NCBI GenBank assembly: GCA_947466965.1
Contig: CANIFU010000020.1
Span: forward strand, 1-43,248
Reading direction: 5' to 3'
From: Bacteroidota bacterium
GTDB lineage: Bacteria; Bacteroidota; Bacteroidia; 2-12-FULL-35-15
DNA: 43,248 nt
Under the pieces are notes generated by a model. The model did no database searches. It worked only from the letters and a program-made list of their open reading frames with translations, and was not told the DNA's origin. A program made the position numbers and the translations under genes. This document shows, piece by piece, positions 1 to 43,248 of the stretch. Each line of letters opens with the position of its first letter. The first letter of the stretch is position 1.

Positions 1-1
1 C

Positions 2-1240
2 GGGCAAAGTGTTACTTTAAATGCTTCTGCAAATGGGGGGCACCCATTGGGTGGATATACATTCGATTGGACATCTCCGGCCTTTAACGGACCGAGTTAT
101 AGTGTTTCTCCTACAACAACAACTACATATACTGTTATAGCAACGGATAGTGCAGGATGTGTTTCATTAACACCTCAGACAGTAACGATAACCGTTAATG
201 CTCCTTTAGCAGTAATAGCTAGTCCGAATGTATCAATTTGTCCTGGAGGAAATACAACACTTACATCCATTGCCTCAGGCGGAGATGGTTCATATACTTT
301 CAATTGGATGCCTGGTGCAGGTTCAGCAAGTTCTTTTAATGTTAGTCCGGCTTCAACTACCAGCTATACCATAACAGTTACAGATGGTTGCACGACTCTA
401 CCTGCATCAGCAATAATAACAGTTACTATATTGCCATTGCCAGTAATCGCTTTTAGTCCGAATGTTACAAGTGGATGTTTTCCTACCTGCATAACATTTA
501 CAAATTCAACAACTATTGCCGGAGGAGCCATAGCTAGCTGGAACTGGGATTTAGGGGATGGAACAACTTCTGTATTACAAAACCCTACGACACATTGTTC
601 ATATACAGCAGGAACCTATGACATAACACTCACAGCAATAACAACAGGAGGATGCAGTTCTACAAGCACGATCAACAATATGATAACAATATTTCCGCAA
701 CCAGTTGCACAATTCACATTTGGTCCGCAACCAACAACAACCGAAACTCCAACAATTAATTTTACAGATCTTTCGATAGATGCTACAAATTGGGTTTGGG
801 ATTTTGGAGATGCAACTAACTTGTTTCAGCCCAACAGCAGCAATCAGATGAACCCATTCCACATATATGGTGATACTGGTCAATATTGTGTTACACTTAT
901 TGTGCAAAGTATTGGAGGATGCCCTGATACAACAATAAATTGCTTAAGAATTGAGCCGGAATATACTTTCTACATCCCAAATGCATTTACTCCGAATGGA
1001 GACGAAATGAATAACATATTTGCACCTAAAGGACAGAACATTGTTGATTTTACAATGCGGATTTTCGATAGATGGGGAAATATGATTTTCAATTCAAATT
1101 CAATAAATGACGGCTGGAATGGAAAATTTCAAAACATGGGTCTTGTCGTTCAAGAAGATGTATATGTTTATAATATTGAAATAAAAGATAATTTAGGAAA
1201 CAAACACCAATATATCGGACATGTAACAATTGTTAAATAA
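2..1240 (+). CDS. PKD-repeat surface/secreted protein with type B T9SS sorting domain (5' end outside window)
   Basis: The reading frame is open from the left edge, so this is the C-terminal part of a larger protein; an apparent TTG start at 47 is only an internal leucine. Visible are SprB/Ig-like beta repeats, then two PKD-type domains with WNWDLGDG and WVWDFGDA motifs (about 530-660 and 780-910), then a CHU_C/gliding-motility C-terminal domain from about 960 (IPNAFTPNGDEMNNIF, FDRWGN, GWNGKF, YVYNIEIKD). In Bacteroidota this last domain is the type B sorting signal of the type IX secretion system, so the product is probably exported and attached to or released from the cell surface. Such proteins act as adhesins or in gliding; the actual ligand cannot be told. 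A hairpin terminator follows the stop. Confidence 0.88.
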   Translation, partial: GQSVTLNASANGGHPLGGYTFDWTSPAFNGPSYSVSPTTTTTYTVIATDSAGCVSLTPQTVTITVNAPLAVIASPNVSICPGGNTTLTSIASGGDGSYTFNWMPGAGSASSFNVSPASTTSYTITVTDGCTTLPASAIITVTILPLPVIAFSPNVTSGCFPTCITFTNSTTIAGGAIASWNWDLGDGTTSVLQNPTTHCSYTAGTYDITLTAITTGGCSSTSTINNMITIFPQPVAQFTFGPQPTTTETPTINFTDLSIDATNWVWDFGDATNLFQPNSSNQMNPFHIYGDTGQYCVTLIVQSIGGCPDTTINCLRIEPEYTFYIPNAFTPNGDEMNNIFAPKGQNIVDFTMRIFDRWGNMIFNSNSINDGWNGKFQNMGLVVQEDVYVYNIEIKDNLGNKHQYIGHVTIVK

Positions 1241-1262
1241 TCCGTTATTTTATTAATAAATA

Positions 1263-1297
1263 AAAAAATGCTCTCATCAAATGAGGGCATTTTTATT
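1263..1297 (+). terminator. Rho-independent terminator after the T9SS substrate gene
   Basis: atgctctcat and atgagggcat form a 10-bp stem (one G-U) around a caa loop, flanked by an A-run and followed by ttttattt. It lies 25 bases after the stop and just before the phosphoesterase gene. Confidence 0.8.
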
Positions 1298-1309
1298 TAA
1301 TATTGTAGA

Positions 1310-1807
1310 ATGCAACGCATCGCTCTTATATCAGATACACACAATTATCTAGATCCGAAAATTTTAAAATATTTTGAAGAATGTGACCAGATATGGCATG
1401 CCGGAGATATAGGCACTATTTCAATTACAGATGAACTATCCAAAATAAAACCCGTAATAGCTGTATATGGTAATATTGATGGGCAAGATGTTAGAAAAGT
1501 CCATCCCTTAAATCAACTATTTATGTGTGAGCAAGTAAAAATATACATCACACACATTGGAGGTTATCCTCTACGATATTCAAAAGAAGCATTGGAGGAA
1601 ATTAAGAAAAACAGACCGAAGTTATTTATTTGTGGTCATTCCCACATTCTAAAAGTAATGTATGATAAACAATATAAATTATTGCATATTAATCCGGGTG
1701 CTGCAGGGAATCACGGTTTTCATGCAGTAAAAACGCTGGTTAGGTTCACTATTGATGGCGACAAGATCAAAGATTTAGAGGTGATTGAGTTAGGAAAAAG
1801 AGCTTAA
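1310..1807 (+). CDS. YfcE/MJ0936-family metallophosphoesterase
   Basis: A 165-residue calcineurin-like phosphoesterase. The metal-ligand motifs are all present in order: SDTH (D9, H11), HAGDIG (D33), GNID (N55), THIGG (H82) and GHSH (H110, H112), followed by NPGAAG. Length and order fit the small YfcE/MJ0936 group of Mn/Ni-dependent phosphodiesterases, cytoplasmic enzymes whose natural substrate is mostly unknown. It is a single gene between a terminator and the rho promoter region. Family assignment is firm; the physiological substrate is not. Confidence 0.9.
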   Translation: MQRIALISDTHNYLDPKILKYFEECDQIWHAGDIGTISITDELSKIKPVIAVYGNIDGQDVRKVHPLNQLFMCEQVKIYITHIGGYPLRYSKEALEEIKKNRPKLFICGHSHILKVMYDKQYKLLHINPGAAGNHGFHAVKTLVRFTIDGDKIKDLEVIELGKRA

Positions 1808-1821
1808 TTTATAAATAGTAG

Positions 1822-1850
1822 TTGTATATTAAAATTTCTTCGTATAATTG
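1822..1850 (+). promoter_or_regulatory. Possible rho promoter (TTG-N18-TATAATTG)
   Basis: TTG at 1822-1824 and TATAATTG at 1843-1850 are 18 bp apart; the second differs at one base from the Bacteroidota -7 element TAnnTTTG. It would give rho a leader of about 130 nt. Confidence 0.4.
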
Positions 1851-1864
1851 CAGTGCGTTTCAGC

Positions 1865-1884
1865 TGTTATGTTATCTCATAACA
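1865..1884 (+). promoter_or_regulatory. Inverted repeat in the rho leader
   Basis: TGTTATG-ttatct-CATAACA is a perfect 7-bp inverted repeat just downstream of the proposed promoter. It could be an operator or a leader hairpin. Rho is autoregulated through its leader in several bacteria, but this element itself is not known to me. Confidence 0.35.
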
Positions 1885-1985
1885 ATCACACTCAATACTT
1901 TTTATTGAAAAAACACGATATTCTATTAATAATCCTATCCAAAAATCAATTTTTCAAATTGATATATTAATCAAACAAACAACAT

Positions 1986-3638
1986 ATGTACGACATTATT
2001 GAATTGAACAACAAACTTGTTGGTGAATTAAGAGACCTTGCAAAAAGCTTAAACATTGAAAAATTTGAAGCTCTAAAAAAACAAGAATTAATTTATAAAA
2101 TATTAGATCAACAAGCAAGCGCCTCTTCTGCTCCTTCAACTTCTGAGAAAAAGCCTGACAATAATAAAACAGAAGAAAGGGTTCTTCGTCCAAGAAAAAT
2201 AAAACCAGAGAAAACAAATACAGAGCCTCAATTTAGCAAGGAACAGCCGACACCAACTTATGCTGATGAAGATTTCAATTCAACTAAAAACGACCAAAAA
2301 AACACAAACAATGAGCCTGCTCCTATCATAGAAGAAGCTATCATTGAAAATACAACACTGATTAATGCTGAAAACAATTCGAATGAAATTCCGAATGAAA
2401 ATCAAGCATCTCAAGAGCATCAACCAGCTCAGGAAAATCAGAATGGGAACGGTGAAAATAGAGACAATCAAAACAGAAACCGTCACAACACACCAAGACA
2501 ACAGCAAGACCTTTACAATTTTGATGGAATTGTTTCTAGCGAAGGTGTTCTAGAAATTATGCCTGACGGATATGGCTTTTTACGTTCATCGGATTATAAC
2601 TATTTAAATTCACCGGATGATATCTATGTATCACAATCACAGATAAAATTATTCGGACTAAAAACGGGAGATACAGTAAGAGGAACAATACGTCCGCCTA
2701 AAGAAGGTGAAAAATATTTTCCATTAATCAAAGTAGAAAAGATCAATGGTCGAGAACCCGCATTTGTTCGTGACCGCGTACCTTTTGATTATCTGACACC
2801 TTTATTTCCTTACGAGAAATTTAATTTGACTGGTCACTCTCAACAAAATCTTTCTTCACGAATTGTTGATTTGATCACACCGATAGGAAAAGGGCAACGT
2901 GCTTTAATTGTTGCACAACCTAAAACAGGTAAAACCGTTCTGCTAAAAGATATTGCAAATGCTATTTCTGCTAATCATCCGGAAACTTATTTAATAATTC
3001 TTTTGATTGATGAACGTCCGGAAGAGGTAACAGACATGGCACGGAGTGTTAAAGCAGAAGTTATTGCTTCCACATTTGATGAACCTGCAGACCGTCATGT
3101 AAAAATTGCAAACATTGTTTTAGAAAAAGCAAAACGAATGGTAGAATGCGGCCATGATGTTTGTATTTTATTGGATTCGATCACGCGTTTAGCACGTGCA
3201 TACAATACAGTTCAACCCGCTTCTGGTAAAGTTTTATCGGGTGGTGTGGATGCAAATGCATTACACAAACCAAAACGATTTTTTGGTGCTGCCCGTAAAA
3301 TTGAAGGTGGCGGTTCATTAACAATTATTGCAACAGCCTTGACAGATACAGGTTCAAAAATGGATGAAGTAATTTTTGAAGAATTTAAAGGAACAGGTAA
3401 CTCCGAAATTCAATTGGATCGTAAAATTGCGAACAAGCGCATTTACCCTGCAATTGATATTGTGGCATCAAGTACCCGTAGAGATGACTTATTAGTGGAT
3501 AAAGAAACACAACAACGTGTGTGGATCTTGCGTAAACATTTGTCGGATATGAATCCGGTGGAAGCAATGGAATTCATGAAAGATAGAATTAAAAACACTC
3601 AGACAAACGAGGAGTTTTTAATATCCATGAACGGATAG
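1986..3638 (+). CDS. rho: Transcription termination factor Rho
   Basis: Hexameric RNA-dependent ATPase that ends transcription of unstructured C-rich RNA. Residues 1-45 are the Rho_N helical domain. About 47-172 is a low-complexity linker rich in Asn, Gln, Glu and Pro, an insert typical of Bacteroidota Rho that makes it 550 rather than about 420 residues. The cold-shock-like RNA-binding domain follows ([20 protein letters not shown]). The ATPase core has Walker A PKTGKT (312-317), Walker B CILLDS (D397), then the Q- and R-loop regions ([21 protein letters not shown]). It stands alone with a roughly 180-base upstream region. Identification is certain. The insert may add RNA binding or phase behaviour, as proposed for other Rho proteins with extensions. 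Confidence 0.97.
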
Positions 3639-3744
3639 ATCAGTTCAACGTTTAAAGTTTCAGGTTTAAAAGTTTTAGGCAATATGTCATTTCGATTAAT
3701 TCTTTGACAAAGGAAAAAAATTGTATCGAGAAATAGATTAAAAA

Positions 3745-4254
3745 ATGAAAATTGGAATAAATATAAAATTAGCAATTATAGCAGGAATCATTAATTGCAT
3801 TGCCTGGTTTGCATTTTCAAAATCATTGGGATATTATTCTATTTCAATAGAGCAATACCGCTATTATGTGACTTTATTTCTTCTGTTATCAGGTATTTTT
3901 ATTTCAGTTTTCATAGAAAGAAAAAAAAATGAAGGAGCAATAGAATTTAAGGATGCGCTTAAAACCGGAATTTTATATGCTATTACCCTTGGACTTATGT
4001 TAGCCATATTCAATTACATTTATTATAAATACATGGCTGTAGATGCGATTGATTATTTTATTGGTGAAGCGAGAAAATTAATGGAAGCGGAGAAACTAAA
4101 AGAAAAAGAAATTTTGGCTTATTTAGATACCCTTAAAAGTTACTTTGGTTCTTTCCGGATGTTTATGTCCACCCTTATCATGGGAGTAATTATTTCATTA
4201 TTATTGGGTGCCATTTTACGAAAGAAAAAATCGAACACTCAAACAGGGAACTGA
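3745..4254 (+). CDS. DUF4199 family membrane protein
   Basis: 169 residues with four hydrophobic segments (about 8-26, 36-56, 73-93 and 137-157) and a charged, lysine/glutamate-rich region at 105-130 between the third and fourth. This topology and the KDALKTG-like segment after TM2 are typical of DUF4199, a family nearly confined to Bacteroidota and of unknown function. Its TM4 is followed by a basic tail RKKKS, which should stay in the cytoplasm. The gene starts 106 bases after rho and converges with mpl. Confidence 0.8.
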   Translation: MKIGINIKLAIIAGIINCIAWFAFSKSLGYYSISIEQYRYYVTLFLLLSGIFISVFIERKKNEGAIEFKDALKTGILYAITLGLMLAIFNYIYYKYMAVDAIDYFIGEARKLMEAEKLKEKEILAYLDTLKSYFGSFRMFMSTLIMGVIISLLLGAILRKKKSNTQTGN

Positions 4255-4273
4255 GAAAAAGAAAGTTGAAATT

Positions 4274-4298
4274 AAATGAAAATTTCATTCTTTTTTAA
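4274..4298 (+). terminator. Weak terminator between the convergent genes
   Basis: aatgaaa and tttcatt form a short AT-only stem followed by cttttttaa. It is the only hairpin plus T-run in the 67-base gap between the convergent DUF4199 and mpl genes. Confidence 0.35.
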
Positions 4299-4321
4299 TA
4301 CCGCTTTAGCATTCATCTATT

Positions 4322-5707
4322 TTAAAGAACAACCAACTCACCCAACTCTTTAAAATCAATCCCATCAAAATTACCTGAGCTCATCATCAATAAATTTTTA
4401 TTTTCGAAATTCATTTTCAGCAGTTCATTTTGCAACAGTTCTTTATTGGTTATTACACGAATATTATTTCCACCGAAAGCAGCTTTCACCTGCTCTTCAG
4501 TTATCGGTTTCAATTTTTTATGTTGAATGGTATGCTGATTAAAATAAACAATTGCCTCATCTGCCAGATCCATTGAACCTTTATACTCATTTAAAAATTC
4601 AACCGTTAAACTGCTGAACGTATGTAATTCCATGCAGGCTATTAATTTCCTATTAGGAAATTGTTTTTTTACAGCTTGAGTAGTTGCTTTCAATTTAGAA
4701 GGGGAATGCGCAAAATCCTTGTAAAATGCAGTATTGGCATTTCTTTTCACGAGTTCTAAACGTTTGGCTGCTCCTTTAAAACTTTGAATTGCAATGTAAA
4801 ATTGATCGTCGTTAATATTTAACTGATTACAAACGAATTTTGCACCATTCAGATTCATAAGGTTATGGTCGCCAAAAATATTTAACTCTGTTTCATTTAA
4901 GCAAAGCTCAGGATGTAAAATAAAAGTTGTGCCATTTTCAATTCTATTTTTCGGAATTGAATATGGTAATTTTTTAATATCTGAACGGGCAGCTTCGCAC
5001 ACTTTTTTTACTTCAGAATCTAATTCACAATAAACAAGGCTTCCACCCTGCTCTATTTGATTTACAAAAATCATAAATTGATCTACATAAAAATCAAATG
5101 TTGGAAATACATTAATATGATCCCAAGCGATACCACTTAATATAGCTATATTGGGTTTATACAAATGAAATTTAGGCCTTCGATCGATCGGAGATGATAA
5201 ATATTCATCACCTTCAATAATTGCTATTTTTGCTTCTTTAGTAAGTTTCACCATCGTATCAAAACCTTCCAATTGAGCGCCTACCAAATAATCACAATCT
5301 AAATTGTGATAATTCAAAACATGCAGAATCATGGCAGTAATAGTTGTTTTACCGTGGCTACCACCAACAACAACTCTTACTTTATCTTTCGTCTGCTCGT
5401 AAATATATTCAGGATAAGAATAAATTTTCAATCCCAATTCTTGGGCTTTTAATAATTCAGGATTATCGATTCGGGCATGCATTCCTAAAATTACTGCATC
5501 AAGTCCGGAATGAATATTTGCAACATCCCAGCCTTCCTTAGCAGGAAGCAAGTTCAACTTAGCCAGGCGGCTTTTGGAAGGTTCAAAAATCTCGTCATCA
5601 GAACCCGTTACATGAAAACCTTTTTTATGCATGGCAATAGCCATATTGTGCATTGCGCTTCCACCAATTGCTATAAGATGTACATTCATTATTTTACTAT
5701 TTGACAA
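4322..5707 (-). CDS. mpl: UDP-MurNAc:L-Ala-gamma-D-Glu-meso-DAP ligase (Mpl), peptidoglycan recycling
   Basis: Mur-ligase family enzyme that joins the recovered murein tripeptide to UDP-MurNAc using ATP. The N-terminal Rossmann-like domain begins IAIGGSAMHNMAIAM; the family-typical MHARIDNPEL stretch is at about 76-84; the ATP loop is GSHGKTT (116-122). The central domain contains EGDEYLSS, and the C-terminal domain has YKDFAHSPSK and MMSSGNFDG. The length of 461 equals the usual 450-460 of Mpl, and the HARIDNPEL stretch separates it from MurC. Start: ATG at 5707 gives MSNSKIMN; the second Met at 5689 is also possible. It is transcribed alone on the minus strand. Confidence 0.88.
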   Translation of the reverse strand: MSNSKIMNVHLIAIGGSAMHNMAIAMHKKGFHVTGSDDEIFEPSKSRLAKLNLLPAKEGWDVANIHSGLDAVILGMHARIDNPELLKAQELGLKIYSYPEYIYEQTKDKVRVVVGGSHGKTTITAMILHVLNYHNLDCDYLVGAQLEGFDTMVKLTKEAKIAIIEGDEYLSSPIDRRPKFHLYKPNIAILSGIAWDHINVFPTFDFYVDQFMIFVNQIEQGGSLVYCELDSEVKKVCEAARSDIKKLPYSIPKNRIENGTTFILHPELCLNETELNIFGDHNLMNLNGAKFVCNQLNINDDQFYIAIQSFKGAAKRLELVKRNANTAFYKDFAHSPSKLKATTQAVKKQFPNRKLIACMELHTFSSLTVEFLNEYKGSMDLADEAIVYFNQHTIQHKKLKPITEEQVKAAFGGNNIRVITNKELLQNELLKMNFENKNLLMMSSGNFDGIDFKELGELVVL

Positions 5708-6057
5708 CTATTATATGGATGCTATCACAAATTGCTTTATGCTAAACTACTCTTTAAAACAATAACGATTTATGAAGTATTTTAGATTTGTAAACATATA
5801 CATGTTAATTCTAAAACAAAGGGATGATAATATTCAAGGAAGAATAAATGTCTGCTTGAATGATAAAAGATATATTACAATCCCATCAAGCCATTCAACA
5901 GGGGTAAATAAATTATGCTTGAATAATCGAACTTATTTTACAATGTATCTTCATCAATGAATGGAAATTTAGATGTAAAAAATATACAACTGAGATTTGA
6001 TAAAAATCACTAAAAGTAAAGGGGAATTAGAGATTGGCAGGCAGAAATTAGGGATAA
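5708..6057. other. Intergenic stretch without a recognisable gene
   Basis: AT-rich sequence between the mpl start and the tRNA terminator. One short plus-strand frame (5772-5960) encodes nothing recognisable, and I see no repeat or strong hairpin. The mpl promoter should lie in the first 100 bases, but I find no clear TAnnTTTG. Confidence 0.5.
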
Positions 6058-6084
6058 AAAAAGCCAAGAACAAATCTTGGCTTT
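6058..6084 (-). terminator. Terminator of the tRNA-Pro/tRNA-Arg transcript
   Basis: Read on the minus strand, aaagccaaga and tcttggcttt form a 10-bp stem with a 5-nt loop, followed by an unbroken T-run. It begins 4 bases after the tRNA-Arg 3' end. Confidence 0.85.
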
Positions 6085-6087
6085 GTG

Positions 6088-6161
6088 TGACCCCATTTGG
6101 ATTCGAACCAAAGGCCTACGGTTTAGAAAACCGTTGCTCTATCCAGCTGAGCTATGGGGTC
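6088..6161 (-). tRNA. tRNA-Arg (anticodon TCT)
   Basis: The complete cloverleaf can be folded by eye: acceptor GACCCCA/TGGGGTC with discriminator A, D-arm with AGCTCAGCTGGATAGAGC, anticodon stem ACGGT/ACCGT around loop TTTCTAA, and TpsiC loop GGTTCGAATCC. The 3' CCA is not encoded. It reads AGA codons. Confidence 0.97.
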
Positions 6162-6224
6162 GAGTCTATTTTAAACTAAAAACGATTTACAAATCTAAAT
6201 TCGTAAATCGCTTTTAATTTTATG

Positions 6225-6298
6225 TCGGGACGGCAAGACTCGAACTTGCGACCTCCTGGTCCCAAACCAGGCGCGATAACCAACTACGCTACGCCCCG
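6225..6298 (-). tRNA. tRNA-Pro (anticodon TGG)
   Basis: Acceptor CGGGGCG/CGTCCCG (one G-U) with discriminator A; anticodon stem CCTGG/CCAGG around TTTGGGA; TpsiC loop GTTCGAGTC. It is separated from tRNA-Arg by 63 bases and shares its promoter and terminator. Confidence 0.97.
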
Positions 6299-6333
6299 AA
6301 CAATGATTATAAAGAACTTTTTATATGCGGATG

Positions 6334-6362
6334 CAAATGTACTATTATTTTTAATCTAACAA
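6334..6362 (-). promoter_or_regulatory. Promoter of the tRNA-Pro/tRNA-Arg unit
   Basis: On the minus strand TTG (6362-6360), 18 bp, then TACATTTG (6341-6334), an exact match to the Bacteroidota -33/-7 pattern TTG...TAnnTTTG. It is placed about 36 bp before the tRNA-Pro 5' end. Confidence 0.8.
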
Positions 6363-6717
6363 GCAAAAAAAAGATTTTTGTTATACGATTTATAGCTTTG
6401 GGACATCAACTTTTATCAGCGGACTGTAATTTACGAACAATAGAAAATCTACATCTAAAAATCACAATTTACTGATAAACAATAAGTTAAATAAAGAGTT
6501 GCTTGATTTTCACTTAATTTAAATTCATAATTTTTATCAAACAAATAGTTCTGAAATTTCCAAAATAATTAAAAATCCATAATTTTATTAAGCTATTATT
6601 TGGAAAATTTCACCCCCTCAGATGTCCCAATAAGATGTAATAAATTGAAATTAAGCTTAAAAATTCACGTTTATAAGTCTTCTACGTTATCTTCTATTAT
6701 CAACGGATTACACAAAA
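6363..6717. other. AT-rich gap at the start of the accessory region
   Basis: About 350 bases, very AT-rich. A frame at 6600-6824 (plus) is an accidental shadow of the next gene's 3' end. No tRNA fragment, transposase remnant or clear hairpin was seen. Confidence 0.45.
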
Positions 6718-7623
6718 TTATTTATAGGCTCTTAAATTCAACTCTTCATAATCATCTGTATTATATGATTTGTAGCCATAAAGCAGCGTGTCACTCTGTT
6801 TTTGTATCCACACATATTTACTAGGGCCAACTAAATTGAAATCGGAGTTCAGCAACCAATATTCTCCTTTATGATTTGTTGCTATATATAAATCAGGGGA
6901 TATGCAATCAGTTACTTGATAATGGGATGAAATATCCTTTTTATTTTTTAACAATGGTAAAAAATCACTTTTTAATCGATTGATCCAGTATCTACAATCT
7001 GTAAGAGTCCATTGATTTTTATCTAATCTTCTATTTAAAAAACCAATAATTTTTTCATCTACCTCAAAAGTCTTTAACTTAAGCCAATTATCAAATTCTT
7101 CCTGTCCATTTGATTTGGTCTTACATTCAATATACATTTCGCAGGTCAATAATTTATCAGCTATTATCTGCTGTTCCTCAATTGTAAGCGAATTGAATGT
7201 TATTTGATAATCAGGTAAAATCCAATCATAAACTTTCTTCAATAAATTTTGATCAGGCAAAAATAGTTTATTGGCATACTCTAATAACTGGTCCGTATAA
7301 ATGCCGTAATTACCTAAAGCGAATATAGAATATCCTGTCAGGAATTTTCCAGAATAATTTTTGTATTCAAATAGTAAACTTTTTATCCCGGACATTAATA
7401 CATTTGAATAGGATAATCTTTCAAGTACAGGAAGATTTGATGGTTCTGCACTGCGTATATTTGGTGATTTGTATTTTAAAAATGCATTTGACCCACCCTC
7501 TAAAAATTCGATCGAATAACCATTAGTACTCAACCCTGTAGGCTCTAAAACAATCGGGTGTACTATTTGAGAAAATGCATTTAGTGTTAACACAAACTGC
7601 ATTATAAAAATTGTTTTTTTCAT
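6718..7623 (-). CDS. Hypothetical exported protein
   Basis: I do not recognise this 301-residue protein. It begins with a Sec signal peptide (MKKTIFIMQFVLTLNAFSQ, cleavage probably after FSQ), so it is exported to the periplasm or outer membrane. The mature part has no Cys-based lipobox. It contains a central helical, Gln/Lys-rich stretch, a Trp-rich patch near residues 195-215 (KNQWTLTDCRYWINRL), and a C-terminal part that looks like beta strands (LYIATNHKGEYWLLNSDFNLVG). There is no T9SS sorting domain. The gene is alone on the minus strand with a 145-base gap to the next gene upstream. Confidence 0.7.
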   Translation of the reverse strand: MKKTIFIMQFVLTLNAFSQIVHPIVLEPTGLSTNGYSIEFLEGGSNAFLKYKSPNIRSAEPSNLPVLERLSYSNVLMSGIKSLLFEYKNYSGKFLTGYSIFALGNYGIYTDQLLEYANKLFLPDQNLLKKVYDWILPDYQITFNSLTIEEQQIIADKLLTCEMYIECKTKSNGQEEFDNWLKLKTFEVDEKIIGFLNRRLDKNQWTLTDCRYWINRLKSDFLPLLKNKKDISSHYQVTDCISPDLYIATNHKGEYWLLNSDFNLVGPSKYVWIQKQSDTLLYGYKSYNTDDYEELNLRAYK

Positions 7624-7768
7624 AAGATTTGGGGTTTATTGGTTTATATCGCTTTCTGCTGTTTTGTTTTATGTGATATTAATTGCTAAATCTTTCAAAT
7701 CGATTTTCTTTACTGCTGCTTTATTATTTACTATAATATGATTAGAAAGATCAATGTAAAATAAGAAA

Positions 7769-8344
7769 TCAAATTCTACTCCATTTGGCTTGAAGCCAAT
7801 CGTTAGTGCTTAAAATAGTTTTTACAACATTAATATTAGCAGCATTGTATGCTTCATTAGCGTTCATTCTTTCGCTATTAAACCCTAATTCTATAAGATT
7901 ATTGTTTTCTGAATGCAATACCCAAACTATTTCTTGTAATTTGAAGATCGAAAACACTTCCTGCTCTGTTTCGCTTTTACTAATTTTAACTATAAGTTCA
8001 TAAACCGTTTCTTTGTGTTCGTAAAAAAAACAATCGTTTTCCGCTGGATTTGATCTCATCATATATTCTTGCATTGCCCTTTTATCCTGTTCTTTGGCGC
8101 CAAATAGATTAATATTATACCTGGCGGCTAACTTTAATGCTGCAACACTTGCATCTGGAGCAATAAGATTAGAGGATGTTCTAATGCATCTGTCAATTAA
8201 ATGTTTCAGCATTGAAAGTTGTTTTTTAACTGATTTATCTTTCGAGTCCTTAAACTCAATTGAAATTCTTTTTCTTTCGATTTCTGCATAAAACGCTGGT
8301 TTTGCAAAAGAGCTTAGGTGATTTTTATTTGTTGTCATGAGCAT
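7769..8344 (-). CDS. Hypothetical cytoplasmic protein
   Basis: 191 residues, no signal peptide or membrane segment, mostly predicted helix with many charged residues. The N-terminal third (IERKRISIEFKDSKDKSVKKQLSMLKHLIDRC) is basic. I recognise no family. The second start MTTNKNH two codons in is equally likely. It is separated from its neighbours by 100 bases or more, so probably transcribed alone. Confidence 0.6.
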   Translation of the reverse strand: MLMTTNKNHLSSFAKPAFYAEIERKRISIEFKDSKDKSVKKQLSMLKHLIDRCIRTSSNLIAPDASVAALKLAARYNINLFGAKEQDKRAMQEYMMRSNPAENDCFFYEHKETVYELIVKISKSETEQEVFSIFKLQEIVWVLHSENNNLIELGFNSERMNANEAYNAANINVVKTILSTNDWLQAKWSRI

Positions 8345-8448
8345 CAGGATTAAATTGTTTATAAATACAAATTATGTTCTAATTACTTACTATAACGAAA
8401 TGATGTTCGTGAAAATACGAAGAATCATATTTTTTCAATTCAATCAAA

Positions 8449-9039
8449 TTATTCTTTCTGCTTATTTCCATTAATGTGTTTTATATGCTCTTCATACAAA
8501 TAATACAAGTGATTACAGAGCTTATTTTCATTTATGGCATCGTCAAAACTCATAATTGAATAGTAAATATCTCTTGCTTTATAATTGTCAGACAATCCTT
8601 TTATGATTCTTTTTATATCCTTTTCTTTTATTGCTTCTTTCATTATATCGGCCTCGGGGTCAACTTTTCTATCGAAATAACGCTGTTCTAAAAAGGGACC
8701 ATTTTTTTTTCGATAATAAACCTGAATATTTAAACCGTGCCGATTAAAAAACAGATCTACAATAAATCGCCTATTTTGTTGATCACAATTTTTACCAAAT
8801 AAAATATCATCATTCGGATAAAACACCTCTAACCTAAATCTTGTTTCCGTCCTTGCATAGATGGCTTCCTTATCCATAAGGAAATTTAATTTTTCTAATT
8901 TTGCTTGAATACCACTAAATTCATTCAGATATAGAACAAATTGGTTTAGGTAGGGGTCTAGAATATTATCGTTTAGGTATTTAAACCTTAACAATCCTTT
9001 GACAGCCATTTTTTTCCCAATATTTTCTTTCCAGTCCAT
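8449..9039 (-). CDS. Hypothetical cytoplasmic protein
   Basis: 196 residues with no recognised domain. Residues about 75-130 (RFRLEVFYPNDDILF, RRFIVDLFFNRHGLNIQVYYRKK) alternate like beta strands; the C-terminal 70 residues are helical and highly charged, ending HINGNKQKE. No signal peptide. It is divergent from the WYL regulator gene across a 209-base gap, so that gap should hold promoters for both. Whether it belongs functionally with the regulator cannot be told. Confidence 0.6.
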   Translation of the reverse strand: MDWKENIGKKMAVKGLLRFKYLNDNILDPYLNQFVLYLNEFSGIQAKLEKLNFLMDKEAIYARTETRFRLEVFYPNDDILFGKNCDQQNRRFIVDLFFNRHGLNIQVYYRKKNGPFLEQRYFDRKVDPEADIMKEAIKEKDIKRIIKGLSDNYKARDIYYSIMSFDDAINENKLCNHLYYLYEEHIKHINGNKQKE

Positions 9040-9175
9040 AACTTATTATTTTTACAATAGTACGTTCACATGTTTCAGGTTATTCGGAATATCACTTCAA
9101 TACAATTCAATCGTTTAACGATATAGTTAAATACAATTTCTAGTAATAAACAGTATATTACATTTTGGCGGGGCT

Positions 9176-9197
9176 AACTAAAACGTGTAAACTAAAA
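9176..9197 (+). promoter_or_regulatory. Direct repeat aactaaaa x2 upstream of the WYL regulator
   Basis: Two copies of aactaaaa (9176-9183 and 9190-9197) lie 14 bp apart, just over one helical turn, about 50 bp before the start codon. Near them is an imperfect -7-like tacattttg at 9159-9167. They are a candidate regulator-binding site only. Confidence 0.25.
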
Positions 9198-9248
9198 TAA
9201 AAGGATTAAATTGCATAAACTTTCATTTATTAATAAAAAAGCTATAAA

Positions 9249-10598
9249 ATGGATATTCTTGAAAAAATTCTAGGCGAAACTAGTATGCAGCGCTATGCAT
9301 TAGTTAAACTCTTTTTAGCAAACCCAACGAAATCATATTCAAGAAAAGAGGTGCAAGGTTGCATGCTGAATGAACCATATTCAACCTATTTAACGAATGA
9401 AAATACAGATGAACATGTTTGGGAAGCAGCAGCGGTTCCAACCTCACTAATTGAGCGGTTGGACGAATTAGTTAAGCGCGGAATTATCGAAATAATAATG
9501 CGTGATAAAAAAGAAAAACGTTATAAATTAAATAGACTTGATACAGAAAATTCAACTTTAAATAATGTAAAACTAAATCAAAGAGATTTAAATGACCTGG
9601 AATCTATAGAAAAGGCGTTTAGCAAATACGAACTACCTTTTACTCTATCAATTAAGAGGTTAGTTGACTTAAATAATGAAATAAACGAAGGCCATAATAA
9701 TGGAATTAGTTATGCGCATATTGATTTTGAAACACCTTTTATTAATGATCCAACAATTTTGGAAGTTACAGATGACATATATTATGCAATTAAAAATTGT
9801 AATCCAATATTAAATTTAAAATATAGCGGTCATTATAATTCCAATAGAGAACCTTTAAAACATAATTTAAAAATCTTTCATCCTTATATAATAAAAGAGT
9901 CGCGTGGTCAGTGGTATGTTGTTGGAAAGTGCCCTGATGAAAGCACCTTCAGGAATGTTCCTATTAATAGAATCCAAAATAAAGAACTTGACGTAAATGA
10001 AGATGAAACTTTTATTCGCGAAACATTTGATGCTTCAACTTATTGGGATGGCTGTGTAAGTATAACTAAAATAGGGCAACCTGTAAATATATCATTCCAT
10101 TTAAAAAATGGCGAAATCTATAATAATGTGGATTATTTAAAAGCTACCCCTATTATAAAAAAAGGGCAAACCATAAAACCTCTAAATGCTGTATGGTATG
10201 AGGTGAAGCTCAAAAATATTTACATGGGCCCAGAACTCGTGCGTATCATCAGGTCGTTAGGATTAGAAAACATAAAAAATGTAAGCCCAAAATGGTTACA
10301 TGAGGATTTGTTTGAAACCGGTGAACGCAAGCAATTTATTTTCAGCGTTCAATTACCTGCCACTATTAACAGGAAAGCATTCGAAACTGAAATGATTTCT
10401 GAATTAAGATTAAACAAAGGGAACGACAATGCTTCCGCAAAATATTCTATAAAGGATATACCGAACAAAAAAGGTTGGCTAAAAGTTACATTAGATAACA
10501 TTTTGATTAATTCAATATTATCTACTTTCATCTTAAAAACCATTAAAAACATAGGGGGGAAAAACTATACTACCAAAATGAATACCGTCTTAAATTAA
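9249..10598 (+). CDS. WYL-domain transcriptional regulator
   Basis: 449 residues. Residues 1-95 look like a winged helix-turn-helix (KLFLANPTKSYSRKEVQ, then LIERLDELVKRGIIEIIMRDKKEKRYKL as recognition helix and wing). About 180-255 is a WYL domain: YYAIKNCNPILNLKY, HPYIIKESRGQWYVVGKC (W222-Y223, with V in place of L) and FRNVPINRI. After it comes a WCX-like extension to about 350 and an extra C-terminal part. WYL proteins are mostly ligand-responsive DNA-binding regulators, thought to sense nucleotides, and often sit beside defence or NAD/ADP-ribose-processing genes. The NADAR gene 109 bases downstream fits this. The ligand is unknown. Confidence 0.8.
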   Translation: MDILEKILGETSMQRYALVKLFLANPTKSYSRKEVQGCMLNEPYSTYLTNENTDEHVWEAAAVPTSLIERLDELVKRGIIEIIMRDKKEKRYKLNRLDTENSTLNNVKLNQRDLNDLESIEKAFSKYELPFTLSIKRLVDLNNEINEGHNNGISYAHIDFETPFINDPTILEVTDDIYYAIKNCNPILNLKYSGHYNSNREPLKHNLKIFHPYIIKESRGQWYVVGKCPDESTFRNVPINRIQNKELDVNEDETFIRETFDASTYWDGCVSITKIGQPVNISFHLKNGEIYNNVDYLKATPIIKKGQTIKPLNAVWYEVKLKNIYMGPELVRIIRSLGLENIKNVSPKWLHEDLFETGERKQFIFSVQLPATINRKAFETEMISELRLNKGNDNASAKYSIKDIPNKKGWLKVTLDNILINSILSTFILKTIKNIGGKNYTTKMNTVLN

Positions 10599-10641
10599 GA
10601 ACTTTATAAAGTTTTAGGAAATACAATTGGGTAGGTTATAA

Positions 10642-10670
10642 ATCATGTTTTGGATAAACCGAAACATGAT
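10642..10670 (+). promoter_or_regulatory. 12-bp inverted repeat (candidate operator) before the NADAR gene
   Basis: atcatgttttgg and ccgaaacatgat pair over 12 bp (one G-T) with a 5-base spacer. There is no T-run after it, so it is not a simple terminator. It overlaps the -33 region (TTTTG at 10648-10652) and ends just before a -7-like TAATCTTG, which is where a repressor would bind. Confidence 0.5.
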
Positions 10671-10674
10671 AGTG

Positions 10675-10682
10675 TAATCTTG
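10675..10682 (+). promoter_or_regulatory. -7-like element of the NADAR gene
   Basis: TAATCTTG differs at one base from TAnnTTTG and lies 26 bases before the ATG at 10708, 4 bases after the inverted repeat. Confidence 0.4.
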
Positions 10683-10707
10683 CATCTAAATCCTAAAACA
10701 TATAGCT

Positions 10708-11172
10708 ATGATAAAATTCACAAAAGTAAGTTTACCTTTCGGATGGTTATGCAATATGGCTCCATTTCCTGTTATGTATAATGAAAAAAAATGGTTAACA
10801 ATTGAAGCCCTTTTTCAGGCATTGAGATTTGAGGATGAAAAAATAATTGAAGAAATCAGGTTAGAAAAAAGTCCTATGGGTGCAAAAATGAAGGCGAAAA
10901 AACATAAATTATTATATGTTGTTGAGCCAATGTCAGAAAAAGATTTGGAAAATATGAGAATGTGCGTAAGATTAAAATTAGAGCAGCATCCAAGATTGGT
11001 TGGGCAGCTTTTAGCTACTAATGATCAATTAATTTGTGAAGATATTGGAAAAAGAAATGGAGAAAGACACAAGTTCTGGGGTGCAAAGGAGATAAATGGT
11101 GTGTGGGAAGGTAAAAATATGATGGGTGTAATTTGGATGGAATTGCGAACACAGTTAAGAAAACCAATTTAA
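10708..11172 (+). CDS. NADAR-family (YbiA-like) protein
   Basis: 154 residues, the normal size of the family. Diagnostic motifs are GWLCNMAPFP near the N-terminus, W-TIEALFQALRF, SPMGAKMKAKKH, MRMCVRLKLEQHP, a C-terminal FWGA and NMMGVIWMELR. NADAR proteins bind or hydrolyse N-glycosidic bonds of ADP-ribose-like compounds; characterised members cleave riboflavin-pathway intermediates, or remove ADP-ribose from guanine in DNA as partners of DarT-type toxins. No DarT-like gene is seen in this window, so the substrate is open. The upstream WYL regulator and the inverted repeat over its promoter suggest it is induced by a nucleotide-type signal. Confidence 0.85.
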   Translation: MIKFTKVSLPFGWLCNMAPFPVMYNEKKWLTIEALFQALRFEDEKIIEEIRLEKSPMGAKMKAKKHKLLYVVEPMSEKDLENMRMCVRLKLEQHPRLVGQLLATNDQLICEDIGKRNGERHKFWGAKEINGVWEGKNMMGVIWMELRTQLRKPI

Positions 11173-11270
11173 TGAATTAACAAATTATTAAAACAATCAT
11201 TGAAGCCATTTTTGGTCATATTCCGAATTTAACGAATATTTCCGTCGTATCCTTGTTTTAAAGAGTAAAT

Positions 11271-11296
11271 ACAATATAGTATTACAATATAGTATT
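11271..11296. repeat. Perfect 13-bp tandem repeat
   Basis: acaatatagtatt occurs twice in direct succession in the gap between the NADAR gene and the next secreted protein. Two copies are too few for more than a note; it may be part of a promoter. Confidence 0.6.
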
Positions 11297-11377
11297 ATTG
11301 AATAACATTAAGCAAGATATACTATGGCATCCCTTAAATTCGATGGCGAAACACTTGAAGAAGTTTTTATCTAGTAC

Positions 11378-11405
11378 CTAAATTTAAACATTATGAAAAA
11401 GTTAA
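11378..11405 (+). repeat. 28-bp leader/start repeat, copy 1
   Basis: The 15 bases before the ATG and the first 13 coding bases match copy 2 at 11905-11932 at 27 of 28 positions. The shared part includes aacattatgaaaaagtt. The coding sequences diverge after MKKL. Confidence 0.7.
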
Positions 11406-11842
11406 GCATTCTCGCCATCTTTTCAGTATTTGTAATTAGTGTAGCAAGTTCACAAACTAGAAAAAATTTCTATTCTGTAACTCTTGACACGATTCAGCAT
11501 ATTAATTGGCCACCGCATCAAACCATTGAGCAGGCACAACGTAATAATACTCTTGAATATCCATTTTACTGGACTGATCGGGTGGTTTGGGAATACGATT
11601 TAATTAATAAGACTGCAACATGGAAGGGTGGATCAAATACTCAAATTTACAAAATCTATAGTGCGGTCAACTATAATGGAGTTTTGACATTAACGGTAGG
11701 TGACTCGGTTCAAGTTGGATGGACTGTTCAAATTAAAAATCAGCCTGACGGCACTATTCTTTTTACATCTAAAAATGTTGAATTAGTAGATGGAAAGTCG
11801 GATGGATCTTTTTCAAAAAATGTAGTTGTTATTTCTAAATAA
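11393..11842 (+). CDS. Hypothetical exported protein
   Basis: 149 residues with a clear signal peptide (MKKLSILAIFSVFVISVASSQ). The mature part is short and beta-rich, with a Trp cluster (INWPPHQT, FYWTDRVVWEYD, TATWKG) and a repeated hydrophobic alternation ending SKNVVVISK. I recognise no family; lipocalin-like or immunoglobulin-like folds are possible but unsupported. Its leader and first codons are nearly identical to those of the next gene, 77 bases downstream. Confidence 0.65.
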   Translation: MKKLSILAIFSVFVISVASSQTRKNFYSVTLDTIQHINWPPHQTIEQAQRNNTLEYPFYWTDRVVWEYDLINKTATWKGGSNTQIYKIYSAVNYNGVLTLTVGDSVQVGWTVQIKNQPDGTILFTSKNVELVDGKSDGSFSKNVVVISK

Positions 11843-11904
11843 ACTACAAAACGGCAAAAATAAAAAAGAGGACAAATTTGTGTGTTATATCTATAACAAA
11901 CAAT

Positions 11905-11932
11905 CTAAATTTCAACATTATGAAAAAGTTAA
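11905..11932 (+). repeat. 28-bp leader/start repeat, copy 2
   Basis: Matches 11378-11405 at 27 of 28 positions, spanning the same position relative to the ATG of the second secreted protein. Confidence 0.7.
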
Positions 11933-12369
11933 TCTTCACCCTAATCGCAATCACAATCGTTTTAACTGCAATTGGACAATGTGAAACTAGAAAATATATT
12001 TCAATTGCTAAAAAAGTGTTTGATCATAAACTTTCTTCTTCTGATTTTTCAAATGAAATTCTTTTTCTAACAATAGACACAATAGATGCTTCGAACCCGA
12101 ACCAAAATTCAGAATATAGGGAGTATACTTCTTCAAAAAATATGATTGCTGAATTTTATTATACTTTTGATTTTCTAAAAAAAGAAGGAAGTTTCTTTAA
12201 TTATTATGAATTTATAAATTATTCATTATATCCTAGCCCTTTGCACCAAGGATTTTTGGTAAATACAAAAACTGATACTTATAAAATAGATATTTGGAAT
12301 AATAAAGAAAATATATTTAAAATAGACGGATTGACAATCCAAAAATTAGAGCAAAAAATAAAAAATTAA
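11920..12369 (+). CDS. Hypothetical exported protein
   Basis: 149 residues from the ATG at 11920, which places a signal peptide (MKKLIFTLIAITIVLTAIGQ) at the N-terminus; the longer frame from 11878 would put 14 non-hydrophobic residues before it and is rejected. The mature part begins CETRK and is rich in Tyr, Phe, Asn and Ser (EFYYTFDFLKKEGSFFNYYEF). No family recognised. The very low GC and the copied leader make it look like a recently acquired or shuffled gene. Confidence 0.6.
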   Translation: MKKLIFTLIAITIVLTAIGQCETRKYISIAKKVFDHKLSSSDFSNEILFLTIDTIDASNPNQNSEYREYTSSKNMIAEFYYTFDFLKKEGSFFNYYEFINYSLYPSPLHQGFLVNTKTDTYKIDIWNNKENIFKIDGLTIQKLEQKIKN

Positions 12370-12784
12370 GTTTATTGAAAAAGAACATTTTGAAAGACAA
12401 ATAATACCAACGGCTAAGTAATAATATGATTATTTAACTCTAATTGACGAGTTAAAAATATAGGTTTTTTTTACTATCTTTAAATATTAAATTAAAGACA
12501 AAAGCGCATAATGCTTGGGATTCGTAATCAATAAATTGGATATGTTTTAAAATAGATTACATTTACTAAATTCTAGCGCCGTTTAAAATAATAAAAGCAA
12601 AAAATAAGTGAACGAAGGAAAACGCATAAAATATAATTTTTTAGAATCAAATTTGAACCTTTCCCTACCTTCGACTAATTCCGATATTTACAAAACCAGT
12701 TTCGTAAATATCTCAAAAAGACCGATAATACGCAACTCGTTTCTAAAGGGAATTTGAAGCACTAATTATAAAAAAATAAACTAC
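12370..12784. other. 415-base gap with a strong palindrome
   Basis: No gene is recognisable. At 12683-12712 there is a 9-bp perfect inverted repeat (gatatttac / gtaaatatc) with a further AAAC/GTTT pairing inside, which would form a long hairpin. No T-run follows on either strand, so it is not a plain terminator. An operator, RNA element or mobile-element end are possible. Confidence 0.45.
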
Positions 12785-13183
12785 ATGGAAGAAAAACAAA
12801 GACTGTACGATTCATTTGCTCAAAATTCAAGTATTCAACATCAAGAAATGTTATGTGGTCCTAAGCCATCACAAAGTGGCGGAAACGAGTTGTATTATAT
12901 TGAAAATTATGCACAGACTACAATATTAGATATTGGATGTGGGACAGGACACCGAACATTTCCAGAATATATTAAGAAAAACATTAAGTATTTTGGTGTC
13001 GAGAAATTTGAGAATCTAATAAATGCAAGTAGATATAAATCTCATATTATTAAAGGTGACTTATGTTCGGAAGATTTTATTTCTATACTTGAGGATCAAA
13101 ATTTAATAGTTGAGATTGGTAATAGTTTTGATTTAACTGTTTTATTTGGAGGTGTTGTAAATAGTTTTATTTCTAATGATTAA
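12785..13183 (+). CDS. Class I SAM-dependent methyltransferase, N-terminal part (gene interrupted by a stop codon)
   Basis: 132 residues. SAM-binding motif I is ILDIGCGTGHRT (about 49-60), followed by the acidic post-I position FGVEKFE and the motif DLTVLFGGVVNSF. The fold is cut short: a class I methyltransferase needs about 200 or more residues. The frame continues without a shift beyond the TAA at 13181-13183 for another 95 codons with the missing C-terminal strands, so a single nonsense change (for example CAA to TAA) has probably inactivated the gene. Target (small molecule, protein or nucleic acid) unknown. The rest is listed at 13184-13471. Confidence 0.75.
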   Translation: MEEKQRLYDSFAQNSSIQHQEMLCGPKPSQSGGNELYYIENYAQTTILDIGCGTGHRTFPEYIKKNIKYFGVEKFENLINASRYKSHIIKGDLCSEDFISILEDQNLIVEIGNSFDLTVLFGGVVNSFISND

Positions 13184-13471
13184 AGAAATATTGCATGGAA
13201 GAATATCTCCTTATTACTTCGTAAAAGTAGGTATATACTATTTGATTCTTTAACGCATTTTAATTGGTATAAGAATGACTTAGAAGGAAAAGCTGTTGAA
13301 TTAGAAATACCAGTCGAAATACCCCCTCAGTACTTTTATTCAAAACGTGAACTTGAAAAAATATTTTCCGAAAACGGAATTAAATTAATAGAAACAAAAT
13401 CTGAGAATATACCTGGGAATATACCTGGTGGGTTTGAAAGAACTCATTTCTTAATTAGTAATGATAAATAA
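13184..13471 (+). pseudogene. C-terminal part of the same methyltransferase, in frame after the stop
   Basis: Read in the same frame as 12785-13183, this gives RNIAWKNISLLLRKSRYILFDSL, then VEIPPQYFYSKRELEKIFSENGIKLIE and GGFERTHFLISNDK, which fits the end of a class I methyltransferase (late beta strands and the substrate-binding region). It lacks its own likely start. Together both parts would make a protein of 228 residues. Confidence 0.75.
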
Positions 13472-13680
13472 AAAAAAATTAAATTTGAAATATCAGAAAA
13501 ATGAATTAGTTTTAAATTAACAAAAAACACTCCTTAGTGAAAAGTTCAAATTACTTTGACGACATACAATGGCTAATTGATGATGTCATGCTAAAAATGA
13601 ATTATACGGGAGTGGAGTTTTTTTTAATTAATTTAAATTAAACAATTCTAATTATTTAAATTGTAAAAAACACAAACCTT

Positions 13681-14502
13681 ATGATAAATGTTATTAAGCT
13701 AAAATATTATATAGAAAATTTTTATGGATATGGCAATTGGGATTCTCCTTACTATTTTATTGGCATGGAGGAAGGAGGTGGAAGTGACTATAATTTAGTA
13801 AATGAAAAAATTGAAAATTATTATTATTTCGGGGTTGATAGAGGTAATAATTTTTTCATAAAAGAAAAACTTATAGATAATTATGGCTTTCAAATATTTA
13901 TGATGCCCGAAGCATTAAGAGAAATACAATTTTTCAGATTAAATCCGTTGCCAAATTTACAAAGCACATGGAAGCCATCAATTAAAATGTTAATGACCTA
14001 TAATGATTTAACTGTAAATGACGATGAAATGAGACTATTTCAACGATTACACTTTGGGTCTAACCAAACACCTTATAAGCACGCTTTAATTGATCTATTG
14101 CCATTACCCAGCCCAGGTTTAAAAGATTGGAATTACAGACAATGGGTTGATAATGCTAATGGAATATTTTTAGATACAAGAGATAATTATAGAAATAACT
14201 ATATAGGATTAAGAATTAAGCATATTTGCAAAAAAATTAGTGACAATAAACCAAAATTAGTTGTGTTTTATGGTACTGGCTATATAAATTATTATAATCA
14301 AATAATAAATTGCATTAATAATAGTTTAAATTTTATAGATTTAGAAATAAATACTCCTAATGATACTGGTAGAGCAAAGTATTCAATTCAAAAGTGGGAT
14401 AATTCAAGTACTGTTTTTATTATTTGCAGTCATCCTACTTCTACAGGGTTAACAAATGAATTTTGGATTAATTTAATACAACAAATTGGAAACATAATGT
14501 AA
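13681..14502 (+). CDS. Possible uracil-DNA-glycosylase-fold protein (unassigned)
   Basis: 273 residues, no signal peptide. Three blocks recall the UDG superfamily: an N-terminal YYFIGMEEGGGSD where UDGs have the motif G-E-x-P-G, a central ALIDLLPLPSPG, then PKLVVFYGTG and VFIICSHPTSTGLTNEFW where UDGs have the strand ending in H-P-S. The order and spacing fit the fold, but overall similarity is low and substrate residues cannot be assigned. The gene follows the broken methyltransferase by about 200 bases and is not clearly in an operon. The alternative is an unrelated alpha/beta protein. Confidence 0.5.
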   Translation: MINVIKLKYYIENFYGYGNWDSPYYFIGMEEGGGSDYNLVNEKIENYYYFGVDRGNNFFIKEKLIDNYGFQIFMMPEALREIQFFRLNPLPNLQSTWKPSIKMLMTYNDLTVNDDEMRLFQRLHFGSNQTPYKHALIDLLPLPSPGLKDWNYRQWVDNANGIFLDTRDNYRNNYIGLRIKHICKKISDNKPKLVVFYGTGYINYYNQIINCINNSLNFIDLEINTPNDTGRAKYSIQKWDNSSTVFIICSHPTSTGLTNEFWINLIQQIGNIM

Positions 14503-14593
14503 TAAAAATATGATTTTGAAATTAATAATGCATAATACAATTATGAATCGACTCGGTTGCATTTAGTAAATTACAACAAATCATTATTATTTC

Positions 14594-15247
14594 CTATTTC
14601 ACCTCGATACCGCCCTTGTAATTTGTATTTTTTACGACCTTTCCATTAATGTCATATTCTATCCATTCTCCATTCTTCTTTCCATCAACATAACTACCTT
14701 GTAATTCTATATAGCCATTTGCCGAATAGAAAACCCAATCTCCACTTTTATTGCCATCTGCATAACTTCCTTTTCCAAACACTTTTCTATCGATACTTTC
14801 CAAAAATTCAATCCATTCTCCACTCTCCTTCCCATTACCAAATTCACCTTTTGATTCTATTTGTCCCTCAGCAAAGGCACTATATATAATCCATTCTCCT
14901 TCCTGTTTCCCATCGACATAACTACCTTTTTTACGCGGTATTGAAAGATCATCGTATAAAACCCACTCTCCATTCTTCACTCCATTGACATAAGTACATT
15001 TTGATTCCAGAAAGTTAAATGCATAATAGGTAATCCACTCGCCATTTTTTTTACGATTAACGTAATTACCTTCACTCGCGACATGTAATTCTTCAAATTG
15101 ATCAGGCAGTTCAAGGTATTCAATCTGATATCCATTTTTCTCGCCATTGACATATCTGCCTTTTGATTTTATTTGCCCGTTTTCATAATTTTCTCGGATC
15201 ATCCCTTTTTTAGAGAAATATTTTCCACTTGAGTCTTTCCAGTTCAT
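14594..15247 (-). CDS. MORN-repeat (YwqK-like) protein
   Basis: 217 residues made of about eight MORN-2 type repeats, each near 23 residues, with the signature G-x-Y-x-x-G-K-K-N-G-E-W (for example GSYVDGKKNGEWIEY, CTYVNGVKNGEWVLY, GSYADGNKSGDWVFY). No signal peptide and no catalytic domain. Proteins of this kind are annotated as YwqK family, sometimes as immunity or antitoxin proteins, because YwqK lies in a B. subtilis toxin locus; in general the repeats are protein- or lipid-binding scaffolds. It begins MNWKDSSGK, loosely like MDWKENIGK of the hypothetical protein at 8449-9039. No toxin gene is visible beside it. Confidence 0.8.
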   Translation of the reverse strand: MNWKDSSGKYFSKKGMIRENYENGQIKSKGRYVNGEKNGYQIEYLELPDQFEELHVASEGNYVNRKKNGEWITYYAFNFLESKCTYVNGVKNGEWVLYDDLSIPRKKGSYVDGKQEGEWIIYSAFAEGQIESKGEFGNGKESGEWIEFLESIDRKVFGKGSYADGNKSGDWVFYSANGYIELQGSYVDGKKNGEWIEYDINGKVVKNTNYKGGIEVK

Positions 15248-15290
15248 AGTTTTATTTTTTTAGTAAAAATTTAAATAATAAATTAGACTA

Positions 15291-15413
15291 TTAAAATTCA
15301 GTTACTTCTTGCATTCGAGGTTTAAATAAAGCGTGATAAACATTATCATCAATTCCCTTTTCAGAAATTATTTTTTCAACCCCCATGCCTATTTTATTAG
15401 TACAACCGCCGTG
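15291..15413 (-). pseudogene. Displaced 3' end of the gene at 15397-15732
   Basis: On the minus strand, a +1 shift (loss of one A) at the A8 tract 15414-15421 continues the frame for 40 more residues, from HGGCTNKIGMGVEKI to PRMQEVTEF and a TAA at 15291. Without the shift the upstream gene ends in the unlikely tail TRRLY. The tract could be a mutation, a sequencing error or programmed slippage. Confidence 0.55.
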
Positions 15414-15732
15414 TTTTTTTTAACTCGTTAATTATATTTAAACACAACAGACACTTTTCGTATGCTTCTAACTTTTCATAGATATAGATCGCATTCTCAA
15501 GACCGCTAATATATTTAGAGCGGCTTAGATTGATATTATACTCAATATTATTAAGTATAATGCTAATTATTTTGATTTCATGAATTGACGCGTCTTTATA
15601 TTTCGCACTTATTGCGTCTACTACGTTATCATAAATAGTAATTTGATGAAGATTAACAATTTCTTCAAGTGTAATATCGCCATAGAATTTAAATTCGTCT
15701 GACTTTTCCTTCGAATTTTCTTTTCTTTTCAT
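15397..15732 (-). CDS. Hypothetical protein, probably truncated by a frameshift
   Basis: 111 residues as read, starting with a charged tail MKRKENSKEKSDEF and then a helical domain (ITLEEIVNLHQ, IISIILNNIEYNINLSR, YISGLENAIYIYEKLEAYEKCLLCLNIINELKK). The last part resembles a tetratricopeptide-like helix pair. Family unknown. The final five residues come after a run of eight A and are likely out of frame; corrected, the protein would be about 147 residues. Confidence 0.6.
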   Translation of the reverse strand: MKRKENSKEKSDEFKFYGDITLEEIVNLHQITIYDNVVDAISAKYKDASIHEIKIISIILNNIEYNINLSRSKYISGLENAIYIYEKLEAYEKCLLCLNIINELKKTRRLY

Positions 15733-16402
15733 AATGGTAGGTTTTAGATTGTTAGTGAATTTGATTCAATTGTACCAGAAATAATTATTTCCATTAGTTC
15801 TGCTTTATTTTTGTGATTATGCTACTTGTTTAGAAATATGTACTCAAGAAAAATTATTTCCACAATTATTTTATAAAACCGGAATCACGTTGATTTTACT
15901 CTTCATCCTCTAATAAGTATGAAGACTCAAGACGTCAAAGAACGCGCACATTAATTTTTAGTCAATGTGTTGGTTTGAACTTTACAGCAAAGCATACGAT
16001 TCGTTTATGCATTGCAATTAAGCCATTCAATATTTATTGATTAGTGATAACTGAATAGATAATTAGGAAAAAAATCTTAATAGATAAATGATAAAAAGAA
16101 ACAAATATTCAATAGAAATTAAACACATTTCTCTTACTATAAGCTGATCATGACTTACAGATAAAAAATAAGAAATTATTATCTACTAATTTTATTGCAT
16201 GCGAAGTTAATATACAATGTTTCGGATTTTTCGTAGAACCGAAAAATAACTAATCAATGTTTTAATAAAATATTTTATAGGGAATTAAATATGAGGCAAA
16301 CATAAATAGTAAATTTCATTTTACCAAATCCTGGCAAAAATAATTTTCTAATCAGCTATTTTTTAAAAAAATGATGAGGCAAAATATAAATAACAAAAAA
16401 GG
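15733..16402. other. 670-base gap without a gene
   Basis: The longest non-coding stretch in the accessory region. Short frames in both directions encode nothing I can name. At its right end are two related segments about 24 bases long (16291-16313 and 16373-16396), both starting atgaggcaaa. Confidence 0.45.
16291..16396. repeat. Imperfect direct repeat, two copies 82 bp apart
   Basis: atgaggcaaacataaatag at 16291 and atgaggcaaaatataaata at 16373 agree at most positions. They lie just downstream of the 20-residue-repeat gene. Function unknown. Confidence 0.4.
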
Positions 16403-16882
16403 TTAATAGGTATATTTTACAGTATGCCAAATAGCAACAAGTTCTTCAATTGTTACATAACCATCAATTGTGAATAGAATATCGCTCGAATATGTTGAAT
16501 TGCCTTTATACACTTTTCCATCCAAAATTGTTGCAAGCACATCACTGCTATAATTGGATGTGCCCTTATAAATTTTCCCCTCCTTAATAGTCCATAAAAT
16601 GTCACTACTATAGGTGGAGTTCCCGGAAAACACCTTACCATCGGTAATTGTGTAAATCACATCGCTAGAATAAGTGCTCTGCAGTTTGTATAGTTTAGTA
16701 TCTTTTATGTTCAAAAGGATCTCTGAAGAGTAAGTTGACGTTTTTTTATACACTTTTCCTTCTTTTAAATTGCAAATTATGTCGCTGCTATACGTTGATG
16801 TTCCTTTATATACTTTCGTTTGCGCTACCATTATAGTAACACAGGAAAGAATAAATATTCCTATAAATCCTATTTTTTTCAT
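16403..16882 (-). CDS. Secreted protein of six tandem 20-residue repeats
   Basis: 159 residues: a signal peptide (MKKIGFIGIFILSCVTIMVAQ), then six consecutive repeats of exactly 20 residues with the pattern K-V-Y-K-G-x-S-T-Y-S-S-D-I-L-x-T-I-x-x-G, then a 17-residue cap ending HTVKYTY. The regular Tyr/Ser/hydrophobic alternation suggests a beta-solenoid or beta-sheet stack; there is no enzymatic motif. Its ATG overlaps the stop of the gene upstream (ATGA), so the two are translationally coupled. The role may be structural or adhesive at the cell surface. It lacks a T9SS domain. Confidence 0.75.
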   Translation of the reverse strand: MKKIGFIGIFILSCVTIMVAQTKVYKGTSTYSSDIICNLKEGKVYKKTSTYSSEILLNIKDTKLYKLQSTYSSDVIYTITDGKVFSGNSTYSSDILWTIKEGKIYKGTSNYSSDVLATILDGKVYKGNSTYSSDILFTIDGYVTIEELVAIWHTVKYTY

Positions 16883-17418
16883 TTTCGAGCTTTTATCAGT
16901 GTTTTAAAATCCAAATCTTTTGGTATGGGCATTAATGTTTTATTTTCAATTAGTTTATCAATTAAATCAAATGGGAATTTTTTTAGTCTTGAATTAGTTC
17001 CTATGGACTCTCCCAAAAATCTCTCCAATAACGGCAACGTTTGAATATATCTTAATAATTCATCCGACATGTCACCCCAGTCATCATCAAGAAAGTACTT
17101 TTTATTTATTTTATAGTCTTGCAAATCAAAAGCGCGAAGACTGTCGAATAAAAAACCTTGCGGAGGAATAAATAAATCTTTTTTACCATAGGCACTAATG
17201 TAAATATCAAAATACTGATTATCAGTTGTCATTATTTCATAATGATCAATAGGTTTTGAATTTTGTGTAACAAGGGAACCTTTTCTATGAAACAGAATAT
17301 GAAATTTATTAGTTGAAACAAGTGACCTCATAAAATCTAATGATGCAGGTATACTGCTTACAATTACGGGAGATTCTCTAGAAAAGCCATATAATTTGTT
17401 ATTTTTTTTAGTTGCCAT
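16879..17418 (-). CDS. Hypothetical protein coupled to the repeat protein
   Basis: 179 residues with no signal peptide. The first half looks beta-rich (NKFHILFHRKGS, IDHYEIMTTDNQYFDIYISAYGKKD, IPPQGFLFDSLRAFDL); the second half is helical and acidic to basic, ending FKTLIKARK. I recognise no family. It overlaps the next gene by four bases, and starts 48 bases after the 739-residue protein, so the three may be one operon. Its cytoplasmic nature beside a secreted partner is notable. Confidence 0.6.
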   Translation of the reverse strand: MATKKNNKLYGFSRESPVIVSSIPASLDFMRSLVSTNKFHILFHRKGSLVTQNSKPIDHYEIMTTDNQYFDIYISAYGKKDLFIPPQGFLFDSLRAFDLQDYKINKKYFLDDDWGDMSDELLRYIQTLPLLERFLGESIGTNSRLKKFPFDLIDKLIENKTLMPIPKDLDFKTLIKARK

Positions 17419-17466
17419 TATTTATGGTATAAGATTATTTTTCTGAGCAATTGATGAATTGCACAA

Positions 17467-19686
17467 TTAATAAAAAACGCCATTTCGTAATTCTGTCATC
17501 TTAAATAATTTTAACGAATCAGCAAAATTATAATGTTCAATTGTATAAAATATATTTTGTGTTTTTATTGCATGGTCGATGTAATACTCGTAAGAGTTCG
17601 CGGTTATCTTAATACTTTTAGATTTATTGATTATTTCAATTGCTTTTAAAAGTTTTAACCAATTCTCATTTTTGGAAGATGCAATAATTATAGCTAATTG
17701 AAACGCAGGTATTGCTTTCATCCTATCTGATGCTTTTTCCCAAATTTGATTAATATTTTTAGGATTCTTCTGCATACTTAGAATTAGAGCATCCATAATA
17801 TTTTTGTTTTTTAATGCAGCGTATGAAATATACACACGTTTTTGGGGATTCCATTGTCCCCCCCCTACTTCAATCCATAGTTTCCATGGCTCATCAATTA
17901 ATAACGCTGACCAGCTTATTATATAATTTTCTAATAATTTTAAATTGTATCTTAAATATTTAGGTACTCCTTTTTGCTGTGTTAAAAGCCATGGTTTTCC
18001 CTTAATTTTTTCAATCCAAACCTCCAAATTTTCTTCAGAATTGCATTCGGCATTAAAAAGTGATTTTATTTCTTCTTTTAAATTGGCAGGTGATGCAAAT
18101 ATAAAAGTTGGATTATTCAAACACGCCTCTATCCATGCTTGTTCCTTGATTTGGTTAAAAGAAGCATGTTTTTTTAATGTCTCTCCAAAAATAGCATTTG
18201 AAAAGTCTGATGAATCGTTAGAAAGAATTAAATTAACAGCTCTTTTTATTGCTATTTCATATGGTTCATTTTCAACTTCTGTAATAACATTTTCTAGTTT
18301 AAACTTATTTGACCTTTCCTTTAGGCTTGATGCCCTTCTTTTAAGCATCTTGTCAACACTTTCTGGGAAATGATTAATTAAGGCCTCCTTAAAACTAGTT
18401 GCTTCTTTTACAAACTCAGGTAATAATGATATTTCTTCCAAAATCAGGTCATCATCTTCAACCTTTCTCACCCACCCATTTAAGCATACTTCATTAATTT
18501 CTGAATCATTTTTTAATTTTAAGACAGATAATACTTCATTGTAATATATAGGATTTAACTCTATTAATTTTATCAAGACAGTTTTATTTAATTCAATAGA
18601 AAGCTTTTCGAGTATTTCAGGCAATGAAAAAAGACCCAAAAGTGATATTATCTGATAAGGCTGATCTGTAATCTCTATATTTTTTCTAACTTTTAATGGC
18701 ACATTTAAAATTGAGAGAGGAAATAGTTCAACTCTTTTTTGCCACCATAAATAATCTTTATTTTCCATATAAACAGAGTCTGAAAAAACATTATTCTCAC
18801 CATTCAATTCCATGTAATCTGTAAATAACTGAATATCAGAAAGCCAATTAACTGGACGCATATTAAATGTTCCTACGCATTCAAGTATTTGTTTATTCTT
18901 GTTTATTCGCAATGCGACTTCTGGCTTAGAGTTATCAAATAAAATATAAAATATATTATTTTCATCTATATAGTGCTTAGCCATTTTTATTGATGCGATA
19001 CACCAACCAGAACCTTGGCAGGCTGAACTTAACTTTAATGGATCATCGAAAAATACCCAACCATTTATAAATTTATATCCAGAGCCGATACGCTTTTTAT
19101 TATAATAGGATTTTGCAATGTTTATATTAGGATCAAACTTGCTTTTAGATATTATAGCGTTCAACCATTTAATTGTTTTATTGCAAGGTTCTGCTAAGGC
19201 TAGTCTATGACCTTTCCCATTTTTTTCAAACAATGGCTTTAATAATAAGTAAATAAATGCAGGATTTTTTTTGTAACTACTATTCAGTTTATCGATCCAC
19301 GTTTTAAATTGGACTGATTTTCGTTGATTTAAGAACTTTAAAAGTAATTGCAATGCTTTATCATCTCCCAATTCGATGGATTTCCTTTCTAGCAAATAGA
19401 CTTGATCAGAAGATAAATCGTAATTATTATTAATAGCCAAATCAAGATTTACATTATTCTCGGTAACAAAATAATGTTTTTTTATTTCCGAATTAAAGGG
19501 GTATTGTGCTGATTCGTAAAGGTTCTTAAGCAAGACGTCCTTAACAAAATTTTGAAGAGTTCGTTCGTCTATTACAATGGTTTGCCAAAGAATTTCGCTT
19601 TCATATTTACATACTAATAAAACTAAAAAAGGATCATTAATATTAAATTTAGTTAGTTTTGTGGGCAGTCTATAATTCAAATTCAT
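17467..19686 (-). CDS. Large hypothetical protein with a GWCIA motif
   Basis: 739 residues, no signal peptide, no membrane segment. The N-terminal 200 residues are helical. Around 225-290 is the only motif-like block, SACQGSGWCIASIKMAKHYI followed by FYILFDNSKPEVALRINKNKQILECVGTFNMRPVNW. This recalls the W-C-T/I-A plus beta-strand module found in some PcfJ-like and phage-encoded proteins, but I cannot call it a member. The remaining 430 residues are helical repeats. The last codons read ELRNGVFY and lie inside a 22-bp sequence repeated at 22741. It seems part of a minus-strand cluster of unknown genes. Confidence 0.6.
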   Translation of the reverse strand: MNLNYRLPTKLTKFNINDPFLVLLVCKYESEILWQTIVIDERTLQNFVKDVLLKNLYESAQYPFNSEIKKHYFVTENNVNLDLAINNNYDLSSDQVYLLERKSIELGDDKALQLLLKFLNQRKSVQFKTWIDKLNSSYKKNPAFIYLLLKPLFEKNGKGHRLALAEPCNKTIKWLNAIISKSKFDPNINIAKSYYNKKRIGSGYKFINGWVFFDDPLKLSSACQGSGWCIASIKMAKHYIDENNIFYILFDNSKPEVALRINKNKQILECVGTFNMRPVNWLSDIQLFTDYMELNGENNVFSDSVYMENKDYLWWQKRVELFPLSILNVPLKVRKNIEITDQPYQIISLLGLFSLPEILEKLSIELNKTVLIKLIELNPIYYNEVLSVLKLKNDSEINEVCLNGWVRKVEDDDLILEEISLLPEFVKEATSFKEALINHFPESVDKMLKRRASSLKERSNKFKLENVITEVENEPYEIAIKRAVNLILSNDSSDFSNAIFGETLKKHASFNQIKEQAWIEACLNNPTFIFASPANLKEEIKSLFNAECNSEENLEVWIEKIKGKPWLLTQQKGVPKYLRYNLKLLENYIISWSALLIDEPWKLWIEVGGGQWNPQKRVYISYAALKNKNIMDALILSMQKNPKNINQIWEKASDRMKAIPAFQLAIIIASSKNENWLKLLKAIEIINKSKSIKITANSYEYYIDHAIKTQNIFYTIEHYNFADSLKLFKMTELRNGVFY
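17472..17493. repeat. 22-bp direct repeat, copy 1
   Basis: Core acgccatttcgtaatt, preceded by A6 and followed by c. Identical over 22 bases to 22741-22762. This copy covers the last codons of the 739-residue gene. Confidence 0.8.
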
Positions 19687-19771
19687 TGTATTTAATTATA
19701 TTTAAATATAAAATTATCTAAAATTAAATGATCGCCAAAATTCATATTGCCTATTTAATATATAATATATT

Positions 19772-20722
19772 TTAAATAATAACTTTATAAAAAGTTTTTT
19801 TGTCTCCTTCAGGTCTGTGAATTTGATGCCAATTAAATTCTTTAATTTTTTTGAGTTTATTAGGAATAACATTAAAATCAACCTCGTCATTGATTGTTTG
19901 CAAATCTCCTATTCCATATTCAACCTGCAAGTTTCCTAAACATCTTGGCCCAGGGCCTGCCCATCCTCCCCAATGTGCAACATAATTAATTTTTAAATTT
20001 TCTCGAATTAACAATTTTTCAAAAGTCCAATCGTCACAGTCAATATAAAAACAATAAATATTGCTGTTGTTATTAGCCTTATGCTTCACTAAAGTTGCTC
20101 CAAATTGATAGTTCTCGATAAATTTTTCTTCTAATTGATTGTTTTTCTCTTTTAGTTTATCACTATTAATGGTCGGCTCCAGTACATCTAACACTGCTTT
20201 TGTTGTGAGATCGTCTGGATTTTCAAATATTTTATATAATTCATCCTTCACTTTACTCATCTCATCATACAACTCCTGAAAATTAATTTCATTAACAATA
20301 TTTGTTATTGATTGAGTATTACACCCTTCTTTAATAATTCCATCTTTTACAACCCAATGTACCTTTCGTTTGTATCTATCACTAAATTGATTAAATACAT
20401 TTTGTTTTAAAAAATGTTCAGGACCTTCGTTAAAACATACAAGTTCTGAATACATTTCACCTATTTTAAAATAATCATTTTGATCCATCTCTCGATAAAT
20501 TAATCTATCTACAATCTTTACATAATCAATATCCGTATAAAAAAATACTTTCACGGTCTCATCAATCAAAGCATCTGGATGTGATGAGTCGAAAAGTTCC
20601 ATTGGTCTTTTGTCTATTCCGGCAGAGCCATACCAGCATACTTTAAAATCTTGTTCATTAACCTCCTCCATAAAGTCTGAAGGTAGATTTTTAAATAGTT
20701 GTTGTAATTGATTACGTTTCAT
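19772..20722 (-). CDS. Hypothetical protein with WYGSAGIDKRP motif
   Basis: 316 residues, cytoplasmic. Near residues 30-45 is CWYGSAGIDKRPMELF, similar to a W/Y-Y-P-x-A-G-x-D-x-R-P motif that I have seen in unassigned bacterial proteins, followed by VKVFFYTDIDYV. The middle is helical with a charged coiled-coil stretch (DKLKEKNNQLEEKFIENYQFG). The C-terminal part has a glycine-rich GGWAGPGPRCLGN and ends IHRPEGDKKTFYKVII. No known function can be given. It lies 85 bases upstream of the 739-residue gene on the same strand. Confidence 0.6.
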   Translation of the reverse strand: MKRNQLQQLFKNLPSDFMEEVNEQDFKVCWYGSAGIDKRPMELFDSSHPDALIDETVKVFFYTDIDYVKIVDRLIYREMDQNDYFKIGEMYSELVCFNEGPEHFLKQNVFNQFSDRYKRKVHWVVKDGIIKEGCNTQSITNIVNEINFQELYDEMSKVKDELYKIFENPDDLTTKAVLDVLEPTINSDKLKEKNNQLEEKFIENYQFGATLVKHKANNNSNIYCFYIDCDDWTFEKLLIRENLKINYVAHWGGWAGPGPRCLGNLQVEYGIGDLQTINDEVDFNVIPNKLKKIKEFNWHQIHRPEGDKKTFYKVII

Positions 20723-20882
20723 CTTCTATAAATTAGGGTGAATAAAATAATACTATAAATATGCTGGAATTAAATAACAGAAATTGCAAATTCTTAAATA
20801 ATGGAGAATAATTTGCATCTAATCAAATATACAAAATTCTAATAAAATAAACATTTGTCGTGATTGTTCGATAATTGAACTA

Positions 20883-21155
20883 TTATTTTATTTTAATAAT
20901 AACTGCAATTACACAGCCGCTGCTATCTCTCTCTAAAAACAATCTTTTTTCATTGTAAGCTCTCTGTTTCTTCCAATTCCACTCAATAGTATCTCCGCTG
21001 CAAGTTGTATAGGGCATGTCGTTGGGTCGCTCAGGATGGTAGGGATCAATTGTTGGCTTATTTTCATTGTAGCAGGAGTTTAAAAATAGCGTTAGAACAA
21101 CAAGTAGTGTCGTTACACTAAGACTAATCTTACATTTTGGTTTTTTCGTTTTCAT
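20883..21155 (-). CDS. Small putative lipoprotein
   Basis: 90 residues with a basic N-terminus, a hydrophobic stretch (LSVTTLLVVLTLFLNSC) ending in a likely lipobox LNSC (Cys28), then a short polar domain rich in Pro, Asp and Trp (TIDPYHPERPNDMPY, DTIEWNWKKQRAYNEKR). It should be lipid-anchored in the membrane. It starts 12 bases after the stop of the gene upstream, so is probably cotranscribed. Confidence 0.65.
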   Translation of the reverse strand: MKTKKPKCKISLSVTTLLVVLTLFLNSCYNENKPTIDPYHPERPNDMPYTTCSGDTIEWNWKKQRAYNEKRLFLERDSSGCVIAVIIKIK

Positions 21156-21167
21156 TTTTATTAGGTT

Positions 21168-21716
21168 TTATTGATTATTAAAAAAATAAGATTCATTACT
21201 AAATAAAAAATCTTCTATATCATTAACCGGTGTTATTCTAATTATTGAATCATTACTATACTGAATCAAGTTGCCCTTAAAATAACTTTTTTCTGAAAAA
21301 TAATAACACAATTTACTTGGCATCAATTCAATAATTTGATTATAATAGGTGACATTTTCACTAAAAACAATTAAATCATTTCCATAAAATGTTTTTAACA
21401 GAGTTCCATCAACTAACTCAATTTCAAATTCAACGCAATTCAGTTTTTTCTTTTGAAAGTAATCAAAAAAGAATCTAATTTTATTATTGGTGTCAAATAG
21501 TTTTGAGTTTTTTAGCATTGTATTATTATCAGGTTTGCTATAGCAGATATTGTATCTATCATATATATCATACGTTACAAACAAATTGATCTCTTTGATA
21601 ATTGCCTCTGCAAATATTTTAATTACTTGACTATTGTAATCATGTAAATAAAGTTTCTTAGAATTAAAGTCTAACCAAATATAATTTTGTCTAACATATT
21701 TTTTATTCATATGCAA
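21168..21716 (-). CDS. Hypothetical protein overlapping its upstream neighbour
   Basis: 182 residues, beta-rich and Tyr/Phe/Asn-heavy (QNYIWLDFNSKKLYLHDYNSQVIKIF, NLFVTYDIYDRYNICYSKPDN). No signal peptide or known domain. It starts 14 bases inside the upstream gene (or 8 bases inside if the Met at 21710 is used), indicating translational coupling. Extremely AT-rich. Confidence 0.55.
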   Translation of the reverse strand: MHMNKKYVRQNYIWLDFNSKKLYLHDYNSQVIKIFAEAIIKEINLFVTYDIYDRYNICYSKPDNNTMLKNSKLFDTNNKIRFFFDYFQKKKLNCVEFEIELVDGTLLKTFYGNDLIVFSENVTYYNQIIELMPSKLCYYFSEKSYFKGNLIQYSNDSIIRITPVNDIEDFLFSNESYFFNNQ

Positions 21717-22563
21717 TTTTATTGTATAACGTAAAATTTAATTCTAAATGATTATTTTTATTAAACAAGCCTGTCCCGTAGTATAAAATAATATCTGGCT
21801 TATAATACTTTCTTAGTAACCGTATCCATCTTAAATTACTTTTACCTGTATATAAACAAATTTCTTTTAGCGTATCTAATAAGTAGTCGTTTTGATTGGT
21901 ATCAGAAAATATAAATCCCATGGCATTTAATAGATTGTCTGTTATCTGTTTTTGATTATCCAATATTTCTGTAATTTTTTCAATGTAAAGTCTTTTGCTA
22001 AAGGTCAAGTTTAATTCACACTTTAAATTACTTTTACCTTTTATTTTATCGAAAATAACTTTATTAAAATCATAATTAATATATATTTCGTTTAATTGTT
22101 TAGTTAAAAAATGTAAATGATCACTTATTAAATTATTAAATCCCAGAATGCCCTTTTTTGAGATGATAATTTCTGATAAATTAGTTATTTTATTAATTCC
22201 GCCACTTATATAATTATGATCATCTTCATAAATAAAATAAGCATCATATAATTGATTAAATAGGTTCTCTTTTTCATCATTTACCTTCGTGCTATCTATT
22301 ATAATATTTAAATATACCATCGTTTTTTCAAGTGAATATTTGTCTCCACCAGTAAGCATAATCCTTTCTGGGTTATATTGTAATCTTTTTAAAAAATAGA
22401 CAGAACAATTTTTAAAGCCAATTGTATTTTTTTTTGGAAATTCATAGAGTTGTTTGTGAATACAAAACGTTTTTCTAGTTTTTGTATATGGACTATAGGT
22501 TATTTCTGAACCAATTTTAGCCAAGCCCATATTTTGTAATATATTCATCATTTTATTTTCCAT
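21703..22563 (-). CDS. Hypothetical protein, first gene of the unknown cluster
   Basis: 286 residues without signal peptide. It is helical and Asn/Lys/Ile-rich, with a short Gly stretch (YISGGINKITNLSEIIISKKGILGFNN). No family recognised. A good -7 element TACATTTG lies 16 bases before the ATG, so it is likely the first gene of a unit running left through 21168 and 20883, and perhaps further. Confidence 0.55.
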   Translation of the reverse strand: MENKMMNILQNMGLAKIGSEITYSPYTKTRKTFCIHKQLYEFPKKNTIGFKNCSVYFLKRLQYNPERIMLTGGDKYSLEKTMVYLNIIIDSTKVNDEKENLFNQLYDAYFIYEDDHNYISGGINKITNLSEIIISKKGILGFNNLISDHLHFLTKQLNEIYINYDFNKVIFDKIKGKSNLKCELNLTFSKRLYIEKITEILDNQKQITDNLLNAMGFIFSDTNQNDYLLDTLKEICLYTGKSNLRWIRLLRKYYKPDIILYYGTGLFNKNNHLELNFTLYNKIAYE

Positions 22564-22578
22564 AAGCGTTTTTATTTA

Positions 22579-22586
22579 CAAATGTA
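22579..22586 (-). promoter_or_regulatory. -7 element for the unknown minus-strand cluster
   Basis: TACATTTG on the minus strand, identical to the -7 of both tRNA units in this window, 16 bases before the ATG at 22563. Confidence 0.6.
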
Positions 22587-22719
22587 TATTAGGAATATCC
22601 GATTTTTCAGTAGAATGATTTAAACTGAATTCGATGAGCATTACTGCTCAAAAAAAGGGACTATAATAGAGTGCCTTTAGTTTAAAGGCAGATTAAAACG
22701 ATCTGATATTTTAAGTTGA

Positions 22720-22965
22720 AGGAGATATAGAATATTTAACAAAAAACGCCATTTCGTAATTCCGGTTTTAATTTGCAACAATCTCACTAAAATATGGGTA
22801 GAGGGAAGTATTTCGATAAAAGAGAAACTTCAAAAATTGGTATTTCATAGTGGTTTAGTCTATGTTAGGGAAAAAGGAGCATTTCGAACTCCACAGGTGA
22901 ATATCATTAAAGCTGCAATTGCCAGTAAAATGGGCGGGGTTTCTGAAATAAAGAAGGGACTTAAC
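22720..22965 (+). pseudogene. C-terminal remnant of a serine recombinase
   Basis: The plus-strand frame after a stop at 22717 reads ICNNLTKIWVEG, KEKLQKLVFHSGLVY and EKGAFRTPQVNII. These match the conserved end of Bacteroidota large serine recombinases (consensus N-L-x-K-x-W, then K-L-Q-K-L-V-F-P-x-G-x-x-Y, then R-T-x-x-V-N). The catalytic and DNA-binding parts are absent. The same frame runs on through the tRNA-Ser, which is meaningless. The remnant suggests that an integrative element once sat here. Confidence 0.7.
22741..22762. repeat. 22-bp direct repeat, copy 2
   Basis: Identical to 17472-17493, 5.27 kb away and in the same orientation. This copy lies just upstream of, or inside, the recombinase remnant. 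Confidence 0.8.
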
Positions 22966-22989
22966 TCTTTTTTTCAAGCTAAGTCCCTT
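22954..22989 (-). terminator. Hairpin after tRNA-Ser
   Basis: aagggactta and taagtccctt form a 10-bp stem. On the minus strand it follows the tRNA-Ser 3' end by 4 bases and is followed by ctttattt, a modest T-run. Confidence 0.6.
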
Positions 22990-22993
22990 TCAG

Positions 22994-23082
22994 CGGAGAG
23001 AGAGGGATTCGAACCCTCGGTACCGGTTTCCCAGTACGACAGTTTAGCAAACTGTTCCTTTCGGCCACTCAGGCATCTCTCC
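22994..23082 (-). tRNA. tRNA-Ser (anticodon GCT)
   Basis: 89 nt including discriminator G, a type II tRNA. Acceptor GGAGAGA/TCTCTCC, anticodon stem ACAGT/ACTGT around TTGCTAA, a long variable arm (gtactgggaaaccggtac), and TpsiC loop GGTTCGAATCC. Confidence 0.97.
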
Positions 23083-23104
23083 GAACCTTTTTTTCAAAGG
23101 ACTG

Positions 23105-23136
23105 CAAATGTAAAAAAAAGATTTTCTTATTGCAAA
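23105..23136 (-). promoter_or_regulatory. tRNA-Ser promoter
   Basis: On the minus strand TTTG (23136-23133), 20 bp, then TACATTTG (23112-23105). It has the same -7 octamer as the other tRNA unit. Confidence 0.75.
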
Positions 23137-23460
23137 ACAAAATTCAATTATTCCGCTAATCATCCGATTTAAAACCCTTTGAAAGGTATTAAACAAGCGG
23201 TTCAGAGTAAAAAAACTGAAATTCAGCCTAAAATGAACCCCAAATGAGCATTTATCAATTCTATTGGAAACTTTTTTACCTCTTCCACATAAAACAGCTT
23301 TAAAAAGAAATTCAAATCTGATATTCATCACGTTCTTTCTTTTTTTAATATCCCTCAGAAAAAACAATTATATACAGAAATCTCACTGAACCTATTTTTA
23401 AGTAAAATAATTTCGAAAACATAAACCACTCAAAGCAATTTTATTTCTCTGAAAAACATA
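23137..23460. other. Intergenic stretch before the paa operon
   Basis: About 320 bases with no gene. Frames crossing from the tRNA-Ser are accidental. No repeat or clear hairpin was seen; the paa control region begins at 23461. Confidence 0.5.
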
Positions 23461-23488
23461 TGACTTTCATCAAGGTTGACTTTCGTCA
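23461..23488 (+). promoter_or_regulatory. Two CRP/FNR-type sites upstream of paaA
   Basis: TGACTTTCATCA (23461-23472) and TGACTTTCGTCA (23477-23488), 16 bp centre to centre. The second is a perfect TGAC-N4-GTCA palindrome. The centres lie about 53 and 37 bp upstream of the end of the -7 element, as expected for an activator. Confidence 0.55.
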
Positions 23489-23512
23489 GCTATTTTTTCA
23501 AACACAGCAAAT

Positions 23513-23520
23513 TATATTTG
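23513..23520 (+). promoter_or_regulatory. -7 element of the paaABCD-hmgA-hpd operon
   Basis: TATATTTG, an exact TAnnTTTG, 31 bases before the paaA ATG. No TTG stands at the usual -33 position, which fits a promoter that needs an activator. Confidence 0.6.
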
Positions 23521-23551
23521 TTCTTGTAAATGAATTTAAACAGACAATAAA

Positions 23552-24493
23552 ATGGAAGAACACGATAATAAATTTCAGTCAAGAATAGATGCAGGCGAAT
23601 TTGTTGAACCGAAAGATTCTATGCCCGATGCATACAGAAATCACTTGATCCGTCAAATGTCCCAACATGCGCACTCGGAAGTGATTGGTATGCAGCCGGA
23701 GGGGAATTGGATTAGCCGTGCGCCAAGTCTCAGAGCAAAACAAATCCTGTTAGCTAAGATTCAGGATGAAGGCGGTCATGGATTATACCTATATAGTGCG
23801 GCAGAAACACTTGGTATTTCCCGCTCAGAAATGATCGACCAATTACAAAAAGGAAAAGCAAAATATTCAAATATTTTTAATTACCCGGCTTTAACATGGG
23901 CCGACATCGGTGCAATAGGCTGGCTGGTTGATGGTGCCGCAATCGTTAATCAGATTTCATTGCAACGTACTTCTTATGGTCCTTACAGCCGAGCAATGCT
24001 TCGGATCTGTAAAGAAGAAAGTTTTCATCAGCGACAAGGTTATGAGATCATGGCGAAAATGATGAAAGGAACAAAGGAACAACAGGAAATGGCGCAAGAT
24101 GCAATGAACAGATGGTGGTGGCCCGCATTAATGATGTTTGGCCCCCACGATAGCGACTCACCTCATTCCTCTGATGCATTCAGATGGAAGATCAAACGGG
24201 AAGGTAATGATGAACTTCGACAAAAATTTATTGATAAAACAGTTCAACAGTCAGAAGTGATCGGCTTAACTATTCCTGACAAAGAATTAAAATGGAATGA
24301 ACAAAAAAACATTTATGATCACGGTGAAATAAATTGGGATGAATTTAATCAGGTTATCCGTGGAAACGGACCATGTAATAAACAACGCATGGAACACCAC
24401 ATTAAATATCACGAAGAAGGCGCTTGGGTGCGTGAAGCTGCTGAAGCATTCAAAAACAAAAAAGCAAAAAAAGAAAATCTAATTAACGCTTAA
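23552..24493 (+). CDS. paaA: 1,2-phenylacetyl-CoA epoxidase, catalytic subunit PaaA
   Basis: Diiron subunit of the multicomponent monooxygenase that turns phenylacetyl-CoA plus O2 into the ring-1,2-epoxide. 313 residues, normal for PaaA. The ferritin-like four-helix core has iron-ligand motifs [11 protein letters not shown] (about 72-82) and [12 protein letters not shown] (about 159-170), together with the PaaA-typical [15 protein letters not shown] and [21 protein letters not shown]. It is the first gene of the operon and is followed after 11 bases by paaB. Identification is secure. Confidence 0.96.
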
Positions 24494-24504
24494 AACTAAA
24501 AACC

Positions 24505-24795
24505 ATGGCAACAGATACACAATTAGATCTTTGGGAGGTATTCATCCAACCGAAATCGGGTAACAGATACGCACACGCTGGGAGCATACATGCTTCAGAT
24601 AAAAAAATGGCGATTCAGAATGCCCGCGACATTTATACACGGAGAGGTGAAGGAACCAGCATTTGGGTTGTTCCTTCAAATTGCATCATTGCATCCGATC
24701 CGAATGATGAGGATATGCTTTTTGAACCATCGAACGATAAAGTATACAGACATCCTACTTTTTATGAAATGCCCGAAGGCGCTAAAAATATTTAA
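24505..24795 (+). CDS. paaB: 1,2-phenylacetyl-CoA epoxidase subunit PaaB
   Basis: 96 residues, the usual size. It shows the PaaB pattern W-EVF-QPKSGNRYAHAGSIHA, NARDIYTRRGEG-SIWVVPS and a C-terminal YRHPTFYEMPEG. PaaB bridges the PaaA/PaaC heterodimers in the complex and is needed for activity. It lies between paaA and paaC (two bases to paaC). Confidence 0.95.
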   Translation: MATDTQLDLWEVFIQPKSGNRYAHAGSIHASDKKMAIQNARDIYTRRGEGTSIWVVPSNCIIASDPNDEDMLFEPSNDKVYRHPTFYEMPEGAKNI

Positions 24796-24797
24796 TC

Positions 24798-25556
24798 ATG
24801 AACAAACAAAAAGCAATTTTTAATTATGCGCTGCGATTGGGTGATAACTCGTTGGTGCTGGGACATAGATTAGCAGAACTTTGCAGCAAAGGTCCCATCT
24901 TAGAAGAAGATCTGGCACTTACCAATATGGCTTTAGATCACATCGGCAGAGCACAAGCCTTTTTGGGATATGCAGCGCAGGTTGAAGGTAAAAATAAGAC
25001 AGCCGATGACCTTGCTTATAAACGTGCTGAACGGTCTTTCTATAACAACTTAATCATGGAATTACCAGATAAGGATTTTGCTGCGACCATAGCCCGACAG
25101 TTACTTGTATCATCATTTGAATATTTTTTATATACCGAATTGATGAAAAGCAAAGATGAAACTATAGCTGCGATCTCTGCGAAAGCGGTAAAAGAAGTGC
25201 GCTATCATTTAGCACACTCAAGCGATTGGACCTGCAGATTAGGTGAAGGAACAGCAGTGAGTCACGAAAAAATGCAGAATGCATTGAACGACCTATGGAT
25301 GTTCACCGGTGAACTATTTGAAATGAATGATGCTGATGCGATCCTAATTAAAGAAGGAATTGCAATCGATTTAAATAGCATCAAACAACAATGGCTAGAG
25401 CATGTAAATGGAGTAATCCTTGAGGCGACACTTACGTTACCATCATCCGACTTTATGCAAACAGGAAGTAGAAAAGGAATCCATACAGAGTACCTTGGAC
25501 ATATCCTGTCGGAAATGCAATACTTACAACGTGCTTATCCAACTGCTCAATGGTAA
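24798..25556 (+). CDS. paaC: 1,2-phenylacetyl-CoA epoxidase subunit PaaC
   Basis: 252 residues of ferritin-like fold. PaaC is the non-catalytic structural partner of PaaA. Seen: GDNSLVLGHRLAELCSKGP near the N-terminus, TNMALDHIGRAQAFLGYA, and HLAHSSDWTCRLGEGTAVSHEKMQNALN in the C-terminal half. It overlaps paaD by 7 bases (ATGGTAA), which couples their translation. Confidence 0.94.
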   Translation: MNKQKAIFNYALRLGDNSLVLGHRLAELCSKGPILEEDLALTNMALDHIGRAQAFLGYAAQVEGKNKTADDLAYKRAERSFYNNLIMELPDKDFAATIARQLLVSSFEYFLYTELMKSKDETIAAISAKAVKEVRYHLAHSSDWTCRLGEGTAVSHEKMQNALNDLWMFTGELFEMNDADAILIKEGIAIDLNSIKQQWLEHVNGVILEATLTLPSSDFMQTGSRKGIHTEYLGHILSEMQYLQRAYPTAQW

Positions 25557-26047
25557 CTAAAAAGTTTACGCGGGAAGATATTTTCAAGCTTTTATCTTTT
25601 ATTCCTGATCCGGAAATACCTGTGGTTAGCATAAAAGAAATGGGTATGCTTCGAGATGTCATCTTATCAGACGAAGGATGTGAAGTAATCATCACACCAA
25701 CTTATACCGGTTGTCCGGCTATGGGGATGATCGAAGATGATATTAAAAGAACTCTTTCTGAAAATGGAGTACCATCTGTAAAAGTTAAATTAGTTTATGC
25801 CCCAGCCTGGACAACAGATTGGATGAGCCTTGAAGCAAAAGATAAAATGCGCAAATATGGCATCGCTCCACCAATGTCATCGGCTTGTACAAAATTGACA
25901 GCGTATGGAAAGCATGAATTTATTAAATGTCCGCACTGTAATTCAACAAACACAGAATTAATCAGCATGTTTGGTTCTACAGCATGCAAAGCACTTTATA
26001 AATGTGAACATTGCAAAGAACCTTTCGAATATTTTAAATGTCACTAA
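25550..26047 (+). CDS. paaD: Phenylacetate-CoA oxygenase assembly factor PaaD
   Basis: 165 residues. The N-terminal MIP18/DUF59 domain has FIPDPEIPVVSIKEMGMLRDV and the conserved TPTYTGCPAMGMIEDDI (Cys in the Fe-S carrier position). The C-terminal part has a zinc-ribbon-like set KCPHCNS...YKCEHCKEPF. PaaD supports Fe-S/diiron assembly of the epoxidase. It starts inside the end of paaC. The reductase PaaE, which usually follows, is not here; the next gene is hmgA. Confidence 0.94.
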   Translation: MVTKKFTREDIFKLLSFIPDPEIPVVSIKEMGMLRDVILSDEGCEVIITPTYTGCPAMGMIEDDIKRTLSENGVPSVKVKLVYAPAWTTDWMSLEAKDKMRKYGIAPPMSSACTKLTAYGKHEFIKCPHCNSTNTELISMFGSTACKALYKCEHCKEPFEYFKCH

Positions 26048-26058
26048 AAAATTAAACT

Positions 26059-27231
26059 ATGCCAGTATACCAATCAGTAGGTCAAGTACCTAAAAAGCGA
26101 CATGTTGTTTTCCGCCAGAAGGATGGGAAATTATATCATGAAGAATTATTCGGAACTGAAGGATTTTCAGGAACATCTTCATTAGTATACCATTTAAATC
26201 CACCAACAATGGTAAAGGAAATGGGTACGCCTTATTCTGTTAGACCCGAAATTGCAATGGAAGACAATTTAAAAGCAATGAGTTTTCAAAGTTTTGAAGT
26301 AGCCCCTGAAAGCGATTATATCAAAAGCAGAAAAATACTTTTTGTAAATGATGACATGGCAATTGGTATTGCAGCACCATCAAAATCGATGACCGAATAC
26401 TTCTACAAAAATTCTGATTCTGATGAATTGATATTTGTTCACAAAGGCTCCGGATCATTACGTTCTATGTATGGTGTTGTTGATTTTGAGTATGGCGATT
26501 ATCTTGTAATTCCAAGGGGAACGGTTTACCAAATGACCTTTGATACCGCAGAAAATAAATTACTCGTAGTTGAATCACACAGTCCGGTTCGCACTCCGAA
26601 ACGATATAGAAATGAATTCGGACAGATGCTTGAACATTCTCCTTTTTGTGAAAGAGATCTTAAATTACCGCATTCATTGGAAACAAATAGTGAGATGGGC
26701 GAATTTGAGGTACGTATAAAAAAACGAGGATTAATTTATCCATTCACTTACCAAACACATCCATTTGATGTTGTAGGTTGGGACGGCTATAGTTATCCTT
26801 ATGCCTTTTCAATTTTCAATTTTGAACCAATCACAGGACGCATTCATATGCCCCCTCCTATTCATCAGAATTTTGAAGGAACAGGATTTGTGATCTGTTC
26901 ATTTGTACCCCGTTTATATGATTATCATCCGGATGCAATTCCTGCTCCGTATCACCATAGTAATATTGATTCAGATGAATTACTTTATTATGTTGATGGA
27001 GATTTTATGAGCCGGAACAATATCGGAAAGGGACAAATTACTTTGCATCCTGCCGGAGTACCCCATGGACCGCATCCGGGAGCTATCGAACGTAGCATCG
27101 GCAAAAAGGAAACACAGGAATTAGCCGTAATGATAGATCCATTTAGTCCTGTTAAGATTACAAAAGAAGCGTTAAAAATTGAAGTGAAAGATTATTATAA
27201 ATCATGGATCACAAAAACTGAAACAGTCTAA
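26059..27231 (+). CDS. hmgA: Homogentisate 1,2-dioxygenase
   Basis: Fe(II) enzyme that opens homogentisate to maleylacetoacetate with O2. 390 residues, shorter than the 430-440 of human or Pseudomonas enzymes. The N-terminus is PVYQSVGQVPKKRHVVF. The catalytic region has HMPPPIHQNFEGTGFVICSF, then PAPYHHSNIDSDELLYYVDG and LHPAGVPHGPHPG, which supply the His/Glu iron ligands. It is placed 11 bases after paaD and 20 bases before hpd, so tyrosine and phenylacetate breakdown are likely transcribed together. Confidence 0.93.
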   Translation: MPVYQSVGQVPKKRHVVFRQKDGKLYHEELFGTEGFSGTSSLVYHLNPPTMVKEMGTPYSVRPEIAMEDNLKAMSFQSFEVAPESDYIKSRKILFVNDDMAIGIAAPSKSMTEYFYKNSDSDELIFVHKGSGSLRSMYGVVDFEYGDYLVIPRGTVYQMTFDTAENKLLVVESHSPVRTPKRYRNEFGQMLEHSPFCERDLKLPHSLETNSEMGEFEVRIKKRGLIYPFTYQTHPFDVVGWDGYSYPYAFSIFNFEPITGRIHMPPPIHQNFEGTGFVICSFVPRLYDYHPDAIPAPYHHSNIDSDELLYYVDGDFMSRNNIGKGQITLHPAGVPHGPHPGAIERSIGKKETQELAVMIDPFSPVKITKEALKIEVKDYYKSWITKTETV

Positions 27232-27251
27232 ATATTAAAAAACTAAAAACA

Positions 27252-28403
27252 ATGAAAGATTTAACAGCAGTAAAGAACTACGACTATAGTGGTGAAAAAG
27301 TTTTTGAAAAAGCTCAGGATTTTTTACCCATAAACGGAACAGATTTCGTTGAATTATATGTAGGAAACGCGAAACAAGCAGCTCATTATTACAAAACTGC
27401 TTTCGGATTTAAATCATTAGCATATTGTGGTTTAGAGACGGGTGATAAAGAAAAAACCTCCTATGTTTTACAACAGGGAAAGATCCGTTTGGTATTAACA
27501 ACACCATTTGACCCGGACAGCGAAATTTCACATCACATCCGGATACATGGAGATGGTGTAAAATATATTGCTTTATGGGTAGATGATGCCCGAAAAGCAT
27601 TTGAAGAAACAGTTAGCAGAGGAGCTGTCCCCTTCCTGGAACCTATTGTTCTGAAAGACAAAGAAGGAGAAATAGTAAAATCGGGTATTCATACATATGG
27701 CGATACGATTCATTTATTTATAGAAAGAAAAAATTACAAGGGAGCATTTATGCCCGGTTATGTAAAATGGGAATCGGAATACAATCCGGATACATGCGGA
27801 TTAAAATACATCGATCACATGGTTGGAAATGTGGAATTAGGCGACATGAACAAGGTTGCAAAATTCTATGAAGATGTGATGGGCTTTGCGAATTTGATTA
27901 CTTTTGACGATAAAGACATTTCAACACAATTTACCGCATTGATGAGCAAAGTAATGACCAATGGAAACGGGCGGATAAAATTTCCTATCAACGAACCCGC
28001 TCATGGATTAAAAAAATCACAAATTGAGGAGTACATTGATTTTTATAAAGGAGCAGGTTGTCAGCACATTGCTGTTGCTACAGATGACATTGTTTTTACA
28101 ATTTCAGAAATGCGCAAACGCGGTGTTGAATTTCTTCATGTACCGGGCACTTATTACGACACCGTGAGTGATCGTGTCGGAATCATTGAAGAGGATATGA
28201 ATACACTTAAAGGATTAGGAATTATGGTTGACAGAGACGAGGAAGGTTATCTTCTGCAAATTTTCACCAAGCCGGTAGAGGATCGTCCAACCTTATTTTT
28301 TGAGATCATCCAACGCAAAGGAGCAAAATCTTTCGGTAAAGGAAATTTCAAAGCTTTATTTGAGTCGATTGAAGCAGAGCAAGAAAGACGAGGGACATTA
28401 TAA
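27252..28403 (+). CDS. hpd: 4-Hydroxyphenylpyruvate dioxygenase
   Basis: Converts 4-hydroxyphenylpyruvate and O2 to homogentisate, the substrate of the gene before it. 383 residues with two VOC domains. The iron ligands are in YIDHMVGNV, GCQHIAVATDD and LFFEIIQRKGAKSFGKGNFKALFESIE. The C-terminus QERRGTL is typical. It is the last gene of the operon; fumarylacetoacetase and maleylacetoacetate isomerase are not seen here. Confidence 0.95.
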   Translation: MKDLTAVKNYDYSGEKVFEKAQDFLPINGTDFVELYVGNAKQAAHYYKTAFGFKSLAYCGLETGDKEKTSYVLQQGKIRLVLTTPFDPDSEISHHIRIHGDGVKYIALWVDDARKAFEETVSRGAVPFLEPIVLKDKEGEIVKSGIHTYGDTIHLFIERKNYKGAFMPGYVKWESEYNPDTCGLKYIDHMVGNVELGDMNKVAKFYEDVMGFANLITFDDKDISTQFTALMSKVMTNGNGRIKFPINEPAHGLKKSQIEEYIDFYKGAGCQHIAVATDDIVFTISEMRKRGVEFLHVPGTYYDTVSDRVGIIEEDMNTLKGLGIMVDRDEEGYLLQIFTKPVEDRPTLFFEIIQRKGAKSFGKGNFKALFESIEAEQERRGTL

Positions 28404-28420
28404 TCGATAAGCTGAAAAAG

Positions 28421-28456
28421 AAAAGCGGGACACTTATTTAAGTGTCCCGCTTTTTT
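28421..28456 (+). terminator. Strong terminator of the paa-hmgA-hpd operon
   Basis: A 16-bp perfect inverted repeat (aaaagcgggacactta and its complement) with a 2-base gap, followed by a T6 run that overlaps the stem end. It may also work on the minus strand for the TerB-like gene. Confidence 0.92.
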
Positions 28457-28519
28457 ATTATAAAAAAGATATAAAAGTGATTAGAGGGGAAATTGATCTA
28501 TCAAAAAAGAACCATAAAT

Positions 28520-28921
28520 TTAATTTGAAGACATAAAAACATCATCTCCTTTAATTTTTTTTAATTCGTCAATAATATTTAATAACAATGCGTGTTCATC
28601 AACTATCACCGGAGGGTAAGCGACTGCAATATTTTGAAGAACAGCAATAAAATGTTTTTTTAATGGTTCGCTGACATATTGACTATTCAATTTTATTTGA
28701 TGAATAGCTCGTTCATATGCCTTATGAGCATCAATAGCATCTTTTTTAAGAATGCTGAAAATAATTTCGGTAACATCGATCCCAGAGTTATGCTTACCAA
28801 ACTCCTCTATTAAAATACCGTGAAGTTTATCTTTTTCTTTCACTTGAACAGTACCATCAACTTTTGCCATGGCATAAGCTAATTCTCCCAAGGCATAATA
28901 AAGATTTTCAATTGGTGTCAT
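28520..28921 (-). CDS. TerB-like protein
   Basis: 133 residues, all helical, cytoplasmic. The segment LAYAMAKVDGTVQVKEKDKLHGIL near the N-terminus has the A-D-G-x-V-x-x-x-E pattern of the TerB/DjlA-type helical domain, named from tellurite resistance but present in many unrelated contexts. Function unknown. It starts 25 bases after the stop of the receiver-CRP fusion gene, so is likely cotranscribed with it. Confidence 0.6.
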   Translation of the reverse strand: MTPIENLYYALGELAYAMAKVDGTVQVKEKDKLHGILIEEFGKHNSGIDVTEIIFSILKKDAIDAHKAYERAIHQIKLNSQYVSEPLKKHFIAVLQNIAVAYPPVIVDEHALLLNIIDELKKIKGDDVFMSSN

Positions 28922-28946
28922 TATCGTTTTTTTTAGATTAGAACTT

Positions 28947-30005
28947 CTAGTTGTGCATTGATTCTAATTTTGCTTGATTCAGAATGGTAATATTACTTCC
29001 ACTGATCTGAATCAATTTTTCATCTTTAAAATCAGACAATGTTCGGATGACTGTTTCGGTTGAGGTCCCTACAATATTTGCCAGATCTTCTCTATAAATC
29101 GCCATACTAAAGTTTCCTTCACCTTCTTTTTGGTATCTGTTCTGAAGCATGATTAATGCTTCAGCTACTCTTTTTCGAACGGAATTATAGGCCAATTTAA
29201 TAAGTCTGTCTTCTTTTTCGGTAACATTATCCGATAATATTTTAATGAATTTGGTAGCAATATCTCTGCTGCTATAAAGCAAAGAAAAGAAATAATCCTT
29301 TGGAATAATTACAATTTCAGAATCCTCCAAAGCCATTGCAGATTCGTTATAGTGGGCTTCTTCCAACAAAGAAGTATAGCCTATAAAATCACCTTCTTTA
29401 TGCAATCCGGTAATGTATTCTTTCCCATCTTCATTCGCACGGTAAGTTTTAACTTTCCCCTTATTAATAAAGAAAATTGACTTTGGAAGTCCACCTTCAT
29501 GATAGATAGTTTCTTTCTTTTTGAATTTTCGCGCTTCGTTATTTTTAGATAAAGCAGACAAATGATCGGTATTCGCTTCAGTCATAAAAGTGTTTAAACC
29601 TTCCGCTGTGCGAGCAAAATCTGCTTTTAGTAATTCATTTTTTTTCAACCTAGTTTCAACGGCAAATAAAAGCTCCATATCGTCAAAAGGTTTCGTCAGG
29701 TAATCATCCGCTCCCATTCCCATTCCTTTTCGATAATCACCTTTTTCTGCTTTTGCAGTTAAAAAAATAAAGGGAATGCTTGCCGTATCTCTATTCTTAC
29801 TTAACATATGTAACACGCCATAACCGTCCAATTCAGGCATCATGATGTCACATATAATAAGGTTGGGTTTTTTTTCAATGGCCAACTTCACTCCTTCTTT
29901 ACCATTCACGGCAGAGATCACATTATATTTCGCCAGCTCTAAAATTTCGGAAGTGTTTTCACGCATTTCCAAATTGTCTTCGATTAAGAGTATTGTTTTT
30001 ATCAT
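28947..30005 (-). CDS. Response regulator with receiver and CRP/FNR domains
   Basis: 352 residues from the ATG at 30005. Residues 1-125 are a receiver domain: acidic E9-D10, phospho-acceptor D53 (IICDIMMPELDG), T83 and K105 (LTKPF). About 145-265 is a cyclic-nucleotide-binding-like barrel (IYHEGGLPKSIFFINKGKVKTY, LHKEGDFIGYTSLL). The C-terminal winged helix has REDLANIVGTSTETVIRTLSDF, keeping the Glu and Arg that contact the TGA core in CRP and FNR. No Cys cluster for an Fe-S centre. It amounts to FixJ's receiver joined to a FixK-like domain. A longer start (30035) is rejected because the -7 element lies between the two. A palindromic site upstream suggests autoregulation. Confidence 0.9.
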   Translation of the reverse strand: MIKTILLIEDNLEMRENTSEILELAKYNVISAVNGKEGVKLAIEKKPNLIICDIMMPELDGYGVLHMLSKNRDTASIPFIFLTAKAEKGDYRKGMGMGADDYLTKPFDDMELLFAVETRLKKNELLKADFARTAEGLNTFMTEANTDHLSALSKNNEARKFKKKETIYHEGGLPKSIFFINKGKVKTYRANEDGKEYITGLHKEGDFIGYTSLLEEAHYNESAMALEDSEIVIIPKDYFFSLLYSSRDIATKFIKILSDNVTEKEDRLIKLAYNSVRKRVAEALIMLQNRYQKEGEGNFSMAIYREDLANIVGTSTETVIRTLSDFKDEKLIQISGSNITILNQAKLESMHN

Positions 30006-30021
30006 ACGAATAAAATTGTTA

Positions 30022-30029
30022 CAAAGGTA
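30022..30029 (-). promoter_or_regulatory. -7 element of the receiver-CRP gene
   Basis: TACCTTTG on the minus strand, an exact TAnnTTTG, 16 bases before the ATG at 30005. Confidence 0.6.
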
Positions 30030-30076
30030 TAGCAAACTGTTAAATGAAAAAACTGATGATAATCATATTTCCTCAA

Positions 30077-30088
30077 TGACTTTTGTCA
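30077..30088. promoter_or_regulatory. CRP/FNR-type palindrome upstream of the receiver-CRP gene
   Basis: TGACTTTTGTCA, perfect TGAC-N4-GTCA, centred about 60 bp upstream of the end of the -7 element. Compare 23461, 23477 and 32341. Confidence 0.55.
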
Positions 30089-30135
30089 TAAAAGGTGAAT
30101 ATATATTAACAAATGAAATACAAATAGCACACTAA

Positions 30136-31008
30136 TTAATTGTCGGGCTCGACATGAATAAGTACGTCAACTACTTCAGGAAACTCGATCAATAGGTGAT
30201 CTTTTAAACGATGAGCAATTTCATGCCCTTCTTTCACAGTAAGATCGGCATTTACCTCAATGTGCAAGTCAATAAAAAACCGCATTCCAGCCTTTCTAAC
30301 GAAACATTTTTCAGTATTGATAACACCGTTCACTTTTCCGGATACAATACGGATCTTATCAATAAGTTCATCATAAAAGTGTTCGTCCATAACCTCACCC
30401 AAGGCGGGTCTAAAAATTAGATAACTGTTGAATAAGATAGCAAAGGATGCAACCAAAGCGGCCCAATCATCAGCAGATTCATACCCCTTACCCATTGTTA
30501 TGGCAATTAGAATACCGATAAATGCGGTTAAGGAAGTTATTGCATCACTACGATGGTGCCAGGCATCTGCTTTCAAAGACGAACTGTTTGTCTGTTTACT
30601 TTTTGCGAGTACAATACGATAAAATATTTCTTTAATTATTATTATTCCACCCAAAAAAATCAATGTATACGATTTCGGCAGTTCATGAGGTGTTCTTATA
30701 TTTTGAATACTTTCATAAGCAATTATAGAAGCAGAGGCAACTAAAAAGCCAACCACCATAAAGGTAACAAGTGGCTCCGCTCTTCCATGACCATAGGGAT
30801 GATTCTTGTCAGCCGGTTTACTTGAATATTTCAGTCCGAATAAAACAAGGAGAGAAGAAAAGATATCAGTAGTCGATTCGATCGCATCTGCTATTAAAGC
30901 ATATGAATTTCCGAAATAACCGATAATACCCTTTGCTAAAGCAAGAATCGTATTACCGACAATACTAAAATATGTTGTTTTTACAGCCTGTTCTTCGTGC
31001 GTAAGCAT
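30136..31008 (-). CDS. Cation diffusion facilitator (CDF) transporter
   Basis: 290 residues, six membrane segments in the first 200 and a cytoplasmic ferredoxin-like domain after that. CDF exporters exchange divalent metal (Zn, Fe, Mn, Co) for protons. Metal-site motifs are ADAIESTTD in TM2 and ADAWHHRSDA in TM5, with HPYGHGRAEP between TM2 and TM3. The Asp/Glu rather than His in TM2 points away from the classic zinc-only group, but the metal cannot be fixed. It lies 20 bases after the kinase gene and is probably cotranscribed with it. Confidence 0.9.
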   Translation of the reverse strand: MLTHEEQAVKTTYFSIVGNTILALAKGIIGYFGNSYALIADAIESTTDIFSSLLVLFGLKYSSKPADKNHPYGHGRAEPLVTFMVVGFLVASASIIAYESIQNIRTPHELPKSYTLIFLGGIIIIKEIFYRIVLAKSKQTNSSSLKADAWHHRSDAITSLTAFIGILIAITMGKGYESADDWAALVASFAILFNSYLIFRPALGEVMDEHFYDELIDKIRIVSGKVNGVINTEKCFVRKAGMRFFIDLHIEVNADLTVKEGHEIAHRLKDHLLIEFPEVVDVLIHVEPDN

Positions 31009-31028
31009 AGAAGTTAATATGAAATTGT

Positions 31029-32279
31029 CTAATTATTTTTAATTGGAATTATTACAACAAAGGTTGTCCCGATATTTAGCTTACTAACAAAGGATATTTC
31101 ACCTTCCAGCAATTCGACATATTTTTTCACAATATTCAAACCCAATCCGGTTCCTTGGATATTTCCTGCATTCTGAGCCCTGAAAAAACGCTCAAATAAA
31201 AGAGGTTGATCACTTTCCGGAATACCTATACCATTGTCTTTAATCGTTATCCGAATATTTCCTGAAATTTCATTATCGGTAGTAAACAAGATCTCTTTGC
31301 CTTCCAGTGAATATTTAATAGCATTGGATAAAAGATTTATAAAAATATTCTTCAGCAATTGCTTATCCATCTTAATCACCGGATCACTTCCATTGTGCTT
31401 GTATACGATTGTTTGTCCGTCTTTAAGCATCGCCTTCATCTCATCGGAAATATCATTAGAAAACTTTACAATATTTATTTCCTGAGGATTATTTCGGATC
31501 CCTCCTTCTTCAAATCGGCTAAGAGACAAGAAATCATTTAAAATCTCGGTAAGATTATTTACAGAAGATTTTATACGATTAATATGCTTAAAACGTTTAT
31601 CTGCTTCTTCCGTAAGATTGTACTTCGAAATCAATGAAACAGAGGATAAAATAGTAGCTAAAGGAGTTCTGAACTCATGAGAAGCGGTGGTTACAAACCG
31701 GGATTTCAGCTCATTTAATTCCTTCTCTTTTTCAAGCGCTCTCATCAACTCCTGTTTTGAAACAGCAAGTTTATTAATCGCCTGAGCCAATTCCTCTGTT
31801 CGCTCTTCAACTCTATTCTCCAGTTCGATGTTCAGATTCCGGATTTCTTCATGTGCTTTTTTGATTTCAACATCCTGTATCTTACGTTCAGTAATATCAA
31901 TAATAAAACTCATAATAAAATCACCGGCACTGGTCTTGAAATTACTCAGACTAATTTCAACAGAAAACTCTGAACCATCTTTTCTAAGTGCATAGAGATC
32001 CATTCCAATTCCCATAGATCTCGGATGTGGATTTTCTGCATATTTTTCACGTGTACTAGCGTGATTTCCGGTATAACGTTTAGGAATTAAGGTTTCAATT
32101 ACAGAGCCTACCAATTCATCTTTCTCATAACCAAAAAGCTTTTCAGCAATAGGATTAACCATGATAATGATACCTTTCTTATCAGATACAATAATACCCT
32201 CAGTAGCGTGTTTAAACAACGCATCTAACATTTCTATTTCCTTGAGCATCGGAAGATCCTTTTCAATTCGTGTTTTCAT
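31029..32279 (-). CDS. PAS-domain histidine kinase, FixL-like PAS
   Basis: 416 residues from the ATG at 32279, soluble. PAS domain at about 17-135: GIIVSDKKGIIIMVNPIAEKLFGY, then H73 and RSMGIGMDLYALRKDGSEF. This segment lines up without gaps with the FixL haem-PAS, with H73 at the proximal haem His and M93 where FixL has its distal Arg. A coiled coil leads to the DHp box ASHEFRTPL and the ATPase (NLLSNAIKYS, DNGIGIP, GTGLGLNIVK). Haem is not proven, since many non-haem PAS domains keep this His. The start was chosen because TATATTTG ends one base before this ATG. Likely partner: the receiver-CRP protein. Confidence 0.88.
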   Translation of the reverse strand: MKTRIEKDLPMLKEIEMLDALFKHATEGIIVSDKKGIIIMVNPIAEKLFGYEKDELVGSVIETLIPKRYTGNHASTREKYAENPHPRSMGIGMDLYALRKDGSEFSVEISLSNFKTSAGDFIMSFIIDITERKIQDVEIKKAHEEIRNLNIELENRVEERTEELAQAINKLAVSKQELMRALEKEKELNELKSRFVTTASHEFRTPLATILSSVSLISKYNLTEEADKRFKHINRIKSSVNNLTEILNDFLSLSRFEEGGIRNNPQEINIVKFSNDISDEMKAMLKDGQTIVYKHNGSDPVIKMDKQLLKNIFINLLSNAIKYSLEGKEILFTTDNEISGNIRITIKDNGIGIPESDQPLLFERFFRAQNAGNIQGTGLGLNIVKKYVELLEGEISFVSKLNIGTTFVVIIPIKNN

Positions 32280-32280
32280 A

Positions 32281-32288
32281 CAAATATA
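32281..32288 (-). promoter_or_regulatory. -7 element of the kinase gene
   Basis: TATATTTG on the minus strand, one base before the ATG at 32279, so the message would have almost no leader. Confidence 0.5.
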
Positions 32289-32340
32289 GCCATGATTAAG
32301 AAAATGAAGCAACAATAGGCTATTAAATTTTCAATCAATA

Positions 32341-32352
32341 TGACTTCCATCA
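32341..32352. promoter_or_regulatory. CRP/FNR-type site upstream of the kinase gene
   Basis: TGACTTCCATCA, one base from a perfect TGAC-N4-GTCA, centred 65 bp upstream of the end of the kinase -7 element. It could also serve the plus-strand gene at 32538. Confidence 0.45.
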
Positions 32353-32537
32353 TATAAAAACCCTTAAAAAAATCAACAATTTCAGCACATCCCAACAATA
32401 TCAATAAATCCAGGGCTATTTCAACAAAAAAAATGAAAAATATAAAACTAAGCGATGTCATATATGAAAATGATCTTTCTCATAACCCATTCGGCAAAAA
32501 GGGAACAATTTTACTTCATAATAATAAATCAAAAAAC

Positions 32538-32918
32538 ATGGAAACAAAAGGACTGTACCAATTACATGAAGAGCACAAACAATGGCTAAACAATTTAAAC
32601 TTTTATAAGGATGAAATTGCCATTATGCAAAACAGGATTGCAGAAATTGCTGCAAAAAATTCCTCAAAAGAAGTATTGGCGAATGTGGAACATTTCCAAA
32701 ATCAGCTGATTGTTCAAAAAGAGCAAATGGATATATTATCACATGAGATTAAATTGCACGAACAATCATTAGAAAAAGAAGTAAATAAAAATGAAACGGC
32801 TATTGACCATCGTAAGTTCCCGAGTCATCCAGAAGAAGCTGAAAAAATAAAAACGTTTGAAACAATGTTCAATTTATTAAGAAAAGAATTAAATGTATTT
32901 CTTTCAAAAAACATGTAA
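32538..32918 (+). CDS. Small coiled-coil hypothetical protein
   Basis: 126 residues from METKGLYQLHEEHKQWLNNL; the frame upstream to 32433 lacks the same composition and is left out. The protein is nearly all helix with heptad-like spacing (FYKDEIAIMQNRIAEIAAKNSS, HFQNQLIVQKEQMDILSHEIKLHEQSLEKEV), so probably a coiled-coil dimer. No known domain. It is 34 bases before the desaturase on the same strand and may share its transcript. Confidence 0.6.
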   Translation: METKGLYQLHEEHKQWLNNLNFYKDEIAIMQNRIAEIAAKNSSKEVLANVEHFQNQLIVQKEQMDILSHEIKLHEQSLEKEVNKNETAIDHRKFPSHPEEAEKIKTFETMFNLLRKELNVFLSKNM

Positions 32919-32952
32919 TAGTATCATAATTTAAAATCAGCAATTTGATTAA

Positions 32953-34044
32953 ATGAAGGAGATGAAACAGAAAATAAGATTTACAAACAAGAATAAAACA
33001 CAATTTTACAATACTTTAAAAGAACGTGTTGATCAATACTTTGTAGATAATAATATTTCACCCTATGCGAATGTCACAATGGTTTTCAAAACCATTGTGA
33101 TGCTTTCGCTGTATTTCATTCCTTTAGGATTGATCTATTCAAACACATTAAATATCTGGGGAATGTGGCTCTGTTCGGCAATTATGGGAATAGGTCTAGC
33201 AGGAATCGGAATGGGAATAATGCACGATGCGAATCACGATGCTTATTCATCCAACAAAACATTAAATAAGATCATTGCTTTTGCGCTAACGATAGGCGGA
33301 GGTGATAACCGAAATTGGAAAACACAGCACAACATACTTCATCATACGTATACCAATATTTATGAATATGACAAAGACATTGACAACAAAGTAATTATGC
33401 GTTTCTCTCCTGCCGGAAAACGAAAAGCGATCCAACGCTTTCAAGTCATATATGTCTTTTTCTTTTATGCGATCATGTCTTTATATTGGACAACGGCAAA
33501 AGATATTGTACAATATATACAATTTAACAAAGAAGGTTTACACCGCGATAGTAAATTACAAAAAGTGATCACACTGTTCACCCTTTTATTCTGGAAGGCT
33601 GTTTATTTCAGTTATATCATTGTATTACCAATCGTTTTCCTAAATATTTCTTGGGTACATGTATTAATCGGTTTCTTAACCTTGCATACAATAGCCGGCT
33701 TAATTTTAAGCATCGTATTCCAATTGGCGCATGTTGTTGAAGGAACAAAATTTCCTATGCCTGATGAAAAAGGAAATATTGAAAATGAATGGGCCATTCA
33801 TCAGATGGAAACAACTGCTGATTTTTCAAGAAACAATTGGTTGATAACGTATTATGTAGGAGGACTAAATTTCCAAACGGAACACCATCTATTCCCAAGA
33901 ATTTGCCATGTTCATTACCCTGAAATTGCTCCGATAGTAGAAGCAACTGCTAAAGAATTCGGAATTTCTTATATCTATAATGAAACGATAGGTAAAGCAT
34001 TCAAGTCTCACATGAATGTCATTTCAAAGTTGGGAAATTCGTAA
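32953..34044 (+). CDS. Membrane fatty acid desaturase
   Basis: 363 residues. Di-iron membrane desaturase that puts a double bond into acyl chains of lipids using O2. The three His boxes are HDANHD (H91, H95), HNILHH (H126, H130, H131) and QTEHH (H311, H312), and four hydrophobic segments surround them. The Gln-x-x-His-His third box is the form seen in front-end (delta-5/delta-6-type) desaturases; it has no fused cytochrome b5. The regiospecificity cannot be read from sequence. The gene is convergent with the hemN/cco operon. Confidence 0.9.
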   Translation: MKEMKQKIRFTNKNKTQFYNTLKERVDQYFVDNNISPYANVTMVFKTIVMLSLYFIPLGLIYSNTLNIWGMWLCSAIMGIGLAGIGMGIMHDANHDAYSSNKTLNKIIAFALTIGGGDNRNWKTQHNILHHTYTNIYEYDKDIDNKVIMRFSPAGKRKAIQRFQVIYVFFFYAIMSLYWTTAKDIVQYIQFNKEGLHRDSKLQKVITLFTLLFWKAVYFSYIIVLPIVFLNISWVHVLIGFLTLHTIAGLILSIVFQLAHVVEGTKFPMPDEKGNIENEWAIHQMETTADFSRNNWLITYYVGGLNFQTEHHLFPRICHVHYPEIAPIVEATAKEFGISYIYNETIGKAFKSHMNVISKLGNS

Positions 34045-34049
34045 ATCAG

Positions 34050-34081
34050 AAAAAATATTTATACATCCTTTTTTGTATAAA
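34050..34081 (-). terminator. Probable terminator of the cco-hemN operon
   Basis: tttataca and tgtataaa form an 8-bp AT-rich stem. On the minus strand it is followed by tattttttc. It sits in the 45-base gap between the convergent operon and desaturase gene. Confidence 0.45.
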
Positions 34082-34089
34082 AACTGTGA

Positions 34090-34539
34090 TCAATTTTCCT
34101 CTGAAACAATTGGAAGTTTCTTCATAATTACAAGTCCAATTGCAATTAACGAGACAACCTTTACGGCATCAAATAGTATATACCAAACGTGGGGAGATTC
34201 ACGCTCAGGAATTTTACCCGCAATTAACAATAAGGCACGTTCATCCAAAACGGGCAACAGCCAGAAACATTCAAGTATCAATAAAAAAAGTACCACTGCA
34301 AAAAGTGAATTAACAATGAAGGTGAATATAGACTTTACCATTAAAATCACCAGGAGCGTACCGAAAACAATCTCAATTTTATTGAAAGCCTGAAAAACAT
34401 GACGACCAACATCCAAACCAACTGCCAGCGTTAAACTCGGAGCGGTAAATTTTACAGGCGCTTCTAAGAATGAAATACCTAAAATCATTCCTGCCCAGAT
34501 AAAACATAATAATACAGTATAGACCCGATTATTTTTCAT
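34090..34539 (-). CDS. Integral membrane protein of unknown function
   Basis: 149 residues with four membrane segments (about 7-24, 55-75, 76-96 and 122-143). The first loop carries SFLEAPVKFTAPSLTLAVGLDVGRHVFQAFNKIE; a small conserved F-L-E-x-P-x-K-F-like stretch at its start recalls DUF4149/TMEM205-type proteins. No function can be assigned. The ATG follows directly on the hemN stop, so it is the last gene of the operon. Confidence 0.7.
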   Translation of the reverse strand: MKNNRVYTVLLCFIWAGMILGISFLEAPVKFTAPSLTLAVGLDVGRHVFQAFNKIEIVFGTLLVILMVKSIFTFIVNSLFAVVLFLLILECFWLLPVLDERALLLIAGKIPERESPHVWYILFDAVKVVSLIAIGLVIMKKLPIVSEEN

Positions 34540-35895
34540 TTAAACAACACTACTGAATAGTTGAGATTGCGGTTTATTATCTAAAAGTCGTGCATCAAAA
34601 GCCATACATACATTACGTATAAAAGCACGCGATGTTTTTTTAATTTTCACAGAGGATTCGTCAAACTCAATCAGCTTATCTTTTTCCATTTCCGCTAAAA
34701 GTTTTACAGCTCTATATATAGATGAGGATTGAGAAGACGGATTACTCCAATCGGTTTTAAATTTACACATTAAATTTAGAATATGCTGACGAATGATCAG
34801 GTCTTCGGAAGTAAGAAAATGGCCTTTAATAATTGGCAAAACACCTTTATTTATTTTTTCATAGTACGCTTCCACCTTCTTTTCATTTTGTCCGAATGCA
34901 TTCCAGGTATCACTAATTGACGAAACGCCAAGTCCGACCATCAACTTTGAATAAGAATGAGTATATCCCATAAAATTCCGGTGCAACTTCCCTTTTTCTG
35001 ATGCTTTATACAAGGTATCCGATTTCAAGGAAAAATGATCCATCCCTATTTCCACATATCCACACTCAGCAAATTTCTCTTTGCCTATTTCATATAAGGC
35101 TCTTTTCTCTTCATCCACAGGTAAGTCGCGTTCCGTAAACTTACGTTGCCCAGGTTTGATCCATGGCACATGTGCGTAGCTGTAGAAAGCGATTCGATCA
35201 GGCAGCAGTAAATTCACTTTATTGATCGTATCAATTACACTTTTCCGGGTTTGGAGCGGCAAACCGTAGATAAGATCAAAATTGATGGATGTATATCCGA
35301 TATTTCTGGCTTGATTTACTACTTTTTCAACACTTTCAAAACTTTGAACACGGTTTACGATCTCTTGCACTTTAGGATCAAAATCCTGTATACCCAAACT
35401 CAGTCTCTTAAATCCAAGCTCAAACAAGGTTTTTAAGTGTTGATAGGTTGTATTATTCGGATGTGCTTCAAAACTAAATTCGGCATCATTACAAACAATA
35501 GCTTCCGACAAAACACCTTCGATCAATACTTTTAAATTGTCTGGTAAAAAAAAGGTAGGTGTACCTCCACCTAAATGAATTTCTTTGATACGTGGTTTGT
35601 CCTTAAACAAATTGAGATACAATTTCCATTCCTTAAGAACAGCTTGAAGATACACTGGCTCAACAGAATGATTTTTTGTTATCCGCGTATTGCATCCACA
35701 GTAGGTGCATAAACTTTCACAGAATGGCAAATGAATATAAATGGATATACCATCCGAAGCATTGGTTTCATCAAACGTGAATTTAACAGCATGCTCCCAA
35801 TCTGGCAGTTCAGGAACATCTGTATCCCAGTATGGGACTGTTGGATAACTGGTGTACCTCGGTCCGGCTACATTATATTTTTTGATCAGATTCAT
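34540..35895 (-). CDS. hemN: Oxygen-independent coproporphyrinogen III dehydrogenase
   Basis: Radical-SAM enzyme that makes protoporphyrinogen IX for haem when oxygen is scarce. 451 residues, the true HemN length. The 4Fe-4S site is C59-x3-C63-x2-C66 followed by G-C68 (FCESLCTYCGC), the form specific to HemN rather than HemW. Further on are EIHLGGGTPTFF and the C-terminal HemN domain (RRFMGYTHSYSKL-like HRNFMGYTHSY). It lies 3 bases after the PTPS-like gene. Being with cbb3 oxidase genes agrees with use at low oxygen. Confidence 0.95.
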   Translation of the reverse strand: MNLIKKYNVAGPRYTSYPTVPYWDTDVPELPDWEHAVKFTFDETNASDGISIYIHLPFCESLCTYCGCNTRITKNHSVEPVYLQAVLKEWKLYLNLFKDKPRIKEIHLGGGTPTFFLPDNLKVLIEGVLSEAIVCNDAEFSFEAHPNNTTYQHLKTLFELGFKRLSLGIQDFDPKVQEIVNRVQSFESVEKVVNQARNIGYTSINFDLIYGLPLQTRKSVIDTINKVNLLLPDRIAFYSYAHVPWIKPGQRKFTERDLPVDEEKRALYEIGKEKFAECGYVEIGMDHFSLKSDTLYKASEKGKLHRNFMGYTHSYSKLMVGLGVSSISDTWNAFGQNEKKVEAYYEKINKGVLPIIKGHFLTSEDLIIRQHILNLMCKFKTDWSNPSSQSSSIYRAVKLLAEMEKDKLIEFDESSVKIKKTSRAFIRNVCMAFDARLLDNKPQSQLFSSVV

Positions 35896-35898
35896 ATG

Positions 35899-36345
35899 TT
35901 ATAAATTATCATCCACATGCCATTCGGCATAAGAAGTTGGCGTTTCACGTAATTTTAAATGATGTAATTGAATTTCATCCGGCAACTGTTTTTTAATCCG
36001 GATAGCGATATCAATGAGCATATTCTCGCAGGTGGGTTGATAATCAACCAATACAAGCTTATTAAACAATGAATTATTCAGTGATAAATTTTTGTGCTCG
36101 GAACTTCCATTTAAAATAGTAGCATGATCAAGGCTCTCAACAATTGGTTTTACAATAGATTTAAGATCCGTAAAATCCATGATCATACCTTGTTTTGAAT
36201 TTCCCTGTGTAATGATAGGTTTCCCTTTTACTGTAACGGAAAGTTGATACGAGTGTCCATGAATATTTTTACAGGGACCATCGTATCCAAACAATGCATG
36301 CGCCATTTCGAAATTAAATTCCTTCGTTATTCGAATTATATTCAT
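35899..36345 (-). CDS. 6-Pyruvoyl-tetrahydropterin synthase / QueD family
   Basis: 148 residues. Zinc ligands H16, H29 and H31 (FEMAHALFG, CKNIHGHSY) and catalytic C25; DHATIL supplies the second His; the C-terminal LRETPTSYAEW holds the conserved Glu. In bacteria this usually makes 6-carboxy-tetrahydropterin for queuosine, but members also make pterins. The start codon follows directly on the stop of the rhodanese gene. Nothing else of the queuosine pathway is near, so the symbol queD is left open. Confidence 0.85.
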   Translation of the reverse strand: MNIIRITKEFNFEMAHALFGYDGPCKNIHGHSYQLSVTVKGKPIITQGNSKQGMIMDFTDLKSIVKPIVESLDHATILNGSSEHKNLSLNNSLFNKLVLVDYQPTCENMLIDIAIRIKKQLPDEIQLHHLKLRETPTSYAEWHVDDNL

Positions 36346-37713
36346 CTATTGTGCTTCTATTAATTCGGGGTGTTTTTCTTTTACAAGATTAATTCCACCT
36401 GTTACATTGAGTACTTTTTCAAATCCATTCCGTCTGAGCATAGAGCAAGCGATCATTGAACGATAACCACTTATACAATAAACTACGATCGTTTTATTTT
36501 TGTCAAGTTCAATCATTTTTTGATTCAATTCATGAAGAGAAATGTGAACAGATTCTTTGATTTTTGCCGTTTCTACTTCAGTAGATCTTCTTACGTCCAA
36601 AATAGTAAATACAGAATTGGCAAGTTTCAAATCAAGACTTTCAAATCCAACAGAACTAATTGTATCCGTTTTCCCTTTCCATGCGCCCATATCTGCAACG
36701 TATCCTTTCACGTTTTCAAATCCGATTCTAGCTAAGCGTGTAATCACTTCTTTTTCTCTTCCTTTATCGGCAACTATTACAAGAGGTTGTTCTATACTTA
36801 TCAATGTACCTACCCAAATAGCAAATTGCCCGTCCAGACCAATATTAACGGCACCGGCAATAAAACAAGAAGAAAATTCATCAGAAGAACGGGTATCCAA
36901 AACCATGGCACCGTTAGCCAATTCGTTTTCAATATCCCCAGAAGAAAGTGCTTTTAAGCATTTTTCATAAACCGAATCAAGGTTTTGGTATCCGTTGATA
37001 TTAATCTGTGCATCTTTAAAGAAATAAGCAGGAACGGGAGGCTGATCGCTTGTAACGATCCTCACAAATTCATCTTTGCTAATATTTCCAAGGGCATAAT
37101 TAAATTTTTTCTGCTCCCCGATTGTCGACATTGTTTCTTTCCCAAGATTTTTACCACAAGCAGAACCGGCTCCGTGTCCGGGATATACAATTACGGAATC
37201 AGACAATTTTTTAATCTTGTTTTCAAGTGAATCAAAAAGCATCGCTCCTAAAGTTTCTTTACTGAGGTTTCCACTCATTAGATCCGGGCGTCCAACATCT
37301 CCGATAAACAAGGTATCACCGCTAAAAAGTGCATACGGTAAATCCTGTTCATCGATCGCTAAAAAACAAGATGACTCAATTGTATGTCCGGGTGTATGAA
37401 GTACCTGAATTTTTATTTTTCCCAACTGAATCAATTCATCATCTTTTGCAATAAATGCGCTGTATTTTGGAGCCGCATTAGGACCGAAAACAATAATTGC
37501 GTCCGTTTTAGAAGCAAGATCAAGATGGCCGGAAACAAAATCAGCATGAAAATGCGAATTTAAAATATATTTTATTTTGGCATTTCTTTTTTTTGCGATA
37601 TCCATATAGATATCAATGTCACGCATTGGATCAACGATTGCAACAAGTCCTTCTGATTCGATATAATACGAAGCCTGTGCTAAACAGTTTGTATAAATTT
37701 GCTCTATGTACAT
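36346..37713 (-). CDS. Persulfide dioxygenase-like MBL hydrolase with two rhodanese domains
   Basis: 455 residues. Residues 1-235 are an ETHE1/Blh-type metallo-beta-lactamase domain: H54-x-H56-x-D58 in SHFHADFVSGH, LHTPGHT, and SGDTLFIGDVGRPDL. Two rhodanese domains follow: the first (DTRSSDEF..., from about 270) lacks the active Cys, having VADKGREKE at that place; the second has the active loop YCISGYRS with C413. This is the MBL-rhodanese-rhodanese order of CstB-type sulfur enzymes, which oxidise persulfides or make thiosulfate. It overlaps the PLP-decarboxylase gene by 10 bases. Being in a cbb3 operon suggests sulfide detoxification to protect the oxidase. Confidence 0.85.
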   Translation of the reverse strand: MYIEQIYTNCLAQASYYIESEGLVAIVDPMRDIDIYMDIAKKRNAKIKYILNSHFHADFVSGHLDLASKTDAIIVFGPNAAPKYSAFIAKDDELIQLGKIKIQVLHTPGHTIESSCFLAIDEQDLPYALFSGDTLFIGDVGRPDLMSGNLSKETLGAMLFDSLENKIKKLSDSVIVYPGHGAGSACGKNLGKETMSTIGEQKKFNYALGNISKDEFVRIVTSDQPPVPAYFFKDAQININGYQNLDSVYEKCLKALSSGDIENELANGAMVLDTRSSDEFSSCFIAGAVNIGLDGQFAIWVGTLISIEQPLVIVADKGREKEVITRLARIGFENVKGYVADMGAWKGKTDTISSVGFESLDLKLANSVFTILDVRRSTEVETAKIKESVHISLHELNQKMIELDKNKTIVVYCISGYRSMIACSMLRRNGFEKVLNVTGGINLVKEKHPELIEAQ

Positions 37714-38963
37714 GGTTGTGTTTTTAAGTTAATTTCCGTTTGTAGTTCATTTATAAAAGAATCTAAAGTTCCTTGTTTGACATGCGGCATAATTACTATT
37801 TTATACCACTTGGGGGTATGTTCATAGCTGTCCGAAACCAAATGATATTTTTTTGCAAGTGCATCAGGGATAAAACTACTTTTTATAGCAATAATATTTA
37901 AGTGTTGATTTCTGAAATAGAACACATTCAAAGCATCTAATTTTGAACATAACCGTTCAGCTTTATCATTCAGTAGCTGCATTTTCAGCTTCCACCCTTC
38001 TGATCCGTGAATCTGCAAAATCATCCATACTGCAACAGCATTGGCACCAGAACGGCTTCCACACAATGTATAATCTTTTCCAGGAACATATTGCGCTTCA
38101 TTGGTGCAAACATATTCCATGTATCCTTTCCGGATCAGAAATATTCCAGTACCATATGGTGATTGCAACATTTTATGACCATCAATAGTAATAGAATTAA
38201 TGTGTGGATTTTGAAAATTAAATTTATTCTCCGGATTTGTAAATGGATAAATAAAACCTCCAAATGCGGCATCGATATGCAATTTAAAAGACAACTCTTC
38301 AGAAACAAAGTATTCTGTAATGGAAGAAATATCATCAACAGAACCAAACATCGTTGTCGAAAGATTCAGAACAACTATAAAATGTTTTATTCCATTTATT
38401 TGTGCAGCTTTTATTTTCCTGGACAATTCATCAAGTTTTATCTTTCTTGTATTTTCTTCAACACTCAAAACAATTGAAGCAAGGTTCAACAGATTAGCAC
38501 CTTTGGGCATGGAATAGTGGCTATCTTCAGAATAAACGATAGCAATATCATCGACCGAAGCATTTTTTTCTTTCATAAAATAATTACGATAAATCCACAA
38601 CGCCTGAATATTTGCTTCCGTTCCTCCAGAAGCAACATATCCATCTTGTCCTTGAGAGTTACCACCAAATATTTCTTCAGCACACATTCGGATTAAATCG
38701 ATCTCAATATTCTGAGTCCCTTTAAAAACGTCCTCGTGATCCTGTTCAGTTAAGGTATGACAACCGATGTGATTAGGATTAGCTATGAGAGTAGATAAAA
38801 ATGGAGCATCATCTAAAAAGGGTGCATCATCATAAAATGTCTCTCTGTCGAGATAGGTTCCTGGCAACCCCAGAATATTTGTTGAGTCATAGCTGGAATT
38901 TTCATTTAAAGCATTAAAAACAATGCGTTTAATATCATCATGACTATGTCTCTTCCAATACAT
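37704..38963 (-). CDS. PLP-dependent group II decarboxylase-like protein
   Basis: 419 residues, pyridoxal-phosphate fold type I. Phosphate loop SGGTEAN (112-118), cofactor-stacking H149 (EDSHYS), D231 in HIDAAFGG, and Schiff-base K264 in IDGHKMLQSPYGTG. These place it with glutamate/tyrosine/aromatic amino acid decarboxylases; the C-terminal domain is shorter than in GAD, and the substrate is unknown. It has an internal direct repeat DDAPFLDDAPFL at 45-56. It lies 1 base after the TauE/SafE-like gene. Its link with the oxidase genes is unclear; amine production or sulfur amino acid metabolism (such as cysteine sulfinate) are possibilities only. Confidence 0.82.
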   Translation of the reverse strand: MYWKRHSHDDIKRIVFNALNENSSYDSTNILGLPGTYLDRETFYDDAPFLDDAPFLSTLIANPNHIGCHTLTEQDHEDVFKGTQNIEIDLIRMCAEEIFGGNSQGQDGYVASGGTEANIQALWIYRNYFMKEKNASVDDIAIVYSEDSHYSMPKGANLLNLASIVLSVEENTRKIKLDELSRKIKAAQINGIKHFIVVLNLSTTMFGSVDDISSITEYFVSEELSFKLHIDAAFGGFIYPFTNPENKFNFQNPHINSITIDGHKMLQSPYGTGIFLIRKGYMEYVCTNEAQYVPGKDYTLCGSRSGANAVAVWMILQIHGSEGWKLKMQLLNDKAERLCSKLDALNVFYFRNQHLNIIAIKSSFIPDALAKKYHLVSDSYEHTPKWYKIVIMPHVKQGTLDSFINELQTEINLKTQPCT

Positions 38964-38964
38964 C

Positions 38965-39675
38965 TTATTTATGACAACATTTAGAACATTTAGGAGCAGT
39001 AGAAGACATTTCAGGGCTTACATAAGGAATACCTAAATTTAATCCTCTGAGAATTAATAGCAATGCCATAAAAACTACAAATACAGGAACCGCTTTATTG
39101 AATCTTGATCTGAAATTTACACTGATAGAACTGCTCAACAATGCAAGCGCGAGCATGGCAGGCAATGTTCCCAAACCGAAAAGAAACATAAAAAAACCAC
39201 CATCTAAACTATTACCAGTTGAAATAGCTCCCGCAATACCCAGATAAACCAAACCACAAGGAAGTAGTCCGTTTAAAGTACCGATAAAAAAAAGTGAAGA
39301 GTAACCGCTTTTTTTAAATAGGATGGCTAATTTCTGTTTGACTTTTCCCATGTAGAAATAAATGAACGAAGTAAGCTTAAATCTATTTGAAATTTTAGAC
39401 GGAAGAAAAACCATGATTAGAATTAAAACACCGATTGTGATCGATAACGCTTGCTGATATCCGGCAAACACGAAACTTTGTCCCAGTAAACCAAACAAGG
39501 CACCTAATAATGCATACGTAAATGCCCTGCCAAAATTGTAAAGCAAGGCACCTGAAATTTTTGAAAAAAGACTTTCTCTATTCAGAGGTAAAGCAAGCGC
39601 AATAGGTCCGCACATTCCTACGCAGTGAAAACTTCCTAAAAAACCCAATGTAAGTGCCGTCCAGAATATGGTCAT
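38965..39675 (-). CDS. TauE/SafE-like (DsbD_2 type) membrane protein, likely for cbb3 maturation
   Basis: 236 residues with six membrane segments. The N-terminus has GFLGSFHCVGMCGPIALALP, a His/Cys motif that may bind copper, and the C-terminus has a short Cys cluster PKCSKCCHK. Members in this position of cco clusters are annotated as sulfite exporter TauE/SafE-type proteins and are thought to help with copper or assembly. It overlaps fixH by 4 bases. No CcoI Cu-ATPase or CcoS is seen in the window. Confidence 0.82.
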   Translation of the reverse strand: MTIFWTALTLGFLGSFHCVGMCGPIALALPLNRESLFSKISGALLYNFGRAFTYALLGALFGLLGQSFVFAGYQQALSITIGVLILIMVFLPSKISNRFKLTSFIYFYMGKVKQKLAILFKKSGYSSLFFIGTLNGLLPCGLVYLGIAGAISTGNSLDGGFFMFLFGLGTLPAMLALALLSSSISVNFRSRFNKAVPVFVVFMALLLILRGLNLGIPYVSPEMSSTAPKCSKCCHK

Positions 39676-40130
39676 TGCAGATAAGGAATTACTATAGTTT
39701 CTTCAGAAAAATAAGGTGTATTATCCACACTCCACGAAACCTGCATCTTATACATCCCCTTACTTAAAGATTTAAGATCAATTTTCTGGTTCAGGTCTGC
39801 ATCAAGTTTAATTTCAGTTTTTAAATCCTTGGAAGAATCGGATGGTCTGAAAAACAAAACATTTCCGGATACAACACGATCTTTAAATTCAGTTGGGAAA
39901 TGAATTACAAAAAAATTATCCTCAATAGAATGATCGACCTTCCCTGATAGCGCGTTTGCATTATTCATTTCATCGATCTTCGTTTGAAAAACCAATTCTT
40001 TATCATAATAATCATCACTCACCAACTCAATTTTCTGGCGCATACTCAACGTTATCATTACTGCTATCAATGCTACAAATCCGATATATAGCATTGCGAT
40101 TCTGGTACCCCAATTAAGTTTCAGCATCAT
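39672..40130 (-). CDS. fixH: cbb3 oxidase assembly protein FixH/CcoH
   Basis: 152 residues: one N-terminal membrane anchor (about 8-28, WGTRIAMLYIGFVALIAVMITLSM) and a periplasmic domain with the FixH pattern SDDYYDKELVFQTKIDEMNNA and a later KMQVSWSVDNTPYFSEETI. FixH helps assemble the cbb3 oxidase. It is 8 bases after ccoG and overlaps the TauE/SafE-like gene. Confidence 0.9.
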   Translation of the reverse strand: MMLKLNWGTRIAMLYIGFVALIAVMITLSMRQKIELVSDDYYDKELVFQTKIDEMNNANALSGKVDHSIEDNFFVIHFPTEFKDRVVSGNVLFFRPSDSSKDLKTEIKLDADLNQKIDLKSLSKGMYKMQVSWSVDNTPYFSEETIVIPYLQ

Positions 40131-40138
40131 TATAAAAT

Positions 40139-41557
40139 TTAGTTTGGAATTGATCTTGAATTAGGTCCGAGAAAATTAGTTTTAACAGATTCTATCTTTT
40201 TCCCTTCTGTATAAACACCAATCTCCAGTTCTGTTTTCCTATTTTTAAGTACTTGACGGTCAATGATCACAAAAAACTCTCCACTTGTAATATTTTCTTT
40301 TTGCACATAAAGGGTATCTTTTCCTACCATTTTTATTTCACCTTTCAAAGATTCTAACCTCAAAATTACAGGCAAGAGATTATGTGTTTTATTAACCAGT
40401 TTAATGTTATACAAATTGCTTATTCTATTGTTCGGTTGTTCCTGATACAACATCCCGGGAGTTCTCATCACGGTTGTTTCCACATCAGACCTGCTAGCTA
40501 ACAAAACAACCAATATACCTAACAAGAGAATCAATACCGCAGAATACGCTATTATACGGGAGGTAATTTTAAGTTTTTGCTTATTTGCAATTCCGTTTTC
40601 CGAATCAAAACGAATCAGTCCTTCCGGCAAACCAACACTGTTCATCATGTGATCACAGGCATCGATACAGGCGGTACAATTAATACATTCTAACTGTGTA
40701 CCATTTCTGATATCAATTCCTGTAGGGCAAACTTTAACGCACTGCGCACAATCAATACAATCTCCAGTTGTTCTTACTTCGTTCTTTTTAAATTTAGATC
40801 TGCTTTCACCACGGATATAATCATAAGCAACAATAATGGAGTTTTTATCGAGTAACACACCTTGTAAACGACCATAAGGACAAACGACAATACAAACCTG
40901 CTCTCTGAACCACAGATAAACAAAAAAGAAAACAGAAGTAAAAATCAACAATGAAATAAATGTACCTACATTAGTGGCTAACCCTTCGCGATATAATTGA
41001 AACAGGTCGTCAACACTAATGATATAAGCTAAAAAAGTATTTGCGATAACAAAAGAGACTAAAAAAAAAGCACTTATTTTTAAACTTTTTTTAATCACTT
41101 TATCGGAGTCCCATGGCTTTTTGTTCAAGGCTTTCTGACGGCTGGCATCACCTTCGATCCAATATTCAATTTTCCTGAAAACCATTTCCATAAAAATTGT
41201 TTGGGGACAGGCCCAGCCACAAAAAACCCTCCCAAAAACAACGGTAAATAAAACAATAAAAACAATGAACGTAAGCATTCCTAATACAAAAAGAAAAAGA
41301 TCCTGGGGCCAAAAAACGGCCCCGAATAAAATAAATTTCCTTGCAGGAATATTAACTAAGAAAAGCGGCTCTCCCCCTACTTTAATAAAAGGCAATGAAA
41401 AAAATACAATTAAATAAGCAATACTCAGGAGCGTTCTTTTGTTATATAAAGAACCAGCAGGTTTTTGTGCATAGATCCATGACCGTTTACCCTCCTCATC
41501 TATTGTTCCAATCGAATCACGAAACGACTCACTACTTTTTTGATCCTGATCCTTCAT
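40139..41557 (-). CDS. ccoG: cbb3 oxidase accessory ferredoxin CcoG/FixG
   Basis: 472 residues. Membrane protein (five hydrophobic segments) with GWACPQTIFMEMVFRKIEYWIEG and CPYGRLQGVLLDKNS, then two ferredoxin-type clusters CIDCAQCVKVCPTGIDIR and ECINCTACIDACD, and an Ig-like C-terminal domain with LESLKGEIK and LGPN. CcoG is a Cu(II) reductase that supplies copper to cbb3 oxidase. Five bases after ccoP, so cotranscribed. Confidence 0.95.
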   Translation of the reverse strand: MKDQDQKSSESFRDSIGTIDEEGKRSWIYAQKPAGSLYNKRTLLSIAYLIVFFSLPFIKVGGEPLFLVNIPARKFILFGAVFWPQDLFLFVLGMLTFIVFIVLFTVVFGRVFCGWACPQTIFMEMVFRKIEYWIEGDASRQKALNKKPWDSDKVIKKSLKISAFFLVSFVIANTFLAYIISVDDLFQLYREGLATNVGTFISLLIFTSVFFFVYLWFREQVCIVVCPYGRLQGVLLDKNSIIVAYDYIRGESRSKFKKNEVRTTGDCIDCAQCVKVCPTGIDIRNGTQLECINCTACIDACDHMMNSVGLPEGLIRFDSENGIANKQKLKITSRIIAYSAVLILLLGILVVLLASRSDVETTVMRTPGMLYQEQPNNRISNLYNIKLVNKTHNLLPVILRLESLKGEIKMVGKDTLYVQKENITSGEFFVIIDRQVLKNRKTELEIGVYTEGKKIESVKTNFLGPNSRSIPN

Positions 41558-41562
41558 ATTTA

Positions 41563-42786
41563 TTATTTATTCCCAACCTTAATACTATCCAATTTAGGTA
41601 ACATTGTTTTTAAACTATCGACAGCAGCAGAATCTGTGGCAACCGAATCCTGAATTGCACTAACTTCTGAATACAATTCCCCTTGTTTTTCTTTTTGATT
41701 AGGAGGATTTGTTCCCAATAAGTTCTTAATATAACTGGATAATTCATTGATTTTTTTTGGGGATAAGTCTGCCTGCCATGACTTCATACCTTTATCAGGC
41801 CAACCATATTTAATTGTAGTAAAAATATCTTTCAGACTACCACCATGCACCCAATAATTATCTGTAAGATTTGGCCCTACTCCACCTTCACCAAGTTGAC
41901 CATGACAAGCAGCGCAATTTTCTTTGAACAATTTTTCGGCCTCTTGTAATTCATGTTTGTCTGTAATCATTTTAACATTTTCTTCAGAAACATTATCAGA
42001 CATCAATTTTTGAAATGCTTCTTTTGCCTCATGAGCAGCTTTTACCGATTTATTGTATTCAGCAATCTGGAGGTCGCCAGTTGAGGAAACATGAAAGTGC
42101 ACTAGATAAAAAAAAGCAAAAACAATTGTCATGTAAAAACCATATTTCCACCAAGGAGGAAGATCATTATCAAGTTCTCGAATACCATCATATTCATGGT
42201 CGAACATAATTGCACCTTCATCTTCAATTGAAACAGAAGCATTAAACTTATCTAAGAGTGAAGGTGCTTCTACTTCTGCAGACACAGGCTCTTCAACGCT
42301 TACTCTTTCTGCTTTTGCAAGTAGTTTTATCAAATTTATGAGTACAGCTATGATAACTAGTTCTAAAGCTATTAATGTCAGCAATAAATAAAACAAGCCT
42401 TCACTTAACCCTCCAATTCCAGCTTCAACGTTGAAACTCAAAAAAGCTTGTTGAGCAATTGATGTTTTGCTTGAAAAAAACAAAAGGCCAAAAACCACAC
42501 CAACAATCTTCATGTTGTTATTGTTTTTTCTTCTCTCTTTTGTTACTTCACCAACATTTTTTAGAACATCCCCTAAAACGGAAATAATAATAATTAACAA
42601 AACAATAATACTTAGCATTGCCAAAAAGAGAGGATTTGAAAACAATAACAATGTATCATAATTATCGTCTTTTATGTTCGAATGGGCAAAACCGCTCATT
42701 GTTATTAAAAGTATCATACCAGTCAGAATATACTTCAGAGTAATCTTACGGTTGAAAGAAATTTTGTCGAAAATATTTTTTTTCAT
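41563..42786 (-). CDS. ccoP: cbb3-type cytochrome c oxidase subunit CcoP (Bacteroidota form, single haem)
   Basis: 407 residues from the ATG at 42786; a longer start at 42816 overlaps ccoQ and adds 10 polar residues. The canonical CcoP begins only at about 200 with YDGIRELDNDLPPWWKYGFY and a membrane anchor. The first 200 residues hold about four extra membrane segments. One cytochrome c domain follows, with CAACH (haem ligand His), GEGGVGPNLTDNYWVHGG and KGMKSW (Met ligand). Usual CcoP has two haems c, so one is missing or lost in this lineage. It takes electrons to CcoO and CcoN in the low-oxygen terminal oxidase. Confidence 0.93.
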   Translation of the reverse strand: MKKNIFDKISFNRKITLKYILTGMILLITMSGFAHSNIKDDNYDTLLLFSNPLFLAMLSIIVLLIIIISVLGDVLKNVGEVTKERRKNNNNMKIVGVVFGLLFFSSKTSIAQQAFLSFNVEAGIGGLSEGLFYLLLTLIALELVIIAVLINLIKLLAKAERVSVEEPVSAEVEAPSLLDKFNASVSIEDEGAIMFDHEYDGIRELDNDLPPWWKYGFYMTIVFAFFYLVHFHVSSTGDLQIAEYNKSVKAAHEAKEAFQKLMSDNVSEENVKMITDKHELQEAEKLFKENCAACHGQLGEGGVGPNLTDNYWVHGGSLKDIFTTIKYGWPDKGMKSWQADLSPKKINELSSYIKNLLGTNPPNQKEKQGELYSEVSAIQDSVATDSAAVDSLKTMLPKLDSIKVGNK

Positions 42787-42799
42787 AAATAAAATAGTA

Positions 42800-42979
42800 T
42801 TACTGTTTTGACTCATTTGATTCGTTCATTGGAATATTTTTCATTTCCATAATTCTTTTTTTGTCTACTTTCAAAACCCAGATTGTAAGCACAACAAAAA
42901 AAGAAAAAAATAAGGTTAATGAAATCAATGGAAACACTTCAATTCCCGCTATTGATTCTAAATAATTAATAAATTTCAT
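42800..42979 (-). CDS. ccoQ: cbb3 oxidase small subunit CcoQ
   Basis: 59 residues. One membrane segment (about 16-38, FPLISLTLFFSFFVVLTIWVL) after MKFINYLESIAGIE, then the charged tail KVDKKRIMEM. That is the CcoQ/FixQ layout. It lies 5 bases after ccoO and 13 before ccoP. Confidence 0.85.
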   Translation of the reverse strand: MKFINYLESIAGIEVFPLISLTLFFSFFVVLTIWVLKVDKKRIMEMKNIPMNESNESKQ

Positions 42980-42984
42980 ATTCG

Positions 42985-43248
42985 TTATTTATTTACAGTT
43001 GGTTTATGACTCGCTTTAATGTCTTTTCCTAGCCTTTGCAAGTAAGCTATTATCGCAATAATCTCTCTGTCACTTGCCGTTTCAATCTTATCTTTTTTCA
43101 GATTTGTAGCTATTGAATCTGCTTGTTTCATCAAATCAACATTTGCAATTTTATCGTAACCTTTAGGATATGGCACACCCAACGTTATCATAGCTCTTAT
43201 TTTAGCTGAAGTAGAAGCCGTATCGATAGCATCATCCAACAAGAATGC
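42985..43248 (-). CDS. ccoO: cbb3 oxidase subunit CcoO, C-terminal end (continues beyond window)
   Basis: The frame is open to the right edge, so the 5' part is missing. The last 87 residues (AFLLDDAIDTASTSAKIRAM, GVPYPKGY, EIIAIIAYLQRLGKDI) match the end of the membrane-bound mono-haem subunit CcoO. In Bacteroidota it is often fused to CcoN; whether it is here cannot be seen. Confidence 0.88.
   Translation of the reverse strand, partial: AFLLDDAIDTASTSAKIRAMITLGVPYPKGYDKIANVDLMKQADSIATNLKKDKIETASDREIIAIIAYLQRLGKDIKASHKPTVNK

Follow-up and report, generated by a model that had tools for sequence, protein, structure and literature searches.

Most bacterial NADAR genes, to our knowledge, stand alone, without a known signal or target. 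In the stretch of DNA analysed here (hereafter the window, a 43-kb Bacteroidota-type contig from a host assembly of 3.1 Mb), such a gene follows that of a WYL-domain regulator, raising the question of whether the two form a regulated unit and, if they do, what the unit senses and what it acts upon. A compact, mobile NADAR gene with its own regulator and candidate operator would be a testable handle on the need for nucleic-acid ADP-ribose removal, and the pair would also be a handle on what WYL domains sense.

A two-gene block on a tRNA-bounded island

The first-pass annotation of the window, made from the sequence, had reported a NADAR-family gene downstream of the WYL gene across a short gap. 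All coordinates and lengths proved exact, and the assignment agreed with Pfam (NADAR, 65.4 bits against a cut-off of 35.1, E = 9.9e-18). The features of the locus are collected in the table.

Features of the WYL–NADAR locus and its surroundings (window coordinates)
Feature	Position	Strand	Size and details	Basis
tRNA-Pro	6224–6298			
Genomic island	6299–22992		~16.7 kb, between tRNA-Pro and tRNA-Ser	
Shared block: WYL gene, hairpin, NADAR gene and small secreted-protein ORF	9166–11924	+		blastn against L010
WYL-domain regulator gene	9249–10598	+	449 aa	Pfam and PADLOC profiles
Gap from WYL to NADAR gene	10599–10707		109 nt	
Extended nested stem-loop	10611–10698	+	88 nt; outer arms GTTTTAGGA (10611–10619) and TCCTAAAAC (10690–10698)	
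Candidate operator: 12-5-12 inverted repeat, ATCATGTTTTGG-ATAAA-CCGAAACATGAT	10642–10670	.	11/12 pairs; 12/12 in L010	
-7-like element of the NADAR gene, TAATCTTG	10675–10682	+	one mismatch to TAnnTTTG	consensus match only
NADAR (YbiA-fold) ADP-ribosyl hydrolase candidate	10708–11172	+	154 aa, stand-alone domain	Pfam, AlphaFold
Small secreted-protein ORF, third gene of the shared block	11393–11842			
tRNA-Ser	22993–23082			

In two genomes of the same genus the tRNA-Pro and tRNA-Ser genes adjoin, being 90 and 276 nt apart (L117 1054–1463; L118 7682–8280). The window thus carries an island inserted between them, whose GC content is mostly 25–32% compared with ~35% in the flanks. Pfam recognised neither an integrase or transferase domain nor ARG (ADP-ribosylglycohydrolase) among the island proteins scanned, ARG, phosphatase and chaperone genes were likewise not recognised in the island, and no known partner effector was found in it. 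The earlier remark that no DarT toxin is near held for the island and neighbouring proteins scanned with Pfam, among which no domain of DarT or another ADP-ribosyltransferase was recognised.

Two sets of direct repeats occur on the island. One (11378–11405 and 11905–11932, 27/28 bp identical) covers the 5' ends of two adjacent ORFs, of which the first, if not both, has a signal-peptide-like start; the shared block ends inside the second. The other, of 36 nt (17458–17493 and 22727–22762, 86% identical, with AAAAAACGCCATTTCGTAATTC in common), flanks the right part of the island. A 739-aa protein encoded at 17467–19686 had no Pfam match; another genome encodes a 29% homologue (L044 10882–13110), and a NADAR gene ~3 kb away there belongs to the subfamily of the window's NADAR. 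An integron-type cassette was rejected as an explanation of the block, as its 5' edge, GGGGCTAAC, occurred once per locus and array repeats were not found.

Among 84,980 species genomes searched at the protein level, the only close relative of the WYL protein was on a contig of a MAG labelled Chryseobacterium gleum (L010). The shared block was 92.5% identical in DNA to this contig over 2759 nt (blastn), with both flanks unrelated, and the two genes with their gap (9249–11172) corresponded to L010 6001–7924. Protein identity was 88% for WYL and 98% for NADAR but only 80% for the conserved core protein Rho, indicating horizontal transfer of the block. Both genes were intact and under purifying selection (dN/dS 0.23 for WYL and 0.09 for NADAR), and the third ORF was disrupted in L010. 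This copy elsewhere, its perfect inverted repeat, the purifying selection and the broken third gene together make it probable that the regulator and enzyme genes move, and are retained, as one unit with the hairpin. The first-pass view of the pair as a unit is thus borne out by a near-identical block in an unrelated context, and also by the presence of both families within 5.7 kb of a third genome, G251. Synonymous divergence differed between the genes (0.26 for WYL, 0.088 for NADAR), so each half of the block may have its own history of exchange. Further proteins lie near the copies: related small proteins of unknown function near both, outside the block (window 7769–8344 and L010 2591–3106, 35%), and a protein ~3 kb from the second copy (L010 11155–11775) that is SLOG-like (nucleotide-sugar) by eye, with no Pfam match.

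A neighbourhood search, suggested earlier as a check for conserved pairs, gave a divided answer. It found the L010 copy and the proximity of the two families in G251, where a single 5.7-kb contig (L047) carries two WYL homologues together with a NADAR of 50% identity. The WYL and NADAR genes on that contig are convergent and ~1.9 kb apart, an arrangement that supports a link between the families and not a conserved adjacent pair. The pair was, however, missing from all 35 further genomes searched in the genus, and in most cases a close relative of this NADAR had no adjoining WYL gene. None of six plasmid neighbourhoods (five from other phyla) had a WYL gene near NADAR, and no WYL homologue was found near phage NADARs.

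The gap and its stem-loop

The first-pass annotation had placed a 12-bp inverted repeat in the gap, over a -33 region and just before a -7-like element, and had named it a candidate operator. The repeat is present, with arms at 10642–10653 and 10659–10670 and a 5-nt spacer, but its pairing is not perfect. An equal or better repeat arose in 16/5000 dinucleotide shuffles of the gap, and ~10 distinct repeats of comparable quality occur across the window, so the inverted repeat by itself is only moderately unusual. What had been overlooked is that the repeat forms the tip of an extended stem-loop, in which 9-bp outer arms enclose a middle stem. Its predicted RNA fold had an energy of −31.7 kcal/mol (z −5.64), with 0/200 shuffles as stable, and it ranked first of 1200 tiles over the window for stability at given GC (fold energy against GC). 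No other copy of the candidate operator was found in the 3.1-Mb assembly at up to 3 mismatches. It is the whole-gap fold, the perfect repeat in L010 and the single site in the assembly that lift the repeat above chance.

The gap is 97% identical in L010; its 109 nt carry 3 changes, where the NADAR dS of 0.088 would predict ~10. One change, T10651 to C, makes the repeat perfect, another is unpaired and the third breaks a pair of the middle stem. Thus the tip repeat, not the whole RNA fold, looks maintained.

The repeat directly precedes the -7-like element and overlaps the predicted NADAR promoter, so this part of the promoter claim stood, with one mismatch to the consensus; the element reads TATTCTTG in L010. 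The -33 part fared less well: the TTTG at 10649–10652, within the left repeat arm, is TTTC in L010, which leaves the -33 assignment weak. Overall, the gap resembles WYL-type operators, and the label of candidate operator seems apt. Other identities for the hairpin were rejected: it lacks the T run of a Rho-independent terminator, has no second genomic copy as a dispersed repeat or MITE would, and matches no known RNA family in Rfam. The operator pattern was not found in viral contigs. In another genome (G197, L042 2980–3004), a NADAR-like ORF is preceded by a repeat TATGTGCGA-ATAAA-CCGCACATA, which is divergent from an intact NADAR gene of 49% identity. The repeat has the 5-nt ATAAA spacer and an adjoining CCG in common with the window's site, a resemblance that is suggestive only.

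The regulator and the enzyme

The regulator matched the Pfam WYL family narrowly (23.7 bits against a cut-off of 21.8, E = 4.7e-5) and the PADLOC WYL profile more strongly (E = 3.5e-15, residues 165–360). Homologues align to residue ~358, placing a WYL and putative WCX region at ~165–358. Residues 359–449 form a C-terminal extension of ~90 residues that is absent from the WYL homologues aligned here; profiles and alignment thus agree with the earlier description of a 449-residue protein with an extra C-terminal region. Residues 1 to ~100 are probably a winged HTH. No profile matched an HTH in this protein (Pfam and further profile searches), and the AlphaFold model, built from two sequences, had a helical N-terminus but an overall pLDDT of 35.6, which made it unusable, so it was left out of the fold search.

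WYL homologues of this type were rare, occurring in 2/395 class genomes besides its own (G251 and G269) and in none of the phylum sample at 1e-12. No relatives were found in viral contigs or plasmids, and a phage record gave one match of 41% coverage. The homologue in G269 (L046) clusters with an HerA/PLD protein and a DolB-like AAA/M41 protein, a defence-like setting.

The NADAR protein was modelled with much higher confidence (pLDDT 96.7, 25 sequences). Its nearest solved structure by fold was E. coli YbiA (2B3W; Z 17.9, 2.0 A over 145 residues), and it superposed similarly on the ADP-ribose-bound NADAR of P. nicotianae (8BAU; Z 17.3, 2.4 A over 148). E33, K60, E111 and W124 were invariant among 25 aligned homologues and match E43, K75, E125 and W133 of 8BAU, by alignment and the active site described in PMC11543638. 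Both glutamates that correspond to the catalytic acids, E33 and E111, are present, and the phosphate-binding K50 is replaced by R40, an Arg that only one of the 25 aligned relatives lacks. E125 is the class-defining residue of the P. nicotianae enzyme (PMC11543638), and glutamate at E111 accordingly assigns our protein to the YbiA class and not to the DarT1-linked (Asp, D171 type) or gp30.3-type (His) NADARs. In the E. coli C7 NADAR, the K95R change, which matches R40 here, kept hydrolysis in vitro and lost DarT1 rescue (PMC11543638). NADARs strip ADP-ribose from guanine in DNA (PMC11543638) and in RNA (PMC11833690). On the strength of its sequence and model, the 154-aa protein is a candidate ADP-ribosyl hydrolase that may hydrolyse guanosine-ADP-ribose.

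The nearest relatives of this NADAR were mostly in phage contigs, many of them >100 kb (31 IMG/VR loci, best 64% identity), and the subfamily was rare in the bacteria examined (10/395 phylum genomes at E 1e-15, only some of them close). In the NADAR subfamily represented by the large-phage loci L041 and L062–L088, Arg takes the place of an active-site Lys that is otherwise usually conserved, and Glu occupies the class position, for which phage NADARs were reported to have His. In one genome, three NADAR genes of this subfamily lie within 2.6 kb (L043 6588–9211), with unknown genes between and around them. A recurrent pair was also seen, in which the NADAR gene comes directly after that of an unknown protein of ~340–390 aa (L051, L095, L097, L098 and L099; plasmids H1, H8 and H16), in hosts from Bacteroidota, Vibrio, Klebsiella and Methylobacterium. 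This recurrent pair is possibly a system of the DS-32 type.

A possible switch, its alternatives and known systems

The WYL–NADAR unit is probably a module for repair or defence that can be switched. More specifically, and tentatively, we favour a mobile two-gene switch, in which a WYL dimer would bind the repeat at the stem-loop tip, overlapping the NADAR promoter, and hold NADAR low. A signal reaching the WYL domain, most likely nucleic acid from infection or DNA damage, would release the regulator and allow NADAR to be made. NADAR would then free guanine bases in DNA or RNA of ADP-ribose, or hydrolyse a related soluble N-glycoside, and so undo an attack by an outside ADP-ribosylating enzyme, whether from a mobile element, a phage or a competitor. 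The simplest target would be such an external attacker, given that the neighbourhood yielded no recognisable transferase, and a phage or toxin trigger is plausible. Some WYL proteins are activators; repression until a signal is bound is proposed by analogy with BrxR and CapW.

The earlier suggestion that regulator and enzyme answer to one molecule was not supported. Single-stranded DNA is the ligand of two characterised WYL proteins, PafBC and DriD (PMC11804915, PMC12340889), so nucleic acid is a likelier WYL signal than ADP-ribose. A WYL domain that senses ADP-ribosylated nucleotides or ADP-ribose, closing a loop in which nucleic-acid ADP-ribosylation induces its own eraser, is quite unlikely. 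If true, a WYL domain would for the first time have a direct ligand of the ADP-ribose type, and the pair would guard against imported ADP-ribosylating enzymes without needing a toxin partner.

The switch is favoured by the L010 copy, the dN/dS values, the slow-changing gap, a BrxR/CapW-like anatomy, the superposition on 8BAU and the presence of both families in L047, though both are rare; in addition, WYL/Nudix control of ADP-ribose-processing host systems has already been predicted (PMC9503650). Against it stand the lack of a WYL neighbour in most relatives of this NADAR, the spacing and convergence of the L047 genes, the Arg in place of the active-site Lys (K50/K95), the loss of the -33 TTTG in L010 and a winged HTH that no profile detects.

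Four other explanations share parts of this evidence. NADAR might itself be an anti-phage effector, or part of one, silenced by WYL because it is costly and acting on a soluble NAD or ADP-ribose derivative instead of nucleic acid. WYL repressors do likewise for BREX and CBASS, systems with NADAR domains have been validated by DefensePredictor, and the WYL homologue of L046 sits among the HerA/PLD and DolB-like proteins. The best functional model for our protein is moreover the NCBIfam DS32_2 'NADAR family anti-phage protein', but its 92.6 bits fall far under the cut-off of 240, the ~340-aa partner gene of related pairs is missing and the island has no known partner effector, which makes this explanation rather unlikely. 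The structure of the gap raises a different possibility, that the stem-loop acts as RNA in the WYL-to-NADAR transcript, as an attenuator, processing site or stability hairpin to which the WYL protein does not bind. A strong fold over the whole gap, including outer arms that a dimer site would not need, fits such a role. Yet there is no terminator-like U tract and no Rfam family, the L010 changes improve the tip and break a middle-stem pair, so that RNA pairing is not clearly maintained, and the operator of Acinetobacter BrxR, with an extended stem-loop of the same kind, works as DNA (PMC9122589). We therefore regard an RNA role as improbable.

The two genes could also be independent island cargo, an orphan WYL acting elsewhere and a phage-derived NADAR brought together by chance. 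The abundance of NADAR relatives in phage contigs (the closest 64% identical) without WYL agrees with this, as does the difference in dS (0.26 and 0.088), which points to partly different histories of the two halves. Against chance association, the two genes and the gap are intact in both copies while a neighbouring ORF decayed, the hairpin is exactly at the predicted NADAR promoter and a third genome (L047) has both families close; we consider it unlikely. Least probable is a housekeeping N-glycosidase of the YbiA type that destroys riboflavin intermediates, with the regulator incidental. YbiA is the nearest solved fold and the riboflavin N-glycosidase model TIGR02464 gave 41.5 bits, but that misses its cut-off of 73.7, and the gene lies in a mobile island and is absent from the 35 genus genomes.

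The proposed switch has its closest regulatory parallels in BrxR of BREX and CapW of CBASS. The site bound by Acinetobacter BrxR is a 25-bp pseudo-palindrome (5-nt spacer, 9/10 matching) that forms the tip of a predicted stem-loop of ~70 bp overlapping the -35 (PMC9122589), and E. fergusonii BrxR binds an 11-5-11 repeat (PMC9122601). CapW represses CBASS through palindromes covering the -10, and CBASS expression rises upon phage infection in a CapW-dependent manner (PMC9122588). The likeness lies in a WYL regulator beside conflict-type genes on a mobile island, and in a pseudo-palindrome with a 5-nt spacer overlapping a predicted promoter, at the tip of an extended stem-loop as in Acinetobacter. 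Unlike those systems, the site here is between regulator and target gene instead of upstream of the regulator, the protein has ~90 additional C-terminal residues and the controlled gene would be a single hydrolase.

On the enzyme side, DarT1–NADAR (PMC11543638) and YarT–YbiA (PMC11125620) share the NADAR hydrolase fold and active-site acids with our protein, which differs in having no recognised transferase partner, Arg for the conserved Lys and no N-terminal extension; DarT1-linked NADARs also have Asp where ours has the YbiA-type Glu. The large-phage NADARs are 39–64% identical to it and share the Arg replacement and the stand-alone domain, but the phage gene is alone, with no WYL homologue found nearby. 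DS-32 (NF053876) likewise has a NADAR protein, and is the best match among curated functional models, but scores below its cut-off and has a partner gene that is absent here.

The nearest precedent for the whole arrangement is the set of ARG-centred, WYL/Nudix-regulated host systems against viral ADP-ribosylation, without a transferase, predicted by Burroughs and Aravind in 2022 (PMC9503650), in which NADAR is an occasional add-on; in our literature search for NADAR together with WYL, no other paper was found that puts both kinds of gene into the same systems. Both arrangements combine a WYL regulator with an ADP-ribose-removing enzyme and no transferase. In our locus, by contrast, NADAR is the only ADP-ribose enzyme, the host belongs to Bacteroidota, and ARG, phosphatase and chaperone are not recognised. 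Since the predicted systems centre on ARG, with NADAR as an extra, the pair described here is a minimal variant of the predicted kind and not a new kind, and would provide a minimal case of WYL-regulated ADP-ribose systems hitherto predicted only around another hydrolase.
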